Source: Lactobacillus sp. ESL0677
Lineage (GTDB): Bacteria; Bacillota; Bacilli; Lactobacillales; Lactobacillaceae
Direction of reading: 5' to 3'
Length of the DNA stretch: 64,000 nucleotides
Assembly: GCF_029392875.1 (NCBI RefSeq)
Contig: NZ_CP113946.1
Span: 310,001 to 374,000 of the forward strand
Position numbers and translations under genes: made by a program. Below are positions 1 through 64,000 of the stretch, piece after piece. The notes under the pieces were generated by a model. That model did no database searches. It worked only from the letters and a program-made list of their open reading frames with translations, and had not been told where the DNA came from. The number at the start of each line of letters is the position of its first letter. Positions within the stretch are counted from its first letter, which is position 1.

Positions 1-2401
1 CAACACTGATAGTAGCATCCAGTTTTTGCAATCAGCTGATACAGCTAATTATTTTGGTGGCGGAACGCAGAATGGCCGCTTTAATTTATCTCGGCAGCGG
101 ATTGTAGTCGCCAACACCAGTAATTGGCTGGACCAGGGTGTGGCTTCACCGGCACCATTTTATTGGTCAACTGCTGGGTATGGTGTTCTGCGCTATACTT
201 TTACTCGCGGCGAATATGACTTTGCAAGTGAAACTCCAGGATTGATAACCACGAAGCACGAAGAAAATCGCTTTGATGCCATTTACTTTTTTGCACCAAC
301 GCCTTATCAGTTAATCCATACTTATCAGGAGTTAACGGGATTGCCGCTATTGCTACCAATATTTGGCTTTTATGAAGCACACTTGAATGCTTATAATCGG
401 GATTATTGGGTAAAGGTGGACTCGCAGGAAAAGGGTGCGATTAAATATCCAGACGGGAATTTTTATCGAGAATATCATCCTAAAGAGTTGCCGGAAGAAT
501 TAAAAGGGCAAGCAATTCGCGAAACTTTAAACGGTGAACAAGGTGGTGCCGCTTATCTGTTAAGTGCGCGCGGGATGCTTGACCAATATTTGGCTAACGA
601 TCTGCCGCTGGGGTGGTTTTTACCAAATGATGGCTATGGTGCGGGTTATGGTCAGACCGATTCCTTACAGGGAAATTTGCAAAATCTAGCAGACTTTATT
701 CGGTATGCAAATAGTCGTGGTGTGGAAGTCGGGTTGTGGACCCAGCAAAGTTTATCCCCAGTGGATCCAGCTCATCCTAAGGCAAACGATCGCGATTTTG
801 AACAAGAACTTGCAGCTGGAGTTACGGTACTGAAGACCGATATGGCTTGGGTCGGTGCTGGTTATTCCTTTGGTCTTAATGGCACGCAGACTGCTGCAGC
901 GATGATTAAAAAGATTAAGGGGCAAAATTTACGCCCCTTTATTATCACAATGGATGGTTGGGCAGGTACGCATAATACCGCTGCTGTTTGGACTGGTGAC
1001 CAAAAAGGCGGCCAGTGGGAGTACATTCGTTTTCAAATACCAACTTACATTGGCGAAGGCTTGTCTGGGCAGCCAAACGTGGGCTCTGACATGGATGGTA
1101 TTTATCTTGGGAGTAATTCTGTGATAAATACGCGCGACTATCAATGGAAGGCTTTCACGCCAATTCAACTGAATATGGACGGCTGGGGAACTAATCCGAA
1201 GAATCCATTTGCCTTTTCAGAGCCAATCACGACGATTAATCGGGCATATTTGAAACAAAAAACAATGCTATTGCCATATATTTATACTGCGGCTCATGAG
1301 GCAGTTGTTGCTGGTAAGCCGCTTGTTCGCGCTTTATTTTTAGAATATCCAGATTTACCAGAATGCTACTCAGATTTGGCAAAATATGAATACTTGTGGG
1401 GCGATGCCTTTTTGGTTGCACCAATTTATCAAAATACTGCTGCTGATGACGAGGGCAATGATATTCGTAATGAGATTTACTTGCCTGATAAAAAGCAGAT
1501 TTGGTTTGATTACTATACAGGCAAGGCATATCAGGGTGGACAGGTCATAAACGAATTTGCGGCACCTATTTGGAAACTGCCCGTTTTTGTTAAAGCAGGT
1601 GCAATTATTGCTAAGGCACCAGCGACAAATACGCCTAAGGAGTATTTGCAGGCAAAGCAAGCACGGCAATTTGAAATTTATCCTGGGAAGAAAAATCAAA
1701 TTACGGTTTATGAAGATGACGGTATTTCTGCCAAGTATCAAGATGGTGCCTTTGCTCAAACAATGATTGGGGCAGAGCAGGTAGATGACCAATTATTAGT
1801 TAAAATTGCGCCATCAATTGGTCATTATGAGGGGATGAAGTCTCAGCGCACAACAGAATTGGCAATCAAAATGAATAAGCAACCAAATGAGATTGCGATT
1901 AAGTTGGGTGACCAGAACTGTGACTTGAAGCAAGCTGAAAGTTTAGCTGAATTTGTTCAGGGTAGTAATGTTTATTACTTTGATGAACATTATTTGCCTA
2001 ACCCGTATTTAGCTGCAGTGGGTAACAATTTAGAACAAACTTTTTTGCGGATTAAGCTGGCAGCAGTTGATGTTAGTCAAACAGGAGTTGAGCTGCAGTT
2101 GGCTGGCGTTGATACAACAGTTACACCTGAAAATTGTTTACCTAATGAACAGATTGCAGCCAAAGCGCCAATAGATTTAAGTAGCAGCAGCATGCAAACG
2201 ACAACTTTGTCGTGGCAATACGCTGATGAAAATCTAGGTCGTGTTACTTATAATGTTAAAGTTGACGGAGTGCTTTACACTGGAATTAAAGAGCCGAAGC
2301 TGGTTGTTCACGGCCTGTTGCCAAACAAACAACATGCTTTTACAGTTCAAATTGTGACTGATAAGGGAACAACGGAGTGGAGCAGGGAACAGCTGTTTTA
2401 A
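1..2401 (+). CDS. GH31 family alpha-glycosidase with C-terminal FN3 domain, 5' partial
   Basis: The reading frame is open at base 2, so the start lies left of the window; about 800 residues remain. A GH31 (beta/alpha)8 barrel is visible: WFLPNDGYGAGYGQ, then VLKTDMAWVGAGYSFG with the probable nucleophile Asp, then VWTGDQ with the probable acid/base Asp 53 residues later, and the GSDMDG strand. A beta-sandwich follows and the last 90 residues look like fibronectin III. The nucleophile motif is not the usual KxDFGE of alpha-glucosidases. It resembles the GH31 branch described from gut enterococci as alpha-N-acetylgalactosaminidase (from memory). The nearby GalNAc/tagatose genes fit that, but specificity is inference. 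The N-terminus, and hence any signal peptide, is not visible. Confidence 0.85.
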   Translation, partial: NTDSSIQFLQSADTANYFGGGTQNGRFNLSRQRIVVANTSNWLDQGVASPAPFYWSTAGYGVLRYTFTRGEYDFASETPGLITTKHEENRFDAIYFFAPTPYQLIHTYQELTGLPLLLPIFGFYEAHLNAYNRDYWVKVDSQEKGAIKYPDGNFYREYHPKELPEELKGQAIRETLNGEQGGAAYLLSARGMLDQYLANDLPLGWFLPNDGYGAGYGQTDSLQGNLQNLADFIRYANSRGVEVGLWTQQSLSPVDPAHPKANDRDFEQELAAGVTVLKTDMAWVGAGYSFGLNGTQTAAAMIKKIKGQNLRPFIITMDGWAGTHNTAAVWTGDQKGGQWEYIRFQIPTYIGEGLSGQPNVGSDMDGIYLGSNSVINTRDYQWKAFTPIQLNMDGWGTNPKNPFAFSEPITTINRAYLKQKTMLLPYIYTAAHEAVVAGKPLVRALFLEYPDLPECYSDLAKYEYLWGDAFLVAPIYQNTAADDEGNDIRNEIYLPDKKQIWFDYYTGKAYQGGQVINEFAAPIWKLPVFVKAGAIIAKAPATNTPKEYLQAKQARQFEIYPGKKNQITVYEDDGISAKYQDGAFAQTMIGAEQVDDQLLVKIAPSIGHYEGMKSQRTTELAIKMNKQPNEIAIKLGDQNCDLKQAESLAEFVQGSNVYYFDEHYLPNPYLAAVGNNLEQTFLRIKLAAVDVSQTGVELQLAGVDTTVTPENCLPNEQIAAKAPIDLSSSSMQTTTLSWQYADENLGRVTYNVKVDGVLYTGIKEPKLVVHGLLPNKQHAFTVQIVTDKGTTEWSREQLF

Positions 2402-2412
2402 AGATTGAAATT

Positions 2413-2450
2413 AATAGGAAGACTTTAGTTTAAGTCTTCCTATTTGTTTG
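2413..2450 (+). terminator. Rho-independent terminator after the GH31 gene
   Basis: A perfect 13-bp stem (2413-2425 with 2432-2444) with a 6-base loop is followed by a T-rich tract. It separates the GH31 gene from the DeoR-lacAB unit. Confidence 0.85.
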
Positions 2451-2575
2451 TCCTGAATTACTGCTAAAGTGGAATAATTGTTTTAAAATGTTTAATTAGT
2501 AAGGAATAGTGTAGGAAAAAGCAACAATCTGCAATTATTTTTGTTTACCTTTTTAAAATTAAACATATTCAAACA

Positions 2576-2603
2576 TTGACAAACAAAAAAGAACAATTAT
2601 ACT
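2576..2603 (+). promoter_or_regulatory. Promoter of the DeoR-lacA-lacB unit with an A-rich CAAA operator-like spacer
   Basis: TTGACA (2576-2581) and TATACT (2598-2603) are spaced 16 bp. The spacer AACAAAAAAGAACAAT resembles the repeated AAACAAAAAT units in front of the galactitol-type PTS operon at 15870-15900. This suggests autoregulation by the DeoR protein encoded downstream (inference). Confidence 0.65.
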
Positions 2604-2653
2604 AAAGGTGAACTAAATTAGTTGCTGAATCTAGTTTAAAAAGTAGGTAACCA

Positions 2654-3409
2654 ATGTTAAAAAGCGAAAGATTAAAAACGATTTTACAAGTAATTAATAC
2701 TCAAAAATTTGTTACTGTGGATGAATTGGCTCAAGCACTGACAGTTTCAGATATGACAATTAGACGTGACCTAAATGAATTGGATAAATTAGGTAAAATT
2801 TCTCGAATTCATGGCGGTGCGCAATTAATATCAGATCAAACTAGAAATGAAAAGAGCTACCAGCAAAAGCGGGAAATTCATAGTAAGGAAAAACTTGAGA
2901 TTGCCAAGCGGGCCTGTAATTTGATTCATGAAAATGATTCTATTTATGTTGGTCCGGGCACTACTTTAGAATTAATGGTTGCTAATCTTAAGACTAAACG
3001 TCTGCGAATTGTAACTAATTCGCTACCTGTTTTTGAAGCAGCGCGTAACAATCTTAATGATTATGAGTTAATTATGGTTGGCGGTTCGTACAGAAGAATT
3101 AGTGGTGCCTTTTTAGGTACTCTAGCTAATAACGAACTAAAAACCATGTCATTTTCAGTTGGTTTTGTTGGTGTAAATGGGATTAAAAATACTTCTATGA
3201 CAACAGCTAATTTGGAAGAAGGTCAGACTGAGAGTATAGGACTGGACCGTTCACAAAGTAAATTTGTCGTTGCAGATTATACCAAATTAAATCATAGCGA
3301 CTTTCATCAGTTTTATGATTTACGGAATGTGGATGGGTTAATTACTAACCGCGAAGTAGGATCAGATGTAGAAAAGCATTACAGTCAATTTACAACTGTT
3401 TACAAATAG
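2654..3409 (+). CDS. DeoR-family transcriptional regulator (LacR/GatR-like)
   Basis: This is a 251-residue repressor of the usual DeoR length. Residues 19-42 form the winged HTH ([20 protein letters not shown]), followed by the family signature RIHGGA near 52-57. The C-terminal half is the DeoRC sugar-phosphate sensor, with VGPGTT and TNSLP motifs. It is followed 22 bp later by lacA and lacB, the arrangement of lacR in the tagatose-6-phosphate pathway, so tagatose-6-P or a related sugar phosphate is the likely inducer. Likely targets are its own promoter and the PTS at 15935, which share CAAA-rich repeats. The family call is firm; the effector is inferred. Confidence 0.85.
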
Positions 3410-3431
3410 TTTTACTGAGAGGAGATTAACT

Positions 3432-3860
3432 ATGAAAGTTGTTATTGGTAGCGATAAAGATGGCTTTGAATTAAAAGAAAAGGTAAAGAATTATCTTAAC
3501 AGTCATGATTATGACGTTTTAGATGTAACGCCAGAGCCAGCAGAAGACTTTGTTGAATCAAGTTTGAAGGTTACTCATGAGGTAATGGATAACGGAATTA
3601 AAAAGGCAATTATGTTTGACGAATATGGTGTCGGCTCTGCCATGGCCTCAAATAAGGTTAAAGGTATGGTTACGGCTAATGTCAATGAAGAAAGAACCGC
3701 TCATATGACCGCAATGCATAATGGTGCGAAGGCAATTGCATTAGGCAGCGGCATTGTTGGTGACAAACTTGCATACTCGATTGTACAGCACTATCTTGAT
3801 ACAGAATATGCTGGTGGTCGTCACCAAATTCGTTTGAATATGCTTGAGGAAATGATCTAA
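3432..3860 (+). CDS. lacA: Galactose-6-phosphate isomerase subunit LacA
   Basis: The 142-residue protein belongs to the RpiB/LacA/LacB fold and has the exact length of LacA. It starts [15 protein letters not shown] and, like other LacA chains, lacks the catalytic cysteine of the CGTGIG loop (here [13 protein letters not shown]). LacA pairs with LacB, encoded directly downstream, to convert galactose-6-phosphate to tagatose-6-phosphate in the cytoplasm. The Shine-Dalgarno GAGAGGAG precedes the ATG. The gene lies between the DeoR regulator and lacB with short gaps, so the three are probably one transcript. Confidence 0.85.
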
Positions 3861-3873
3861 GGAGGTTTTGAAA

Positions 3874-4449
3874 ATGTTTGATAATGATAGACCACAACCA
3901 GAATTTGTTGATCCTAAAATTGATAAGCATATGGTAATTGCTTTGGGTAATGACCATATCGTTACCCCAGTAAAAATGGCTATTTCTGACCATTTAAAAG
4001 AAGAAGGCTACCAAGTTATTGATGAAGGTACCCACGATAACACGAGAACGCACTATCCAATGTATGGTAAAAGAGTTGCTGAAGATGTAGCTGATGGCCG
4101 TGCTGATCTTGGTGTCGTTCTTTGTGGTACAGGAATTGGTATTTCAACTGCTGCCAACAAGAACGAAGGCGTTCGTGCAGCGATGGTTGGCGATGTTGCT
4201 CAAGCTGAATATGCTAGACGTGAATTAAACGCTAATATTTTAGGCTTTGGTGGTATTGTATTGGGCCGCGACTTTATTTTTGATATTGTCGATTCATACC
4301 TGAATGCTAAGTACGAACCATCTGATGCTAACAGAAAATTAATTGATAAAATTGATCATATTGCTAAGCCAAATCCAGACCAAAAGGATAATGTTCATTT
4401 CTTTGATGAAGAAAACAAGAAATGGTCCGAAGGCGTATACCACGACTAA
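3874..4449 (+). CDS. lacB: Galactose-6-phosphate isomerase subunit LacB
   Basis: This is an RpiB-fold protein of 191 residues from the ATG at 3874, chosen because AAGGAGG sits 8 bases upstream; an in-frame TTG at 3868 is too close to that site. It carries the catalytic loop [11 protein letters not shown] with Cys84. LacB is normally about 171 residues; here a 20-residue N-terminal extension ([14 protein letters not shown]) precedes the Rossmann start VIALGNDH. With LacA it forms galactose-6-phosphate isomerase. A terminator 40 bp downstream ends the unit. A ribose-5-P isomerase B role is less likely because of the adjacent lacA. Confidence 0.85.
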
Positions 4450-4488
4450 TTAAAATAAATAAAAATAATAGAATTTAATCGCACACAC

Positions 4489-4527
4489 AAAAAGGCAACT
4501 CATTGAATATGAGCTGCCTTTTTTTAC
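4489..4527 (+). terminator. Terminator after lacB
   Basis: The stem AAAAGGCA/TGCCTTTT continues after one A-C mismatch into CTCAT/ATGAG. It has a 5-base loop and ends in a run of T. Confidence 0.85.
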
Positions 4528-4851
4528 TAATGATTAAATTGCATCTATCAAATTAATTAATGTAGGTGTTCAACTTAAAATTGCGATTTACGGATCAAAT
4601 TAATTTTAATACTTCAGGATTAGGAGGTAATTCTGCGACAGTTGAGATAATTATAGATAATTAATATTACTTATTATGATTTAATAGTAAATACACGATT
4701 TTGATATTTTATCAAAGTCGTGTATTTTGGTTTTTTTGATTTATAATATTTAAAATGTATTTCTGTAGATTTATTTATTTCTTTATAGTAAATAATATTT
4801 GTATATAATAAATATAACACAACGTATTTATTAATTGAGAAAGGAAAAGAA
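4528..4851 (+). other. Intergenic region with strong hairpin and promoter of the IclR gene
   Basis: No full gene is seen. A GTG-initiated 32-codon open stretch ends at about 4661 and contains GLGGNSATVEI; it may be a gene remnant, but support is weak. At 4689-4727 an 18-bp stem with one G-T pair and a 3-base loop is followed by TTGGTTTTTTT, a second terminator-like element. TATAAT at 4804-4809 with TTTATA at 4782-4787 is a plausible promoter for the IclR gene. Confidence 0.5.
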
Positions 4852-5604
4852 ATGGCAACTAAATTATATGGTACCGTGCTTTTAAAAGCACAAAGAATTA
4901 TGAATGTGTTATTGAATACAAGCAATGGGATGACATTAGATGAAATATCAACTAAAGCAGTAATACCTAAACCAACTGTATTTAAAATTTTAAAAACTCT
5001 TGATTATATTGGATTTGTCAGAAAAAATCATGAGGGGAAACGTTATTCTTTGGGTTCAAGAATGATTGGCTATGGTAATAAAGCGTTAAAAAGTTTTGAT
5101 ATTGTTTCAATTAGTGAGCCGTATTTACATGAGTTAAGTAAAGTAACTAACGAAACAATAAATCTTGGTGTTGAAGAAAATAATCATGTTACTTTATTGA
5201 AGAAAATTGATAGTCCACAAACTGTAAACCTTAATTCTCATGTAGGTGGAGCAATGGAATTATATTCATCAGCAATGGGAAAAGCTCTTCTTGCTACTAA
5301 GAGTGATCATGAACTAGATGAATATTTTTCTAAGATTGAATTAAAACCACTAACTAAGCGCACAATTACTAGTATTAGTGAACTTCGTAAGCAAATTTCT
5401 CAGGTTAAAGTAGCTGGTTATGCATTGGATGCTCAAGAAAATCAAGATGATGTAGTTTGTGTCGGGGCTGCTATTCAAAAATATGGCAAAGTTTTTGGTG
5501 CAATTAGTGTTAGTACACCACAATATCGACTAGACGAATTACTACTAGATGATTTAAAAAAGCTTATCATTTCAACTAGGAATCAAATAATAGAAATAAT
5601 TTGA
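4852..5604 (+). CDS. IclR-family transcriptional regulator of the uronate operon
   Basis: At 250 residues this is of standard IclR length. Residues 12-60 form the winged HTH (LDEISTKAVIPKPTVFKIL), then the dimer helix, then the IclR effector domain with SSAMGKALLA and the AGYALDAQE motif. IclR proteins such as KdgR sense 2-keto-3-deoxygluconate or related acids. The gene lies directly upstream of, and parallel to, the glucuronyl hydrolase/PTS/lyase operon, so it is the natural candidate regulator of that operon. The ATG follows GAGAAAGGAAAAG. The effector and whether it represses or activates are inferred. Confidence 0.8.
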   Translation: MATKLYGTVLLKAQRIMNVLLNTSNGMTLDEISTKAVIPKPTVFKILKTLDYIGFVRKNHEGKRYSLGSRMIGYGNKALKSFDIVSISEPYLHELSKVTNETINLGVEENNHVTLLKKIDSPQTVNLNSHVGGAMELYSSAMGKALLATKSDHELDEYFSKIELKPLTKRTITSISELRKQISQVKVAGYALDAQENQDDVVCVGAAIQKYGKVFGAISVSTPQYRLDELLLDDLKKLIISTRNQIIEII

Positions 5605-5615
5605 AAAATCACTTG

Positions 5616-5629
5616 TAAAATCGCTTTCA
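5616..5629 (+). promoter_or_regulatory. cre-like CcpA site before the uronate operon
   Basis: TAAAATCGCTTTCA differs from the palindromic cre TGAAAGCGCTTTCA at two positions. It lies about 50 bp upstream of a TATAAT (5666-5671) that precedes the GH88 gene. CcpA control of the operon is inferred. Confidence 0.5.
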
Positions 5630-5694
5630 TTGAGTTATATTTTATTTGCAAGGATAAAAAAGAAATATAATTTCTTATTTGGAAAGGTAAAAGA

Positions 5695-6870
5695 ATGTAT
5701 GAAGAGATAAAAAAGATGGACTTAAGTAAATCTCCAACTCTTTTAACTAAGCAAGAAATTACTCATGCAATTGAAAATGTATTGCAGCACATCGATATTA
5801 ACATGAATTATTTTGGAGATGATTTTCCAAGACCTAACACAAATAATGGCAAGTATTCCAAGATGGATAATACTGAATGGACTACTGGATTTTGGACAGG
5901 AATACTTTGGCTGGCTTACGAATATACGCATGACTCGAAATATTATAAGCAGGCTATGAGAAACGTTACTTCATTTTCTAATCGTATTAATAAAAAAATT
6001 GCTGTAGATAATCATGATTTAGGATTTATGTATACAACCTCAGTAGTTAGCGATTACAAGATTACAGGTGATGAAGAAGCTAAAAGAATTGGTATAAAGG
6101 CTGCAGATCAATTAACTAAGCGCTATCAAGAAAAAGGAGGATTTATTCAAGCTTGGGGCAAGATGGATGGTAATGATAATTATCGTTTAATTGTTGATTC
6201 ATTAATGAATATACCATTACTTTATTGGGCATCTTCAGTTACAGAAAATCCTAAATATGCTCATATGGCGGATACCCATTATGACCAGGTTTTAAAGACA
6301 ATTGTTAGAGATAACGGTTCGACGTTTCACACTTATTATTTTGATAAAGAAACGGGTAAGCCTTTAAAAGGAGCAACACGTCAAGGATATAGTGATGACT
6401 CAAGTTGGGCAAGAGGTCAGGCATGGGCCGTTTATGGGGTTCCACTTCATTATAAATATCGCCATACTACCAGTGATTTTAAGACTTTTAATGGTGTAAC
6501 TAATTATTTTATTAATCGACTTCCGCAAGACTATGTACCTTACTGGGATTTGATTTTTGGTGATGGTGATGATCAACCCCGTGATTCTTCATCTGGAGTA
6601 ATTGCAATTTGCGGGGTTGCTGAAATGCTTAAATATATGCCTGAAAGTTATCAAAATAAATATCAATACGAACTAATCCTTCATAAGATGTTGAAATCAA
6701 TTATTGATAATTATGCCAATAATAATTTTATTGCTGGTGCTCCTTTATTGGATCATGGTGTTTATTCCTGGCATTCAGGAAAGGGTGTTGATGAAGGAAA
6801 TTTATGGGGAGATTACTTTTATTTTGAATCTCTAATTAGATTTTATAAAGATTGGCAAATTTTTTGGTAG
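5695..6870 (+). CDS. ugl: GH88 unsaturated glucuronyl hydrolase
   Basis: This 391-residue alpha6/alpha6-barrel enzyme lacks a signal peptide. The catalytic pair is visible as Asp108 in NHDLGFM and Asp168 in RLIVDSLMN, matching the two Asp residues of streptococcal UGL; SSWARGQAWAVYG is the family signature. It removes the 4,5-unsaturated uronic acid from disaccharides made by hyaluronate/chondroitin lyases, acting in the cytoplasm on sulfated or unsulfated substrates brought in by the PTS. It is the first gene of an operon also holding a PTS, YajC, a lyase, KduI and KduD, the same gene set as the pneumococcal hyaluronan locus. Confidence 0.9.
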   Translation: MYEEIKKMDLSKSPTLLTKQEITHAIENVLQHIDINMNYFGDDFPRPNTNNGKYSKMDNTEWTTGFWTGILWLAYEYTHDSKYYKQAMRNVTSFSNRINKKIAVDNHDLGFMYTTSVVSDYKITGDEEAKRIGIKAADQLTKRYQEKGGFIQAWGKMDGNDNYRLIVDSLMNIPLLYWASSVTENPKYAHMADTHYDQVLKTIVRDNGSTFHTYYFDKETGKPLKGATRQGYSDDSSWARGQAWAVYGVPLHYKYRHTTSDFKTFNGVTNYFINRLPQDYVPYWDLIFGDGDDQPRDSSSGVIAICGVAEMLKYMPESYQNKYQYELILHKMLKSIIDNYANNNFIAGAPLLDHGVYSWHSGKGVDEGNLWGDYFYFESLIRFYKDWQIFW

Positions 6871-6884
6871 AAAGAGTGAAGAAA

Positions 6885-7397
6885 ATGGCTAATCCAAATA
6901 TTGTTGCTGTAAGGCTGGATGAAAGATTAATTCATGGTCAAGGAAGATTATGGATTTCAAACTTGGGAGCAAACTTAGTCATTGTTGCAAATGATGAAGT
7001 TGCCCAAAGTTCAATTCAACAAACTTTAATGAAGTCGCTATTGCCAAATTCAATTGGTGTTAGATTTTTCACTATTGAAGAAACAATCGACAAAATCTTT
7101 AAAGCTGCTCCTAGACAGAAGATTTTTATTATTGTAAAGACAGCTGAAGATACATTGAAGTTAGCGAAGGGAGGCGTGCCATTCAAAAAATTGAACGTGG
7201 GAAATATCCACTTTAAAGAAGGAAAGACTAAGGTTACCAATTATATCTCAATAGATGAAAATGATATGCAAGCTCTTAAAGAAATGAGGGATGAATACCA
7301 AATTGATTTCAATACTCGGGTAACTCCGATTGGTAATGAGGTCGGTTCAGATTTTAATCTGAATCAGTATGTTGATAATTGGAAGGGAGAAAAATAA
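6885..7397 (+). CDS. PTS mannose-family EIIB (glycosaminoglycan disaccharide type)
   Basis: This is a 170-residue EIIB of the mannose/sorbose/AgaB family. The phosphoryl-accepting His17 lies in RLDERLIHGQ. The ATG at 6885 was chosen because the upstream in-frame TTG at 6852 lies inside the GH88 gene. The stop overlaps the EIIC start (TAATG). The partners EIIC, EIID and EIIA follow at once, so this operon has a complete transporter. By synteny with streptococcal GAG loci the cargo is likely an unsaturated uronate-hexosamine disaccharide. Confidence 0.9.
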   Translation: MANPNIVAVRLDERLIHGQGRLWISNLGANLVIVANDEVAQSSIQQTLMKSLLPNSIGVRFFTIEETIDKIFKAAPRQKIFIIVKTAEDTLKLAKGGVPFKKLNVGNIHFKEGKTKVTNYISIDENDMQALKEMRDEYQIDFNTRVTPIGNEVGSDFNLNQYVDNWKGEK

Positions 7398-8182
7398 TGA
7401 CTTTTACAATTTGGCAAGCCCTGTTAGTTGGTTTATGGGCAGCCTTCTGTTTTGCAGGTCAAGTATGGGGAACTTATACTAACCGTGCTTTATTTATTTC
7501 ATTTGGTGTTGGTCTTATTTTAGGAGATCTAAAGACAGCAGTTATTTTCGGTGCAACAGCTGAATTAGCATTTATGGGATTCGGTGTTGGACCTGGTGGT
7601 TCCACTCCTCCTAACCCATTAGGACCAGGGATTGTTGGTTCGATTTTAGCAATTACAATGCATAAATTGTCACCAGCAGCTGCATTAACTCTATCTTATC
7701 CATTTGCCATGTTAGTTCCATTTATTATTACTTTAATCTTTACGATTAACTCAGGCTCAATGGAATCAGCACGTAAAGCAATTAAAGAAGGAAAGTATCA
7801 TAAGTTTAACTTGATGTCAAATGTTACTTTATGGGAATTCATGCTATTTGCTTTTGTCTTTGGCTTTGCTGCGACTTTAAGTACCTCAGCTTTAAGAGCA
7901 TTTGTTCAAATGATTCCTACTTGGCTAATGAACGGATTAACAGTTGTCGGTGGATTACTTCCAGCAGTTGGTTTTGCACTTATTATGAGTACAATGCTTA
8001 AAAAAGAATATATTCCAGCAGTTGTCTTTGGTTACATCTGTGTAGCTTACTTAAAGATTCCAGTTATTGGTTTAACTTTTGTTGGTATCGCAATTGCTTT
8101 AAACAATTACTACAACAGCAAAAAAAGTTCAGCTGTAAATAGTGATTCAGAAAATGCAGGAGGCGCTGAAGATGGCATCTAG
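7397..8182 (+). CDS. PTS mannose-family EIIC
   Basis: This 261-residue membrane protein has several hydrophobic segments and the EIIC-Man signature FMGFGVGPGGSTPPNPLG. With EIID it forms the channel for the sugar taken up by this operon. The ATG at 7397 overlaps the EIIB stop codon by one base, which implies translational coupling; the upstream in-frame TTG at 7379 is rejected. The hydrophilic C-tail carries Ser/Asp/Glu residues, and its coding end overlaps the start of EIID. Confidence 0.9.
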   Translation: MTFTIWQALLVGLWAAFCFAGQVWGTYTNRALFISFGVGLILGDLKTAVIFGATAELAFMGFGVGPGGSTPPNPLGPGIVGSILAITMHKLSPAAALTLSYPFAMLVPFIITLIFTINSGSMESARKAIKEGKYHKFNLMSNVTLWEFMLFAFVFGFAATLSTSALRAFVQMIPTWLMNGLTVVGGLLPAVGFALIMSTMLKKEYIPAVVFGYICVAYLKIPVIGLTFVGIAIALNNYYNSKKSSAVNSDSENAGGAEDGI

Positions 8183-8987
8183 GAAACCAGTTTTAACTAA
8201 ACGTGATTATTTTATTTCAATTTTAAGATCGTATTATTTACAAAACTCACAAAATTACGGCAACATGCAGGGGACCGGTGTTGCTAAGACAATTTGGCCA
8301 GAATTACGTAAAATTTATAAAGGTGATGAGGCTAAATTTAGAGAAGTAGCTAGTTCTAATGTTGAATTTTACAATACTAACCCACAGCCATATCCTTTCG
8401 TTACCAGTTTAATGCTGGCAATGTATGATAGTGGTCAAAGTGAAGAAGACGTACGAGCAATGAAGATGGCTTTAATGGGACCATTAGCTGGTATTGGTGA
8501 TGCATTGTCACAATTTGCTTTAGCACCATTATTCTCAACAATTTTTGCATCTTTAGCTCTGCAAGGTGTTGTTTATGCGCCAATCATGTTCTTTATTTGT
8601 ATGTTTGGAATTACTTTCGGTGTTAGAAACTTAATGGGCTATCTTGGCTGGAAAGTTGGGACAAGCATTATTGACACATTAAGCGATAGAATGGCTGCTT
8701 TAGCTGATATTGCTAGTACTGTTGGTTTGACTGTTATTTCTGGTTTATCGGTTTCCTTCGTTAAGGTCAACTTAGGCTTAAAATACTCAGCTCAAATTAA
8801 AGGTAAGACTCAGTTAGTTACTGTTCAAGCATTTTTGGACAAGATTATGCCATATATGTTGCCACTTTTGTTAATTTTCTTTGTTTATTGGTTAATTACT
8901 AAGAAAAAGTGGACAGCTTATAAGATTATTTTGTTGTTATTAGTTGTTGGTGTTGCACTTTCAGCTATGGGTATCTTGGTTCCTTAG
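8172..8987 (+). CDS. PTS mannose-family EIID
   Basis: At 271 residues this is a typical EIID, with the conserved start RDYFISILRSYYLQNSQNYG, the central motif MGPLAGIGDALSQ and C-terminal membrane helices. The start at 8172 follows GCAGGAGG with 8 bases spacing and overlaps the EIIC end by 11 bp. EIID and EIIC together make the membrane translocator. Confidence 0.9.
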   Translation: MASRKPVLTKRDYFISILRSYYLQNSQNYGNMQGTGVAKTIWPELRKIYKGDEAKFREVASSNVEFYNTNPQPYPFVTSLMLAMYDSGQSEEDVRAMKMALMGPLAGIGDALSQFALAPLFSTIFASLALQGVVYAPIMFFICMFGITFGVRNLMGYLGWKVGTSIIDTLSDRMAALADIASTVGLTVISGLSVSFVKVNLGLKYSAQIKGKTQLVTVQAFLDKIMPYMLPLLLIFFVYWLITKKKWTAYKIILLLLVVGVALSAMGILVP

Positions 8988-9002
8988 TCTTGAGGTAGTT
9001 TT

Positions 9003-9431
9003 ATGAAATATGATATTTGCATTATTGGTCATGGAGATTTTCCAATGGGAATTGACTCCGATATTAAAACAGTAGCTGGTACAGATGAACTAGTTACATG
9101 TTTAAATCTAGACGAGCACACAACACATGAAAAATTTACACAAGATCTTGATCAGTATTTAGATACACACGAAAATGTTATTGTTTTTGCTGACATGACT
9201 GGTGGCGCTCCATACCAAATAGCAGCTAAGCGCATTTTGACTAATCCTAAAGACACTAATAAGTATGTCTTATCTGGTGTATCAATGAATCTAGTGCTTG
9301 ATGTTTACTTAAAAAATTTGTCTGGACAATTAACTGCGGAAAACATAGAGGATTCATTAAGTCATGTAATTGAAGAATCTAAATCAATGATGCAGTCAAT
9401 TTCACAATCTACTATTTCTAAGAAGGCGTAG
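9003..9431 (+). CDS. PTS mannose-family EIIA
   Basis: The 142-residue cytoplasmic phosphocarrier has the EIIA-Man fold. His10 in IIGHGDFPMG accepts phosphate from HPr, and the FADMTGGAPYQIA loop is characteristic. It completes the four-component transporter of the uronate operon and is placed after EIID. TTGAGGTAG precedes the ATG. Confidence 0.88.
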   Translation: MKYDICIIGHGDFPMGIDSDIKTVAGTDELVTCLNLDEHTTHEKFTQDLDQYLDTHENVIVFADMTGGAPYQIAAKRILTNPKDTNKYVLSGVSMNLVLDVYLKNLSGQLTAENIEDSLSHVIEESKSMMQSISQSTISKKA

Positions 9432-9434
9432 TAA

Positions 9435-9731
9435 GTGAACTGGGTCAATATTTTATTAATTATTCTAGTCGTAGTTTTATTAATTCTTTATTTAGTAATT
9501 TTACCAATAGCTCGTCGTAAAAGTATGACTAGAAATCAGCAAGCAATGAGCGATTTCTTTAAATCGCTTCATGAAAATGAAAAAGTTGTATTGCTGAATG
9601 GCGTAGTTGGTACGATTAAAAGTGTTAGCCAGCATTATGTTAACTTAGAAATTGCTCAAAATGTTATTGTCAAAGTTGATAAACATGGTATTGCTTCTGA
9701 GCTGAATCAAGGAGAGAAAGCAGATGAATGA
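9435..9731 (+). CDS. YajC-like small membrane protein in the PTS operon
   Basis: The 98-residue protein has one N-terminal transmembrane helix (LLIILVVVLLILYLVILPI) followed by the YajC-type soluble domain with GVVGTIKSVSQHYVNLEI. It starts with GTG preceded by AAGAAGG. YajC is known as a Sec accessory subunit, but a YajC paralogue sits at the same place in streptococcal hyaluronan operons. Here it lies between EIIA and the heparinase-like lyase and overlaps the lyase start by 8 bp. The role in sugar uptake is unknown; a link to membrane assembly or secretion of the co-encoded proteins is speculation. Confidence 0.8.
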   Translation: MNWVNILLIILVVVLLILYLVILPIARRKSMTRNQQAMSDFFKSLHENEKVVLLNGVVGTIKSVSQHYVNLEIAQNVIVKVDKHGIASELNQGEKADE

Positions 9732-11607
9732 ACTTACTCAGTTAAAAGTTAAGAAATTAATTGATCAGGATGAAATTTCATATGCAGCTGACTACTTAGC
9801 TAATTCTAAGTTACTTCTTAATAATAAATTCTCATTTCATCACGTTTATGACATGGAGCCAAGTCCTACTACATATTATATGGATAACTGGACTGTTTCC
9901 CCTAATGGAGACCCTGAATGGTTGTATGTGTTAAAACGTCAAGAATATTTGCAAGATCTTTTGTACTCCTATATAAAAACTAATAATCCCACCTATTTGG
10001 AAAAGATAAAAGCATTTATTTTTGATTGGATAACTAATAATGATGAAAATGAAGAACAACGTTATGTAACTTGGCGCACTATTGATACAGGAATTAGGTT
10101 ACTTAATTGGACTAAGCCATTAAGTTATTTACTTCAAAAGCAATTATTAAATGATGACGAAATTACAAGAATTAACCAATCTGTTAAACGTCAAGCCATG
10201 TATTTACATGACAATTACATTGAAAAATATGATTTAAGTAATTGGGGTGTTTTGATTACAACAGGAATTCTGACTTTTGCAGCAGAACATCCTAAAGTTA
10301 TTGATAGTAGTTTAGTTAATTGGGCTGAGAGTAAGTTAAGCTTAGAACTGAAATTGCAGGTCGACTCTACAGGCTTACATTGGGAACAATCACCATTATA
10401 TTTTATTGAAGTGTTTAGAAGTTCTCTTTGTGTAGTTGCAAGTTATTTGGCTCACAATAAACAATTACCAACCATAATTGAAAGTTCTTTAAAAGCAATG
10501 CTTAAGACTTGTTACTATCAAATCAAACCAGATGGTTATATTTTGCAGCAAGGTGACACTGATGCAATTAAAATTGCAGATTTAATTACTTCGGCTAAAT
10601 ACATTTTATTTGGTATAAAAGAGCCTAAAGTTAAGCAAGACTTCTTGTTGATGAGTTTAGCTAATCAAGCTCAAATATTGGTTAATGTTCAAGAAAAGCA
10701 AAATAACTGTTATTTTGATTCTTTAGTTTCAGGTAATTTTTATCATAAAGATTTAGTTAATCAAAATTATTGGCATATTTATAACGGCAATTTAGGTAGT
10801 GGTCATGGTCATGCAGCATCTGGGCACCTTGACTTAACAATTAATAACGATAATTTGTTAATTGATCCAGGTCGATATACATATGTAAATTCGCCTGAAA
10901 GGCGAAATTTGAAATCTGGATTTTCGCATAATGTAGTATTAGTTGATAATGATTTTCCTACACGACCGCGAGATTCTTGGAAATATCAAACAATTGTTGC
11001 TAATCAACGTAATGAAGTGGAACATTATGATTTATATGATTTAGTTAAAACTAGTTATTATGATAAATCTAATGATTGTACAGTTACAAGATACTTTATT
11101 TGGCTTAAAGAAGTAACAATTATGACTATTATTGACGTAGTTGAATGTAAGGGTAAGCATCTTCAATCAGATAATTGGATTTTTGCACCAGAGATTACTT
11201 GTCAACCAGAGTTTAATAATAGTTACTTGATAACTAATGGCATTAATCAATATGAACTTTTCCATTCTTTAAAGAATGGTCAGCTAGAAAAGCAAATGTA
11301 TTCTCCACGCTATAATGAATTAGAATCAACTACTAAATTAACTTTGTTGAATCAGTTTACGGATAATAATCTTGCTTATACGGTAATTGGCAAAAAATCT
11401 GATATCGCAGATGTTCATTATTGTGAGTCTAAACGAATTAATGAAGTTATTGATGATGATATTCATAGTTTTGGAGTAGAAATTGACTTAAGTAATAATC
11501 GTCGAATAGTTATAAATATTCAACATGAAAATACAATCATAGGAAATAAATTGTATTTTGTTGGCGGTATTCCTTGTTATGGTAATGTTTCTGTAAATTA
11601 TGAATAG
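9724..11607 (+). CDS. Heparinase II/III-family oligosaccharide lyase
   Basis: The 627-residue protein has an alpha/alpha toroid N-terminal half (residues 1-310; WRTIDTGIRLLNW, HWEQSPLYF) and a beta-sandwich C-terminal half with the signature GHGHAASGHLDLTI, then LLIDPGRYTY and FSHNVVLVD. There is no signal peptide, so it should act in the cytoplasm on uronate-containing oligosaccharides. Streptococcal homologues in hyaluronan loci have the same position after yajC. Catalysis by beta-elimination would feed the GH88 hydrolase or give unsaturated uronate directly. The ATG overlaps the yajC end and follows GGAGAG. Exact substrate (hyaluronan, chondroitin or heparosan oligomers) is open. Confidence 0.85.
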   Translation: MNELTQLKVKKLIDQDEISYAADYLANSKLLLNNKFSFHHVYDMEPSPTTYYMDNWTVSPNGDPEWLYVLKRQEYLQDLLYSYIKTNNPTYLEKIKAFIFDWITNNDENEEQRYVTWRTIDTGIRLLNWTKPLSYLLQKQLLNDDEITRINQSVKRQAMYLHDNYIEKYDLSNWGVLITTGILTFAAEHPKVIDSSLVNWAESKLSLELKLQVDSTGLHWEQSPLYFIEVFRSSLCVVASYLAHNKQLPTIIESSLKAMLKTCYYQIKPDGYILQQGDTDAIKIADLITSAKYILFGIKEPKVKQDFLLMSLANQAQILVNVQEKQNNCYFDSLVSGNFYHKDLVNQNYWHIYNGNLGSGHGHAASGHLDLTINNDNLLIDPGRYTYVNSPERRNLKSGFSHNVVLVDNDFPTRPRDSWKYQTIVANQRNEVEHYDLYDLVKTSYYDKSNDCTVTRYFIWLKEVTIMTIIDVVECKGKHLQSDNWIFAPEITCQPEFNNSYLITNGINQYELFHSLKNGQLEKQMYSPRYNELESTTKLTLLNQFTDNNLAYTVIGKKSDIADVHYCESKRINEVIDDDIHSFGVEIDLSNNRRIVINIQHENTIIGNKLYFVGGIPCYGNVSVNYE

Positions 11608-11618
11608 TAGGTGATTTT

Positions 11619-13211
11619 ATGATAAATATAAAAACATCGTACAGTCGATTTATAGCTAGTATACTTGCAGTAATTATGTTAGTAATATTTTTCAATATTA
11701 ATTCAATTACTGCTAAAGCAGCAAACTACTATGTTGATTCAAAAACCGGGTCAGATACTAACTCTGGATTATCAGTAACTTCGCCATGGAAATCTTTTAA
11801 AAACATTAATTCCAAAACTTTCCAACCTGGAGATGAAATTCTTTTAAAGAGTGGTTCAGTTTGGAATGAACAGTTAATGCCTCAGGGCAATGGAAATCAA
11901 ACTGAGCCGATTACTATTAGCAAATATGGCGGTGAACTAAAGCCGAGAATTAATGGTAATGGTACTCATAATTATAAAAGAAATTCAGGAACAGTTATGC
12001 TAGTTAATCAGCATGATTGGATAATTAAAAATCTTGAAGTAACAAATTATAGTTCAACGATTCAATCGCAACGTTCAGGCATTTTGATAATTAATAATAG
12101 TAATACAACACAAAATAATATTACTGTTGCAGATAACTATGTACATGATGTTAATTCTGATACGCAGGAACACGGTGCTTGGAAGGTTACTGGTGGCATA
12201 ATTTTAATCGGAATTAATGAAGATTTAGATGGCAAAATAAATTCTAATAAGAATTTTGGCTTTGATAATGTTTTGGTTAAAAATAATCATGTTGACAATG
12301 TATCGATTGCCGGAATTAGAAATAAATCTACATTATTAAATACTAACGGTTCAGAGTCATATCCTAAGAATAATAAGAACATTACCTATGAAAATAACGA
12401 TGTTGAAAATGTTTATGGTGATGGCATGATTATTTCTGAAGTTTCAGATAATGGAATTGTTAAAAATAATAAAGTTAATAAATTTTGCAATACTGAATCA
12501 AGATTCAATTATGCTGGCTTGTGGGTAATGGCTTCAGACAATACTACAGTTGAAAATAATGAAGTTTCTAATGGCTTGTATGGCAATAATGATGGTACAG
12601 CATTTGATATTGATTTAAGTTGTAATAATGTTGTTGTTCAACATAATTATTCTCATGATAATGCACGAGGCAGTGTATTATTTATGAATGCATCACATAA
12701 TGGTATTTTCAGATACAATGTTTGTATTAATGATGGATGGAATCCTAATAGTAAGATGATATCTTACTTACCAAGTACTACGACTGAAAAGGCATATGTC
12801 TATAATAATCTGTTTATTGCCAGCCCAACTACAGCTAATTTAATTAAGTGTAGTGGAAATCGTCGTTATTTAGATTTTACAAATAATCTAGTTATTTCAC
12901 AAAATCCAAATATGGTAACTTTCAATCAAGGAACAATGACAGGTGAATTGAACTTTAAGAATAATGCGGTTTATGGCTTTAATAGTCAGTGGTTTGGAAA
13001 AGATAATATTAGTTTAAAAGATGAAGATACTGTTAAACAGCTTATTGCAGATAATGCAAAAGTCTCGGGCATAGCTAACTTAAACCTTAAATCTCTCGCT
13101 AATTTACCAGAACTGAAAAAAGCAGGTATTTTTGAAGGAACGGGTTTAACAGATTTTAATGATCAACCAGTGGCTAATATCCCATCGATTGGACCAGTAG
13201 AGTTGAAATAA
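11619..13211 (+). CDS. Secreted right-handed parallel beta-helix protein, candidate extracellular polysaccharide lyase
   Basis: The 530-residue protein has a signal peptide (basic start, hydrophobic core at residues 11-28, likely cleavage after TAKA near 34). The mature start YYVDSKTGSDTNSG and PWKSFKNIN is typical of PL-like beta-helix proteins. Many Asn-rich coils follow (NVLVKNNHVDNVS, ITYENNDVENVYGDGM, TTVENNEVSNGLYGN). No LPXTG, SLAP or membrane anchor is visible, so it is probably released. In the same operon as the heparinase-like lyase and GH88, it occupies the role that PL8 hyaluronate lyase has in streptococci. A lyase or hydrolase activity is inferred; it could also be a sulfated-glycan epimerase or binding protein. 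Confidence 0.75.
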   Translation: MINIKTSYSRFIASILAVIMLVIFFNINSITAKAANYYVDSKTGSDTNSGLSVTSPWKSFKNINSKTFQPGDEILLKSGSVWNEQLMPQGNGNQTEPITISKYGGELKPRINGNGTHNYKRNSGTVMLVNQHDWIIKNLEVTNYSSTIQSQRSGILIINNSNTTQNNITVADNYVHDVNSDTQEHGAWKVTGGIILIGINEDLDGKINSNKNFGFDNVLVKNNHVDNVSIAGIRNKSTLLNTNGSESYPKNNKNITYENNDVENVYGDGMIISEVSDNGIVKNNKVNKFCNTESRFNYAGLWVMASDNTTVENNEVSNGLYGNNDGTAFDIDLSCNNVVVQHNYSHDNARGSVLFMNASHNGIFRYNVCINDGWNPNSKMISYLPSTTTEKAYVYNNLFIASPTTANLIKCSGNRRYLDFTNNLVISQNPNMVTFNQGTMTGELNFKNNAVYGFNSQWFGKDNISLKDEDTVKQLIADNAKVSGIANLNLKSLANLPELKKAGIFEGTGLTDFNDQPVANIPSIGPVELK

Positions 13212-13227
13212 AAGGAAGTTTTAAAAA

Positions 13228-14067
13228 ATGAAAATGAATATGAATTATGCACACAGTCCTGAAGATGTTAAACATTATTCAACTGATGAATTAAGAAGTC
13301 AATTTTTAGTACCTAAGGTTTTTGAACCTGGCAAAATTAATTTGACTTATACATACAACGATCGAATGATTCTTGGTGGTGTAATGCCAACTGATAAATC
13401 ATTGGAAATCGTTTTGAGTAAGGAATTGGGTGTTGATTTCTTCTTGCAACGTCGCGAATTAGGCGTAATTAATTTAGGAGGTGATGGTACTATCGAGATA
13501 GATGGTGATAAAGAAGCAATGACTAAGCATGATGGTTATTATGTAGGTCAAGGTCATAAGCACGTTGTCTTTAGTTCTAATGATCCTAAAGATCCTGCTA
13601 AGTACTATGTTGTTTCAACACCAGCACAAAAATCGTACCCAGATAAGAAATTATTGTTCAAAGATGCCTTAGCTAAAGAGCTGGGTGATCAAGAACATAT
13701 GAATAAGAGAACTATTTACAAGTATATTGATGCTTCACAAATGGACACCTGTCAATTACAAATGGGCTACACTGTTTTGGAACCAGGTTCTGGCTGGAAC
13801 ACGATGCCTGCACATACTCATGCTCGTAGAATGGAAGCATATCTTTACTGTGAATTTGCAGAACCAGATACAAGAGTATTTCACTTTGTTGGTAAACCAA
13901 GTGAAACTAAAGACATTGTAATGAAGAATGAACAAGCAGTAATTAATCCAAGTTGGTCAATTCACTGCGGTATCGGTACTACAAGTTATTCATTTATTTG
14001 GGCAATGTGTGGTGAAAACCAAACCTATGATGATATGGATTGGATTTCAATGGATGAGCTTAATTAA
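13228..14067 (+). CDS. kduI: 4-deoxy-L-threo-5-hexosulose-uronate ketol-isomerase
   Basis: The 279-residue cupin is of exact KduI length. Metal ligands are visible in MPAHTHARRMEAYLY (two His and Glu) and the later His of SIHCGIGT. It isomerises the open-chain unsaturated uronate released by GH88 or the lyase to 3-deoxy-D-glycero-2,5-hexodiulosonate. KduD, which reduces that product, is encoded 27 bp downstream. Lactobacilli may use DhuI for GAG sugars, but the sequence motifs are KduI. The ATG follows AAAGGAAG. Confidence 0.92.
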   Translation: MKMNMNYAHSPEDVKHYSTDELRSQFLVPKVFEPGKINLTYTYNDRMILGGVMPTDKSLEIVLSKELGVDFFLQRRELGVINLGGDGTIEIDGDKEAMTKHDGYYVGQGHKHVVFSSNDPKDPAKYYVVSTPAQKSYPDKKLLFKDALAKELGDQEHMNKRTIYKYIDASQMDTCQLQMGYTVLEPGSGWNTMPAHTHARRMEAYLYCEFAEPDTRVFHFVGKPSETKDIVMKNEQAVINPSWSIHCGIGTTSYSFIWAMCGENQTYDDMDWISMDELN

Positions 14068-14094
14068 GCTGTATATTAACGGAGGTTTTTAAAG

Positions 14095-14910
14095 ATGGAA
14101 CAATCTAAAGAAGAAATCAAAAAGAATGAAGAAGCATTAGACAAGTTTAAGATGAGTCTTTATGACTTAACAGGTAAAGTTGCTATTATCACGGGTGGTA
14201 ATACAGGTTTAGGCCAAGGATATGCGGTTGCATTGGCTGAAGCTGGTGCTGATATCTTTATCCCAACATTTGGGACTTTAGAATGGGATAATACTCGTGC
14301 AATGATTGAAAAACGCGGTCGTAAGGTTGAGTTTATGGATGTTGATTTAACTAAGCCTGGTGTTCCACAAGAGGTAGTTGAAAAAGCAATTGAAACTTTT
14401 GGTCATATTGACATTTTAATTAACAATGCTGGAATGATTAGAAGAAATCCATTATTGGAATCAAAAGATGAAGATTGGGACAAAGTTATTAATATTAACT
14501 TGAATGCTGTTTATCACATGTCAATGGCTGCAGCTAAAGTAATGGCTAAGCAAAAGTCAGGTAAGATTATCAATATTGGTTCTATGCTTTCATTCCAAGG
14601 TGGTAAGTTTATTCCTTCATACACAGCTTCAAAGCATGGTGTTGCTGGACTTACCAAATCGTTTGCTAGTGAAATGGGCGCATATAATGTCCAAGTTAAT
14701 GCAATTGCACCTGGATATATTAAAACTGCAAATACTGCTCCGATTCGTGCTGATAAAGCTCGTAATCAAGAAATTTTGGACAGAATTCCTGCAGGTCACT
14801 GGGCAGAACCTTCTGAATTAATGGGAGTTGCAGTATTCTTAGCTAGTGCTGCTGCTAACTATGTCAATGGTGTTATCTTCCCAGTAGATGGTGGTTACTT
14901 AGTAAGATAG
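14095..14910 (+). CDS. kduD: 2-dehydro-3-deoxy-D-gluconate 5-dehydrogenase (KduD-type SDR)
   Basis: The 271-residue short-chain dehydrogenase has the dinucleotide motif TGGNTGLGQG, the NNAG strand and the active-site pair YTASK with upstream serine in NIGSMLS. It follows kduI, so it should reduce the 2,5-diketo intermediate to 2-keto-3-deoxygluconate with NAD(P)H. The N-terminus is about 20 residues longer than usual (KEEIKKNEEALDKFKMSLYD). ACGGAGG precedes the start. It is the last gene before a terminator; KdgK and KdgA, needed to finish the pathway, are not in the window. Confidence 0.88.
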   Translation: MEQSKEEIKKNEEALDKFKMSLYDLTGKVAIITGGNTGLGQGYAVALAEAGADIFIPTFGTLEWDNTRAMIEKRGRKVEFMDVDLTKPGVPQEVVEKAIETFGHIDILINNAGMIRRNPLLESKDEDWDKVININLNAVYHMSMAAAKVMAKQKSGKIINIGSMLSFQGGKFIPSYTASKHGVAGLTKSFASEMGAYNVQVNAIAPGYIKTANTAPIRADKARNQEILDRIPAGHWAEPSELMGVAVFLASAAANYVNGVIFPVDGGYLVR

Positions 14911-14917
14911 TATAAAG

Positions 14918-14945
14918 AAAAAGCGGCAGAAATGTCGCTTTTTTT
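14918..14945 (+). terminator. Terminator after kduD
   Basis: AAAAGCGGC pairs with GTCGCTTTT (one G-U pair) around a 6-base loop, then a T run. It closes the uronate operon; the next gene may depend on read-through. Confidence 0.75.
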
Positions 14946-14973
14946 ATTGTTTAAATTATTAAAGGGTAAAAAA

Positions 14974-15771
14974 TTGAAAATAAAAATAAGCTTAAAGGAT
15001 ACTTTTGATAAGACTATTACAGGAGTTAGTGACGATGATCTTTGTGTTTTGCCGTTTAAAAAAAGATTTCAAGATGGTGATTATTATGAAGTAAATGTCG
15101 AGCACGCTCCCGTGTACTTGATGGTACAGTTAGATGCTGTACTTAATCCAACACTAATATATTTGGCAAAACCCAATTGGCGATATAAAATTCCGATGAA
15201 TTTAGAACGCTACTCGGCTTTACCAGACGGGGCGTTTACTGGAGAACATCACTATGCTTGCGTTCGAAAAGCAGAAGATTATGAAATAAATGCTTATCAA
15301 AATTTAGCTCGTAATAGCCACGATCAAAGACAAGAATCGGGCGCATATCCGCATATTTCAGCTAATGCAGAAACTAGGGGAGAAGAACCTTTTTTAGTAA
15401 AAAATGTAATAGACGGTTATTTAGCCAATAAAGGTCATGGCAGATTTCCGTTTCAATCTTGGGGTATTGATGCAAGAGATGACGCAAAATTAAAATTAGA
15501 CTTTGGTCGCCTAGTGAATATTGCAAAAATTGGTATTCAGTTAAGAGCAGATTATCCGCACGACAGTTATTGGACTAAAGCTACTATTAAGTTTTCGAAT
15601 AACAATAAGCAAATTGTTGATTTAGTAAAAACAGCAAAAATTCAATATTTTGTAGTTAACCAAGAAAATGTAAGTTTCTTAAGCATTAATAATCTAATCA
15701 GAGATTCTCAAGGTGATCCTGATTCATTCCCGTCGTTAAGTCAGTTAATTGTGTTAGGTAAGAATAAATAA
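14974..15771 (+). CDS. Uncharacterised cytoplasmic beta-sandwich (F5/8 type C-like) protein of the uronate locus
   Basis: The predicted product has 265 residues from the TTG at 14974, which follows AAAGGGT by 6 bases. An earlier in-frame ATG at 14932 lies inside the kduD terminator hairpin and is rejected. No signal peptide or membrane segment is seen. The second half (VIDGYLANKGHG, FPFQSWGID, LKLDFGRLVNIAKIGIQLR, then KATIKFSNN) looks like a discoidin/F5-8C carbohydrate-binding fold. The first half (KRFQDGDYYEVNVEHAP) is another beta-rich region. It is the last gene of the GAG locus, so a role with uronate oligosaccharides is possible, but no function is recognised. Confidence 0.65.
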   Translation: MKIKISLKDTFDKTITGVSDDDLCVLPFKKRFQDGDYYEVNVEHAPVYLMVQLDAVLNPTLIYLAKPNWRYKIPMNLERYSALPDGAFTGEHHYACVRKAEDYEINAYQNLARNSHDQRQESGAYPHISANAETRGEEPFLVKNVIDGYLANKGHGRFPFQSWGIDARDDAKLKLDFGRLVNIAKIGIQLRADYPHDSYWTKATIKFSNNNKQIVDLVKTAKIQYFVVNQENVSFLSINNLIRDSQGDPDSFPSLSQLIVLGKNK

Positions 15772-15783
15772 GTATGAGGTAAG

Positions 15784-15811
15784 GCTTCGAAATTAAATTT
15801 CGAAGCTTTTT
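15784..15811 (+). terminator. Terminator after the F5/8-like gene
   Basis: GCTTCGAAA pairs perfectly with TTTCGAAGC around a 5-base loop and is followed by T5. Confidence 0.85.
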
Positions 15812-15825
15812 ATAATAAAAAAGTA

Positions 15826-15854
15826 TTGCAATTTTGAATCCGGTTTCATATAAT
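15826..15854 (+). promoter_or_regulatory. Promoter of the galactitol-type PTS operon
   Basis: TTGCAA (15826-15831), 17-bp spacer, TATAAT (15849-15854). It drives the EIIA-EIIB-EIIC genes from 15935. Confidence 0.75.
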
Positions 15855-15860
15855 TATATC

Positions 15861-15913
15861 TAGACAAGTGAACAAAAATAAACAAAAATAAACAAAATCG
15901 AAAAACTTGTCTA
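15861..15913 (+). promoter_or_regulatory. Inverted repeat enclosing three AAACAAAAAT direct repeats (candidate DeoR operator)
   Basis: TAGACAAGT (15861-15869) is perfectly inverted as ACTTGTCTA (15905-15913). Between them lie three tandem copies of a 10-11 bp CAAA-rich unit (about 15870-15900). The element begins just downstream of the -10 box, where a repressor would block transcription or an RNA hairpin would form in the leader. Similar CAAA units occur in the promoter of the DeoR gene at 2582-2597. Confidence 0.55.
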
Positions 15914-15934
15914 ATTGGAAAGGAAGTTTATATT

Positions 15935-16420
15935 TTGAGCATAAATAGTTTGTTTTCACCAGAATCAGTATTTGTTAGTGAAAAGACAAGTTCAGAAGCT
16001 ATTTTTAAGGAAGTTTCCAACAAATTATTTGACGAAAAATGTGTTAAGGAAGCTTTTTTCTCCGAAATTTTGAAGAGAGAAAAATTATATCCTACTGGCA
16101 TTGATACGTCACCAATTTCTGAAAACTTACCTAATATTGCTGTTCCTCATACTGAAGGTGAATTTGTTACTACAAGACTAATTGTGCCGGTGGCATTGAA
16201 GACACCGGTTTGCTTTAAAAATATGATTGCACCAGATCAGGATTTGCAAGTTAAATTCTTGTTTATGATCTTAAATAATGATCCTGAGGGGCAGGCTAAT
16301 ATATTAGCTCAAATTATGGATTTCTTGCGTTTGACTCCAGTTTCAAAATTACAAAAGTTATTTAATTTCACTTCAACTGATAAAATTTATCAGTTTATGA
16401 GTGAAAATTTTAAAAAATAG
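15935..16420 (+). CDS. PTS fructose/galactitol-type EIIA
   Basis: The 161-residue EIIA domain protein (PTS_EIIA_2) has the phosphorylation site His72 in NIAVPHTEGEF. It begins with TTG, which has AAAGGAAG at the correct 8-base distance; no ATG is available. The EIIB and EIIC of the galactitol family follow directly. Together with lacAB under a matching DeoR regulator, the system may import galactitol, galactose or a related sugar as its phosphate; lacAB would process galactose-6-P. Confidence 0.85.
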   Translation: MSINSLFSPESVFVSEKTSSEAIFKEVSNKLFDEKCVKEAFFSEILKREKLYPTGIDTSPISENLPNIAVPHTEGEFVTTRLIVPVALKTPVCFKNMIAPDQDLQVKFLFMILNNDPEGQANILAQIMDFLRLTPVSKLQKLFNFTSTDKIYQFMSENFKK

Positions 16421-16433
16421 GAGGTTTGTTTCT

Positions 16434-16742
16434 ATGAGTAGACAAGTTAAGTTTATTGCGGCATGTGGTGCAGGAGTAAATTCATCGCATCAAATCAAGG
16501 ATGCTGTTGAAGCAGAAATGAGAAAACGTGGCTACAACGTTAAAGTTGATGCTTATATGATTAAGGATGTTAATGAAGATTTATTGTCAAAATATGATGG
16601 CTATTTGACAATTGCTAAGACTGATCTTTCATTTACACCTAAAATTCCTTTGATTGATGCAGGACCAATTTTGTATCGTATTCCTGCAATGGCAAAACCA
16701 GTTTATGATAATGTGGAAAAAGTTGTTAAAGAAATTAATTAA
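16434..16742 (+). CDS. PTS galactitol-family EIIB
   Basis: The 102-residue GatB-like protein has the P-loop Cys11 in FIAACGAGVNSSHQIK. The ATG at 16434 follows TAGGAGG. It receives phosphate from the EIIA encoded upstream and passes it to sugar in the EIIC encoded downstream. Length and motif are typical of stand-alone EIIB-Gat. Confidence 0.88.
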   Translation: MSRQVKFIAACGAGVNSSHQIKDAVEAEMRKRGYNVKVDAYMIKDVNEDLLSKYDGYLTIAKTDLSFTPKIPLIDAGPILYRIPAMAKPVYDNVEKVVKEIN

Positions 16743-16769
16743 GTAAAATCTTTCTGAAAGGAAATAAAA

Positions 16770-18185
16770 ATGAATGGGATTATTAATTTTGCTAACTCAC
16801 TTTTTAAGCCATTAATTGATATGGGTGCTGCAACAATTATGTTAATTGTTTTAACATTAATTGCTATTTTATTTAAAGTAAAATTTAGTAAGGCACTTGA
16901 AGGTGGTATGAAATTAGCGATTGCGATTACAGCTATCGGTAATATTATGAACATGTTAACTACATCGTTCCAAAAGCCGATGCAGCAATTCGTTCAACAT
17001 ACAGGAATTCACATGGATATGCAGGATATGGGGTGGGCTCCTCTAGCAACGATTACTTGGGGATCGCCGTATACACTCTTTTATCTTCTAGTTCTGATTG
17101 TGTTAAATGTTGTACTACTTGTCTTAGATAAAACCAATACATTAGATGTCGATATTTTTGATGTTTGGCACTTAGCATTTGATGGGCTGTTCTGTGTTTA
17201 TGTTGGTGCTCCACTTTGGTTATCAACATTATTGGTATTATTCATTGGTACAATGAAGATTATTAATTCTGATTTAATGAAGCCAACTTTTAATGATCTT
17301 CTTGATGCCCCTGAGGGCAACCCAATGACCACTACACACATGAACTATATGATGAATCCAATTATCATGGTCTTTAACAAGTTCTTTGATAAATGCTTAC
17401 CATGGTTAGATAAGTTTGACTTTGACTCCACTAAGTTAAATGAAAAGATTGGCTTTTGGGGTAGTAGATTTGCAATTGGTGTTTATTTAGGTGTCTTTGT
17501 ATCCTTACTTGCTGGTAACAATTTTGCTACCGAAGAAGGTTGGAAAGATATGTTCACTCTATCATTTGTAGGTGGTTCATGTATTGAACTGTTCTCAGTA
17601 ATTGGATCATGGTTTATTGCTTCAGTTGAACCATTATCACAAGGTATTGCTGATTTTGCTACCAAGAAATTCTCTGGCCGTACATTCAACATTGGACTTG
17701 ACTGGCCATTCTTAGCTGGCCGTTCAGAAATTTGGGCAGCAGCTAATGTTTTGGCACCAATTATGATGCTTGAAGCTATGATTCTTCCAGGGAACAGATT
17801 GATGCCTTTAGGTGGTATTATTGCCATGGGTGTAACCCCAGCTTTGCTAGTAGTTACTCGTGGTAAGATTATTCGGATGATTATTATCGGAACAATTGAA
17901 TTACCTATCTTCCTTTGGGCTGGTACAATGGTTGGTCCATTTGTAACTAATATGGCTCATTCAGTAGGTGCTGCAATTCCTGCACATACAATGGTTTCAG
18001 ATACTACTATGGAAGGACCTGTTGAAAAATACTTGGCTTACTTAGTAGGTAATGCATGGAAGCAACATGGTATGTTTATTGTTTATGCTCTACTTGCACT
18101 TGCTGCTTATTTACTATTATTCATGTGGTACGCTAAAGAAATGAAGAAGCGTAATGCTGAATATGCTGCAGCTGCTAAAAAATAA
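16770..18185 (+). CDS. PTS galactitol-family EIIC
   Basis: The 471-residue polytopic membrane permease has the GatC signature regions (DMGAATIMLIVLTLIAILFK near the start and FWGSRFAIGVYLGVF). It forms the channel for the EIIA/EIIB encoded just upstream. The specific sugar cannot be read from sequence; galactose transport through GatC-type permeases is known in streptococci and lactobacilli. Confidence 0.88.
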   Translation: MNGIINFANSLFKPLIDMGAATIMLIVLTLIAILFKVKFSKALEGGMKLAIAITAIGNIMNMLTTSFQKPMQQFVQHTGIHMDMQDMGWAPLATITWGSPYTLFYLLVLIVLNVVLLVLDKTNTLDVDIFDVWHLAFDGLFCVYVGAPLWLSTLLVLFIGTMKIINSDLMKPTFNDLLDAPEGNPMTTTHMNYMMNPIIMVFNKFFDKCLPWLDKFDFDSTKLNEKIGFWGSRFAIGVYLGVFVSLLAGNNFATEEGWKDMFTLSFVGGSCIELFSVIGSWFIASVEPLSQGIADFATKKFSGRTFNIGLDWPFLAGRSEIWAAANVLAPIMMLEAMILPGNRLMPLGGIIAMGVTPALLVVTRGKIIRMIIIGTIELPIFLWAGTMVGPFVTNMAHSVGAAIPAHTMVSDTTMEGPVEKYLAYLVGNAWKQHGMFIVYALLALAAYLLLFMWYAKEMKKRNAEYAAAAKK

Positions 18186-18202
18186 TTACTGTAGGTGATT
18201 AA

Positions 18203-18445
18203 ATGAAAAAGGTTAAAGTTACTTCAAAAGAAAAGGCAAGAAGAAATAGGTTGTTCATGTGGGCAATGTTTGTGGTTGTTATCAATTTATTACAATTAAT
18301 TTTGAAGAATTGGATTACAAATTTAATTGCAATGATTGGTACAATTTATGCCTTATATAAAATTGTAGTTTATGATAATCCTAAGAATCACCTTAGCCAA
18401 AAGTATTACGATTGGAAGGGTAACAAATTAAGTAATAAGAATTAA
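18203..18445 (+). CDS. Small membrane protein following the galactitol-type EIIC
   Basis: The 80-residue product has a basic N-terminus and two hydrophobic stretches (LFMWAMFVVVINLLQLIL and LIAMIGTIYALYKIVVY), then a charged tail. TGTAGGTGATTAA precedes the ATG and the gap to EIIC is 17 bp, so it is in the PTS operon. No family is recognised; a PTS-accessory role is only suggested by position. Confidence 0.65.
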   Translation: MKKVKVTSKEKARRNRLFMWAMFVVVINLLQLILKNWITNLIAMIGTIYALYKIVVYDNPKNHLSQKYYDWKGNKLSNKN

Positions 18446-18507
18446 GTATGATGTAGTTGATAATCTGTTTATTAAAGCAAGCAATTTCAAATATAGATAT
18501 TTATATA

Positions 18508-18545
18508 TGTAATCGCTTGCAATGAGAGACAGGCTGTATTACAAT
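18508..18545 (+). promoter_or_regulatory. Promoter of the lac operon with overlapping cre site
   Basis: TGTAATCGCTTGCA (18508-18521) fits the cre pattern TGNAANCGNTNNCA fully. It overlaps the -35 box TTGCAA (18517-18522), which is 17 bp from TACAAT (18540-18545). Catabolite repression by CcpA is therefore likely. Confidence 0.75.
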
Positions 18546-18564
18546 AAGTATGAATTGAATAGAT

Positions 18565-18648
18565 GGATTGTTACTATTAAATTAGGCAAAACCGCAAATC
18601 ACAATTTGGGTAAATAAGCTCAACTTGAGAATTGCGGTTTTTCTTTTT
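18565..18648 (+). promoter_or_regulatory. RAT antiterminator sequence and conditional terminator upstream of lacT
   Basis: The ribonucleic antiterminator at 18565-18593 begins GGATTGTTACT and ends AGGCAAAACC, as in LicT/LacT targets. Its 3' end overlaps the 5' arm of a terminator: AAAACCGCAA (18588-18597) pairs with TTGCGGTTTT (18632-18641), followed by T-rich sequence. Binding of the LacT protein encoded next would prevent termination. Confidence 0.9.
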
Positions 18649-18666
18649 TCAAAAGAAGGCTGAGCG

Positions 18667-19530
18667 ATGTTTAAAGTAGTTCAAGTGTTGAACAATAATG
18701 TGGCCGTTGTTCGTGATAACGATGATGAGCAAGAAATTGTTATGGGTAGAGGATTAGCCTTTCAAAAAAAGAAGGGTGACATAATCGCTGATACCAAAGT
18801 AGCCAAAGTTTTTGCATTACAAGATTCGCATACTGTTTCGGACTTAACGACGCTTTTAGCTAATATTCCATTGGACTTTATCACTGAAAGCTATGACTTG
18901 ATTAAACGAGCTCAAGATAAATATGGTTTTCAAGTGGAAACGTATATTAATGTCACTCTGACAACCCACCTGTTTGCCGCATACCAACGTATGCAGCGTC
19001 ATGAGGAGACCATTAATTATTTACCTGATTTAAGTTCTAATTATCCGTTGGCTTACCAAATTGCAGATGACTTTATGACCTACTTTCAAAAGGAATTGGG
19101 TATCAGTTTTCCTAGTTATGAAAAAAAGAGCATTGCACTTCACTTCATAAATGCGCATATTGATCAACCCGAGCATAAGTCTCGTTATCCTAATCCCAAC
19201 AGTCAAGTGGTTGAAATTGTTGAAAAAGAATTAGCTCGTAATCATTTAGTACGCAATTCTAAAAATGATGGCGATTTTGATCGTTTGTTAATTCATTTAA
19301 AGTATTTTGTTGTTCGATTGCATGATCCACAAAATAAAGAATTAATTGTTTCGCAAAAGATGATTGCTGAAATTAAAGCTGAATATTCACAGGCTTGGGC
19401 AATTGTTGATAGGATAACGGAGCAGATTAGGCAGAAGTTAAATGTTAGTCTTTCAATGACAGAAAAAATGTATTTAACAATTCATATTGAGCGTTTATTA
19501 CAGGAGGAAAAAGATGACATCCGAATCTAA
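18667..19530 (+). CDS. lacT: BglG/LicT-family transcription antiterminator LacT
   Basis: The 287-residue protein has an N-terminal CAT RNA-binding domain (residues 1-55; VVQVLNNNVAVV) followed by two PRD domains, whose histidines lie in contexts such as TLTTHLFAAYQRM, IALHFINAH, LLIHLKYFVVRLH and MYLTIHIERLL. It binds the RAT upstream of its own gene and allows transcription of lacFEG when its PRDs are phosphorylated appropriately by HPr and the lactose EII. The order lacT-lacF-lacE-lacG corresponds to the lac operon of Lacticaseibacillus casei with the EIIA moved forward. Confidence 0.9.
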   Translation: MFKVVQVLNNNVAVVRDNDDEQEIVMGRGLAFQKKKGDIIADTKVAKVFALQDSHTVSDLTTLLANIPLDFITESYDLIKRAQDKYGFQVETYINVTLTTHLFAAYQRMQRHEETINYLPDLSSNYPLAYQIADDFMTYFQKELGISFPSYEKKSIALHFINAHIDQPEHKSRYPNPNSQVVEIVEKELARNHLVRNSKNDGDFDRLLIHLKYFVVRLHDPQNKELIVSQKMIAEIKAEYSQAWAIVDRITEQIRQKLNVSLSMTEKMYLTIHIERLLQEEKDDIRI

Positions 19531-19870
19531 AATTACTAAAGAAGAAATTTCGATGACAGGTTTTGCTATTGTGGCTTATGCAGGGGATGCCAGGACCTAT
19601 CTAATGCAGGCAATGGATAAAGCAAGTCTGGGAAAGATTACTGAGGCAAAGGATTTAGTCAAAAAGGCAGAAGAATCAATTAATCTAGCTCATAATGAGC
19701 AAACTAAGTTACTCAGTAAAGAGGCAGACGGCAATGATCTGGACGTGACTTTTATTATGGTTCATGGTCAAGACACCTTGATGACCACGATGCTGTTAAA
19801 GGATGAAATGAAAACCATCATTGATTTGTATGAAAGAGTTAATAATTTGGAAGGAAAACCAATTGAATAA
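19514..19870 (+). CDS. lacF: PTS lactose/cellobiose-family EIIA
   Basis: The 118-residue helical EIIA carries the phospho-site His84 in FIMVHGQDTLMT. The ATG at 19514 overlaps the end of lacT by 17 bp and follows AGGAGG with 6-base spacing; an upstream in-frame start is inside lacT. It delivers phosphate to the fused EIICB encoded next. An insertion ADGNDLD precedes the active-site helix. Confidence 0.9.
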   Translation: MTSESKITKEEISMTGFAIVAYAGDARTYLMQAMDKASLGKITEAKDLVKKAEESINLAHNEQTKLLSKEADGNDLDVTFIMVHGQDTLMTTMLLKDEMKTIIDLYERVNNLEGKPIE

Positions 19871-19908
19871 AAAACCAAAGTTTAGTTAATTTTTTGGGAG
19901 GAGAAAAA

Positions 19909-21624
19909 ATGAATGGCTTTACAAAAGTAATGGATAAAATGAAACCATCTTTTGAAAAAATAGCAGCTAACCCATATGTTTCTGCTATCAGAGATGGGTT
20001 CATCGCAGCCATGCCAATAATTTTATTTTCAAGTTTGTTTACGTTATTTGCATATGTTCCAAATTCTTGGGGCTTTTATTGGCCTAAAGAAGTAGAAAAT
20101 GCGATTATGCTGCCATATAACTATTCAATGGGGCTGTTAGGATTATTTGTAACTGCAACTTGTGCTAAAAACTTAACGGATTACAAGAATACTGGCTTGC
20201 CTAAAACTAACCAAATTAATGCAATGAATGTTATTTTAGCAGCTGAAATTTCGTTTATTATTATTGCAATTAAGGTTGGTAAAACAGGAATTGACTTGAC
20301 ATTTTTGGGTACACAAGGATTGATTGCATCTTATATTGTTGGCTTGATTATACCTAATATTTATTCTGTTTGTGTTAAGCATAATATTACAATTAATATG
20401 CCAGACCAAGTACCGCAAAATATTTCTCAAACTTTTAAAGATATTTTTCCAATGGCATTTTCAGTTGGTCTGTTTTGGATAATTCAAATGGTTTTAGCTA
20501 AAGCATTTGGTGCTAACTTATCTGAATGTATTATTAACTTGCTTTCACCATTGTTTAGAGCCGGCGATACTTATGGCGGGTTAGCATTAATTGCCGGTGC
20601 GATGGCTTTCTTCTGGTTTATTGGTGTTCAAGGGCCATCAATTGTTACGCCAGCCGTTGCTGCGATTGAAATGTCTAATGTTGGTTTAAACCAACAGTTA
20701 ATGCATGCTGGTGTCCAAGCAACTCATGTTTTAGTTCTTAATACACAAGATTATGTTATGAATATGGGTGGTACTGGTTCTACTCTGATTGTTCCGTTCC
20801 TATTTTTATTACTTGCAAAGTCAGAGCAAAATAAGGCAGTTGGTAAAGCGGCTGTTATCCCTGGTTGCTTTTCAGTTAATGAACCAATTCTGTTTGGTGC
20901 ACCAATTATTATGAACCCAGTCTTTTTCGTTCCGTTTTTGATAACGCCAATGTTTAATGTCTGCTTGTTTAAGTTCTTTGTTTCTACTTTACATATGAAC
21001 AGTATTATTGCCACATTGCCATGGACGGTTCCGGCACCTATTGGGATTATTGTCGGTACAGGTTTTGCACCATTATCATTTGTTTATGTGATTTTAGCAT
21101 TGATTGCGGATGTTTTGATTTGGCTCCCATTCTTCCGCTTTTATGACAATGACTTGTACAAGAAGGAACAAGCAGATGCAGCTAAATTAGTTACCGCTAC
21201 TGATACACCTGCTCAAGCTGTTACAGAAAATGTAAGTCTTAACAGTGAAACGACTACTGAAACTCAAACTGCTTCAGATGAAACCTTAACCCAGGACACT
21301 AATATTATGGTGATTTGTGCAGGGGGTGGTACTTCTGGCATTTTGGCTAAAGCTTTGAACAAAATGGCCAAAGAACGTAATTTACCGTTACACGCTGCAG
21401 CTCGTGCTTACGGGCAACACATGGATATTATTCATGATATGGATTTAATTATTTTAGCGCCACAAATGGACAGCATGAAGGATAATTTAGCACAGATTGC
21501 CAATAATGACGGTAGTAAGCTGGTCACAACAACTGGACGCCAATATATCGAACTAACGCAGAATCCAGATCAAGCTTTCCAATTCGTAATGGACAGTTTA
21601 AAAAATGATGAGGGAGATAAATAA
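19909..21624 (+). CDS. lacE: PTS lactose-type EIICB permease
   Basis: The 571-residue fusion has an N-terminal EIIC of lactose/cellobiose type (residues 10-410; AMPIILFSSLFTLFAYVPNS, FFWFIGVQGPSIVTPAV, CFSVNEPILFGAPI), a Thr/Glu-rich linker and a C-terminal EIIB domain with active Cys470 in VICAGGGTSG. Length and order match LacE. It imports lactose (or another beta-galactoside) as the 6-phosphate. The start at 19909 follows GGGAGGAG; the stop overlaps the lacG start (TAATG). Confidence 0.9.
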   Translation: MNGFTKVMDKMKPSFEKIAANPYVSAIRDGFIAAMPIILFSSLFTLFAYVPNSWGFYWPKEVENAIMLPYNYSMGLLGLFVTATCAKNLTDYKNTGLPKTNQINAMNVILAAEISFIIIAIKVGKTGIDLTFLGTQGLIASYIVGLIIPNIYSVCVKHNITINMPDQVPQNISQTFKDIFPMAFSVGLFWIIQMVLAKAFGANLSECIINLLSPLFRAGDTYGGLALIAGAMAFFWFIGVQGPSIVTPAVAAIEMSNVGLNQQLMHAGVQATHVLVLNTQDYVMNMGGTGSTLIVPFLFLLLAKSEQNKAVGKAAVIPGCFSVNEPILFGAPIIMNPVFFVPFLITPMFNVCLFKFFVSTLHMNSIIATLPWTVPAPIGIIVGTGFAPLSFVYVILALIADVLIWLPFFRFYDNDLYKKEQADAAKLVTATDTPAQAVTENVSLNSETTTETQTASDETLTQDTNIMVICAGGGTSGILAKALNKMAKERNLPLHAAARAYGQHMDIIHDMDLIILAPQMDSMKDNLAQIANNDGSKLVTTTGRQYIELTQNPDQAFQFVMDSLKNDEGDK

Positions 21625-23048
21625 TGACCGAGTTTAAATTTCCTGATAATTTCTATTTTGGTGGTGCAACCGCAGCTTATCAGTGCGAGGGTGCTACCAA
21701 TGAAGATGGCAAAGGAGAAGTGATTTGGGATAAATATTTGCGTGAACAAAATACGATTAATCCTAATCCATCATGTGACTTTTATCATCGTTATTCTGAA
21801 GATTTGGCTTTATGCAACAAGTTTAAGATTAATGCAATTCGTGTTTCGATTGATTGGGCCCGAATTTTTCCGAATGGGACAGGTCAAGTAGAGCCACGTG
21901 GTGTAGCGTATTATCACCATGTCTTTCAAGAATGCCACAAAAATGGTGTTGAGCCATTTGTAACTTTACATCATTTTGATACGCCGCAGAGTTTACAGGA
22001 CAAGGGAGGCTGGTTATCGCAAGAAATGCTTGATGCCTTTCTTGCATATGCCAAGTTCTGTTTTAAAGAATATCAAAATGAAGTTAATTATTGGATAACG
22101 ATTAATGAGCCAACTTCAATGGCTTGTCAGCAGTATGTTAGTGGTACTTTCCCACCAGCTTATCACGATCAGTTTTCTAAATGTTTTCAAGCAGAATATA
22201 ATCAAAATTTAGTGCATGCTAAGATTGTTAACGCTTATAAAGAAGCTGGTTATAAGGGGAAAATCGGTATTGTTCATGCTTTACAGACAGTTTATCCAGC
22301 TTCTGATAGCTTGGGAGATCAACATGCTGCTGCCTTAAAAGACGTTCTAGAAAACCGATTTTACTTGGATGGTACTTTATCTGGAAAATATTCTGAAAAA
22401 ACTTTAGCTTTAATAAAAGAAATTATTACTGCAAACGATCAGGAAATGATTGCGATAAAAGCTAAAGATGAAAGGATTTTACAAAAAGCCGCACGGCAAT
22501 TAGATTTTGTTGGTGTAAATTATTATTTCTCTAAGTTTATGAAAGAATACCATGGTGAGACTGAGATCAGTCATAATGGCACGGGTCAAAAGGGGACAGA
22601 TGTCAATCGAATGAAGGGTGTGGGTGAAGAAGTTCATCCACAAGATTTGCCTGCGACAGATTGGGATTGGATAATTTATCCACAAGGAATACTTGATCAG
22701 CTCAAACGAATAAATGATAATTATCCGTTGGTTCATGAGATTTATATTACCGAAAATGGGATGGGCTATAAGGATAAATTTGTTAGTCCAGATAAATTGA
22801 TTGATGACACTCCAAGGATCAAATATTTACACGATCATTTAGAAAAAATAGCTGAGGCAATTGAAGCAGGAATACCTGTTTGTGGTTACTTTGTTTGGTC
22901 TTTACAAGATATGTTTTCTTGGACAAATGGTTATTCAAAGCGCTACGGCCTGTTTTATGTTGATTTTAAAACTCAAGCAAGATATCCTAAGGCGAGTGCA
23001 TATTGGTATAAGAAATTAGCAGAAACTAGAGAGTTACCAAAAAAGTAA
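21624..23048 (+). CDS. lacG: GH1 6-phospho-beta-galactosidase
   Basis: The 474-residue GH1 enzyme has acid/base Glu162 in ITINEPT and nucleophile Glu377 in YITENGMG. The phosphate-binding loop FSWTNGYSKRYG and the segment TDWDWIIYPQG closely match LacG rather than 6-phospho-beta-glucosidases. It splits lactose-6-phosphate to glucose and galactose-6-phosphate in the cytoplasm; the latter would enter LacAB-LacC-LacD. The start overlaps the lacE stop, so the two are translationally coupled. Confidence 0.88.
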   Translation: MTEFKFPDNFYFGGATAAYQCEGATNEDGKGEVIWDKYLREQNTINPNPSCDFYHRYSEDLALCNKFKINAIRVSIDWARIFPNGTGQVEPRGVAYYHHVFQECHKNGVEPFVTLHHFDTPQSLQDKGGWLSQEMLDAFLAYAKFCFKEYQNEVNYWITINEPTSMACQQYVSGTFPPAYHDQFSKCFQAEYNQNLVHAKIVNAYKEAGYKGKIGIVHALQTVYPASDSLGDQHAAALKDVLENRFYLDGTLSGKYSEKTLALIKEIITANDQEMIAIKAKDERILQKAARQLDFVGVNYYFSKFMKEYHGETEISHNGTGQKGTDVNRMKGVGEEVHPQDLPATDWDWIIYPQGILDQLKRINDNYPLVHEIYITENGMGYKDKFVSPDKLIDDTPRIKYLHDHLEKIAEAIEAGIPVCGYFVWSLQDMFSWTNGYSKRYGLFYVDFKTQARYPKASAYWYKKLAETRELPKK

Positions 23049-23064
23049 AACTTGAATATTAATT

Positions 23065-23096
23065 AAAAGAAGGCAAAGTTCGCCTTCTTTTTTATT
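23065..23096 (+). terminator. Terminator of the lac operon
   Basis: AAAAGAAGGC pairs with GCCTTCTTTT around a 7-base loop, followed by further T. Confidence 0.88.
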
Positions 23097-23129
23097 TGTG
23101 AAACTGGTAATAATTACTGTAAAACATCA

Positions 23130-23176
23130 TTGCAAATAAGCGCTTTCTTTGTTAGAATTTTAAGTGGTATCAACCA
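23130..23176 (+). promoter_or_regulatory. Promoter and palindromic GntR operator before the agaS unit
   Basis: TTGCAA (23130-23135), 17-bp spacer containing AAGCGCTTTC (half cre-like), TAGAAT (23153-23158). The palindrome TGGTATCAACCA (23165-23176) resembles TGGTNTANACCA operators of NagR/YvoA-type GntR proteins and sits just upstream of the GntR gene, suggesting autoregulation. Confidence 0.65.
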
Positions 23177-23197
23177 GCTGCAAAGGAGGCGTTGCCA

Positions 23198-23914
23198 ATG
23201 CAAAAACCATTATATCGGCAAGTTATTTCAGATTTAGAAAAAAGAATTGGCCAACTAAAGCCAAATGATAAGTTACCCAGTGAGCGGCAGTTGTTAATGC
23301 AGTATTCTGTTAGTCGCAATACGATTAGATTAGCGCTGCAGGACTTAGAAGAACGGGGCTTAATCTATCGATTGCATGGCAAAGGCACTTTTGTGTCAAG
23401 CATGTACCTTAATCAAACTAATATCGGCGGGATGTATTCTTTCTCAGAGGAAGTCAAACGCGCGGGGCAAAAAGCAACTACCAAAAATTACAGCTTAGAA
23501 TTGGTAGTACCTAGTAAGCAAATTGCTGAGCAATTGAACTTAAATGAGGGTGAGCAAACCTATAAGTTAGTCCGTATTCGCTTAGCCAATGATGAGCCGC
23601 AAATTTTAAGTACAACATATTTACCAGAACCACTTTTTCCAGATCTTAAGCTTAGTGACTTACAGGTTGACCCTCTCTATAGTGTGTTAAAAAACAAGTA
23701 TCACCAACTTAGTGTGATGGCTTTTGAAGATGTTCAGGCTGTGAGTTTGACTGCTGTTGAATGTAAATTCTTGGCAGAAAAAGTTGGCGCTCCTAGTTTA
23801 AAAATTTATCGTAAGACGATTAATGAAAAAAATATTCCTGTTGAATTCACAATCTCGTTAGCTCGCGGGGACAGGTTTATTTATCGTTCAAGACAGTACA
23901 ATCATTTAATTTGA
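23198..23914 (+). CDS. GntR-family (HutC subfamily) regulator of the agaS-PTS cluster
   Basis: The 238-residue protein has a GntR winged HTH at residues 5-70 (LPSERQLLMQYSVSRNTIRL, LIYRLHGKGTFV) and a UTRA ligand domain. The ATG at 23198 has AAAGGAGGC at good spacing; the in-frame TTG at 23192 is too close. It sits before agaS and the mannose-type PTS, as GnbR or AgaR do. Amino-sugar phosphates are the likely effectors. It probably binds TGGT...ACCA-like sites at 23165 and 25254. Confidence 0.85.
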   Translation: MQKPLYRQVISDLEKRIGQLKPNDKLPSERQLLMQYSVSRNTIRLALQDLEERGLIYRLHGKGTFVSSMYLNQTNIGGMYSFSEEVKRAGQKATTKNYSLELVVPSKQIAEQLNLNEGEQTYKLVRIRLANDEPQILSTTYLPEPLFPDLKLSDLQVDPLYSVLKNKYHQLSVMAFEDVQAVSLTAVECKFLAEKVGAPSLKIYRKTINEKNIPVEFTISLARGDRFIYRSRQYNHLI

Positions 23915-23941
23915 TTTTGGTGAAAGGTAGGAATTAACAAT

Positions 23942-25111
23942 ATGTTTTCAAAAACAGATGAGGAATTAGAGCAACTTAGTGCGCGCATTACGACCCGTGA
24001 AATAGAGCAACAACCACAATTGTGGCAAGAGACTTGGTCAATTTATCAAGATAAAAAGGCAGAAATTCAAGCTTTTTTGGATAAGATCAATCAAAAATGG
24101 GGCAAAGTACGGGTAATCTTTACTGGGGCCGGGACGAGTGCCTATGTTGGCAATACTATCATGCCGTATCTGCAGCGACATGGCGATCGGACTAAGTATA
24201 ATTTTGAATCAATTGACACTACTAAAATTGTTTCCACACCTAAAGATTATCTTGAAGCAGAAACGCCGACTATTTTGGTTTCCTTTGCACGCAGCGGTGA
24301 TTCGCCGGAGTCAGTGGCAACAGTTGAATTAGCTAAAAAAATCGTGAAGCACTTATACCAAATTGCCATCACTTGTGCTCCAGAAGGGCAATTAGCTAAA
24401 GACTTAAAGGGCGATACAGCAGGGTTAGTTGTATTAACGCCAGCTAAATCCCTAGATCAAGGCTTTGCGATGACTGGTTCATTTTCATGTATGAGCTTAA
24501 CGGCGCTACTGATTTTTGATACGCTAGATGAGCAGCGTAAAGAAAAGATCATTGGTGAAATTGCTCAAATGGGGAAGAGTGTGATTGCGCGTGAGCCAGA
24601 AATTCAATCATTGGTCGATACTGATTTTAACCGGATTACATACATTGGCAGTGGTAGTTTAGGTGGCTTGGCTGAAGAAACGCGGCTAAAGATTTTGGAA
24701 TTAACTGCTGGTGAGGTAGCAGCCTTATTTGACACATCAATGGGGTTGCGTCATGGTCCTAAGTCGTTTTTAGACGGCAAGACAATTGTTTTTGATTATG
24801 TTTCTAATAATTCATATACTAGACAATATGATCTGGATATTTTAACCGAGATTAAAGGCGACGACATTGTGCCGTTGGTTATGGCAGTTGGTCAAGAAAA
24901 GGACGGACAAAATTTTGCGGGTAAATCCTTTACTTTTGAAGCTGATGAGTTATTGCCCGATGCTTATCTAGCACTGCCCGATGTCATGTTTGGTCAGACG
25001 ATTGCGTTATTAACTTCGATTAAAGTTAACAATAAGCCGGACACGCCATCTCCGACGGGGACAGTTAACCGAGTAGTTAAGGGTGTAACTATTCATAAAT
25101 TTATTGGATAA
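23942..25111 (+). CDS. agaS: AgaS-type SIS-domain sugar-phosphate isomerase/deaminase
   Basis: The 389-residue protein has two SIS domains (FTGAGTSAYVGNTIMPYLQR, SFARSGDSPESVATVELAK; then YIGSGSLGGLAEETRLK and the catalytic MGLRHGPKSF). AgaS converts galactosamine-6-phosphate to tagatose-6-phosphate with loss of ammonia, or acts on related amino sugars. It lies between its GntR regulator and a complete mannose-family PTS and ends in a strong terminator. NagA, required for N-acetylated substrates, is not present in the window. Confidence 0.88.
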   Translation: MFSKTDEELEQLSARITTREIEQQPQLWQETWSIYQDKKAEIQAFLDKINQKWGKVRVIFTGAGTSAYVGNTIMPYLQRHGDRTKYNFESIDTTKIVSTPKDYLEAETPTILVSFARSGDSPESVATVELAKKIVKHLYQIAITCAPEGQLAKDLKGDTAGLVVLTPAKSLDQGFAMTGSFSCMSLTALLIFDTLDEQRKEKIIGEIAQMGKSVIAREPEIQSLVDTDFNRITYIGSGSLGGLAEETRLKILELTAGEVAALFDTSMGLRHGPKSFLDGKTIVFDYVSNNSYTRQYDLDILTEIKGDDIVPLVMAVGQEKDGQNFAGKSFTFEADELLPDAYLALPDVMFGQTIALLTSIKVNNKPDTPSPTGTVNRVVKGVTIHKFIG

Positions 25112-25130
25112 TAATTAATATTTTAATTTG

Positions 25131-25168
25131 AATGAAGGCCTTGTTTTATAATGAGCCTTCATTTTTTT
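25131..25168 (+). terminator. Terminator after agaS
   Basis: AATGAAGGC pairs with GCCTTCATT across a 15-base loop and is followed by T7. Confidence 0.8.
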
Positions 25169-25185
25169 ATTTTAAAAACTTATTA

Positions 25186-25267
25186 TTGACAAAAAGTGGT
25201 TGGTACCTTATTATATTACTTGAAAGCGCTTTATAAATATTTTTGTGTATTGATGGTATCGGTTCCA
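25186..25267 (+). promoter_or_regulatory. Promoter, cre site and GntR-like operator before the aga-type PTS
   Basis: TTGACA (25186-25191), 17 bp, TATTAT (25209-25214). The cre TGAAAGCGCTTTAT (25221-25234) lies just after the expected start of transcription. TGGTATCGGTTCCA (25254-25267) is an imperfect version of the palindrome at 23165, so the same GntR protein may act here. Confidence 0.7.
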
Positions 25268-25303
25268 GTTTATGAAACTTAACTATCCATAGGAGGAAGA
25301 TAT

Positions 25304-25792
25304 ATGAATATTGTGGGTGCAAGAATCGATGAACGATTAGTTCATGGTCAAGTTGCCAATCTATGGACACCTAAGCTGCAGGTAGAGCGCATTATTGTGC
25401 TCGATGAAGCTGCCGCAAAGGATGATATCCAAAAGAGTGGTTTAAGAATGGCTACGCCAATGACAACTAGACTAAGTGTTTTACCAGTAGATGTTGCCGC
25501 AGATCATTTAAAGAAGGATCGTTACGGTAACCAAAGATTGTTTCTAGTTGCTAAGAGACCGGAGAGGTTTTTAGATTTGCTTAATCAAGGGATTAAGCTC
25601 GATATGATCAACGTTGGTAACATGTCTAAGCGTGATGATACGACCGAATTAACTAAGCAGGTTAACATCAACGAGGAAGATGCTAAGTTGTTTAGGCAGA
25701 TAGCCAATCAAGGCGTTAAGTTAATTGCTCAAGTAAATCCAAGTGTTGATGCACATGACTTCTTGAAGTTAATTGATGAAAAGATGAAGTAG
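25304..25792 (+). CDS. PTS mannose-family EIIB (Aga/Gnb-type)
   Basis: The 162-residue EIIB has the phospho-site His14 in ARIDERLVHGQVANLW and the later NVGNMSKR motif. AGGAGGA lies 10 bases before the ATG. It heads a complete B-C-D-A PTS. The order GntR, AgaS, EIIB, EIIC, EIID, EIIA corresponds to the galacto-N-biose/GalNAc (gnb) cluster of L. casei minus NagA and GH35, so galactosamine-type sugars are the likely cargo. Confidence 0.9.
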   Translation: MNIVGARIDERLVHGQVANLWTPKLQVERIIVLDEAAAKDDIQKSGLRMATPMTTRLSVLPVDVAADHLKKDRYGNQRLFLVAKRPERFLDLLNQGIKLDMINVGNMSKRDDTTELTKQVNINEEDAKLFRQIANQGVKLIAQVNPSVDAHDFLKLIDEKMK

Positions 25793-25803
25793 GAGGAAGA
25801 AAA

Positions 25804-26703
25804 ATGGCTTGGTGGCAAATATTACTACTTACTTTATACGCAGGCTTGGAAATTCTAGATGAATTACAAATTTATTCATCATTGAATACGCCTGTTGGTG
25901 CCGGATTAATTGCCGGATTAATCATGGGCAATTTACCTGCAGGACTATTTATTGGTGCCTCAATGCAGCTGACTGTTTTAGGTGTTGGTACCTTCGGTGG
26001 GGCTTCAAGAATTGATGCGACTACCGGTACGGTTTTAGCAACTGCCTTCTCAGTCAGCATTAAGGGTATGAGTCCACAAGTGGCAATTTCTTCAATTGCC
26101 GTTCCAGTTGCGACAATCATGGTGGAATTGGACGTTTTGGCAAGATTTGCTAACACGTACTTTTCACACAGAATTGATCACTTGATTGATGAAGAACACA
26201 TTAACTATAAGGCAGTTGAACGCAACGTTTTGTATGGTGCTTTGCCATGGTCGCTTTCACGTGCTGTTCCTGTATTTATTGCTTTGGCTTTTGGTCAAGG
26301 CTTAGTTCAAACAATTGCCAATGCTTTGAATGGTGACTTGCTTTGGTTAGGTAATGGGTTGACAGTAGCTGGTGCCACATTGCCAGCTGTAGGTTTCGCA
26401 ATCTTATTACGGTACTTACCAATTAAAAAGCATGCCGCATACTTAATTTTAGGCTTCACGATTACGACGCTGTTCTCAGTTTTGTTCAGCAGTATCCAGG
26501 CATTAGGTACTGGTGTTGCTGCAGCAAACAAGAGCTTTACTGCTACCTTTAACGGCTTGCCAATGCTGGCAGTTGCATTGCTAGGTTTAGCACTTGCAAT
26601 TTTGCACTACAAGAATATTCCGCTTAAGAGCGCTGCACAAAAGACTGTAAGTCAAAGCAACGCAAATGATGACGAGGGGGAAATTACTGATGACGAACTC
26701 TAA
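25804..26703 (+). CDS. PTS mannose-family EIIC (Aga/Gnb-type)
   Basis: The 299-residue polytopic protein shows the EIIC pattern GLIAGLIMGNLPAGLFIGAS and GGASRIDATTGTVLATAFS. It is longer at the C-terminus than the EIIC of the uronate operon and ends with an acidic tail (NANDDEGEITDDEL). The gap to EIIB is 11 bp and the end overlaps EIID. Confidence 0.9.
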   Translation: MAWWQILLLTLYAGLEILDELQIYSSLNTPVGAGLIAGLIMGNLPAGLFIGASMQLTVLGVGTFGGASRIDATTGTVLATAFSVSIKGMSPQVAISSIAVPVATIMVELDVLARFANTYFSHRIDHLIDEEHINYKAVERNVLYGALPWSLSRAVPVFIALAFGQGLVQTIANALNGDLLWLGNGLTVAGATLPAVGFAILLRYLPIKKHAAYLILGFTITTLFSVLFSSIQALGTGVAAANKSFTATFNGLPMLAVALLGLALAILHYKNIPLKSAAQKTVSQSNANDDEGEITDDEL

Positions 26704-27508
26704 ACCAAAGTATAAATTAACTGATAAAGACTTTAATCAGATTAACAGAAGATCATTATTCGGCTACCAGTTAGGCTGGAACTACGAAAGAATGCAGAAC
26801 AGTGGCTATCTGTATACGATTTTGCCGCAACTGCGCAAGATTTATGGTGATGATACTCCAGAGTTGAGAGAAATGATGAAGACGCACATGCAGTTCTTTA
26901 ATACTTCTAACTTCTTTAACACGATTATCACGGGACTTGACCTTGCCGTTGAGGAAAATGAAGGAATTGCTGGTAAAGATACGGTTACTGGTATGAAAGT
27001 AGGTTTGATGGGTTCATTTGCGGCAATTGGTGACTCAATTTTCGCTTCCTTAATCCCAGCTATCTTTGGGGCTTTAGCAGCTTCAATGGCTCATGAAGGC
27101 AACCCAACTGGAGTTATTATCTGGGTTGCAGTTTGCTTACTAATCTGCGTCTTTCGTTGGAAACAATTACGGATTGCTTATAAGCAAGGTGTTTCTCTAG
27201 TTACTGATATGCGGGACCAATTAAACGCATTGACTGATTCAGCCACTGTTCTGGGTGTCTTCATGGTTGGTGCGTTAGTTGCCACAATGGTTAACATCAA
27301 GTTTGCTTGGGTACCACAAATTGGTAAAGTATCAATGAACATTCAGAACAATTTGGATATGATTATTCCTAAACTGTTACCTGCAGCAGTTGTTGCCTTT
27401 GTTTACTGGCTGCTTGGTAAGAAGGGCATGTCCTCTACTAAGGTAATTTTCATTGTCTTAATCCTTTGTGTAATCTTAGGTGGTACAGGAATTATTGCTA
27501 AGATTTAA
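26690..27508 (+). CDS. PTS mannose-family EIID (Aga/Gnb-type)
   Basis: The 272-residue EIID has the family start DFNQINRRSLFGYQLGWNYE and MGSFAAIGDSIFASLIPAIF, with C-terminal membrane helices. The ATG at 26690 overlaps the EIIC end by 14 bp and follows GAGGGGGA; the upstream in-frame start is rejected. Confidence 0.9.
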   Translation: MTNSKPKYKLTDKDFNQINRRSLFGYQLGWNYERMQNSGYLYTILPQLRKIYGDDTPELREMMKTHMQFFNTSNFFNTIITGLDLAVEENEGIAGKDTVTGMKVGLMGSFAAIGDSIFASLIPAIFGALAASMAHEGNPTGVIIWVAVCLLICVFRWKQLRIAYKQGVSLVTDMRDQLNALTDSATVLGVFMVGALVATMVNIKFAWVPQIGKVSMNIQNNLDMIIPKLLPAAVVAFVYWLLGKKGMSSTKVIFIVLILCVILGGTGIIAKI

Positions 27509-27531
27509 TTTAAATAATTAGAAAGTATATT

Positions 27532-27933
27532 ATGGTAGAAAAAGAATTAGTTTTGATCAGTCACGGGACAATGGCTGAAGGCTTAAAAGCCAGTGCTGAA
27601 TTAATCATGGGTGAACAAGAGCATTTACATACAGTGTGCTTGTTGCCTGATGAAGGTCCAGAAGACTTTAAGAAAAAGTTTATCGCTGAAATCGCTGGCA
27701 TGAACCTTGAAGATGTGACAGTTTTTGCCGATTTAATGGGCGGTACTCCAGCTAACGTTGTTAGTCAGATGATTATGGGTGGTCAATCAATCCAATTAAT
27801 TTCGGGGATGAACTTGCCGCTGGTAATTGAATGGCTTAACAGTCAAATGAATGGTAACGAATCTGATTATATTACTGCTGGCAAGGCAGGGATGGTTAAC
27901 ATTACCCAAATGCTGGCAAACATGAAGAAGTAA
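27532..27933 (+). CDS. PTS mannose-family EIIA (Aga/Gnb-type)
   Basis: The 133-residue EIIA carries the phospho-site His11 in LVLISHGTMAEG and the FADLMGGTPANVV loop. It completes the four-component transporter and is its last gene; a bidirectional terminator follows. It could also serve the EIIA-less PTS at 36094 (inference). Confidence 0.9.
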   Translation: MVEKELVLISHGTMAEGLKASAELIMGEQEHLHTVCLLPDEGPEDFKKKFIAEIAGMNLEDVTVFADLMGGTPANVVSQMIMGGQSIQLISGMNLPLVIEWLNSQMNGNESDYITAGKAGMVNITQMLANMKK

Positions 27934-27950
27934 AATTATTTAATGTCTAA

Positions 27951-27984
27951 AAATACCATGAGTTTAAAAAGCTCATGGTATTTT
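27951..27984. terminator. Bidirectional terminator between EIIA and the opposing glycosidase gene
   Basis: AAATACCATGAG (27951-27962) pairs with CTCATGGTATTT (27972-27983). A and T tracts on both sides allow function on either strand. Confidence 0.8.
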
Positions 27985-28007
27985 GTTGTTTTGAAGTAAT
28001 AACAGAT

Positions 28008-30029
28008 TTAGTTAAAGAGCAGCTGAATCGTTTCTAATGGATTAAGTTCAGCGGCAATGGTTGCGATGCCATTTGTAACAGTTACTTGGGCAATTTTAGA
28101 GCTAACTGCTTGATCGTTTTTGCGCACAATCGTTACTGTGTTACTTGGTAAGGGCTCACTTAGGTGCCAGCGAATTTGTGAATAAGTGTCTAGGGTAAAG
28201 TTGGCTAGCCAAGCAACGTGGCGGTTATCTTGCACGTTTAATTTAACATTCGGCATGGCAATTAAATAATCGATTGGTTGGATACTATCAAGCATTTGCT
28301 GTAAAAGTCCTTGCTTGTAAGTGGTAAATTGTGATTCCCAACCATGTTTTGGATCCTGATCCATCGGTAAGACAATAAGATGTTTGTCAATTACCGCCAT
28401 GACATTGCCTAGTTCTTCATCAAGTGAACTGTAAGCCTTAGACCAGATGGCAACGTCACTGCCTGTTTCATAAGTAAGTTTTAAATAGTTTCCAGTATGC
28501 TGCAGCATTGTAATTCTAGGATTTTTAACGTTATCAACTGTGATATTATCTGCTTGTTCAAATGATTGGTAGGCAGTGCGATATGGGTGCCAAACGGCTT
28601 TTTTAATGTGCAGCAGTTTACCTAAACCACGCTCAAGCAGGACGTTAACACTTTCGCCGTCTAGTAAAACTGTGTTGTTATTAAGCAATGCAGTAATTTG
28701 ACTATTGGTAAAATTCCGCAATAATTGTCCCGCAATGGCAATAGTTTGTTTTTGAAGTTTAGTATGAGCACTAACTGGTAGAATTGTGGTTGCAAATCCA
28801 AAGGCTGATAGGAGACTAGCCCAATTCTTTTCGTGTGGCAATAATTCTTCTGCTGCTTGACCAGTCTTAGTATGCAAGCAATAACTGGAATCCTGATCAA
28901 CCAAAATTTTAATGCCAGCTAAGTGGTTTATCTTTAAACGATTTTCAGATAGTTGGTTAACAAATGGCTTAACTTCGGCTAACATTTCCGCATAATGCCA
29001 ATTTTCATTAATTCCGTTGCCCATCATATCGAATAAATTAAGCAAAATTCCCTTACTGCCAATCAGGGCAGTGGTGATAATCTGGAACTTAGTAAAGGCA
29101 AGTGATTTGACTAGTGGCGAATACATGTAACTTTCAAGTTCAGGATATAACTCCGCATTTTCGCCTAAATAAGCAGCAGTGATACGGGTATATTCTTCAA
29201 AATTTCGTCCATATTGTAGTGGTGCAACTTCGTTATAGGCGGGCAAATGTGGTCTGGCTACTTGGGGATGATTTGGCCCAGCTTGAGCGGCAAACAATTG
29301 CTGCCAATCACGACCCTCAATTGCATGCCAATCAGGGAATGAGGTCATCTGTGCGAGGTCGGTTTCTGGACTAACTTGGTGCACTGCTTCTTCAATTAAA
29401 TGTTCGTTTTCAATCATTTCCTGGCGAGCTTGGTTTAGATAAATTTGCCGTTCTGGCATAGGTTTTCCCGGCTTAAGCATATTTTTAGCAAAATCTTCGC
29501 GCGACTCTGCCTTGCCCAGTTTTTGCTGGTAAAGTCGCATGTGGTAGTCACAAAAGCACATCAACTTTAACGGCGTGTGGTTATAATGGCGAAAATCATC
29601 TTCGAGCCATAACCGCCGGGGATGAATGCTAGCATATTGAGCGTAAGTTTGTGCGAGATATTTGCGCCAAGTTGGGTCGGCAGGACAAGCCATGTCTTGC
29701 GCTTTTTGTCCATTGATGTCGACAAAGGTGTTAAAGCCAATTGCGGGATTAACCTGGTAGCCGCGATCGGAATGCATGATTGTCGTCCAGGGGTTAAGGC
29801 TGGTAGTGACTCCCATTTGCTTGAGCTTTTTCTGCAGCGGCTTAATTGTATCAAGCCAAACTTGAGTTTCTTGAGTAGTTAAATGACTGTGGTTTAGTTC
29901 TTCACCATTTATAAAAAAAGCAACGTCGTCAATTTGCCCCTTTTGAACAAATTTAAGCAGTTTTTGATCTTTCTCAGGTGTGTTGGTGCGAGGATCAAGC
30001 ATGTATCTAAGCGTATAAATAAAAGACAT
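28008..30029 (-). CDS. Uncharacterised TIM-barrel-like glycosidase (distantly GH42-like architecture)
   Basis: The 673-residue cytoplasmic protein has no signal peptide. Conserved-looking blocks are NPWTTIMHSDRG, DMACPADPTWRKYL, RLWLEDDFRHYNH, CFCDYHMRLY, MTSFPDWHAIEGRDW and ELESYMYSP; then a Rossmann-like middle region (GIKILVDQDSSYC, SLLSAFGFATTILPV) and a C-terminal beta-sandwich. The order barrel, Rossmann-like, beta domain and the total length recall GH42 beta-galactosidases. Glu of WLEDDFR and Glu of ELESYMY would be the acid/base and nucleophile (inference). It converges on the Aga/Gnb-type PTS and is divergent to lacD, so it may hydrolyse an imported galactose/GalNAc disaccharide. TAGGAGAAC precedes the ATG. 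No family is firmly recognised. Confidence 0.6.
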   Translation of the reverse strand: MSFIYTLRYMLDPRTNTPEKDQKLLKFVQKGQIDDVAFFINGEELNHSHLTTQETQVWLDTIKPLQKKLKQMGVTTSLNPWTTIMHSDRGYQVNPAIGFNTFVDINGQKAQDMACPADPTWRKYLAQTYAQYASIHPRRLWLEDDFRHYNHTPLKLMCFCDYHMRLYQQKLGKAESREDFAKNMLKPGKPMPERQIYLNQARQEMIENEHLIEEAVHQVSPETDLAQMTSFPDWHAIEGRDWQQLFAAQAGPNHPQVARPHLPAYNEVAPLQYGRNFEEYTRITAAYLGENAELYPELESYMYSPLVKSLAFTKFQIITTALIGSKGILLNLFDMMGNGINENWHYAEMLAEVKPFVNQLSENRLKINHLAGIKILVDQDSSYCLHTKTGQAAEELLPHEKNWASLLSAFGFATTILPVSAHTKLQKQTIAIAGQLLRNFTNSQITALLNNNTVLLDGESVNVLLERGLGKLLHIKKAVWHPYRTAYQSFEQADNITVDNVKNPRITMLQHTGNYLKLTYETGSDVAIWSKAYSSLDEELGNVMAVIDKHLIVLPMDQDPKHGWESQFTTYKQGLLQQMLDSIQPIDYLIAMPNVKLNVQDNRHVAWLANFTLDTYSQIRWHLSEPLPSNTVTIVRKNDQAVSSKIAQVTVTNGIATIAAELNPLETIQLLFN

Positions 30030-30077
30030 GAAGTTCTCCTATATAAAATAATATGAGCCAAATAGTCATACAGTCAT

Positions 30078-30265
30078 ACTGACCCATTTTGATTGTTAAT
30101 CCGTATAATTAAAATTATAAAACGCTTTCAAAAAAGATTAAAGTGCTTTAAGCGAAATTTATTTCACCTGATTCATATTACTTATAAGGTTAAATTTTAC
30201 TATTTTATAAATAATCGTGAAAAGCTTTACATAAAAGGCAGATAAGCTTTAAAAGCGATTTACAT
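30078..30265. promoter_or_regulatory. Divergent regulatory region between the glycosidase gene and lacD, with cre
   Basis: ATAAAACGCTTTCA (30117-30130) is a cre-like site in front of the minus-strand gene; TTGAAA within it, read on the minus strand, could also be a -35 box. A tandem AGTCATAC repeat covers about 30063-30078. On the plus strand TATAAT near 30271 with a weak TTTAAA box could drive lacD. Assignments are tentative. Confidence 0.45.
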
Positions 30266-30314
30266 GAGTATATAATAACGGTGTGCGATTAATTTGAATT
30301 AAAGGAGAAAAATA

Positions 30315-31310
30315 ATGAGAACAATTTCTTCAGAAGTTGCTAAACATATGGCGAACCTGTCAACTGATAATGGCGTGATTAGTGCTTTGGCGATTGACCA
30401 ACGTGGTTCATTGAAAAAGATGTTGGCAGAAGCTGCCAACAAGCCAGCCGACGAAACAACAATTGTTGATTTTAAAAAGGCAATTTCAAGTGAATTAACA
30501 CCTTATGCTTCATCAATTTTGACTGATCCAGAATATGGCTTACCTGCAACTAAAGTTAGAGATAAGAATTGTGGGTTGCTGCTTTCTTATGAAAAGACCG
30601 GTTATGATACAACTGAGCCGGGCAGGATGCCAGACTTGATTGCTAACCAATCAGGTTTGCGGATTAAGAATGAAGGCGGCGATGCGATTAAGTTCTTGCT
30701 CTATTACGATCCAGATGAGGGCGAAGAAATTAACGATAAAAAGCAAGCCTTCGTTGAAAGAGTCGGTGCTGAAGCTAAAGCCAATGAATTACCATTGTTC
30801 TTGGAATTATTGACTTATGATGCAAATATCGCTGATGCTAAAGGTGCAGACTTTGCTAAGGTAAAGGCCGACAAAGTTTTAAAGACTATGAAGGAATTTT
30901 CAGCACCAAAATATGGTGTAACAGTTTTGAAGGTAGAAATTCCATTCAACATTAAGTTTGTTGAAGGCTTCAATGGTGATAATGAAGTTGTTTACACACA
31001 GGCTCAAGCTAAGGAATTGCTGAAGAAACAATCAGATATTACTGATTTGCCATATATCTTCTTGTCAGCTGGGGTAACATCAGAAGAATTCATCGCTGAA
31101 ATCAAGATGGCTGAAGAAGCTGGGGCTGACTTTAATGGTGTTCTTTGTGGTCGTGCCACATGGAAGCCATCAATCAAGCCATTTGCTGCAGAGGGTGAAG
31201 AAGTCGGTAAGAAATGGCTGGCCACTCAAGGCAAAGAAAATATCGAAAACTTGAACAAAGCATTAACAGGAGCAAAATCTTGGCGTGACAAGTTAACAGT
31301 AGAAAAATAA
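30315..31310 (+). CDS. lacD: Tagatose-1,6-bisphosphate aldolase LacD
   Basis: The 331-residue class I aldolase has the LacD start VISALAIDQRGSLKKMLAE, the Schiff-base-type lysine region and KVEIPFN, and the late block LCGRATWKPSIKPFA. It cleaves tagatose-1,6-bisphosphate to dihydroxyacetone phosphate and glyceraldehyde-3-phosphate, the last step for galactose-6-P and galactosamine-6-P. It stands alone between terminators, unlike the lacABCD operon of other lactic acid bacteria; LacC is absent here. AAAGGAG precedes the ATG. Confidence 0.92.
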   Translation: MRTISSEVAKHMANLSTDNGVISALAIDQRGSLKKMLAEAANKPADETTIVDFKKAISSELTPYASSILTDPEYGLPATKVRDKNCGLLLSYEKTGYDTTEPGRMPDLIANQSGLRIKNEGGDAIKFLLYYDPDEGEEINDKKQAFVERVGAEAKANELPLFLELLTYDANIADAKGADFAKVKADKVLKTMKEFSAPKYGVTVLKVEIPFNIKFVEGFNGDNEVVYTQAQAKELLKKQSDITDLPYIFLSAGVTSEEFIAEIKMAEEAGADFNGVLCGRATWKPSIKPFAAEGEEVGKKWLATQGKENIENLNKALTGAKSWRDKLTVEK

Positions 31311-31327
31311 AATAATTAACTTAAATT

Positions 31328-31363
31328 AAAACATTCTATGGCTAAAACATAGAATGTTTTTTT
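31328..31363 (+). terminator. Terminator after lacD
   Basis: AAAACATTCTATG pairs with CATAGAATGTTTT across a 7-base loop, then more T. Confidence 0.88.
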
Positions 31364-31437
31364 GTTTTAGTGTAAATTAGTATTAAATTATTTTTAATAA
31401 TCAAGAAATATTTAATTTATTTATAAGGAGATATGGA

Positions 31438-32436
31438 ATGCTTAAAATTGTGGCTTATGGTGTTCGTGAAAACGAAGTGGCCTTTTTTGAAAAGTTAAAC
31501 AAGTATCATTATGACTTGAAACTAGAACAGGAATTGTTGACTCATGATAATGTGGCAACTGCTAAGGGTGCGGATGCCGTATTATTGCGCGCCAATTGTG
31601 TTGCTGATGCAAAAAACTTGGCTAAATTCCATGATTGGGGAATAAAGTATGTTTTTACACGGACAGTTGGCTTTAATCATATTGATTTAAAAACCTGCGC
31701 CGAATATGGAATGAAGGTTGCGCGAGTTCCTGCGTATTCACCTTATGCGGTTGCAGAATTGGCGTTAACTCTAGGGATGATGCTGTTTCGCCATCTTGCA
31801 CTAGCAACGACTAGTACAGATAATGGTGACTTTCGCGTGTTACCCAGCATGTTTTCTGGTGAAATCCATTCAGGAACTGTTGGAATTATTGGTACTGGGC
31901 GAATTGGTGCTACTGAAGCTAAACTTTATCATGGGTTTGGCACCAATGTCCTTGCCTATGATCCATACCCAAGTGATTATGCGAAACAATTTGTAACGTT
32001 TGTTAGCCAAGATGAATTGCTCGCTAAGTCTGATATTGTTTCAATTCACGTTCCGTATTTCCCTGGGCAAAATGATAAGCTGATTGATGCTGCCTTTCTA
32101 AGTAAAATGAAGAAGTCAGCAGTGCTAGTTAATACGGCAAGGACGCAGCTGGCAGATTATGATGCAATTATTGCTGCTGTCAAAAATGAGACAATTGCTG
32201 GCTTTGCTTCGGATGTTTTGCCTAATGAGGCTAAAGTGATGGGGCATAACTTTAACGGTCAAATTACTGATTCACAAACAAGGCAATTGCAAGAACTCTA
32301 TCCTAAAGTCTTGCTCACACCGCATATTGGCTCTTACACCAGTCCAGCCTTGATTGATATGATTGCGGTCAGTTACGAAAACTTTCATCAGGTTTTGCTG
32401 ACTGGTCGCACCGATAATGACGTTAAGTTAGAATGA
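31438..32436 (+). CDS. D-2-hydroxyacid dehydrogenase (D-lactate dehydrogenase family)
   Basis: The 332-residue NAD-dependent enzyme has the nucleotide motif GIIGTGRIGATEA, the catalytic Arg in VNTARTQLAD and catalytic His in LTPHIGSYT, as in D-LDH/D-hydroxyisocaproate dehydrogenases. It probably reduces a 2-keto acid such as pyruvate or a branched-chain keto acid. The start follows AAGGAG. It is a single-gene unit between terminators. Lactobacilli carry several such paralogues, so the main fermentative D-LDH may be elsewhere. Confidence 0.85.
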   Translation: MLKIVAYGVRENEVAFFEKLNKYHYDLKLEQELLTHDNVATAKGADAVLLRANCVADAKNLAKFHDWGIKYVFTRTVGFNHIDLKTCAEYGMKVARVPAYSPYAVAELALTLGMMLFRHLALATTSTDNGDFRVLPSMFSGEIHSGTVGIIGTGRIGATEAKLYHGFGTNVLAYDPYPSDYAKQFVTFVSQDELLAKSDIVSIHVPYFPGQNDKLIDAAFLSKMKKSAVLVNTARTQLADYDAIIAAVKNETIAGFASDVLPNEAKVMGHNFNGQITDSQTRQLQELYPKVLLTPHIGSYTSPALIDMIAVSYENFHQVLLTGRTDNDVKLE

Positions 32437-32443
32437 TAACTAA

Positions 32444-32480
32444 AAAAGCACAAGTTCTTGATATAAAAACTTGTGCTTTT
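32444..32480. terminator. Bidirectional terminator
   Basis: AAAAGCACAAGTT (32444-32456) pairs with AACTTGTGCTTTT (32468-32480). It separates converging genes on opposite strands. Confidence 0.85.
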
Positions 32481-32482
32481 AG

Positions 32483-33067
32483 TTATTTAAAGTGATAATT
32501 TAAAATTTTATTTAGGTATTGATGCCGTCTGGCTAGTGATGAATTAGTAATACCGCCAAAATGTAGCCAATGTCTATCTTGCATGCCTAACTGGTGTAAA
32601 GTGTGATTGATGAAAATTCTCTTAATTGCATTGCCATTAAATAAGCGAATGTAAAACTTAGGCGAAGTTGAAGTTGTTAAGACGTATGTATGCTTGATAT
32701 TCGTTAATTCACCGTGAACACCAGTTTTGGAAACAGTGTGGGACAGTCCATCTCCTTCTTTCATTACTTTATCGATAAAGCCTTTGAGCATACCAGGAAT
32801 ACTATTCCACCAAAGCGGTGTGATAAAAATAATGGTTGATGCGCTTTTTAATAGAGCTAGATATTTTTTAACAAGTGGGTCATGGGTATTGCCATCATGA
32901 AATAACCGTAATTCTTCTTGGTCGTAAACTGGGTTAAAGCCATCATGGTATAAGTCAATTACAGTGAAGTCACTCTTATTTCTAGTCAAATTTGTCTTAA
33001 TTGCTGTTAAAACGGCATGATTAAAACTTTTGTCGTAGGGATGACAGTAGATAATTAATGTTTTCAT
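32483..33067 (-). CDS. NAD(P)H-dependent flavin oxidoreductase, flavodoxin-like fold
   Basis: The 194-residue protein belongs to the NQO1/KefF-like flavodoxin-fold family: IIYCHPYDKSFNHAVL at the start, the FITPLWWNSIPGMLKGFID loop and TSTSPKFY. It should reduce quinones or related electrophiles with FMN/FAD and NAD(P)H. It is translated one base after the TetR stop on the same strand, so the regulator and enzyme form a two-gene stress-response operon. Confidence 0.82.
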   Translation of the reverse strand: MKTLIIYCHPYDKSFNHAVLTAIKTNLTRNKSDFTVIDLYHDGFNPVYDQEELRLFHDGNTHDPLVKKYLALLKSASTIIFITPLWWNSIPGMLKGFIDKVMKEGDGLSHTVSKTGVHGELTNIKHTYVLTTSTSPKFYIRLFNGNAIKRIFINHTLHQLGMQDRHWLHFGGITNSSLARRHQYLNKILNYHFK

Positions 33068-33068
33068 T

Positions 33069-33605
33069 TCATTCGTCTCCTTTAATCATTTGAATAAGTG
33101 TTAGTTGAACTAATTGTTTGTTGTAATTTGTAATGCCGTTTTTAATTAGTAGAGCATAGCCTTGGATGAAAGACCAAATTTGAATGAAAAAATCATCGCT
33201 GGTAGTACTGTTATTCTGAGTAATTTGGTCAGTTAATTGACGCATTTTTACTAGAAATGGAAATTCGTTAGCAGTATTTTTAAAGGCAGCTGTAGCATTT
33301 TCATTGAAAAAAAGGAATTCCATTGTGTTTGGATGTTCTTGTACCTGGTTAACAAAATAATCAGCAATTTGTAGAAGTTGTGCTTCTGGCTTATCGTTGT
33401 GAAAGTCAATTTGTGCGATAAAGTCTTGTGATAATTTAATAGTTGCTTGATTAAATAGGTCATTTTTACTAGTGAAATGCTTGTAAAAGGCGCCGGTTGT
33501 TAAACCAAGTGCAGCAGTTAATTTTCGTAGTGAAAGATTTTGAAAACCTTCTTGGTCAATAACTTGGATGGCTCGTTCAACTAATTGTTCTTCTGTTTTT
33601 TTCAT
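33069..33605 (-). CDS. TetR-family regulator of the oxidoreductase operon
   Basis: The 178-residue protein has a TetR HTH at residues 20-45 (LSLRKLTAALGLTTGAFYKH) and a variable C-terminal ligand domain. It is the first gene of a two-gene operon with the flavin oxidoreductase. Two palindromes GATAAC-N3-GTTA(T/C)C lie 20-65 bp upstream of its start and are the obvious operators. Electrophilic or quinone-like ligands are plausible but inferred. Confidence 0.85.
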   Translation of the reverse strand: MKKTEEQLVERAIQVIDQEGFQNLSLRKLTAALGLTTGAFYKHFTSKNDLFNQATIKLSQDFIAQIDFHNDKPEAQLLQIADYFVNQVQEHPNTMEFLFFNENATAAFKNTANEFPFLVKMRQLTDQITQNNSTTSDDFFIQIWSFIQGYALLIKNGITNYNKQLVQLTLIQMIKGDE

Positions 33606-33623
33606 ATCTATCTTCCTATTTTA

Positions 33624-33670
33624 GATAACAGTGTTACCATGATTTCAACTTTTATGATAACACCGTTATC
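33624..33670 (-). promoter_or_regulatory. Paired TetR operators
   Basis: GATAACAGTGTTACC (33624-33638) and GATAACACCGTTATC (33656-33670) are two near-identical palindromes with centres 32 bp apart, about three helical turns. The second is perfect outside its 3-bp centre. Confidence 0.75.
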
Positions 33671-33696
33671 TTAAAAGGACAAGAAATTTTTGTAAA

Positions 33697-33727
33697 ATAA
33701 AAAGCTTCCTTAATGGGGAAGCCTTTT
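33697..33727 (-). terminator. Terminator of the 38-aa gene
   Basis: GCTTCC (33704-33709) pairs with GGAAGC (33717-33722), extended by A/T pairs. Read on the minus strand it ends in a T-rich tract. Confidence 0.65.
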
Positions 33728-33737
33728 ATTGTTAGGA

Positions 33738-33854
33738 CTAATCTTCGACTTTCTTAGCCTCATTCATCGCCTTCATCAATGAAGGGTTCTTAGAGTGACA
33801 ATCCTTAATCATTTGCCAATCTTTTTCGTCTAATTTAACAACGTATTTGCTCAT
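33738..33854 (-). CDS. 38-residue small hypothetical protein
   Basis: A short gene on the minus strand starts with ATG at 33854 preceded by AAAGGAA (6-base spacing) and stops at 33738; a terminator follows at once. The peptide starts MSKYVVKLDEKDW, contains KDCHSKNPSLMKAMNEA and is charged and probably helical, with no membrane segment. Good ribosome-binding site, terminator and codon use support a real gene. No family is recognised. Confidence 0.6.
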   Translation of the reverse strand: MSKYVVKLDEKDWQMIKDCHSKNPSLMKAMNEAKKVED

Positions 33855-34253
33855 GATAAAATTCCTTTCATTAAAAATACAATTTAACTATAGCACTTTT
33901 CGCAATAATAGAAGAATAGAGTTCACAACTATTTTTGCAATTGTGTTGCAAAATTGATTGTTGTCTAGACCATTTGCTATGTGCAAATTTGATTTTTTAC
34001 CAGTGAATGATGCTTCAGGTGTTGATTTTAACGGGATTATTAATTTTAGAAAGCGCTTTTGCAAAATATTACAATTATTACATAAAGTTGTCACTGGGTA
34101 ATCAATTCTTAAAGTCTGAGAGATAGTTCTGTTATGGTTCTGACATTTTAACACTGTAGTATAGAGACAATCAAATTGAGTAAGTCGTTTTTGGATTTAC
34201 TCAATTTTGGAAAGAAAATGATATGAAATTTTTTTATTAAGGAGAGATAATTT
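33855..34253. other. AT-rich intergenic region between the small gene and apf
   Basis: No gene is seen. AGAAAGCGCTTTTG (34048-34061) is cre-like with three mismatches. The 5' side must hold the minus-strand promoter of the 38-aa gene and the 3' side that of apf; no box is clear enough to call. Confidence 0.4.
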
Positions 34254-34895
34254 TTGAAGGTAAAATCTATCTTAGTTAAATCAGCAGCAGTGGCAGCATT
34301 AACAGTTTCAGGTGCAATGGTGATGAATAGTGCAAAGACAAGTACTGTTCACGCAGCAACGGTTGCTAATGATGCGGCAGTTGTTACAGTGAACTACGTT
34401 GACGGCAACTTAATTCACGTTTGGAATAATTACGAAAATCCAGTAGCTACTGGTCAAGTTTTACCAAGTAATTCTTCTTGGAAAGTTATCAAAACCGCTT
34501 ACGATGCTCAAGGTCATAAATGGTACGACCTTGGCAAAAATCAATGGGTTAAAGCTGCATACGTTAACAAAGGCTACTCCCCAGCTCAAGATACACAAGT
34601 AACAACAAATAATGCAGCTAATACTAATAACACTGCTTCTACTAATCAAACTGTTGTTGCAACTACTTCTGATTCAGAATCCAGTGCCAAGGCATGGATT
34701 GCTGGACATGAATCAGGCGGCTCATACAGTGCGCAAAATGGCCAATATATCGGTAAATACCAGCTTTCTTCTTCATACCTTAACGGCGATTATTCTGCCG
34801 CTAACCAAGAACGAGTTGCGGATAATTATGTTGCTAGTCGTTACGGCTCATGGGCAGCTGCTAAGGCTTTCTGGCAAGCAAATGGTTGGTATTAA
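34254..34895 (+). CDS. apf: Secreted aggregation-promoting factor (Apf-like)
   Basis: The 213-residue protein starts with TTG (AAGGAGAG at 7 bases) and has a signal peptide cleaved near VHAA (about residue 35). The N-terminal mature part (VNYVDGNLIHVW, WKVIKTAYDAQGHKWYDLG) is an SH3/SLAP-like wall-binding domain. A Thr/Asn-rich linker leads to the C-terminal lysozyme-like domain AKAWIAGHESGGSYSAQNG and QANGWY, which is the Apf signature. Apf proteins affect cell shape, aggregation and adhesion and may bind or cleave peptidoglycan. Confidence 0.9.
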   Translation: MKVKSILVKSAAVAALTVSGAMVMNSAKTSTVHAATVANDAAVVTVNYVDGNLIHVWNNYENPVATGQVLPSNSSWKVIKTAYDAQGHKWYDLGKNQWVKAAYVNKGYSPAQDTQVTTNNAANTNNTASTNQTVVATTSDSESSAKAWIAGHESGGSYSAQNGQYIGKYQLSSSYLNGDYSAANQERVADNYVASRYGSWAAAKAFWQANGWY

Positions 34896-34932
34896 TTTTT
34901 AAGATCACCAATATCATAAAACTGAATAATCT

Positions 34933-34978
34933 AAATAGGCGTTAGTCAAAATTGACTAACGCCTATTTTGTTGTAATT
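34933..34978 (+). terminator. Terminator after apf
   Basis: A perfect 17-bp stem (34933-34949 with 34952-34968) with a 2-base gap at the apex, effectively a tight loop, is followed by TTTTG and T-rich sequence. Confidence 0.88.
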
Positions 34979-35014
34979 TTTTCACTAAAAGCTCAAGTGT
35001 TTTTAAAGAAATCG

Positions 35015-35080
35015 TTTACATTTTACTGAAAAATAGTATACTTAAATTAAAGATTATATAAGATTATATAATTAAATATA
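35015..35080 (+). promoter_or_regulatory. Promoter and AT-palindrome operator of the deglycase-PTS operon
   Basis: TTTACA (35015-35020), 16 bp, TATACT (35037-35042). Downstream are tandem AGATTATATA units (about 35051-35070), containing the palindrome ATTATATAAT; these are a candidate target of the GntR protein encoded at 38222. Confidence 0.55.
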
Positions 35081-35098
35081 ATTTAAGGAGTGGATATT

Positions 35099-36073
35099 AT
35101 GAAAAAAGAACATATTGACCAGATTAATAGAGCGGTTGAGGAAGTTAAGAAGCGGGATATCAAGAGTATTTATTTTGTCGCTTGTGGTGGTTCGCAAGCG
35201 GTATTAATGCCAGGTAAATACATGATGGACAGAAATACTGACCTAATTAGCCAAGTATATACTGCAAATGAATTTGTTTATGATGCACCAAAATCCCTAG
35301 GCAAGAATTCAATTGTTATTTCGATATCACATTCTGGTACTACTCCAGAAACTGTTAATGCTACTAAATTAGGAAAAGAAAAAGGTGCCATCACTATTAG
35401 CTTTTCTCACGCTGATGAATCTCCATTATGGCAAGCAACTGAATTTCCAATTCACTATGATTGGGGAACAGATGCTGATGCCAGTGATTTAAATAAGCCT
35501 GTAGTATATGGTTTAGTATTTAAGTTGTTAGAGCACTTTACTGGTGATAAAAAGTGGGCTGTTTGCTTTGATGAATTGAATAAGTTACAAGACTTAACAG
35601 TTAAGGTAAAGAAGGATCACGCTGAATCCGCTGAAAAATGGGGCCAAAGCTATAAGCGCAGTGCAAATATTTATACTATTGGTAGTGGCATCAACTATGG
35701 TGAAGTTTACTCAACTGCAATGTGCTGGTTTATGGAAATGCAATGGATTAACTCAGCAGCAATCAATTCTGGCGAATATTTCCATGGCCCATTTGAAGTT
35801 ACAGACTATGATGTACCGTTTATTTTAGTTAAGAGTATTGGTAATACTCGTCACCTTGATGAACGAGTAGAAAAATTTGCTAAGCAACATACTAAGTGCT
35901 TAGAAGTTCTTGACCAAGCAGATTTGCCATTAGATGATGTAAAGCCAGAAGCTAAAGAATTTATTGCAGCTATTTTATCTGGTGTTGTTATTAGACAAAT
36001 GGTTGAGGCAATTGCATACGAACGTGGTCATTCATTGGATGTTCGTAGATATATGTGGCACCTTGATTATTAA
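35099..36073 (+). CDS. SIS-domain deglycase (FrlB/GfrF-like)
   Basis: The 324-residue double-SIS protein has YFVACGGSQAVLMPGKYMM, the ISISHSGTTPETVNA phosphosugar loop, NSGEYFHGPFEV and the C-terminal RRYMWHLDY of FrlB-type enzymes. FrlB and GfrF split phosphorylated Amadori products (fructoselysine-6-P, glucoselysine-6-P) into glucose-6-P and amine. Coupling to a mannose-family PTS resembles the Salmonella gfr operon. The ATG at 35099 follows TAAGGAG by 8 bases; an in-frame GTG at 35090 overlaps that site. The exact amine-sugar substrate is inferred. Confidence 0.8.
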   Translation: MKKEHIDQINRAVEEVKKRDIKSIYFVACGGSQAVLMPGKYMMDRNTDLISQVYTANEFVYDAPKSLGKNSIVISISHSGTTPETVNATKLGKEKGAITISFSHADESPLWQATEFPIHYDWGTDADASDLNKPVVYGLVFKLLEHFTGDKKWAVCFDELNKLQDLTVKVKKDHAESAEKWGQSYKRSANIYTIGSGINYGEVYSTAMCWFMEMQWINSAAINSGEYFHGPFEVTDYDVPFILVKSIGNTRHLDERVEKFAKQHTKCLEVLDQADLPLDDVKPEAKEFIAAILSGVVIRQMVEAIAYERGHSLDVRRYMWHLDY

Positions 36074-36093
36074 TTAAGAGTGGGTAATTAAAT

Positions 36094-36558
36094 ATGATTA
36101 AAATTTTTAGAGTAGATCATCGTTTAATTCATGGACAAGTTGTTTTTTCATGGGTTAAGCAATATTCTATTAATCGAATTATTGTGGCGGATGACATAGT
36201 CCCAAACAACCCAATGGCTAAAATGGCATTATCAATGGCTAAGCCAACAGATTGCGAATTGGACATTGTGCCGATTAATCAAGTTGCTTCTATTGTTGAA
36301 GCAAATCCTAAAGATCAAATTATGATTTTGGCAAAAGGACCAGTTGAAGCATTAGCAGTAACGGAGCAATTACCAGAAGTAACAGAAATTAATTATGGTG
36401 GCGTTGCTAAAAAAGACGGTTCAAAGCAATATGGTAAAACCATTTTTCTAAATGATGAAGAATTAGAAGCAACCAGAAAAATTATTGCTAAGAACATTAA
36501 GATTGTGGTTCAACAGGTTCCAGCAGTTTCTCCAGAAAAAGTGGACTTTAATAAGTAG
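36094..36558 (+). CDS. PTS mannose-family EIIB (Gfr-like)
   Basis: The 154-residue EIIB has phospho-site His13 in RVDHRLIHGQVVFSWV. It follows the FrlB-like gene by 20 bp and precedes EIIC and EIID. No EIIA gene is present in this operon, so phosphate must come from another mannose-type EIIA. Confidence 0.88.
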   Translation: MIKIFRVDHRLIHGQVVFSWVKQYSINRIIVADDIVPNNPMAKMALSMAKPTDCELDIVPINQVASIVEANPKDQIMILAKGPVEALAVTEQLPEVTEINYGGVAKKDGSKQYGKTIFLNDEELEATRKIIAKNIKIVVQQVPAVSPEKVDFNK

Positions 36559-36577
36559 TGAGTAAGGAGGATGAGTT

Positions 36578-37324
36578 ATGTTAATAAAAGCAATCCTGCT
36601 AGGCTTAGTGTCGATAGTCGGCGTTATTGACTCAAGGCTGATTGGTAGACAGAATCTTGGTCGACCATTGATTTTGAGTACATTGACTGGTTTAGCGCTA
36701 GGTAATTTAAAAGCTGGCATTATTTTGGGCGCTTCGATGGAATTAATCTCAATGGGATTTGTTGCCATTGGTGCTGCAGCTCCGCCAAATATGCAAATTG
36801 GTAGTATTGTGGCTACAGCATTTGCAATTATTTCTGGTGCTAGTAAGGAAACGGCATTAGCCATTGCGTTGCCAGTAGCTGTTGCAGCAGAATTTATTGA
36901 TATTTTAATGAGAATGATTATTGCGCAATTTGGTCACGTAGCCGACAAAGCGATTGATGATGGTAAATTTAAAAAAGCCCAGCATATTCATGTGATTTGG
37001 TCATTTTTATTAAATTCAATATTGTATTTTGCTTTGATTTTCGTTGCCTTTTATTTTGGCGCTAATTCGATCAAACCGATCGTTAATAGTATTCCTACTG
37101 TAATAACTCATGGGTTAACAGTTGCGGGGAATCTATTATCAGCATTGGGATTTGCTATGTTGCTGAGTACAATGCTCAGTAAAAAGCTATTTCCATATTT
37201 CTTATTCGGCTTTTTAGTAGTTGCGTATTCAAATTTGAGTCTGATTGGCTTAACCTGCTTCTCGGTTTTGTTAGCCTTTATTATGGATAAAGTCAATTAT
37301 GGTGGAAAGAAGGCAGCGAAATAA
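36578..37324 (+). CDS. PTS mannose-family EIIC (Gfr-like)
   Basis: The 248-residue membrane protein carries EIIC motifs (LGNLKAGIILGASMELISMG, AAAPPNMQIGSIVATAFA). AAGGAGGATGAG precedes the ATG. It pairs with the EIID encoded two bases downstream. Confidence 0.88.
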   Translation: MLIKAILLGLVSIVGVIDSRLIGRQNLGRPLILSTLTGLALGNLKAGIILGASMELISMGFVAIGAAAPPNMQIGSIVATAFAIISGASKETALAIALPVAVAAEFIDILMRMIIAQFGHVADKAIDDGKFKKAQHIHVIWSFLLNSILYFALIFVAFYFGANSIKPIVNSIPTVITHGLTVAGNLLSALGFAMLLSTMLSKKLFPYFLFGFLVVAYSNLSLIGLTCFSVLLAFIMDKVNYGGKKAAK

Positions 37325-37326
37325 AA

Positions 37327-38151
37327 ATGGAAGAATCTGAAAAGAAAAGTTTGATTACAAAAAAAGATTTACGTAAGGTTTTCTTTAGATCAATGACCAT
37401 TATGTGTTCGTGGAACTATGAGCGGCAAATGCATATGGGCTTTATGTACGGAATGGCTCCAATTTTAGACAAACTATATGCTGATGATTTGGAAGAAAAG
37501 AAAAAGGCCTATAAACGTCATATGCAGTTTTATAACTGTACACCGCAATTGACTTCCTTTATCATGGGGATTGCTGCTTCGATGGAAGAACAAAATGCTC
37601 AAAATAAGGGTGAATACGATCCTGAATCAATCTCAATGATTAAGACCAGTTTAATGGGGCCATTTGCTGGGATTGGTGATTCGTTTTTCCAAGGTACAGT
37701 TAGAATAATTACTTTTGGTATTGGGCTTTCATTTGCCAAGCAAGGCAGTATTTTAGGTCCATTGCTAGCAGTTGGATTGTTTATGATACCTTCATTGCTG
37801 ACCTCATATTACGGTACATTTTTAGGTTATAATTCTGGGAACAAGTACTTAACTAAGATGTATCAAGAAGGTTTAATGGACCGCATAATGGAATTTGCTT
37901 CTATTATTGGTTTATCAATAGTCGGTGGCATGGTTGCTAGCATGGTAGATATTACGACGCCAATTAAATTTGCTGCAGGTGGAGCTAAACTAACCTTGCA
38001 GTCAATTTTAAATCAAATGTTTCCTAAAATGTTACCCTTGCTGTTTACTTTAGCAATCTATTATTTGATTAAGAAAAAGATTAATACAAATGCCCTCTTA
38101 ATTGGTATTATCATTTTTGGTATAATAATAGGTGCTTTGGGAATTTTGTAA
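37327..38151 (+). CDS. PTS mannose-family EIID (Gfr-like)
   Basis: The 274-residue EIID has the N-terminal pattern LRKVFFRSMTIMCSWNYERQ and MGPFAGIGDSFFQG, with C-terminal helices ending at the very end of the protein. It is the last gene before a strong terminator. Confidence 0.88.
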   Translation: MEESEKKSLITKKDLRKVFFRSMTIMCSWNYERQMHMGFMYGMAPILDKLYADDLEEKKKAYKRHMQFYNCTPQLTSFIMGIAASMEEQNAQNKGEYDPESISMIKTSLMGPFAGIGDSFFQGTVRIITFGIGLSFAKQGSILGPLLAVGLFMIPSLLTSYYGTFLGYNSGNKYLTKMYQEGLMDRIMEFASIIGLSIVGGMVASMVDITTPIKFAAGGAKLTLQSILNQMFPKMLPLLFTLAIYYLIKKKINTNALLIGIIIFGIIIGALGIL

Positions 38152-38154
38152 AAT

Positions 38155-38198
38155 AAAAGTCCATTTTCAGCTTAATGTCTGATAAATGGACTTTTTTA
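38155..38198 (+). terminator. Terminator of the deglycase-PTS operon
   Basis: AAAAGTCCATTT pairs with AAATGGACTTTT and an inner CAG/CTG extends the stem; T6 follows. Confidence 0.85.
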
Positions 38199-38221
38199 TT
38201 GCTTTATAGTAGGATACACGT

Positions 38222-38944
38222 ATGAAAATGATGAAAAATGATAAGCCATTATATTTACAAATTGCTTCTTTGATTAAAAGCAATATTTATTCTAATAAGT
38301 ATTATCCCACACAAAAATTACCGACTGAAAGCGAACTTTGTGCTCTATATTCAGTTAGTAAAATAACAGTTCGTAAAGCAATAAAGATTTTAGAAGCTCA
38401 GAATTTAGTTAAAAAGATCCGTGGTAAAGGTACTTTTGTAAAAGTTAAAAAAGAAAGTTTACAAATTGGAAAGGATTCAGTTGGTTTTACTGACTTTTTT
38501 TCAACCAAAGGACAACAATTAGAGAGCCAATTTTTGCAAACTCAAATTATTAATGAAGCTAATGAATTACCAGAAGAAATTCAAGCCAAGTTTTCGGTTC
38601 CAGTTGTCTACATTAAACGTCTTTTTATTAGGGAAGGAGTGCCGATTGGGCTAGATAATCTCTATGTTTCTGGTGAGGAATTTCCTAAATTTATTGAAAA
38701 GATGCTAACGTCAAAAGGTTTGTATAATACTTTGCTAGAATATTATGGCGTCAAGATTACTAAATCAGAATTGAAAATTGATGGCATAATGGCTGTTGCA
38801 GAGTATGCGGATGAATTAAAGTGTGCACTTGGTGATCCTCTGTTTGTTGTTAAAAAGGATGGCTATACTGCAGACAATCACTTGATCCATTCTTCTAAGT
38901 CAATTGTTAGATGCGATCGCATAGAATACAAGTTTACTATTTAA
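38222..38944 (+). CDS. GntR-family regulator (UTRA type) of the deglycase-PTS operon
   Basis: The 240-residue protein has a GntR HTH at residues 8-75 (LPTESELCALYSVSKITVRK, KIRGKGTFVKV) and a UTRA domain. Position right after the deglycase-PTS operon suggests that it regulates that operon, in the manner of FrlR/YurK. The ATG at 38222 is kept; two further ATG codons follow within four residues. A separate terminator lies downstream. Confidence 0.82.
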   Translation: MKMMKNDKPLYLQIASLIKSNIYSNKYYPTQKLPTESELCALYSVSKITVRKAIKILEAQNLVKKIRGKGTFVKVKKESLQIGKDSVGFTDFFSTKGQQLESQFLQTQIINEANELPEEIQAKFSVPVVYIKRLFIREGVPIGLDNLYVSGEEFPKFIEKMLTSKGLYNTLLEYYGVKITKSELKIDGIMAVAEYADELKCALGDPLFVVKKDGYTADNHLIHSSKSIVRCDRIEYKFTI

Positions 38945-38964
38945 AATTGTAAATACTAGAGATT

Positions 38965-38999
38965 AAGAAAGACTGTTTATGATGTCTTTCTTTTATTTT
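38965..38999 (+). terminator. Terminator after the GntR gene
   Basis: AAGAAAGAC pairs with GTCTTTCTT over a 10-base loop, followed by T-rich sequence. Confidence 0.8.
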
Positions 39000-39002
39000 A
39001 GA

Positions 39003-39054
39003 CAAAAATATCCTGTTAGACAGATTACCATAAGGTATCTGTCTAACAGGATAT
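39003..39054 (-). terminator. Long-stem terminator of the MFS gene
   Basis: An 18-bp perfect stem (39008-39025 with 39037-39054) plus 3 more pairs after a one-base bulge, loop of 4 bases. Read on the minus strand, it is followed by TTTTTG. Confidence 0.75.
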
Positions 39055-39078
39055 AATGAGCTATCTTTAAAATTAATA

Positions 39079-40290
39079 TTAACTATTCAGCGGCTTTTTA
39101 TTAGTAATAATGATTCCTGAAACTAGCAGTAGCACGCCTAAAATTGTGTAGACAACAAAAATTGGCGTCCAGGAATGAAGCAAGCCCTGCAAGTAGCCTG
39201 ATAGAGCAGGACCAACTGCTGCTAGGAGATAGCCAAACGATTGGGCTGTCCCTGATAATTGAGCTGTTTGCCTAAAGTTAGCTGACTTCTTTTGAAAGAA
39301 GACAACGCAGAGACTAAAGGCTGAGCCAGCACCAATCCCTAAAATAATTGCCAGAATCACATTGGCAGTAAAGTTTCCGGGGAATAGCAGCAATAGTCCT
39401 GCACCTACGGCAAATCCACCACCGACGATACTAGAAGCTAAAGCCATGCCGATCTTTTTCCGAGCAATAATTGGCGTCAATAAGGACATTGGCATCCCAC
39501 ATAATTGAAAAATTGTTGCCAATAATCCTGCCGTTGTCACGCTAAAGCCTGTGCTGGTCCAAAAGCTTGGCAGCCAAGTCAACATTGAATAGTAGAGTAG
39601 TGACTGGGTACCAAAGAAGAAGGTAATTAACCATGTTAATTGATAGTGATTAATTGAAGTAACCGTATTTTGCGTGGTTGTCTTAGCATGGTGCGGCTTA
39701 GGAACGATTCGGACAACAACTGCCCATAATAAAAAGCCACCGAGGCCAATTAAACTAAATAATGCCAGCGTCATTGGCAAGTTGATTTTTTTAACTAACG
39801 GAGCTGCAAGTCCAGTTCCAAGAGAGGCTACTAGTCCCATGGTAAAAGTATAAAGACTGGTGAAAACCGTCGCCTTGGTTGGAAAGTATTCCTGAATAAC
39901 GGCAGGAAGTAGCACGTTACCACCAGAAATTCCAATACCAATTAATATCGTTCCCAGCAATAGAAAGCAGCTGTTAGGGATAACGCGTAAATAGCCGCCA
40001 ATTGCTAGGATTAAAAGTGTAAAAAATAGCACTTTGGCATTACCTTGCTTAATCCCAAGGTGAGCAATGACTGGCGATAATAAGGCAAACATGACTAGTG
40101 GAATAGTTGTCAGCCAGCCGCTCATACTTGGCGCCAAGCCAATTTCGCTTTGCAGCCAGGGTAAAATTGGCGGAATCATTGTAATTGGCAGCCGTAAATT
40201 AGCGGCAATTAGTAAGATACCTGCACCAATTAAAAAATTTTTCCTTTTCACATTAACACGTTCTTTCAATTTTTTTGTTTGCTGAAGCAT
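39079..40290 (-). CDS. MFS transporter of the CynX/NimT family
   Basis: The 403-residue protein has 12 predicted hydrophobic segments and the CynX-type N-terminus LLIAANLRLPITMIPPILPW. Members export or import small anions or drugs; substrate unknown. No good Shine-Dalgarno is seen before the ATG at 40290; a GTG 13 codons inside (before KRKNFLIGAG) is an alternative start. It is a single-gene unit with its own terminator. Confidence 0.8.
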   Translation of the reverse strand: MLQQTKKLKERVNVKRKNFLIGAGILLIAANLRLPITMIPPILPWLQSEIGLAPSMSGWLTTIPLVMFALLSPVIAHLGIKQGNAKVLFFTLLILAIGGYLRVIPNSCFLLLGTILIGIGISGGNVLLPAVIQEYFPTKATVFTSLYTFTMGLVASLGTGLAAPLVKKINLPMTLALFSLIGLGGFLLWAVVVRIVPKPHHAKTTTQNTVTSINHYQLTWLITFFFGTQSLLYYSMLTWLPSFWTSTGFSVTTAGLLATIFQLCGMPMSLLTPIIARKKIGMALASSIVGGGFAVGAGLLLLFPGNFTANVILAIILGIGAGSAFSLCVVFFQKKSANFRQTAQLSGTAQSFGYLLAAVGPALSGYLQGLLHSWTPIFVVYTILGVLLLVSGIIITNKKPLNS

Positions 40291-40447
40291 CAGTTAATAA
40301 CTTTAATGGAAAAATAATATTTTGGCAAATAGGCTGTTTTAATAAGAGAAGCATAATTAAATTAATTGGCATTAACTAGCAATAAGTTTTAAAATGACAG
40401 TTAAAGCCACAAAGAGATATAGAATTATCGACTCTCGAGGAAATTAA

Positions 40448-41503
40448 ATGAAGAAAAATAAATTTGTGCTTGCTTTAATTAGTGTTACTTTGTTGTTGAT
40501 TGGTACGGTAGATGTGCAAAGCAATTCTCAATCCGTCATGGCAGCAACTCAAGGCTATGTTAAAGTTAAGACAAAGAAAAAGGTCCGGCTTTATTGGGTT
40601 TCTGGGCAGCATTCTAATTATTATGCTTTACCGAACCGTAAATATTCGTATAGTAGTAAAAGTCGAATTGGTAAGAAGCATTTATCTGCTTATAAAATTG
40701 GTAATAATGCACACTGGATTTTAGCTAAAGATGTGAAGATAGTTAAAAAAGCCAAAGCTGTTACCTATGTCAAAGCCCAAATGGTTTTGCCGCGAGGGTA
40801 CAATCGGGCAGAGTTGCTCAAGGCCTATGAGGGTCACCCTAGTAAAGGATTTATCGCTGCTTCCATGCAAGGGATGAAGGCCAATACTTTTAGCCGTAAT
40901 CATCTTGCCGAGAGTAAGGCAGATAATCAGACGCAGGTTGACTTAGACAATATAACGCCAGAGCAATTGATGACTTTATCGGATTTTTCTCTTAGATTAA
41001 TTAATGAAGCTCGCAATAACTTAGGCCTCAAGGCTTGGGTGGATAGTGCTGGTACGCAAAAATTGGCACAAGCAATTGCGACAGAGTATGAACAAAATGG
41101 CAAAACGATCAAGGATGGCCATTATGTGCCGGGGATTGTCCGCGCCTGCCAAGCTAACGGCTTAAATTTGAATGACAATTATGTTGAAGATATGGCTGGC
41201 TTTTATAATCAGAAGCAAACGTTGTCGATGACCGAACTGAAGAAAAGTATTTATTTTGGCATTAAACAGATGATATTTGGTTATGTTGGCAGTGGTGAAA
41301 GTGATCGCGGTAAACGTAGTTACTATCAAGAGTGGGAACATGCTGGAGATTTGTTTAACACGCAAGGATCTTTGCACGATGGTGATTATAATTATTTTGG
41401 CTTCAGTGTATCGCGAACCGACGACATTTGTTCACTACATTTTATTAGTGTGCCGACTTACGTTGTAAAAGATAAGAAGTATAATTTAAGTTTTAAGCCA
41501 TAA
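40448..41503 (+). CDS. Secreted SEC10/PgrA-type surface protein with CAP-like domain
   Basis: The 351-residue protein has a signal peptide (core LALISVTLLLIGTV, cleavage near VMAA at 33). The mature N-terminus holds SLAP/SH3-like repeats (VKVKTKKKVRLYW, HLSAYKIGNNAHWIL). The C-terminal half is a CAP/SCP-like domain as in SEC10/PgrA surface-exclusion proteins (LSDFSLRLINEARNNLGL, AIATEYEQNG, GHYVPGI, EWEHAGDLFN). It is presumably bound to the cell wall through the repeats; its function in lactobacilli is not established. Confidence 0.82.
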   Translation: MKKNKFVLALISVTLLLIGTVDVQSNSQSVMAATQGYVKVKTKKKVRLYWVSGQHSNYYALPNRKYSYSSKSRIGKKHLSAYKIGNNAHWILAKDVKIVKKAKAVTYVKAQMVLPRGYNRAELLKAYEGHPSKGFIAASMQGMKANTFSRNHLAESKADNQTQVDLDNITPEQLMTLSDFSLRLINEARNNLGLKAWVDSAGTQKLAQAIATEYEQNGKTIKDGHYVPGIVRACQANGLNLNDNYVEDMAGFYNQKQTLSMTELKKSIYFGIKQMIFGYVGSGESDRGKRSYYQEWEHAGDLFNTQGSLHDGDYNYFGFSVSRTDDICSLHFISVPTYVVKDKKYNLSFKP

Positions 41504-41514
41504 TTCTGAAAGCT

Positions 41515-41555
41515 AAAAAGACAGTTTACAATTAATGTAAGCTGTCTTTCTTTTT
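41515..41555 (+). terminator. Terminator after the SEC10-type gene
   Basis: AAAGACAGTTTACA pairs with TGTAAGCTGTCTTT (one mismatch) over a short loop; CTTTTT follows. It may serve both strands. Confidence 0.82.
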
Positions 41556-41566
41556 GCTAGATAATT

Positions 41567-42376
41567 TTAAAAAATAAATTTGGTAAAAGCTTGGCTAATA
41601 CCATCATCGTCATTTGAGCTAGTAATATAGTCGGCTTGGTCTTTAGCTTGCTGACTACCGTTACCCATGCACACACCTGTACCAGCAAAATTAAACATGG
41701 GAATATCATTGCGTTCATCGCCAAGTGCCATGACTTCGCTAGCATTAATTTTTAGCGTAGCACAAAGCTCTTTTAAGCCATTACCCTTGTTGACCTTGGG
41801 GTTGAGCAACTCGATGAAGTGTGGATCGGAGCGAATAACATAGAGCTCTTTGCCAAATTCAGCTGAAATGCTGTCTTGATAACGATCAAGTAATTCAGAC
41901 TCGCCGACAAAGCAACCTTTAGCAACTGAAAAGCTGTCAGGAAATTCGTCTGGCGTACGCACATATAGAGGAGCAGTATTTTCGTAAGCCTGAAGATAGA
42001 CAACGTAATCAATATTATGATTAGCGGTGATGATGTGTGAATCTTCGTCCACAACATTAAATGGTAACTTGTGGGCTAATGCAAATGCCGTCATTTTACG
42101 ATAAAGTTCATTGCTAACCAGATCTTTAGTAATAATTTTATCGTCAGCATTGCGTGTAATTGCACCATTTAAGGTAACGGCGTATTGCTCTGGGCCACTA
42201 ATACCTAGTTCTGTCATATACGGCTTAAGACCTGCAATTGGTCTGCCAGAACAAAGTACAACTTTGACACCTTGGTTAAGTGCCTTAGTGATTGCTGCTT
42301 TAGTGCTGGCTAAAATCTGTCCGTCTGAATTTAATAATGTGCCATCGGTATCGATAGCGACTAGTTTGATTGCCAT
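41567..42376 (-). CDS. Cof-type HAD-superfamily sugar-phosphate phosphatase
   Basis: The 269-residue protein starts IKLVAIDTDGTLLNSDGQ (HAD motif I DTDGT) and has motif II SGRP, and motifs III/IV in NKGNGLKEL and LGDERNDIPMF. The large cap places it in the Cof/YidA group, which removes phosphate from sugar phosphates or flavin precursors. GGAGGAAATAAC precedes the ATG. It is divergent to the GNAT gene. Confidence 0.88.
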   Translation of the reverse strand: MAIKLVAIDTDGTLLNSDGQILASTKAAITKALNQGVKVVLCSGRPIAGLKPYMTELGISGPEQYAVTLNGAITRNADDKIITKDLVSNELYRKMTAFALAHKLPFNVVDEDSHIITANHNIDYVVYLQAYENTAPLYVRTPDEFPDSFSVAKGCFVGESELLDRYQDSISAEFGKELYVIRSDPHFIELLNPKVNKGNGLKELCATLKINASEVMALGDERNDIPMFNFAGTGVCMGNGSQQAKDQADYITSSNDDDGISQAFTKFIF

Positions 42377-42451
42377 GTTATTTCCTCCTAGCTGTTGCTA
42401 TAATTACTACTATTATACTAAAATTAAACTAATAATAGTGGAGGAAAAAGA

Positions 42452-42967
42452 ATGTCAGTTTATATTCGTTTGGCGCAAAGTGCTGATCTGTCGGCAATTA
42501 TGACGATTATTAACCAAGCAAAAGAGTTGTTAAAGTGCGATGGTAGTCCCCAATGGCAGGATGGACATCCTAATAGGCAGATGTTTCAGGATGATATTAT
42601 TAAAAAGCGCGCGTACGTGTTAATTGTTGACCAAGAAGTAGCAGGAGTTGCGGTCTTACAAACTACTCCTGATCCTAATTATGATGAAATTACGGGTGCA
42701 TGGCAAAATATGACGACTAGATATGCAACAATTCACCGAATTGCAATTTCTGATCAATATCGCGGTCAACACTTAGGAATGATTTTTATTTCCAATTTAT
42801 TGTCACGAGGAGTATTCTTGGGATTTCATAACTTTCGCATTGATACGCATGCTTTGAATAAGCGCATGCAAGGGTTAATCAAGAAGTCAGGCTATCAATA
42901 TCGCGGCATAATTCAAGTTGACCCAACGCCAGATGGAGCTAGATATGCGTATGAATTAAACTTATAA
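42452..42967 (+). CDS. GNAT-family N-acetyltransferase
   Basis: The 171-residue protein has a GNAT fold with the acetyl-CoA loop RIAISDQYRGQHLGMIF and the late strand FRIDTHALNKRMQGLIKKSG. The substrate is unknown. GTGGAGGAA lies before the ATG. It is a single gene just upstream of tRNA-Gln. Confidence 0.85.
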   Translation: MSVYIRLAQSADLSAIMTIINQAKELLKCDGSPQWQDGHPNRQMFQDDIIKKRAYVLIVDQEVAGVAVLQTTPDPNYDEITGAWQNMTTRYATIHRIAISDQYRGQHLGMIFISNLLSRGVFLGFHNFRIDTHALNKRMQGLIKKSGYQYRGIIQVDPTPDGARYAYELNL

Positions 42968-42987
42968 CAAGAAAGCAGAAATTTTAC

Positions 42988-43016
42988 TTGACTTAGGCGT
43001 TACATTTCTCTATACT
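42988..43016 (+). promoter_or_regulatory. Promoter of tRNA-Gln
   Basis: TTGACT (42988-42993), 17 bp, TATACT (43011-43016), 36 bp before the mature 5' end. Confidence 0.75.
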
Positions 43017-43052
43017 TATAAATGTTGAGTGACAAGTAAAAGCTCAAATGTT

Positions 43053-43124
43053 TGGGTTATAGCCAAGCGGTAAGGCACTAGTTTTTGGTACTAGTATGCG
43101 CTGGTTCGAATCCAGCTAACCCAA
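43053..43124 (+). tRNA. tRNA-Gln (anticodon UUG)
   Basis: A full cloverleaf: acceptor TGGGTTA/TAACCCA, anticodon stem CTAGT/ACTAG with loop TTTTGGT (anticodon TTG), T arm CTGG-TTCGAAT-CCAG. Discriminator A; CCA is not encoded. It is identical to the copy at 48421. Confidence 0.95.
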
Positions 43125-43135
43125 TTAAAGTAATT

Positions 43136-43183
43136 AGTCTTAATGTCAATTAGCTTCAAGCGTTGGTGTTAAGGCTTTTTTGT
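43136..43183 (+). terminator. Terminator after tRNA-Gln
   Basis: AGTCTTAATGTCAA pairs with TTGGTGTTAAGGCT through several G-U pairs; a T run follows. Confidence 0.65.
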
Positions 43184-43304
43184 TGTTAGGAATTAGATAA
43201 AATTAGCTGTAATTTTAAGAATTGGTGCAAAATTTTAGGCAAAGGTAGATTAATCAAAATATTCTAAAATTGGTCTAAACGTAAAAAAGTGACCCGAAAA
43301 AAGC

Positions 43305-43382
43305 TATAATAATTGTGTTCAGTAATTTAAATCTATTAGCTTAGATACCTCAAGAAAGCCTTAATAACGGGCTTTCTTTTTG
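43305..43382 (+). ncRNA. Possible short transcript with its own terminator
   Basis: TATAAT at 43305-43310 has only a weak -35 region. About 45 bases later AAGAAAGCC pairs with GGCTTTCTT (43352-43380) and T5 follows. No open frame of note lies between. It may be a small RNA of roughly 65 bases or a decayed leader; support is limited. Confidence 0.35.
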
Positions 43383-43597
43383 TTTATCATTATTTAAAAA
43401 GGCTAAATTTCACTTACTAAAAGTCGGTTACAACATTTTTGAAAATTGGCTCGGTTAAAAATCAACTTTCTGAAATTAATAGAAATTAGGTTACAACATT
43501 CGGTGCATCCCTTTAGAGTGTTAAATTGTTTGTTTAAGCTAAACCGCCGTAAACCTTACTGGGTACCGAAACGTTACTGTATTATTTTACAGGGCAT
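43383..43597. other. Non-coding stretch upstream of the toxin-like modules, with a 12-bp direct repeat
   Basis: GGTTACAACATT occurs at 43426-43437 and 43489-43500, 63 bp apart. The open frame at 43446-43649 has no ribosome-binding site and unusual composition and is not believed. The promoter of the first peptide module should lie here but cannot be called with confidence. Confidence 0.4.
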
Positions 43598-43739
43598 CAA
43601 AAAATCCTCTGCGTTAACAGAGGATCATTTTAATGACTGCCTAAAGTAATCGGCTTTAGGACTTTTTGAGGTTTGCCTCAAATAAGTTTCATTATTGGTG
43701 TGGTATCTGGGATATTAGCCAATGTTATTGCTGATCTGA
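43598..43739 (-). ncRNA. Predicted antisense RNA of the first type I toxin-like module
   Basis: On the minus strand TTATTG (complement of 43769-43774, the end of the peptide gene), 17 bp, TATAAT (complement of 43746-43751) form a good promoter. Transcription would end at the hairpin ATCCTCTG/CAGAGGAT (43604-43625), which on this strand is followed by six T. The roughly 140-base RNA would cover the start region and two thirds of the peptide frame. The same arrangement is conserved in the second copy. Confidence 0.55.
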
Positions 43740-43774
43740 TTGGCGATTATATTAGACGTCACCATAAGCAATAA
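43673..43774 (+). CDS. Small hydrophobic peptide, candidate type I toxin
   Basis: A TTG-initiated frame of 33 residues contains SFIIGVVSGILANVIADLIG and ends in a basic tail, DYIRRHHKQ. One short membrane helix plus a charged tail is the usual build of Fst/Ldr-like toxins. A hairpin CCTAAAG/CTTTAGG (43640-43660) just upstream would bury the AGGA ribosome site. A promoter on the opposite strand lies at the stop codon. The start codon is uncertain (a GTG 8 codons later is also possible). Function is inferred from architecture only. Confidence 0.55.
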   Translation: MPQISFIIGVVSGILANVIADLIGDYIRRHHKQ

Positions 43775-43780
43775 TTTTAA

Positions 43781-43817
43781 AAAGGGAGCATGTGGGCAAT
43801 ACCACTGCTTTTTTTTA
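43781..43817 (+). terminator. Terminator of the first toxin-like gene
   Basis: AGCA(T)GTGG pairs with CCACTGCT with one bulged T, followed by T8. Confidence 0.75.
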
Positions 43818-43873
43818 TTATAGAAGCTGAGATACTGAGATGGCATTTGTAAGATCTAACCACCTAATAGTAA

Positions 43874-44017
43874 TAAAAAATCCTCTGCATAAACAGAGGA
43901 TCATTTTAATGATTGCCTAAAGTAATCGGCTTTAGGACTTTTTAAGGTTTGAAGCCTTGTAGAGCTTTATAGTTGGCTTAGTATCAGGGATACTAGCCAA
44001 TGTTATTGCTGATTTGA
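43874..44017 (-). ncRNA. Predicted antisense RNA of the second module
   Basis: Minus strand: TTATTG (complement of 44047-44052), 17 bp, TGTAAT (complement of 44024-44029); terminator hairpin ATCCTCTG/CAGAGGAT (43880-43901) with T6. The layout matches the first copy base for base in spacing. Confidence 0.5.
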
Positions 44018-44052
44018 TTGTAGATTACATCAAAAATCACCATAAGCAATAA
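43963..44052 (+). pseudogene. Second toxin-like peptide copy, start region disrupted
   Basis: The frame encodes SFIVGLVSGILANVIADLI and then VDYIKNHHKQ, closely matching the first peptide. In this copy a TAG lies directly before the Ser codon and no ATG, GTG or TTG start is placed in frame; a one-base shift relative to copy one explains this. The upstream hairpin (about 43915-43935) and downstream terminator are kept. It may be a dead toxin whose antisense RNA is still produced. Confidence 0.55.
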
Positions 44053-44060
44053 TTTCAAAA

Positions 44061-44095
44061 GGGAGCGTGTGGTCAATACCACTGCTCTCTTTTTA
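44061..44095 (+). terminator. Terminator of the second module
   Basis: GGGAGCGTGTGG pairs imperfectly with CCACTGCTCTC around TCAATA; T5 follows. Confidence 0.65.
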
Positions 44096-44114
44096 TTATA
44101 GCAGGAAATTGTGC

Positions 44115-46115
44115 CTACTTAAAATTGTTTTCTTTAACGTATTTTCCACTATCAATGCAGTAGTAATTTTTGCCATTAATTGTAACTACTGGACCTAAGA
44201 CAAGCAATGAATGATTTTTCTTTAATGACTTTTGCCGTATTTTTTTGCCAAATTGATTATAGACATAAGCATTATGACGTAACTTTTTAACTGCAAATTG
44301 CGGTTTTTGCTTACCATTATACATTACGTAAGTAGCAGCAGGACACTTAGCATTTGCTTGATCATATAGGCTTTGTAATTCGCCAGTTGTAAAAATTTTG
44401 CCATTTGGCTGGTTGACGGTTCCTGTACCGATTGCTTGAATATGGTCTTTGCCACTTGCAAGGCTTGCATCAGGATAAATTCGGTGATGACCTAGCTTTA
44501 AAATGAAGCCGTTGGGATCACCAGTGTTTTTGAGCATATCTTGAATTAAATCGGTTCGCTCGAATTTATTATGAATAATGTGATTAGTATCAAAGTTGCT
44601 AAGATCAAGTTTGACTAGTTTAGCATCGTCTTGGAAGGTAAAGCGACTATGCGTGACCTTTTTGGTATTGAAGCTTGATAAATTGATAGTCCGCAAATTC
44701 TTAGCACCTTTGAACATCCCGCTCATCCGATGTAATTTCTTGGTATTAAAATTTGATAAATCAAGGTCAGTTAAACTGGTTGCACTGTTAAACATGTCAG
44801 TCATATCAGTAACTTTTTTGGTATTAAAACGGCTTAAATCAATGCTGGTTAAATTAGGAGTATTGCGAAACATGCTATTCATATTGGTAACATTACTGGT
44901 GTCAAAATTGTGTAAATCAATTTCAGCTAAGCCGCTACCTTGGAACATTTGGTCCATATCAGTTACATTTTTAGTATTAAAACTAGAAATATTTAGCTTG
45001 GCTAAGTTAGTATCGCTAGCAAATAATCCTTCCATGTTGGTAACTTGGCTTGTATCAAAGCTTGAAAGGTCCAGCTCGGTCAAATTCGGATCGCTGTTAA
45101 AGACTAATAACATGCGCTTAACGTTTTTAGTATTAAAATTATGCAAATCAAGCTTGGTTAAAGCTGGATCGCGTTCAAACATCCCACTAATGTCAGTTGC
45201 TTTAGCAGTATTTAAAGCACTAACATCAATTGCTGGTAGTTTGGGATTATTGCTGAACATGCCGTTAAAATCAGTTACATTATGAGTATCTAGTTTACCT
45301 AGATTAAGGGCAACTAATTGCCGGTTATTGGCAATCATATTACGCATGTTGGTGACTTTACTGGTATTTAAATTGCTAAGATTAAGTTCTGTTACGCCAG
45401 TTCCTGAAAACATGTTGGCCATATTGGTAACGTTGCTCGTGTCAAAATTGGCGACGTTTAGATTAGTAATATTAGGGGTGTAATTAAACATTCCTTCCAT
45501 ATTAGTGACTTTTGCGGTGTTGAATTTACTTACATCAAGGTTAGTTAATTTGTTATCACCAGCAAACATCCAACCCATGTCGGTAACCTTACTGGTATCA
45601 AAGTTGCTTAAATCTAAATTACGCAAATTATTATCTTCTTTAAATAAAAAGTGCATGTTGGTGACGTTACTGGTATCAACTTTGTCTAATCCGGTAATGT
45701 TTTCTAAGCCTTCAAGTTGGCAGAAAAGGTAGCGCGAATTGGCTGGTAACTTAATTTGATCAGTAAAGACAAGGTGCTTAAGTTTACTATCACTATAAAC
45801 TTGTTCCTCAGTATCTTCGTCTCCGGATTTACTGTCGTTAGTGACAATCTGTGCTAACTGTTCAGTTCCTAATTGGTTACCGGCGCTGCCCGGACTAATG
45901 GTTAAGGTCTGAGAATTTTTATTATACGTCCAAACACACTCGCCATCATTACCAGTCGTGATTTGACTGTCAGTTAGTTCAGTTGATGTTTGATTGTCAG
46001 TAGGTGCAGCGGCATTAATAGTAGTATCTGTACTGGCTAAGATAGCTGCGCTAACGGCAACCGCATTGAATAGTAATAGTTGCTTTTTACTTGTTAAAAA
46101 ATGTCTTTTTTTCAT
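44115..46115 (-). CDS. Secreted BspA-like (DUF285) leucine-rich-repeat protein with SLAP domain
   Basis: The 666-residue protein has a signal peptide (LLLFNAVAVSAAILAST, cleavage near NAAA). About 15 repeats of 23-24 residues follow between residues 110 and 510, with the pattern TNMxxMFxxxxxLxxLDLSxFDT typical of BspA/DUF285 surface proteins. The C-terminus has a SLAP-type unit (LRHNAYVYNQFGKKIR, INGKNYYCIDSGKYVKENNF), which attaches proteins to the wall or S-layer. A role in adhesion to host or other cells is likely. AGGAG lies upstream of the ATG. Confidence 0.9.
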   Translation of the reverse strand: MKKRHFLTSKKQLLLFNAVAVSAAILASTDTTINAAAPTDNQTSTELTDSQITTGNDGECVWTYNKNSQTLTISPGSAGNQLGTEQLAQIVTNDSKSGDEDTEEQVYSDSKLKHLVFTDQIKLPANSRYLFCQLEGLENITGLDKVDTSNVTNMHFLFKEDNNLRNLDLSNFDTSKVTDMGWMFAGDNKLTNLDVSKFNTAKVTNMEGMFNYTPNITNLNVANFDTSNVTNMANMFSGTGVTELNLSNLNTSKVTNMRNMIANNRQLVALNLGKLDTHNVTDFNGMFSNNPKLPAIDVSALNTAKATDISGMFERDPALTKLDLHNFNTKNVKRMLLVFNSDPNLTELDLSSFDTSQVTNMEGLFASDTNLAKLNISSFNTKNVTDMDQMFQGSGLAEIDLHNFDTSNVTNMNSMFRNTPNLTSIDLSRFNTKKVTDMTDMFNSATSLTDLDLSNFNTKKLHRMSGMFKGAKNLRTINLSSFNTKKVTHSRFTFQDDAKLVKLDLSNFDTNHIIHNKFERTDLIQDMLKNTGDPNGFILKLGHHRIYPDASLASGKDHIQAIGTGTVNQPNGKIFTTGELQSLYDQANAKCPAATYVMYNGKQKPQFAVKKLRHNAYVYNQFGKKIRQKSLKKNHSLLVLGPVVTINGKNYYCIDSGKYVKENNFK

Positions 46116-46284
46116 ATTAATCTCCTATATTATTTATTACTTACCGCTATTGTAAATGCTTAGTTATTGAAAGTTAATCAGGATTAATAAAATTTTATTT
46201 TTTCTATTTAAAAGTGGAGGCAATTGGTTTAAGATAGCCTCTGTAATTTGTTGGAAGATTAATAGAGGTCTCAATAATAACATT

Positions 46285-46995
46285 ATGAATACTGGTAACA
46301 ATAAGACAATCGTATTTGGTCATCGTGGTTATCCCGCAAAATTTGCGGAAAACTCGCTCGAAGGTTTTCGCAATGCGATTGAAAATGGCGTTGAGGGTGT
46401 TGAATTTGACGTTCACTTAACTAAAGACGGCGTCCCTGTTGTGATGCATGATGAACGTGTTGACCGTACAACTGATGGTCAAGGCTATATCAAAGATTTT
46501 ACGCTAATAGAGCTGCGGCAATTGCATTTGGCTAATGGTGAGCCGGTGCCAGAATTACGTGAGCTCTTTGACTTGCTTAGTGGCAAGGACATTTTAATTA
46601 ACTTGGAGTTTAAGACGGGGATTATTCATTATCAAGGGATTGAAAAGACGGTATTATCTTTGGCAAAGCAATATCAATTTGTTCATCCGCTTATTTATTC
46701 ATCCTTTGATTATGTAACATTAAAGAATTGCCAAGAAATTGATCCTAACCAGATATATTGTTATTTGACGGATCAAGATGTTACTAACTCAGCTAAATTA
46801 ATTAAGGAAAATCATTTTGCTGGGATTCATCCGGGAAAATTTCTTGCCTCACAAGAAGCGATCACGCAGCGGATTTGGACTGTTGATGATCCAGCGGTTG
46901 CCAAAGAATACTTCCAGCGTCATGTTGCCGGAATTTTTACCAATAATTATCCTGTGATGATTAAATTGCGGAATCAAGTGCAGGGACTAGCATGA
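46285..46995 (+). CDS. Glycerophosphodiester phosphodiesterase
   Basis: The 236-residue TIM-barrel protein has the GDPD catalytic set: FGHRGYPAKFAENS, EFDVHLTKDG and VVMHDERVDRTT. It is probably cytoplasmic (no signal) and releases glycerol-3-phosphate from glycerophosphodiesters, possibly teichoic-acid turnover products. The Shine-Dalgarno is weak (AGAGG is 16 bases upstream). Confidence 0.88.
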   Translation: MNTGNNKTIVFGHRGYPAKFAENSLEGFRNAIENGVEGVEFDVHLTKDGVPVVMHDERVDRTTDGQGYIKDFTLIELRQLHLANGEPVPELRELFDLLSGKDILINLEFKTGIIHYQGIEKTVLSLAKQYQFVHPLIYSSFDYVTLKNCQEIDPNQIYCYLTDQDVTNSAKLIKENHFAGIHPGKFLASQEAITQRIWTVDDPAVAKEYFQRHVAGIFTNNYPVMIKLRNQVQGLA

Positions 46996-47088
46996 TAAAT
47001 TAGCTAAAAATTAAAAAATAATTGTAGAAAAATGATGATATTAATTGTATAATTTGTTCATATGAAAAAGAAAGTTTGGTGAAATTAT

Positions 47089-48270
47089 ATGGTTAAATTA
47101 ATCAATTATATGAAAAAAGGCTTAGCGGATGCTCCTTCAAATCCGATTTTGAAGTTTTCTGATTATGCTAGCAAGGTTCCGGATGTTGTTAAGTTCACGT
47201 TGGGTGAACCTGACTTTAACACGCCAGAGCATATCAAGGAAGCTGCCAAGAAGAGCATCGACGATAACCATTCTCATTACGCACCTTCTAACGGTACAAT
47301 GGGGCTCAGAACGGCGGCAAGTCAATTTTTAGCTAAAAAATATGGTCAAAAGTATGACCCAGCTACTGAGGTTTTGGTAACTAACGGAGTAACTGAATCA
47401 ATTTTTGATGCAGAAGTCGCATGTTTAAATGCTGGCGATATAATGGTTGTTCCAACACCAGCTTTCTCATTATATATGACCGATGAGACTGTGCTGGGAA
47501 CAGGCGTTAAAATCATTGAAATTGATACTTCTGAAGACGACTTTAAGTTGACACCAGCTAAGCTGCAAAAAGTTATTGATGAGTATGGTGACAAAGTTCG
47601 AATGCTCGTGATGAACTATCCAAGTAACCCAACTGGTGCAATGTACAGTCAAAAAGAGCTTGATGCTTTAGCCGATGTTGTCCGTGATAAGCCAATTTTT
47701 GTTGTTTGTGATGAAATTTATAGTGAATTGAATTATGATCAACCACATGCCTCAATGGAAAAGAGTTTGCATGATCAAGTAATCTTGATGAATGGGGTTT
47801 CTAAGTCATGGGCAATGACCGGATACCGGATAGGGATTGTTTGTGCGCCAAAGGATATTTTGGAACAAATTGCCAAAGTTCACCAAGCAGCCAACACAAC
47901 TGAGCCGACACCAATGCAAGATGCTGCTGAAGAAGCTTTTAAGAATGGGATGGATGATTCGCAATCAATGAAGGCAGAATTCTTAAAGCGGCGCGACGTT
48001 CTTTACAATGGTTTGACTAAGATTGGCTTTGAATGTGTCAAGCCAAACGGTGCTTTCTACATTTTTGCTAAAATTCCGGATGGCTTAGAACAAGACGATG
48101 AAAAGTTTATTTATGAATTGGTTGATAAGGCTCGTGTAGCCGTCACTGCTGGTTCCTGCTTTGATAAAGGTGGTAAGGGCTGGATTAGATTTTCTTATGC
48201 AGTTTCGATGGATGTCATTAATGAAGGCCTGAAACGACTGGAAAAGTTCGTTAAAGAAAATAAGAAATAA
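47089..48270 (+). CDS. Class I/II PLP-dependent aminotransferase
   Basis: The 393-residue protein has fold type I aminotransferase motifs: NYPSNPTGAMY, VCDEIYSELNY and the PLP lysine in NGVSKSWAMTGYRIG, then GWIRFSYAVS. It resembles aromatic/aspartate-type aminotransferases (AraT/PatA group) of lactobacilli, which act on aromatic amino acids or N-acetyl-LL-diaminopimelate; choice is not possible from sequence alone. GGTGAAA precedes the ATG. Confidence 0.87.
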   Translation: MVKLINYMKKGLADAPSNPILKFSDYASKVPDVVKFTLGEPDFNTPEHIKEAAKKSIDDNHSHYAPSNGTMGLRTAASQFLAKKYGQKYDPATEVLVTNGVTESIFDAEVACLNAGDIMVVPTPAFSLYMTDETVLGTGVKIIEIDTSEDDFKLTPAKLQKVIDEYGDKVRMLVMNYPSNPTGAMYSQKELDALADVVRDKPIFVVCDEIYSELNYDQPHASMEKSLHDQVILMNGVSKSWAMTGYRIGIVCAPKDILEQIAKVHQAANTTEPTPMQDAAEEAFKNGMDDSQSMKAEFLKRRDVLYNGLTKIGFECVKPNGAFYIFAKIPDGLEQDDEKFIYELVDKARVAVTAGSCFDKGGKGWIRFSYAVSMDVINEGLKRLEKFVKENKK

Positions 48271-48296
48271 AATTTACGCAATTTTTACTTGCAATT

Positions 48297-48330
48297 ACGC
48301 ACGTTTTTCGGTAATATAATTAACGTGCGT
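48297..48330 (+). promoter_or_regulatory. Inverted repeat around the tRNA -10 box
   Basis: ACGCACGTT (48297-48305) is perfectly inverted as AACGTGCGT (48322-48330), enclosing TATAAT (48315-48320) just before tRNA-Tyr. TTGCAA at 48289 is 20 bp from it, longer than a usual spacer. Confidence 0.5.
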
Positions 48331-48333
48331 TAT

Positions 48334-48415
48334 GGAGGAGTAGCGAAGTGGCTAAACGCGGCGGTCTGTAAAACCGCTCTCTCTGAGTTCGGCGGTTCGA
48401 ATCCACCCTCCTCCA
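48334..48415 (+). tRNA. tRNA-Tyr (anticodon GUA)
   Basis: Acceptor GGAGGAG/CTCCTCC, anticodon stem GCGGT/ACCGC with loop CTGTAAA, long variable arm as in bacterial tRNA-Tyr, T arm GGCGG-TTCGAAT. Discriminator A, no encoded CCA. Confidence 0.95.
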
Positions 48416-48420
48416 TTGAT

Positions 48421-48492
48421 TGGGTTATAGCCAAGCGGTAAGGCACTAGTTTTTGGTACTAGTATGCGCTGGTTCGAATCCAGCTAACCCAA
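48421..48492 (+). tRNA. tRNA-Gln (anticodon UUG), second copy
   Basis: Base-identical to the tRNA at 43053. It follows tRNA-Tyr by 5 bases, so both are cotranscribed. Confidence 0.95.
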
Positions 48493-48520
48493 TAATTCTT
48501 AAAAGAATTACCCAACCCTA

Positions 48521-48558
48521 AAAGAAGCAACTTCTGAATAGAAGTTGCTTCTTTTTTT
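48521..48558 (+). terminator. Terminator of the tRNA operon
   Basis: AAAGAAGCAACTTCT pairs with AGAAGTTGCTTCTTT around a 4-base loop; T5 follows. Confidence 0.9.
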
Positions 48559-48599
48559 AACAAAAAATATCCAGTTGTTAGACTGGATATTAGTTTTAA

Positions 48600-49628
48600 T
48601 TAATAAAAGTTAGCTCGTTTAATGTAGCGGTTATTGTCAATGATGTAGTAACGTTGACCCTTAATTAAAACGGAGCTGCCATAAGTGCGAACACTGGACT
48701 TAGTAGATAATACCTTGTGACCAATCCGTTTACCGTGCTTATTATATAGGTAAGCATTGTGAGTCAAGGCCCGCTTGGTACCATCAATGTTAGCTGCTAG
48801 GATACGCTTGTTACCGTGGTCAAATTCGTAATATTGTTTGCCATTGATTGTTTCGCTAATGGCAGCGTAGCACTTAGTACCAATCTTTAAAATTAGTTGA
48901 TTAGTCCGTTTGCCGTTTTCGTCATAAATGTAAGCCTTGTGCTTGAGAACACCATTAATGACTAACCCATCAACATCGCCAGGACGTTGTGGTGTTGGGT
49001 TGATTTCGACCAAGTCACCTTTTTTAATGTATTGGTTCTGGTCAATCAAGTAGTATTCAGTACCGTTGATGCTGACAGGGTCACCAAAGGTAGGGATGTA
49101 TTGGTCTTTAGCCAAAACAATTGGCAATCCTTGGTTACCATTTTGATCGTAGATGTAAGAATCGCGAGCAAGTTCACGAGTTTTGCGGTCAATATTTCCG
49201 GCAGCAATGTATAATTGGTTCTTTAAGTTGTAAAACTTACGGTTATTGATTAAAGTTGTGCCGTAAGTTTCAACAGTTGAACCAGCATTCATTATTACAT
49301 CGTTGGCCCGTTTGCCGTCTTGATTATACAAAAAGGCATTGTGAACTAACGTTTTTTCTTCAGGATCAAAAGATTCTGTTAGTTTTTGACGAACAACTGG
49401 TTTATCATCAGCATCGTTAGTCTTAGTCGGAGCATTTGTTACCTCGGCCTTAGGTGCAGTCGCGGTTTGCGTTGTCTTAGCATCAGTGGCAGTAGTAGTT
49501 TCCGCATTTACAGTTTGCTTACTGAGACCAACTAAAGAAGTAAGAGCCAAGCCGATTAACCCGAACTTGATAATATTTTTACTTGAGAAACGATCATAGC
49601 CAGTTAATTGTTGACGGTTATGTTTCAT
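48600..49628 (-). CDS. Secreted SLAP-repeat surface protein
   Basis: The 342-residue protein has a long signal peptide (core FGLIGLALTSLVGLS, cleavage near VNAE), a Thr/Ala-rich linker to about residue 95, and then four SLAP-type units of about 60 residues (LVHNAFLYNQDGKR, LARDSYIYDQNGNQG, LKHKAYIYDENGKR, LTHNAYLYNKHGKR), each ending in a YYxID/YxF strand. The whole mature protein is thus wall-binding modules; it may be an S-layer-associated structural protein. Confidence 0.88.
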   Translation of the reverse strand: MKHNRQQLTGYDRFSSKNIIKFGLIGLALTSLVGLSKQTVNAETTTATDAKTTQTATAPKAEVTNAPTKTNDADDKPVVRQKLTESFDPEEKTLVHNAFLYNQDGKRANDVIMNAGSTVETYGTTLINNRKFYNLKNQLYIAAGNIDRKTRELARDSYIYDQNGNQGLPIVLAKDQYIPTFGDPVSINGTEYYLIDQNQYIKKGDLVEINPTPQRPGDVDGLVINGVLKHKAYIYDENGKRTNQLILKIGTKCYAAISETINGKQYYEFDHGNKRILAANIDGTKRALTHNAYLYNKHGKRIGHKVLSTKSSVRTYGSSVLIKGQRYYIIDNNRYIKRANFY

Positions 49629-49880
49629 GTAGAATCCAACCTTTCTAAAGTTTCTTTAGTAGCATTGTACTATTTTCTAAAATACACCTTCATTTTACCT
49701 TAAAATCAAGATTTTCTCGAATGTTTTTTGTTAAAAACAATTTGCTTAAGTTAGGGCAAGAAAATTAAAATAAAGGGGAGTAATGAGTAAGATTTATTTT
49801 TACAAGTTAGTTTTAACTATTGACCTTGAAAAAATAGTACAATGATAGCTAGTTTACTATTCACTGAGAAAGGGATTGTT

Positions 49881-50999
49881 ATGCCAAGACTAATTAAAGT
49901 GGGAGCTGGTGGTGGTGAAATCAGCTGGCATGAGGCACTGAAGGATTTACGTGCTGATGATGTGATATTTTTGGAGCCGGGATTTTATGAATTGCCGCAA
50001 GGAATTACCTTAGCAGACATTACAATTAAGGGCACTGGCAGCTTGCCCGAAGATACGACGATTTTGGGCTATGTTAATGTTGCCGTTGGCAGTCGGTTTG
50101 TCAATTTGGAAAACTTATGCGTTAACACAAATAATGATAATAATACTTTGTTTGTGCCAGCTGAGGCAAATACTTATCTTAGTTTACGTAATTGCGTCAT
50201 TAAGGGCTTTGGCAGTGATACGGCAGCCATTGCGGCTAATGGTAAGATTACGCTTGAACTTTATTCAACCAAGATTATGAACGGTTCGGTGTCATTGTTT
50301 GCAGACGCTGATTTTCGCTTGGAAATGAACGATTCTTCTATTGAGAATGTGGCTGAAGAATTTGGCGTTTTGGCTTTGGAAGGTCGCGGGACAGCAATAA
50401 TTAATAATTCGCGCATTCACGGTAGTATTGATACTTTTGTCAAAACTAATGCCGAAGTGGATTTGAATAATTCGGTTGCTGATACGATTTTACTGCAAGG
50501 AAAAACATGGCTGAATATGCTAAACAGCAAGATTTTGTCTGATGATGACGCTTGTATGTATATTACCGATGACTCTTGGGTGAATATTGTTGATAGTTAT
50601 TTCACTGGCGGGATATATTTGGATAAAAAGCCCCACGTGATTGTTCAAAATAGTCAGCTCAGTCGGATAATTGCAGTTAATGAGACGCAAATTACTTTGA
50701 TTAACTCAGTAATTTTAAATCATGCGGACTTTCAAGACACCGCAAATTGTATTGCGCGACGCGTAACTTTTAATGGTGGCAATGAATACCAATATTTTTT
50801 GGCATTAGGCGATCGGGCGCAAATTGAAGGACACGACTTGGTGTTTAACCCTAATGGTGCAAGTCTAGCGGTTCATGATAAGGCGCAGATGCGAGTTAGT
50901 GTAGTGGCTTCAAGTGAGGAATTGTTGCCAGTAGAATGCAGCTCAAAAGCCAATGTCAATATCTTAGGAATTAAATGGACCGCTAAGAAAAAATCGTGA
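49881..50999 (+). CDS. Cytoplasmic parallel beta-helix protein of unknown function
   Basis: The 372-residue product starts at ATG 49881 (GAGAAAGGGA upstream). It opens with IKVGAGGGEISWHEALKDL and VIFLEPGFYELPQG, the start of pectin-lyase-like folds, then regular coils with N-S ladders (LNNSVADTILLQGKT, MLNSKILSDDD, VDSYFTGGIYL, VQNSQLSRI). No signal peptide is seen. The next gene, 65 bp on, is a GntR regulator. Catalytic residues cannot be assigned; not obviously an enzyme. Confidence 0.7.
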   Translation: MPRLIKVGAGGGEISWHEALKDLRADDVIFLEPGFYELPQGITLADITIKGTGSLPEDTTILGYVNVAVGSRFVNLENLCVNTNNDNNTLFVPAEANTYLSLRNCVIKGFGSDTAAIAANGKITLELYSTKIMNGSVSLFADADFRLEMNDSSIENVAEEFGVLALEGRGTAIINNSRIHGSIDTFVKTNAEVDLNNSVADTILLQGKTWLNMLNSKILSDDDACMYITDDSWVNIVDSYFTGGIYLDKKPHVIVQNSQLSRIIAVNETQITLINSVILNHADFQDTANCIARRVTFNGGNEYQYFLALGDRAQIEGHDLVFNPNGASLAVHDKAQMRVSVVASSEELLPVECSSKANVNILGIKWTAKKKS

Positions 51000-51078
51000 T
51001 AAAAATCTAGTCGTTTTTGTTTGTGCAAATTAGACCAATTTAGATTATAATAAAAGGACACATTTGGAGGAGTGCCTC

Positions 51079-51777
51079 ATGGAAGAACCAATGTACATCA
51101 AAATTCATAATCAGATTAAACGCGACATTGAAAATCACGTCTATCGTGTTGGCAGCAGGATTCCTGCCGAGCGGCAGTTAGCGCTAAAGTTTGGCGTGTC
51201 CCGCATGACGCTGCGACAGGCAATTAAGACCTTAGAGGACGAGGGAATTTTAGAGCGCCGTCTTGGCAGCGGTACTTATGTTGCCAGCCAGAAGGTTCAG
51301 GAAAAAATGTCGGGCATCATGTCGTTCACCGAGATTACCCATGCTAACGGGCAGACACCATCAAGTAAATTAATTTCCTATCATATTGGTAAACCATCTT
51401 TATCAGAAAAAGAACGGTTAAACCTCGCTGATAATGAAGAAATTTTACGAATGGAACGGATTCGTTATGCCGATGAGGTGCCGATTTGTTATGAAGTGGT
51501 TACTATTCCGTATCGCTTAATTCAAAAAATGTCTAAATCTGATATTTCTTCGCACTTATATCAAACTTTGGCGAAAAGTGGCTATGAAGTTGGCCAGGTG
51601 ACTGAGCATATTTCGGCTGCTGTTGCTAACGAAAATGCGGCACGCTTATTAGATGCTCGCAAGGGTGAGGCCTTAATTACAAGGTTGCAGGTGACGGAAC
51701 TGACGACTGGTGAGCCGTTTGAATATACTCGGGCTAGCTATGTTGCTGATCGGTTCGAATTTACCTTTTCAAAATAA
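51079..51777 (+). CDS. GntR-family regulator (HutC type)
   Basis: The 232-residue protein has a GntR HTH (IPAERQLALKFGVSRMTLRQ, LERRLGSGTYVAS) and UTRA domain (MSGIMSFTEITHANGQTP). The ATG at 51079 is chosen because TTGGAGGAG lies 7 bases upstream; in-frame TTG at 51064 is within that site. It resembles NagR/YvoA-like regulators. No catabolic operon is adjacent. Confidence 0.82.
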   Translation: MEEPMYIKIHNQIKRDIENHVYRVGSRIPAERQLALKFGVSRMTLRQAIKTLEDEGILERRLGSGTYVASQKVQEKMSGIMSFTEITHANGQTPSSKLISYHIGKPSLSEKERLNLADNEEILRMERIRYADEVPICYEVVTIPYRLIQKMSKSDISSHLYQTLAKSGYEVGQVTEHISAAVANENAARLLDARKGEALITRLQVTELTTGEPFEYTRASYVADRFEFTFSK

Positions 51778-51780
51778 AAT

Positions 51781-51820
51781 AAAACTCTGAATTAACAAAA
51801 GTTAGTTCAGAGTTTTTTTA
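51781..51820. terminator. Bidirectional terminator between GntR and tagD
   Basis: AAAACTCTGAA and TAAC pair with GTTA and TTCAGAGTTTT (51781-51796 with 51801-51816), followed by T. Confidence 0.85.
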
Positions 51821-51821
51821 A

Positions 51822-52208
51822 TTATTTTAAGTCTTCTTTGATTTTACTAGTTGAAATACCGGGAGTGCGAGGTAAATAAATGACCTTACAATATGGTTTA
51901 AGAAAATCGAATTTACCTTCCCAGTCATTGCCCATGACGAAGGTATCAATGTCGTATTTTTGAACATCACTAACTTTTTGTTCCCAACCATTTTCTGGGA
52001 TGACCTCGTCAACGTAGCGAATGGCTTCCAAAATATATTTACGTTCGGCATAATTGTTGTAGGATTCCTTGTGCTTTTGCAGCTGGTTAAATTCATCGGT
52101 TGAAAGGCCGACAATTAAGTAGTCGCCCATTTCCTTTGCTCTTTTGAGCAGGCGAACATGTCCGTAGTGCAGTAGATCGAATGTGCCGTAAGTAATAACT
52201 TTTTTCAT
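51822..52208 (-). CDS. tagD: Glycerol-3-phosphate cytidylyltransferase
   Basis: The 128-residue nucleotidyltransferase has the HxGH motif (His14, His17 in DLLHYGHV) and RTPGISTSKI near the C-terminus. It makes CDP-glycerol for teichoic acid synthesis. It is divergent to tagA, placing it in a wall-polymer gene group. AGGAG lies 10 bases before the ATG. Confidence 0.93.
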   Translation of the reverse strand: MKKVITYGTFDLLHYGHVRLLKRAKEMGDYLIVGLSTDEFNQLQKHKESYNNYAERKYILEAIRYVDEVIPENGWEQKVSDVQKYDIDTFVMGNDWEGKFDFLKPYCKVIYLPRTPGISTSKIKEDLK

Positions 52209-52336
52209 TTTGTAAACGCTCCTATTTGTGCAGTCGCCGTAATCGTATCATATTTATAGTATATAAGTTAAAACATATCCCGCAAGGCCTAATTGTTTGC
52301 TAAAATAAGATTAAAAGTGCTCTAGGAGGCTGACAA

Positions 52337-53068
52337 TTGAGTAAAGTAAACGTTTTAGGGATTGACTTCGATAACAAAAGTTTCACCCAATTTCAAAATG
52401 AATTTGTTGGTCGGATTAATGCCCACCAGTCGACTTTTGTTGTTACTGCTAATCCCGAGATTGTAATGACGGCGAATGAAAATCCTGAATTTATGAAAAT
52501 CTTGAATTTTGATGCTGATTACATTACACCCGATGGTATTGGAATTGTGAAGGCAGCTAAAATGTTAAACACACCGCTTAAGGAGCGGGTAACGGGCTAC
52601 GATTTATTTGTATGGCTGATGAAGCTCGCTAACGATCGCAATTTGCGGGTATATTTAATTGGTGCTAAGCCGAGCGTTATTCATGCTATCCAGGAAAAAA
52701 TCGCCCGCGAATATTCGGGAATTCAATTAGTTGGTGCCGAAAATGGCTATTTTAATGAAGACCTGGAAGTTATGGCTTATCAGATTGAGCGGACAGAACC
52801 TGACTTGGTGTTTGCTGCATTGGGTTCCCCACGGCAGGAGAAGCTGCTTTCACTTTTGCGGAAAAATTTGCTGCCCGCACTAATGATGGGAGTTGGCGGC
52901 AGCTTCGACGTCTTTTCGGGAGCTGTTAAGAGAGCACCATTATTTTGGCAGCACGCTCACCTTGAGTGGTTTTACCGTTTAGTTAAAAACCCAAGCCGCT
53001 TTAAAAGGATGATGGTTTTGCCTAAATTTGTTCACGAAATTCACGAAGAAAAAAAGGAAAAGAAATAA
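52337..53068 (+). CDS. tagA: WecG/TagA-family N-acetylmannosaminyltransferase
   Basis: The 243-residue GT26 protein has the conserved VTANPEIVMTANENPEF, the catalytic-Asp region ITPDGIGIVKAAKML and FAALGSPRQEKL. TagA transfers ManNAc to the lipid-linked GlcNAc in wall teichoic acid linkage-unit synthesis. The TTG start follows TAGGAGGC by 6 bases. It is followed one base later by a GT4 gene and is divergent to tagD. Confidence 0.9.
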   Translation: MSKVNVLGIDFDNKSFTQFQNEFVGRINAHQSTFVVTANPEIVMTANENPEFMKILNFDADYITPDGIGIVKAAKMLNTPLKERVTGYDLFVWLMKLANDRNLRVYLIGAKPSVIHAIQEKIAREYSGIQLVGAENGYFNEDLEVMAYQIERTEPDLVFAALGSPRQEKLLSLLRKNLLPALMMGVGGSFDVFSGAVKRAPLFWQHAHLEWFYRLVKNPSRFKRMMVLPKFVHEIHEEKKEKK

Positions 53069-53069
53069 C

Positions 53070-54167
53070 ATGAAAGTTTTGCATGTCAACGCTGGTCTGG
53101 AAGTGGGCGGAGGGTTGACGCATATTGTTAACTTATTAACGGAAGCCAAGAAGGAGGGCGAAGATTTTACTTTGCTTTGCCTTGCCGAAGGTCCAGTTGC
53201 CCAAGCAGCACGAGAAGCAGGCTTGCGAGTTGCAGTGCTCGGAATTAATAGCCGCTACGATGTAGCTAGTCTGGGTAAACTTGCTGCCTTTATTAATGAT
53301 GGCAATTATGATATTGTCCATACTCATGGGGCCCGGGCAAACTTGTTTTTGGCGCTAATTCGGCGCAAACTCGGTGCTAAGTGGTGTGTGACGGTCCATT
53401 CTGACCCTTACCTTGACTTTGCTGGTCGCGGCATGTTGGGCAAGCTGTTCACGGCTGCTAATCTTTATGCGCTTAGAAAAAGTGATTGTGTGTTTGCCGT
53501 AACCAAAAACTTTGCCAACTTACTTGTGCACAAAGCACATGTCAATCAAAATAAGGTTCATGTTATCTATAACGGTATTTTCTTTCATCGAGATAGTGAA
53601 ATTCCGGCTAAATATCCCGAAGCAACATTTAATATAATTAACGTTGCGCGTGTGGAAAAGGTTAAGGGTCAGGATTTATTATTGCGAGCTTTGAAAAATT
53701 TAGATAATGCCAATGTTCATCTGTATATTGCTGGCGATGGTTCGCAAATGGCTGCGTTAAAGGATTTAGTGCAAAAGCTAGATTTGGGTCCGCAAGTGAC
53801 TTTTCAAGGTTTTATGACGCAAAAGCAACTTCAAAATTTATATCGGCGGATGGACTTAGCAGTTTTGACTTCGTATTCAGAAAGTTTTCCCTTAGTTCTG
53901 CTCGAAGCCTGTGATAATCTAGTGCCACTTTTGTCTACCGCTGTTGGTGATATTGAAATGATGATTCCGGATCAAGATAGTGGTTTTATAGCTAAGATCG
54001 GGAATCTTACCTCAATTACAACTGCTTTGCATCAGGCAGTTGCTACACCTAAAAACGAATTAGAGGAAATGGCTATTCGTGAAAAAGCCTATATTACCGA
54101 ACATTTTTCTGTTGCAAACCAATTAGAAGCTATTATTCAAGAATATCAGGCAGTAATTAAGCGCTAA
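53070..54167 (+). CDS. GT4-family glycosyltransferase
   Basis: The 365-residue GT-B protein has the N-terminal VNAGLEVGGGLTHIVNLL, the mid NVARVEKVKGQDLLLRA and the donor-binding SYSESFPLVLLEA with E-x7-E spacing. It starts one base after tagA (translational coupling). It likely adds a sugar to teichoic acid or a related wall polymer at the cytoplasmic face; donor and acceptor are unknown. Confidence 0.87.
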   Translation: MKVLHVNAGLEVGGGLTHIVNLLTEAKKEGEDFTLLCLAEGPVAQAAREAGLRVAVLGINSRYDVASLGKLAAFINDGNYDIVHTHGARANLFLALIRRKLGAKWCVTVHSDPYLDFAGRGMLGKLFTAANLYALRKSDCVFAVTKNFANLLVHKAHVNQNKVHVIYNGIFFHRDSEIPAKYPEATFNIINVARVEKVKGQDLLLRALKNLDNANVHLYIAGDGSQMAALKDLVQKLDLGPQVTFQGFMTQKQLQNLYRRMDLAVLTSYSESFPLVLLEACDNLVPLLSTAVGDIEMMIPDQDSGFIAKIGNLTSITTALHQAVATPKNELEEMAIREKAYITEHFSVANQLEAIIQEYQAVIKR

Positions 54168-54172
54168 AACTA

Positions 54173-54201
54173 TTGCTTATAATCATCTGAATGTCTATAA
54201 T
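54173..54201 (+). promoter_or_regulatory. Promoter of pncB-nadE
   Basis: TTGCTT (54173-54178), 17 bp, TATAAT (54196-54201). Confidence 0.65.
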
Positions 54202-54243
54202 TAAGAACAAAAATATTAGTGAAAAAATTAATAAGGGGATAAA

Positions 54244-55722
54244 ATGTTTTATCAAGAATTAGATCAAGATGATTCTTTGGTTTTGCATACAGACTTGTAT
54301 GAATTAAATATGATGTACACCTACTTCAAAAAGGGAATAGCTGACCGTAATGCCGTTTTTGAAGCTTTTTATCGTACTGAACCATTTGGTAACGGCTATT
54401 CAGTGTTTGCTGGACTAGAACACGTTATTATGTACTTGAAAAATTTAAAATTTAAGGAAAGTGACCTCCAATATTTAAAGGAAGAAGTTGGCTATGATGA
54501 TGATTTTATAGATTATTTGCGCCACTTCGAATTTAAATTGAGCGTGCGTTCAATGCGTGAAGGCGAAATTGTCTTTGCCAATGAGCCGCTGATTCAAGTT
54601 GAGGGACCACTAGCCCAATGTCAATTAGTTGAAACGACAATTTTAAATATTATTAACTTTCAAACGCTACTGGCAACTAAAGCTGCACGAGTTAAATTGG
54701 CTGTTCAGGGTGATGGCGTGATGGAATTTGGCAGTCGGCGCGCGCAAGAAGCTGATGCTGCTATTTGGGGAACACGTGCTGCTTACATCGGTGGCTTTGA
54801 CTCCACAAGTAATGTCCGTGCCGGCAAATTATTCGGCATTCCTATTTCTGGAACTCATGCCCACTCATTAGTTGAGGCCTTTGGCAGCGAGTATGAGGGC
54901 TTTAAAGTTTACGCTGAAACGCATAAAAATTGTGTTTTCTTGGTTGATACTTATGATACAGTGCGCAGCGGTGTTCCTAATGCCATTCGGGTTGCTAACG
55001 AAATGGGCGATAAGATTAATTTTCAAGGTGTGCGCATTGATTCTGGGGATCTTGCCTACATTTCTAAACAAGTACGTAAGGAATTGGATGATGCTGGTTA
55101 TCCGAATGCTAAAATCTTTGCTTCTAATGACCTTGATGAAACAACGATCACCAGCTTAAAGATGCAGGGTGCTAAAATTGATGTCTGGGGTATTGGTACC
55201 AAGTACATTACTGCTTTTGATCAGCCTGCTCTTGGTGCTGTCTATAAGTTGGTATCAATGGCAGATGAGCACGGTCAGATGCATGACACGCTTAAAATTT
55301 CTTCAAATGCAATTAAGGTTTCGAATCCGGGCAAAAAGCAGGTTTGGCGGATTTCGGCTAATCGGAAAAAGAAGAATGAGGGCGACTGGATAGCTCGCAG
55401 CGGTGTTGATCCGCGCAAATTTGATTCACTGTACATGTTTCACCCGCACTACACCTATATCAATAAGGTTGTGACTGATTATACGGCTGAGCCGCTATTG
55501 AAGGAAATTTTCAAGGATGGCAAGCTTGTTTATGACCAGCCTAAATTAATCGACATTAAAAAATTCTGCGCCCAAAATCTTGATGGCCTGTGGGATGAAT
55601 ACAAACGGATGCTTAATCCGCAGGAATATCCGATTGACTTGTCACAAGACTTGTATGACAGCAAGATGAATTTGATTAAAGATATTCGTCAAAAAATTAC
55701 CGAAAGGAATGCAGCTAAATGA
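54244..55722 (+). CDS. pncB: Nicotinate phosphoribosyltransferase
   Basis: The 492-residue protein has the NAPRTase motifs [13 protein letters not shown], the phospho-site-like His region [15 protein letters not shown] and [14 protein letters not shown]. It makes nicotinate mononucleotide from nicotinate and PRPP, the entry of NAD salvage. AAGGGGA precedes the ATG, and the stop overlaps nadE by 4 bp, giving a two-gene NAD operon. Confidence 0.94.
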
Positions 55723-56549
55723 GACCACTGCAAAAAGAAATAATTGCTTACGAGCACGTGTTACCAGAGATTGACCCACAAACAGAAATTAGACGGTCCG
55801 TTGACTTCCTAAAAGATTATTTAAAGGCTAATCCCTTTTTAAAATCTTATGTGCTAGGTATTTCTGGTGGCCAAGATTCTACTTTAACGGGAAAATTAAC
55901 GCAGATGGCAATTAATGAATTGCGCGCCGAAACTGGCGATAGTTCTTACCAATTTATTGCTGTGCGCCTGCCTTATGGCGTTCAAGCTGATGCCCAAGAT
56001 GCCGCTGATGCTGTGGCTTTTCAGCGGCCAGATCAGGACTTGATTGTTAATATTAAATCAAGTGTTGATGCGACGGTTGCGAGTTTAGAAGCAGCTGGCC
56101 AGACAATTACGGATTTCAATAAGGGCAACATTAAAGCGCGGGAACGGATGATTGTCCAGTATGCAATTGCTGGCGCTCATAATGGTGCTGTAGTCGGTAC
56201 CGATCATGCTGCCGAAAACTTTAGCGGTTTTTATACCAAGTATGGTGATGGTGCTGCGGATGTTACGCCGTTGTTCCGGTTAGATAAGCGGCAAGGTAAG
56301 CAGATGCTTGAGGTATTGGGTTGTCCTAAGCACCTTTATCTCAAAACGCCAACTGCTGATTTGGAGGAAGACCGCCCATCCTTACCTGATGAAAAGGTGC
56401 TCGGTGTTACTTATGATGAAGTCGATGATTACTTAGAAGGCCGCACGGTTTCAGAAGCTGCTGCAAAGCAGATTGAAGCATTATGGTTAAAGAGCGAACA
56501 TAAACGGCACTTGCCGGTAACTGTGTTCGATGATTTTTATCAAAAATAA
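55719..56549 (+). CDS. nadE: Ammonia-dependent NAD synthetase
   Basis: The 276-residue protein has the ATP-PPase loop [15 protein letters not shown] and [19 protein letters not shown]. There is no N-terminal nitrilase domain, so it uses ammonia. It converts nicotinate adenine dinucleotide to NAD. It overlaps pncB by 4 bp (ATGA). Confidence 0.95.
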
Positions 56550-56576
56550 AAAGTCGCTAGCCAGCGGCTTTTTTTA
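56548..56576 (+). terminator. Terminator after nadE
   Basis: AAAAGTCGCT pairs with AGCGGCTTTT (one G-U pair) over a short loop; T run. Confidence 0.85.
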
Positions 56577-56586
56577 TTACGCTAAT

Positions 56587-56612
56587 ATTACATTTTGTAA
56601 TAAAAATGTAAT
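56587..56612 (+). promoter_or_regulatory. Palindrome upstream of the secreted 184-aa protein
   Basis: ATTACATTTT (56587-56596) is perfectly inverted as AAAATGTAAT (56603-56612); TATAAT follows at 56620-56625. It may be an operator overlapping the -35 region. Confidence 0.5.
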
Positions 56613-56675
56613 ATTTTTGTATAATTTTGGTAAAAATCTGTTATACTATCCTTAATAAATAAAGGAGGCATTCTT

Positions 56676-57230
56676 ATGAAAAACAAATATATTTTACTAG
56701 TAGCAGCCGCAACTTTAGCAGGTAGTGGTTTAACAGCGGTCAGCCCAGTTGCTGCAGCCGTTAAACCGGCACAGGAAACTACTCAAGATAACAGCAATTA
56801 CCTTACGACTTATCCTAAGAAGCTGCGCGGCACTTGGTATTATTACAATGGTAAAAAGTTGTGTAAAGAAGTTATTGGTAAAAAGACAATAACGGATTTC
56901 AGTAATGGTAAAAAATTTTCCCATCTTGTCTTGCATGCTGATGTTGCTCATGATCCGGCAACAACGGATAAAGCAGAGCTTGCCCGTACTAAGAATTGGG
57001 TAACTGCAGAAAAGAGAAAGTTCCAAAACCTTAGCTGGGTCGGCATTCATGGCTGGAGTGATGCAGCTGGTGCCGGCAACTTTATCAACGTTTCGCAATT
57101 AAAGGGACATAAAGTTCTAACAAGTGCTTATGGTTCCGGCGTTTGGGCTGACTATCATGCCTATAAAACACCAAAATTAGCTAAAAAATTACAGAAGAAG
57201 CACTATCATCAATTTTCATATCTGCAATAA
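56676..57230 (+). CDS. Small secreted protein of unknown function
   Basis: The 184-residue product has a signal peptide (core ILLVAAATLAGSGLTAVSPV, cleavage near VAAA about residue 28). The mature part begins with LTTYPKKLRGTWYYYNGKKL, a segment seen in several small lactobacillar secreted proteins, and later has LVLHADVAHDPA and SWVGIHGWSDAAGAGNF. There is no anchor or known catalytic motif. AAAGGAGG precedes the ATG. Confidence 0.75.
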   Translation: MKNKYILLVAAATLAGSGLTAVSPVAAAVKPAQETTQDNSNYLTTYPKKLRGTWYYYNGKKLCKEVIGKKTITDFSNGKKFSHLVLHADVAHDPATTDKAELARTKNWVTAEKRKFQNLSWVGIHGWSDAAGAGNFINVSQLKGHKVLTSAYGSGVWADYHAYKTPKLAKKLQKKHYHQFSYLQ

Positions 57231-57338
57231 TTTTGCAATTGTATCAAACTGCCAGTTTTTATTTTAATAATTATTAGAATCTAAGCATTAAAACGCGTAA
57301 AATAGCAATAATTATTTAAATAAAGGAGCAATATATTG

Positions 57339-57932
57339 ATGAAAGAACTTTACTTGATGCGTCATGGTGAAACTGTATTTAACAAGCGCAAGTTAATTCA
57401 AGGAGCTGTTGACTCGCCTTTAACGGCAGACGGCATTAAAATGGCACAAAAAATGGGCGCATACTTGAAAAAACAAGGCTTAACCTTTGATCATGCGTAT
57501 ACATCAACGCAAGAGCGGGCAAGCGATACACTGGAACTAGTGACTAAGCAGCCTTATGAGCGGTTAAAGGGACTCAAAGAATGGGATTTTGGCTTGTTTG
57601 AAGCGCAACCGCAATACCTGTTGCCCAAGTTTACTTTTAAAGATCCAGCCGAAGCCAGTTTTTTTGTACCGTACGGTGGTGAGTCAACGCAGCAGGTGAT
57701 GGCGCGAATGCAAAAGACGCTTAGTGAGATTATGGCTCGTCCCAAGCATCAGCGAGTGTTAGTGGTTAGTCATGGATTAGCGATGTGGATGTTTTTGGCT
57801 AATTTTATGTCGTTTGCAGAAATGGCAGAAAAAGTTAAGGATATGCCTAATTGTTGTGTCTTGCGACTTGGATATGATGCTGGCAAATTTACATTTGAGC
57901 AGATGATCGATGTGTGTAATTTATCAGAATAG
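57339..57932 (+). CDS. Histidine phosphatase family protein (phosphoglycerate mutase-like), copy 1
   Basis: The 197-residue protein starts KELYLMRHGETVFNKRK, with the RHG catalytic motif and the second His in VVSHGLAMWMF; Glu of LKEWDFGLFEAQ is the proton donor. Such enzymes dephosphorylate small phospho-metabolites rather than act as glycolytic mutase. TTG at 57336 is an alternative start. A close paralogue lies at 59236. Confidence 0.87.
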   Translation: MKELYLMRHGETVFNKRKLIQGAVDSPLTADGIKMAQKMGAYLKKQGLTFDHAYTSTQERASDTLELVTKQPYERLKGLKEWDFGLFEAQPQYLLPKFTFKDPAEASFFVPYGGESTQQVMARMQKTLSEIMARPKHQRVLVVSHGLAMWMFLANFMSFAEMAEKVKDMPNCCVLRLGYDAGKFTFEQMIDVCNLSE

Positions 57933-57940
57933 TTAAAATA

Positions 57941-57974
57941 AGCATTACTAGGAGTTACTAGCAATGCTTTTTTA
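57941..57974 (+). terminator. Terminator after phosphatase copy 1
   Basis: AGCATT and CTAG pair with CTAG and AATGCT with one mismatch; T6 follows. Confidence 0.78.
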
Positions 57975-58073
57975 GTTAAAAGCATAAATTCTTGCTTGAC
58001 CAGAAAAATTCGTGTAATGTGTTACTCATATTAAACTTACAAAAAGTAAGTAAAAAGAAAGAATAGGTAGAAC

Positions 58074-59138
58074 ATGGTACGAATAAATGACGAATTAATT
58101 TTTGGCTTGGATTCGTTTGGCGATGTGCCGGATGATCCCGCAACTAAACAGCCGGTGACTTACGATAAGGCCCTCCAGCAAATTATCAAGGAGGCTAAGT
58201 TAGCAGATGACTTGGGCATTGACGTAATTGCTTTGGGTGAACATCACCGACCAGAATATGCTATTTCTAGTCCCGAAATTATGTTGGCAGCGATTGCTAG
58301 TGTGACTAAGAGAATTAAGCTGAGTACTGGGGTAACGGTTTTAAGTTCAGATGACCCAGTGCGCGTTTATGAGCGGTTTGCAACTTTGGATAATATTTCG
58401 GGTGGCCGTGCTCAAATCATGCTTGGTCGCGGTTCGTTTACTGAATCATTTCCGTTATTTGGCTATGACTTAAATGATTATAACGAATTATTTGAAGAAA
58501 AAGTTGCTATGTTTAACGAGTTGCGTGAGGGTAAGCCGGTAACCTGGGAAAGTGAATACACCCAGGACTTAAATAATGTCGAAATTTATCCTAAGATTAC
58601 GGGACATAAGCTAGATACTTACATTGGCGTTGGCGGCACGCCAAGTTCTGTTATTCGGGCAGCACACTATGGTTTTCCAGTAATTATGGCAATTATTGGT
58701 GGTGATCCAGCAAGATTTCGGCCTTATGTTGACTTATATAATGCCGCAGCTGCGCAATATCATAATCCGCAATATCCGTTGGGGATGCATTCACACGGAG
58801 TAATCGCAGAAACTGATGAAGAAGCGTATGAGATTGGCTGGAAATATTTGCGGCGCTCAATGGATCGGATTGGTGCCGATCGTAATTGGCCGCCGATGAC
58901 CAAGGAACACTTTGATTATGAAATCCAAACGGGTTCTTACTATATTGGTACCCCTGAGCATGTTGCTCATAAGATTGCCGACAAAATGACGCAAGTTGGT
59001 GTTAAACGATTTGACTTTATTTATGGTGCTGGGGGTCAAACTGCTGCTATGCGAGAGAACATTTTACGTTTATATGGACAAAAGGTTGTGCCGATGGTGA
59101 AGGATTTGCTTAATTCTGGCACTTATCAATTCAAATAA
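58074..59138 (+). CDS. Luciferase-like (LLM class) flavin-dependent oxidoreductase
   Basis: The 354-residue TIM-barrel protein has LLM features: LADDLGIDVIALGEHHRPEY, TGVTVLSSDDPVRVYERFAT, GRAQIMLGRGSFTESFPLFG. It binds FMN(H2); the substrate is unknown. It is a single gene between two paralogous phosphatases, each with separate terminators. Confidence 0.87.
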   Translation: MVRINDELIFGLDSFGDVPDDPATKQPVTYDKALQQIIKEAKLADDLGIDVIALGEHHRPEYAISSPEIMLAAIASVTKRIKLSTGVTVLSSDDPVRVYERFATLDNISGGRAQIMLGRGSFTESFPLFGYDLNDYNELFEEKVAMFNELREGKPVTWESEYTQDLNNVEIYPKITGHKLDTYIGVGGTPSSVIRAAHYGFPVIMAIIGGDPARFRPYVDLYNAAAAQYHNPQYPLGMHSHGVIAETDEEAYEIGWKYLRRSMDRIGADRNWPPMTKEHFDYEIQTGSYYIGTPEHVAHKIADKMTQVGVKRFDFIYGAGGQTAAMRENILRLYGQKVVPMVKDLLNSGTYQFK

Positions 59139-59141
59139 TCT

Positions 59142-59178
59142 AATAGCCATGCAAGATAGGTCTTGTATGGCTATTTTA
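59142..59178 (+). terminator. Terminator after the LLM gene
   Basis: AATAGCCATGCAAGA (59142-59156) pairs with TCTTGTATGGCTATT (59161-59175), loop TAGG, then T. Confidence 0.87.
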
Positions 59179-59235
59179 GGATTGTTAAAATATGTAAATA
59201 AAAATAGCGATTGCTTTTAACAAGAGAGAATTAAA

Positions 59236-59826
59236 ATGAAAAATTTATATTTAATGCGTCATGGCGAAACAATTTTTAATCAACGCAAGTTAGTTCAAGG
59301 TGCAGTTGATTCACCGTTAACTGCAGCTGGAATTAAGGATGCCGTTAAAATGGGCGCGTACCTTAAAGAGAAAAGCTTAACATTTGATCATGCATTTGCC
59401 TCAACGCAAGAGCGAGCAAGTGATACTTTGGAATTAGTGACTAAGCAGCCGTATGAGCGGTTAAAGGGGCTAAAGGAATGGAATTTTGGCTTGTTTGAGG
59501 CTCAGCCAGAATATTTACTGCCTAAATTTGTCTTTACTGATGCCACCCAAGCCAACTTTTTTGTTCCTTATGGTGGTGAAGCAGCAATGCAGGTCATGGA
59601 CAGAATGGATAAGACAATTAACCAAATTATGGCGAAGTCTGATAATCAACGGATATTGGTAGTTAGTCATGGTGCGGCTATTTTAATGTTTTTAGTTAAG
59701 TGGATGACAAGCACAGAAGTAGTTAAAATTAAGGATTTGCCTAATTGCAGCGTGCTACATTTTACTTATGATGCGGCTACTGGCAAGTTTATTTTTGTGG
59801 AAATGTTTGAGCCACACAAATTATAG
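59236..59826 (+). CDS. Histidine phosphatase family protein, copy 2
   Basis: The 196-residue paralogue of the 57339 gene shares RHGETxFNxRKLxQGAVDSP and the block ASDTLELVTKQPYERLKGLK almost unchanged. The catalytic RHG, Glu in LKEWNFGLFEAQ and second His in VVSHGAAILMF are present. Divergence is concentrated in the middle and C-terminus. It probably arose by local duplication. Confidence 0.87.
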   Translation: MKNLYLMRHGETIFNQRKLVQGAVDSPLTAAGIKDAVKMGAYLKEKSLTFDHAFASTQERASDTLELVTKQPYERLKGLKEWNFGLFEAQPEYLLPKFVFTDATQANFFVPYGGEAAMQVMDRMDKTINQIMAKSDNQRILVVSHGAAILMFLVKWMTSTEVVKIKDLPNCSVLHFTYDAATGKFIFVEMFEPHKL

Positions 59827-59908
59827 TTGAATTTTTAGAAACCAAATATTTGGCTAAAAATTGTTGTAAACTTTTTTGAAAAGGCTTTTTCGCCTAGAAA
59901 TGTTTTGC

Positions 59909-60105
59909 TATAATTAAGAAATCGAACAAGAACTAAAAAGTTTTGTGGGCAGTAACTGTTTTTGAATGTACGACTTATACTTAATAGTTAAGGTAGCGCT
60001 ATTGAGTAATAATTTTGCAAGAAGAAGCAGTTAGAGAACCCGTAAGGTTCTTCCCAATAGTTCGGAAGTTAAAGAAGTCCTGCAAACTGGCAGGACTTCT
60101 TTTTC
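59909..60105 (+). ncRNA. Structured non-coding RNA, 6S-like candidate
   Basis: TATAAT (59909-59914) precedes about 185 bases without a credible gene and a perfect 13-bp terminator (60071-60083 with 60090-60102, then T). Pairings visible: CGAAC (59925) with GTTCG near 60059, TGGG with CCCA, TAACTG with CAGTTA, an apical stem TACTTAATAG/CTATTGAGTA, and a small 3'-side hairpin AGAACC/GGTTCT. One long imperfect rod with a 3'-side hairpin in a bubble and length near 185 suggests 6S RNA (ssrS); not proven. Confidence 0.5.
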
Positions 60106-60131
60106 TTATATTAGGTTAAGGAGGTATTTTG

Positions 60132-61424
60132 ATGAAGAAAAGCAAAAAAATGTTGGCGTTACTGTCTGCTGCATTATTAGTAACTGGTTGGACGGGAATT
60201 AATAATTTTAATCATGCTCAAACTGTTAATGCTAGTCAGACAACTAAATTGCAATTAGCTCATAAGTCACGTGTTTATAATAAGAAGGGGCAAAAATTAT
60301 GGTACTACCAAGGTCATAGTGCTCTTCTTTCTACTAAGAAAACCGTGAAAGTTTCGGAAAAGCCTAAAGCGATTACTGATCCAAGAACTAAGCGTTATTC
60401 TTTTCATGATAAGGATTGGAACTGGTTTTCTTTACCTTATAAAACAATTAAGGGCAAGCTGTATTATAATATCGGTCATGGTGGTTATATCAAGGCTGGC
60501 AATGTGTCCTTAGTTAATGGCTATGAAGTTTTAGCTAATCAGGCAATCGTGACCATTACTAAGAAAATGTTTAATAAAGATGCTAAGACGATTTATGTTT
60601 ATGATGTCAAGCAGGAAAAGTTTGTTAAGCAGAACTTTAAACTAGGACAAAAGATAACGATTGATTCAGAAGCTGATGGTGATGAAATGCAGATGACCGA
60701 CGCGGATGAATATGCTAATTTGTATCATATTAAAGGTACCAATCAATTTCTCTGCCAATATCATGATGAGGATGATGAGACTGTAGGCACGACATATATT
60801 AATGCTAGTTTGCTACCTTATGGAAAATTCATGCATGTTCTTGTTACTCAGGATACAAATCTTTATACCGAAAAAGGTGAAAAAGCTATCCAAATAGTTA
60901 GTACTAAGAATGATTCCCATAAAGTTGAAGAATTAGTCGATAAAAAGGGTGCTGAAAAAGCAGTAGTTAAGGAACTGTATTTACGTTTACCGGGTCAAGA
61001 AAAGCCAGAATTATTTTATCAGTTACAATATAATTACCGGTATATTTATAATAAAAATGAATTTGATCTAATTAAGGCAGCTGATGTGAAATATATTTAT
61101 GGTCCCCAATTACAGATTGATAATACTCCTGAGGCAGCGCTTAATGGGCAGCAGTTACTGACAACTGCAGATAAGTCAGAATTGCAGGCACTGGTTGACC
61201 AAGCACCAGATATTGAAAAATGCTATCATGATAACCCTAATTTAGTTAATGGCTATGCTGAGCAATATCTTCAAAGGATAGAGCAAGCAAAGTATATTTT
61301 AGAATCACGAATTAGTAATAAGTTTGATGTTGCCAAAGAATCTGCTATTTTACAGAATTTGATTAATGAAATGAAATTGCCACAGAATCAAGATGGTAAG
61401 TGGGACGCACCTAAGTCTAATTAA
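60132..61424 (+). CDS. Secreted SLAP-like protein of unknown function
   Basis: The 430-residue product has a signal peptide (core MLALLSAALLVTGWTGI, cleavage near VNAS). SLAP/SH3-like segments follow (LAHKSRVYNKKGQKLWYYQG, IKGKLYYNIGHGGYIKAGNV, VTQDTNLYTEKGEKAIQ, RYIYNKNEFDLIKAADVKYI). The last 90 residues are Gln/Leu-rich and probably helical. The start at 60132 follows AAGGAGG by 7 bases. It is probably wall-associated. Confidence 0.78.
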   Translation: MKKSKKMLALLSAALLVTGWTGINNFNHAQTVNASQTTKLQLAHKSRVYNKKGQKLWYYQGHSALLSTKKTVKVSEKPKAITDPRTKRYSFHDKDWNWFSLPYKTIKGKLYYNIGHGGYIKAGNVSLVNGYEVLANQAIVTITKKMFNKDAKTIYVYDVKQEKFVKQNFKLGQKITIDSEADGDEMQMTDADEYANLYHIKGTNQFLCQYHDEDDETVGTTYINASLLPYGKFMHVLVTQDTNLYTEKGEKAIQIVSTKNDSHKVEELVDKKGAEKAVVKELYLRLPGQEKPELFYQLQYNYRYIYNKNEFDLIKAADVKYIYGPQLQIDNTPEAALNGQQLLTTADKSELQALVDQAPDIEKCYHDNPNLVNGYAEQYLQRIEQAKYILESRISNKFDVAKESAILQNLINEMKLPQNQDGKWDAPKSN

Positions 61425-61428
61425 AGCA

Positions 61429-61650
61429 TTGACAAAGATTGTTCAAGTAGTACAATTATTTTTAACTGAAGATATGTTTTTTGAGTTAGTCATTCAAAGA
61501 GAAAACCGTGTGCTGAGAAGGGTTTATGGCTGCTTGAAAAATGCTCCTTGCAGCGTTAAATAATAATAATTAAGAGGTAACAAGCACTGTTGCAATTGAG
61601 GTGGTACCGCGTTTAGTAGCGTCCTCAAGTTTGCTGACAGTGTTTTTTAT
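61429..61650 (+). promoter_or_regulatory. T-box leader of alaS with promoter
   Basis: TTGACA (61429-61434), 16 bp, TACAAT (61451-61456) start the leader. The T-box ATTGAGGTGGTACCGCG is at 61595-61611, within an antiterminator closed by TTGAGG/CCTCAA. The competing terminator pairs CACTGT (61584-61589) with ACAGTG (61637-61642), then T6. Uncharged tRNA-Ala would favour read-through. A GCU specifier in TGGCTGCTT near 61530 is likely but was not folded. Confidence 0.9.
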
Positions 61651-61673
61651 TTTATCAAAAAAGGAGAATATTA

Positions 61674-64000
61674 ATGAAGAAACTGACAAGTTCTGAATTT
61701 AGACAAATGTTCTTGGACTTCTTTAAAGAACACGGCCATATGGTATTGCCGAGTCAATCACTGATTCCGCAAGATGACCCAACATTATTGTGGATTAACT
61801 CTGGAGTTGCCACAATGAAGAAGTATTTTGACGGCTCAGTTGTGCCCAAGAACCACCGAATTACTAGTTCACAAAAATCAATTAGAACTAACGACATTGA
61901 GAACGTTGGTAAAACCGCGCGTCACCAAACTTTCTTTGAAATGCTTGGTAATTTTTCGGTTGGTGACTACTTTAAGAAGGAAGCAATTCCGTGGGCTTGG
62001 GAGTTTTTAACTAGTCCTGACTGGTTAGGTTTAGATAAGGATAAACTGTACTGTACCGTTTATCCTAAAGATACCGAAGCACAAGAAATTTGGATGAAGA
62101 CAGGGATGCCTGAAGACCACATTGTGAAGCTAGAAGAAAACTTCTGGGACATTGGTGAAGGCCCATGTGGTCCTGACTCCGAAATCTTTTATGACCGCGG
62201 TCAAGAAAATAACGATGTTGCAGAAGACGACCCAGAAAACTTCCCGGGTGGTGAAAATGCACGTTACCTTGAAATTTGGAACATTGTGTTCTCACAATAT
62301 AACCACTTAGCTAATGGCAAATATGTTGATCAGCCTCATAAGAACATTGATACAGGGATGGGACTAGAACGGGTTCTGTCAATCTTGCAAGATGCACCAA
62401 CTAACTTTGAAACCGACTTGTTCATGCCAATTATCCATGAAACTGAAAAAATGACGGCTGGCAAGAAGTATGAGATTGATGATGAAAACACGCCGGCATT
62501 CAAGATTATTGCCGACCACGTTAGAACCGTCAGCTTTGCGATTGCCGATGGTGCTTTGCCATCAAATACTGGTCGCGGCTATGTTTTACGTCGACTAATC
62601 CGTCGTGCAGACTTAAATGGTCAACGCTTGGGTATCAAGGGTGCTTTTCTTTATAAATTAGTGCCAGTTGTTGGTGAAATTATGCAGAGCCACTATCCAG
62701 AAGTGACAGAGCAAAAGAACTTTATTGCTAAGGTAATTAAGAATGAGGAAGAAAGATTCCAAGTAACGCTTGAATCTGGCTTGACTTTGCTTGATGACTT
62801 GATTGCAAAGGCGCAAAATTCTGCCGATAAAACTATTTCTGGTAAGGATGCCTTTAAGTTATTTGATACTTATGGTTTTCCTTATGAATTAACCTTTGAA
62901 TCCGCTCAAGATGCCGGCTTAAAGATTGATAAGAAGGGCTTTGACACCGAAATGCAGGCGCAAAAAGACCGAGCACGTAATGCTCGTGGTGACTTGCAAT
63001 CAATGGGTGCTCAAGATGTTACCTTAATGAATATTAAGGATAAGTCTGAATTTGAATATGGTGTTTATGAAGAAAAGCACGCTAAATTAATCGATATTAT
63101 CGTTAATGATGAATTGGTTGACCAGACTGATAGTGAGACTGCTACTTTAATTTTTGATAAAACACCATTTTACGCAGAACGTGGTGGTCAAGTAGCTGAT
63201 CACGGTGCAATTTACGATCAAGAAGGTGAACTTGTTGCCGAAGTAACCGACGTGCAACACGCACCAAACGACCAAAACATGCATTTTGTTCAAGTAGTTT
63301 TGCCACTTGTAAAGGGTCAAGAATACGTCTTGAAGATTGACCGTGACCGCCGCGAAGGCTTGCGCCACTCGCACTCAGCAACGCACTTGCTTCATGCAGC
63401 ACTGCGCAGCATTTTGGGTGACCATACTCACCAAGCCGGTAGTTTAGTTGAACCTGACTATTTACGTTTTGACTTTACAGCCATTGAACCATTAACTGAT
63501 AAGGAACTTAAGTCAGTCGAAGCTTTGGTCAACCAAAAGATTTGGGAAGCCTTAGATGTTAAGACGACAGTTACTGATGAAGAAACCGGTAAGAAGATGG
63601 GCGGGTTGGCCTTGTTCGACGGTAAATACGGCGATAAGGTCCGCGTTGTTCAAATGGGTGACTTCTCTAGTGAGTTCTGTGGTGGGACACACTGTGACAA
63701 CACCAACCAAATCGGAATTTTCAAGATTACTTCCGAGTCAGCAGTTGGTGCCGGCGTCAGAAGAATTGAAGGGGTTATGTCTAAGAAGGCTTACGAATAC
63801 TTAGCTGGACGGTCGAACTTACTCGATGATATTCAAGCAGAAGTTAAATCAACTAAGCCAGAAAACATTATCGATAAGATTGATAGCCTTGAAAAAGAAC
63901 TGCATGACAGTCAAAAGCAAGTTGAAGATCTAAACTTGAAGATTAACCAAGCTAAGGCCGGTGAAATTTTTAATGATGTTGAACAAGCTGGCAATTTGAC
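61674..64000 (+). CDS. alaS: Alanyl-tRNA synthetase, 3' partial
   Basis: The open frame begins at ATG 61674 (AAAGGAGA upstream) and runs off the window after about 775 codons; AlaRS is about 880, so only the C-terminal end is missing. Class II motifs are visible near the start (FFKEHGHMVLPSQSLIPQDD, NSGVATMKKYF, RHQTFFEMLGNFSVGDYF, GMGLERVLS). The editing domain has HSATHLLHAALR and CGGTHCDN zinc ligands. It attaches alanine to tRNA-Ala and is controlled by the upstream T-box. Confidence 0.97.
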   Translation, partial: MKKLTSSEFRQMFLDFFKEHGHMVLPSQSLIPQDDPTLLWINSGVATMKKYFDGSVVPKNHRITSSQKSIRTNDIENVGKTARHQTFFEMLGNFSVGDYFKKEAIPWAWEFLTSPDWLGLDKDKLYCTVYPKDTEAQEIWMKTGMPEDHIVKLEENFWDIGEGPCGPDSEIFYDRGQENNDVAEDDPENFPGGENARYLEIWNIVFSQYNHLANGKYVDQPHKNIDTGMGLERVLSILQDAPTNFETDLFMPIIHETEKMTAGKKYEIDDENTPAFKIIADHVRTVSFAIADGALPSNTGRGYVLRRLIRRADLNGQRLGIKGAFLYKLVPVVGEIMQSHYPEVTEQKNFIAKVIKNEEERFQVTLESGLTLLDDLIAKAQNSADKTISGKDAFKLFDTYGFPYELTFESAQDAGLKIDKKGFDTEMQAQKDRARNARGDLQSMGAQDVTLMNIKDKSEFEYGVYEEKHAKLIDIIVNDELVDQTDSETATLIFDKTPFYAERGGQVADHGAIYDQEGELVAEVTDVQHAPNDQNMHFVQVVLPLVKGQEYVLKIDRDRREGLRHSHSATHLLHAALRSILGDHTHQAGSLVEPDYLRFDFTAIEPLTDKELKSVEALVNQKIWEALDVKTTVTDEETGKKMGGLALFDGKYGDKVRVVQMGDFSSEFCGGTHCDNTNQIGIFKITSESAVGAGVRRIEGVMSKKAYEYLAGRSNLLDDIQAEVKSTKPENIIDKIDSLEKELHDSQKQVEDLNLKINQAKAGEIFNDVEQAGNL

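Follow-up and report, generated by a model that had tools for sequence, protein, structure and literature searches.

A GH136-type beta-helix protein in a glycosaminoglycan operon of Lactobacillus sp. ESL0677: a candidate secreted depolymerase

Introduction

Lactobacillus sp. ESL0677, which we take to be a bee gut symbiont, carries an operon for glycosaminoglycan (GAG) utilization that raises the question of which protein would make the first, extracellular cut in the polymer. The initial annotation of the 64,000-nucleotide stretch of DNA analyzed here (the window) tentatively assigned this cut to a secreted beta-helix protein, possibly from an unassigned lyase group, standing in place of a PL8 enzyme. 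A hydrolytic first step, if real, would explain how GAG use starts in lactobacilli whose PL12-like enzyme has no visible signal sequence, and it bears on whether bee gut symbionts use host chondroitin or heparan sulfate as food; judging by titles and the beginnings of abstracts, none of the papers retrieved on bees, Lactobacillus, and GAGs together was on point. In the excerpted sources, accounts of family GH136 center on lacto-N-biosidase-type activity, and the family is regarded as a milk-oligosaccharide trait, a reading that one genome paper extends to Lacticaseibacillus (PMC13101490, in excerpt); one paper covering GH136 with hyaluronan and chondroitin assigns it, in excerpt, no GAG role. 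If the members encoded in GAG operons cut GAGs, the lacto-N-biosidase label would be misleading there.

Results

Structure of the GAG operon

All genes named in the initial annotation were recovered on the plus strand between positions 4852 and 15771 by open reading frame and Pfam analysis, and all the way from the IclR gene to the final gene neighbors are spaced -41 to +90 bases apart. The IclR-family, KdgR-like regulator (4852..5604; Pfam IclR_C, 3.5e-46; KdgR model, 5e-45, under the cut-off) is followed by a GH88 unsaturated glucuronyl hydrolase (UGL) without a signal sequence (5695..6870; Pfam GH88, 1.2e-24), whose nearest solved structure is the streptococcal UGL 2zzr (8.2e-157 over 378 residues). 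The phosphotransferase system (PTS) consists of EIIB of the mannose/sorbose family (6888..7397; PF03830, 4.8e-42; the ATG at 6888 was adopted, the listed frame beginning with TTG at 6852), EIIC (7379..8182; PF03609, 5.6e-62; the listed frame begins with TTG at 7379, and an ATG is also found at 7397), EIID (8142..8987; PF03613, 1.7e-74), and EIIA (9003..9431; PF03610, 2.1e-09). Next are a YajC-like membrane protein (9435..9731; PF02699, 2.9e-12; TIGR00739, 45.7 bits against a cut-off of 44.2) and a PL12-like lyase of the heparinase II/III family with no signal sequence seen (9724..11607; Pfam Hepar_II_III N-terminal, 6.8e-22, and C-terminal, 1.2e-16), for which a profile built from 15 relatives matches heparinase III (4mmh, 4.1e-26). 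The 530-residue beta-helix protein (11619..13211) precedes the 5-dehydro-4-deoxy-D-glucuronate isomerase KduI (13228..14067; NCBIfam NF002091, 1.4e-120) and the 2-dehydro-3-deoxy-D-gluconate 5-dehydrogenase KduD (14095..14910; NF005390, 2.7e-138), both over their cut-offs.

These coordinates and domain models confirm the operon, and the GH88, PTS, PL12-like, KduI, and KduD genes, found together, make it a GAG utilization cluster. The same GAG genes are clustered in the stretches L026, L027, and L033, with KduI and KduD preceding the others in L027. The final gene encodes a CBM32-like protein of the F5/8-type-C kind that lacks a signal sequence (14932..15771; Pfam F5_F8_type_C, 2.5e-04, under the cut-off); homologues occur in L026-L029, L033, L055-L057, L105, L107, and L108, and none was seen in L032 or L034.

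Further plus-strand genes flank the operon. A DeoR regulator, LacA, and LacB (2654..4449; LacA, 217.3 bits, and LacB, 278.6 bits, over the cut-offs) have an identical gene order in W8174. A GntR regulator, an AgaS-family isomerase/deaminase (agaS_fam, 3.8e-125, below the cut-off), and a galactosamine-type PTS (IIB, IIC, IID, IIA; models below the cut-offs) occupy 23192..27933; this AgaS/PTS set adjoins the operon in G065 and is located downstream of it in W8174. The tagatose-1,6-bisphosphate aldolase LacD (NF009065, 1.2e-146, over the cut-off) is encoded at 30315..31310. To call the locus complete was an overstatement, because tblastn searches of the 64-kb window, using two relatives each of kdgK and kdgA as queries, detected no KDG kinase or aldolase. 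One KDPG-aldolase-family gene is found elsewhere in the genome (C1:1973443-1974015), and in W8174 KDG kinase and aldolase genes both flank the operon.

The beta-helix protein is of GH136 type by sequence and fold

Inspected by eye, the N terminus of the beta-helix protein reads as a Sec-type signal sequence with AKAA at its end. The same inspection revealed none in the remaining operon proteins, leaving it as the apparent sole secreted product, as originally proposed, with the membrane proteins PTS IIC, IID, and YajC set aside. Its profile matches the lacto-N-biosidase LnbX (5gqc) with an E-value of 1e-105, covering positions 28-515 of the 547 in the profile; the single sequence gives 8.6e-23. 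The right-handed beta-helix has the LnbX topology, with a fold match over 474 residues. The NCBIfam LnbX equivalog model gives an E-value of 2.9e-16, yet only 58.6 of 2500 bits, far under the cut-off. The predicted catalytic residues D325 and D332 align with the acid/base D568 and the nucleophile D575 of ErLnb136, other conserved core positions are shared, and the Asp pair is kept throughout the divergent beta-helix family, the weak partial row L111 lacking it. By full-length homology, topology, and this catalytic pair, the protein is a member of the GH136 sequence and fold family.

The substrate-binding positions are different. The Gal-stacking Trp (W548 in ErLnb136) is replaced by M304, and the lacto-N-biosidase set Met189/Ala234/Thr271/Met273 is absent, its first two members giving way to K189 and R234; these two residues also occur in rows with no known GAG context (P0007-P0019 among others). 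In VIA, ErLnb136 ranks below the AlgE rows (28.9 over 369 residues). The column table was compiled without P0011, P0045, and P0047, set aside beforehand, and without Str_G538 and G632, left out for length; row set A2 omitted P0045 and P0047.

No match to a GH136I-type accessory protein was obtained in G000 (the genome of the window), G025, G055, or G065 at E 0.1 with a narrow, four-row profile of the accessory proteins of group g12, which are present in G122, G202, G234, and G351. A wider, ten-row profile matches HP_0175, named as nearest to ErLnb136I in the excerpt of PMC7335108; 6kqs was not among its PDB matches at E 1, and searches with single accessory sequences gave no match. AF2 models of two accessory sequences were set aside because of a pLDDT of 43.

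Distribution and phylogeny

In the g12 genomes G122, G202, and G351, which we take as Lacticaseibacillus, the lyase gene is directly followed by a gene for a beta-helix relative. The beta-helix genes near a PL12-like lyase gene fall into two sets, window-type and g12-type. On the phylogenetic tree, from which P0041, P0042, P0044, P0046, and P0048 were omitted in addition to the exclusions from the column table, the window-type proteins form a supported clade separate from the lacto-N-biosidases. Union of the window-type and g12-type operon genes in one clade, a grouping named only once the tree had been viewed, is rejected by the AU test (p 0.011). It appears from these sequences that a GH136-type gene was recruited twice into GAG operons. 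The computations support the fold, the homology, the conserved catalytic pair, the operon linkage, and two non-monophyletic gene sets near the lyase.

A GAG neighborhood is not a property of the whole beta-helix family. At 13 loci of about 20 kb each in other Bacillota, blastp with the operon proteins, PL8, GH84, and KDG enzymes as queries found relatives of GH88, the PL12-like lyase, KduI, or PL8 at none (0/13), the matches being one general short-chain dehydrogenase and the beta-helix and accessory genes themselves. The same four were also missing near distant members in G008, G131, G247, and G340 and near a second beta-helix paralogue in the genome of ESL0677, which adjoins GH115, UxaC, and GH28 genes. 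The family is nevertheless sizeable in these Bacillota: among genomes around G363, 119 of 216 match P0010, some via its C-terminal CBM96 part only. In the co-occurrence counts, the marginal matches in G007 (lyase, 7.2e-4) and G166 (beta-helix, 9.2e-4) were not counted, and two incompletely listed family draws were treated as the same 301 genomes; counts over related genomes are not independent.

In line with the initial annotation, a genome-wide search with PF08124 gave no PL8 match in ESL0677; this null result is credible because the same search gave matches over the cut-off in 4 of the 15 related genomes examined. PF02278 also gave no match in this genome, which shows nothing alone because no control was positive. 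Strict replacement of PL8 by the beta-helix gene fails, since G122, G351, and G326 have both genes and G294 and G295, where the operon is present without the beta-helix gene, have neither.

Discussion

Alternative functions

The lyase function of the initial annotation is unlikely. Profile and structure searches returned GH136 as by far the strongest and longest match, with PL6 and other beta-helix lyases giving partial and much weaker ones, and both GH136 catalytic Asp residues are retained; what survives of the proposal is a possible first cut, by predicted hydrolysis. Conservation of an enzymatic Asp pair through a divergent family makes it less probable still that the beta-helix serves in adhesion or binding with no catalytic activity. 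The usual annotation of GH136, as well as the homology and the catalytic pair, would suit a lacto-N-biosidase or galacto-N-biosidase acting on host or milk-type disaccharides, with the operon location being incidental, and the excerpt of PMC13101490 treats GH136 from olive strains of L. paracasei as lacto-N-biosidase. Nevertheless, the M304 substitution, the missing Met/Ala/Thr/Met set, the separate clade, the uronate-gene operon, and the proximity of beta-helix and lyase genes in two sets argue against this function, and we give it little credence.

A GH136-type hydrolase directed at heparan sulfate or heparosan, which it could cut for instance as an endo-beta-glucuronidase, or at a different uronate polymer (for example, a microbial capsule or plant glucuronan) is a more serious but still doubtful candidate. 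In its favor, the operon lyase is PL12-like, heparin is degraded by L. rhamnosus according to the excerpt of PMC6045597, and the paralogue in the same genome has GH115, UxaC, and GH28 genes as neighbors. Against these substrates stand the AgaS-family and galactosamine-type PTS genes close by, the GH84 and PL8 genes adjoining a beta-helix gene in G326, and the beta-HexNAc bond that known GH136 enzymes target.

Proposed pathway

The reading that we favor, with about even confidence, is a secreted GH136-type retaining hydrolase that would shorten a GlcA-HexNAc polymer, most likely of the chondroitin/hyaluronan type, before import. For this pathway we infer the hydrolytic activity, the substrate, the cut bond, and the order of steps. 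By correspondence with ErLnb136, D325 would serve as the general acid/base and D332 as the nucleophile of a retaining reaction. Extracellular cleavage of a uronic-acid/HexNAc polymer by the enzyme would fall most likely on the HexNAc-beta-1,4-GlcA bond of chondroitin- or hyaluronan-type chains, with GlcA-beta-1,3-HexNAc occupying the site where lacto-N-biosidases bind Gal-beta-1,3-GlcNAc; K189 and R234 would be suited to an acidic sugar. The PTS would import and phosphorylate the short products, from which the PL12-like enzyme would make unsaturated disaccharides inside the cell, to be split by GH88. The uronate would then pass to KduI, KduD, a kinase (none was found in the window), and the aldolase encoded elsewhere, and the amino sugar to AgaS and LacD.

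Some considerations count against this scheme. A hydrolase leaves saturated ends, and therefore part of the disaccharide would escape GH88 unless another glycosidase is present, and an enzyme releasing purely disaccharides would leave nothing for the lyase. The HexNAc of heparin is alpha-linked, which would not suit a beta-HexNAc-cleaving enzyme if the HepC-like lyase acts on heparin. The occurrence of K189 and R234 beyond known GAG contexts, the lack of GAG genes at the loci of other family members, the operons of G294 and G295 with no beta-helix gene, and the low rank of ErLnb136 in VIA also weigh against the scheme. More tentatively, we suggest a GH136 subgroup of retaining endo-beta-N-acetylhexosaminidases on hyaluronan/chondroitin-type GAGs that would accept GlcA for Gal in subsite -2, would have entered GAG operons of lactobacilli on two or more occasions, and could dispense with the GH136I chaperone in the window lineage.

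Comparison with known systems

PL6 chondroitinase B and alginate lyases share the beta-helix fold and some N-terminal sequence similarity with the window protein, which differs from them in its GH136 catalytic pair. The streptococcal hyaluronan cluster (HysA, PTS, UGL) likewise imports through a PTS, and among solved structures a streptococcal UGL is the closest to the window GH88, whereas in the window KduI and KduD replace DhuI and DhuD and no PL8 was found. The operon resembles the published GAG cluster of Lacticaseibacillus rhamnosus (Kawai 2018, PMC6045597), with GH88, PTS, the PL12-like HepC, KduI, and KduD in common; the excerpt of this paper does not mention a beta-helix gene in the cluster, and it quotes a meeting abstract in which HepC seemed active on heparin. 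The g12 relatives are proteins of 757-760 residues with an LPXTG-like end (LPKTG, LPQTG; LPQAG in G351), preceded by a chaperone-like lipoprotein gene, unlike the 530-residue window protein, which has neither feature. The GH136 lacto-N-biosidases LnbX (5gqc), ErLnb136 (6kqs), TnX (7v6m), and BsaX (7v6i) have the beta-helix fold, the Asp pair, and core positions in common with the window protein, in which, however, the Gal-stacking Trp and the equivalents of Met189, Ala234, Thr271, and Met273 are replaced, for which the narrow profile found no GH136I partner, and whose gene is located in a GAG operon.

Layout of the operon

The window covers positions 310001-374000 of a single-contig genome of 2.03 Mb. 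ORF and profile searches of it bore out the ORFs, spacing and gene families reported for the operon (4852-15771, + strand) in the initial annotation, and the operon observation is thereby confirmed. The beta-helix gene (11619-13211) is separated from the preceding lyase gene by 11 bases and from kduI, which follows it, by 16, and because of this spacing the three genes are likely to share a single transcript. The relatives of its 530-aa product nearest in the named collection belong to Lactobacillus sp. ESL0679 (97% identity) and then Lactobacillus sp. W8174 (61%), both of which we take to be bee isolates. At the end of the operon, a CBM32-like protein without a signal sequence (14932-15771) travels with glycosaminoglycan (GAG) operons having or lacking the beta-helix gene; a cytoplasmic location is odd for a carbohydrate-binding fold.

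Predicted catalytic and subsite residues of the beta-helix protein

In the accessible part of PMC7335108, the acid/base of the lacto-N-biosidase ErLnb136 is D568, its nucleophile is D575, and W548 stacks on Gal; the available portion of PMC8106489 describes LnbX as a retaining enzyme with a pocket-shaped active site. Alignment and entry numbering place D325, D332 and M304 of the window protein at the three ErLnb136 positions. D325 is kept in 65/65 aligned rows and D332 in 63/65 (Glu in the other two), and in the same rows positions 189, 234-236, 273 and 304 differ from subgroup to subgroup. Three lacto-N-biosidases have Met189, Ala234, Val235, Gly236, Thr271, Met273 and Trp304; the eight window-type rows have Lys189, Arg234, Asn235, Lys236, Ser273 and Met304, and share Lys189, Arg234, Asn235, Ser273 and Met304 with the four rows of groups g12 and g25. 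The initial annotation had suggested that the protein may represent an unassigned lyase group; we replace this reading with a GH136-type hydrolase with altered subsites, a prediction that we consider very probable. Lys189 and Arg234 may contact a substrate carboxylate. Since both are also present in rows not known to have a GAG link (among them P0007-P0019), these residues alone do not mark a GAG enzyme.

The same genome encodes a second GH136-like beta-helix paralogue of 30% identity (G000:C1:1948643-1950136; L065:9547-11331, - strand). Its neighbors are GH115, MFS transporter, UxaC and GH28 genes, and the region is another uronate locus with a GH136-like beta-helix protein. ORFs resembling, by size alone, those at this paralogue adjoin the beta-helix gene of the related genome G340 (L062). 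Genomes around G363 (the probably Paenibacillus-like family f9) encode numerous GH136-like beta-helix proteins, of which some carry CBM96; their subsite residues vary, but the Asp pair is constant in the rows checked except for one weak partial row.

Phylogeny and the accessory lipoprotein

The phylogenetic tree places window-type and g12-type proteins inside one 32-row clade (support 100/99), in separate supported subclades; their union as one group was rejected (p 0.011). The lacto-N-biosidases form another clade (100/99) with the protein of G594, a genome of the same order. In the g12 genomes G122, G202 and G351, taken as Lacticaseibacillus from the name on the listed relative P0050 (L. zeae), the lyase gene is followed by a gene for a 331-339-aa lipoprotein and then by one for a beta-helix protein of 757-760 aa with an LPXTG-like motif at its end. 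Pfam gave no match for the lipoprotein, and the UniRef name on P0050 starts "Peptidylprolyl isomerase". It is homologous (phmmer, set of seven) to proteins whose genes directly precede the beta-helix genes of G234, G363 and G594, and members from G472, G672 and G1288 also link into the set. A profile of ten such proteins matched HP_0175 (4.9e-07), and 6kqs was not among its matches. HP_0175, a chaperone-type isomerase, is the structure nearest to the GH136I domain in the accessible part of PMC7335108. Because of these homologies and the HP_0175 match, the sequences of the lipoprotein and beta-helix pair look like GH136I plus GH136II. With the profile used, which is narrow, no accessory gene was found in G000 (the genome of the window), G025, G055 or G065.

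G594 itself has a GH136I/GH136II-type gene pair (G594:C1, L103:8143-14487). The beta-helix member is clearly related to the lacto-N-biosidases (TnX match, 4.8e-167) and carries almost all of their residue set, with Leu in place of Val235 and Ala in place of Gly236.

Genomic association with GAG genes

Among 75 genomes of the genus, a close full-length lyase occurs in four (G000, G055, G025 and G065), and the operon-type beta-helix gene in the same four. In G015 and G035 a similar operon encodes a lyase of ~30% identity and lacks the beta-helix gene, G053 has a broken lyase remnant, G008 has a distant beta-helix protein and no lyase, and the remaining lyase matches are marginal and partial. Of the 301 genomes searched in the family, a clear lyase is present in 11, a clear beta-helix protein in nine and both in six (Fisher 3.8e-08, kinship ignored). 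In G326:C1 (L058:3760-15281), a beta-helix gene whose product has an LPXTG-type end lies between GH84 and PL8 genes; the three occupy less than 12 kb and may form a GAG depolymerase cluster. A PL8 domain lies ~13 kb (G122) and ~16 kb (G351) from the lyase gene. Counting against the GAG link, GAG genes were found near beta-helix relatives of other Bacillota in 0 of 13 loci.

The G053 locus (G053:C1, L105:10696-15891) is a reduced operon of IclR, GH88, the lyase remnant (three stops), KduI, KduD and CBM32-like genes, with no PTS, YajC or beta-helix genes seen. The GAG locus of G297:C1 (L028, L063) is apparently in decay: GH88 is in two frames, a transposase-like ORF lies in the EIIA region, and a short PL8 frame has another such ORF nearby. 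The beta-helix gene has no match in that genome.

Proposed substrate and mechanism

The operon GH88 is closest to a streptococcal unsaturated glucuronyl hydrolase (8.2e-157, 378 residues). The lyase-like protein resembles PL12 enzymes: a profile built from 15 relatives matched heparinase III (4.1e-26), and N173, Y226, H361 and H363 are invariant in its alignment with relatives, residue kinds that we take to be catalytic in PL12. No signal sequence was seen in it by eye, and its relatives from the stretches read showed no N-terminal signal in a crude hydrophobicity scan, which leaves the first GAG cut without explanation.

AgaS-family and galactosamine-type PTS genes accompany the operon in the window as well as in two of the relatives read, pointing via GalNAc to chondroitin as the substrate; to our knowledge, insects lack hyaluronan. 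In the window and G065 this PTS is adjoined by the gene for a 673-aa protein (28008-30029, - strand), a candidate extra glycosidase. It has no NCBIfam, Pfam or PDB match and 307 relatives at E 1e-3; among the 120 matches listed, the named ones are all Lactobacillus (including L. kullabergensis, L. kimbladii and L. xylocopicola), and some UniRef names read GH38 or GH42 N-terminal.

Lacto-N-biosidase cleaves after Gal-beta-1,3-GlcNAc, and chondroitin and hyaluronan consist of GlcA-beta-1,3-HexNAc units joined beta-1,4. An endo cut by the beta-helix hydrolase at the beta-1,4 bond would yield saturated, even-numbered chains, of which a tetrasaccharide would be the shortest that the lyase could use to produce the unsaturated disaccharide taken by GH88. 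As the streptococcal PTS is known for a disaccharide (available part of PMC6837340), either longer chains would enter through the PTS or the hydrolase products would be cut again; chain size between uptake and lyase is the weakest step. A GAG substrate is less certain than the GH136-type assignment, and the exact bond cut less certain still; for the whole statement (hydrolase, substrate, bond and role in the operon) we see an even chance.

Comparison with known clusters

The operon is of an already known cluster type, which the accessible part of PMC6045597 reports in L. casei, L. paracasei and L. rhamnosus, with KduI and KduD crucial to GAG metabolism and a model placing HepC among cell-surface or extracellular lyases. 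The portion of PMC13101490 available, which treats GH136 as a milk-sugar enzyme, lists PL12, GH88, GH136 and CBM32 by dbCAN in two L. paracasei olive strains and none of the four in a third, a family set that fits the same cluster.
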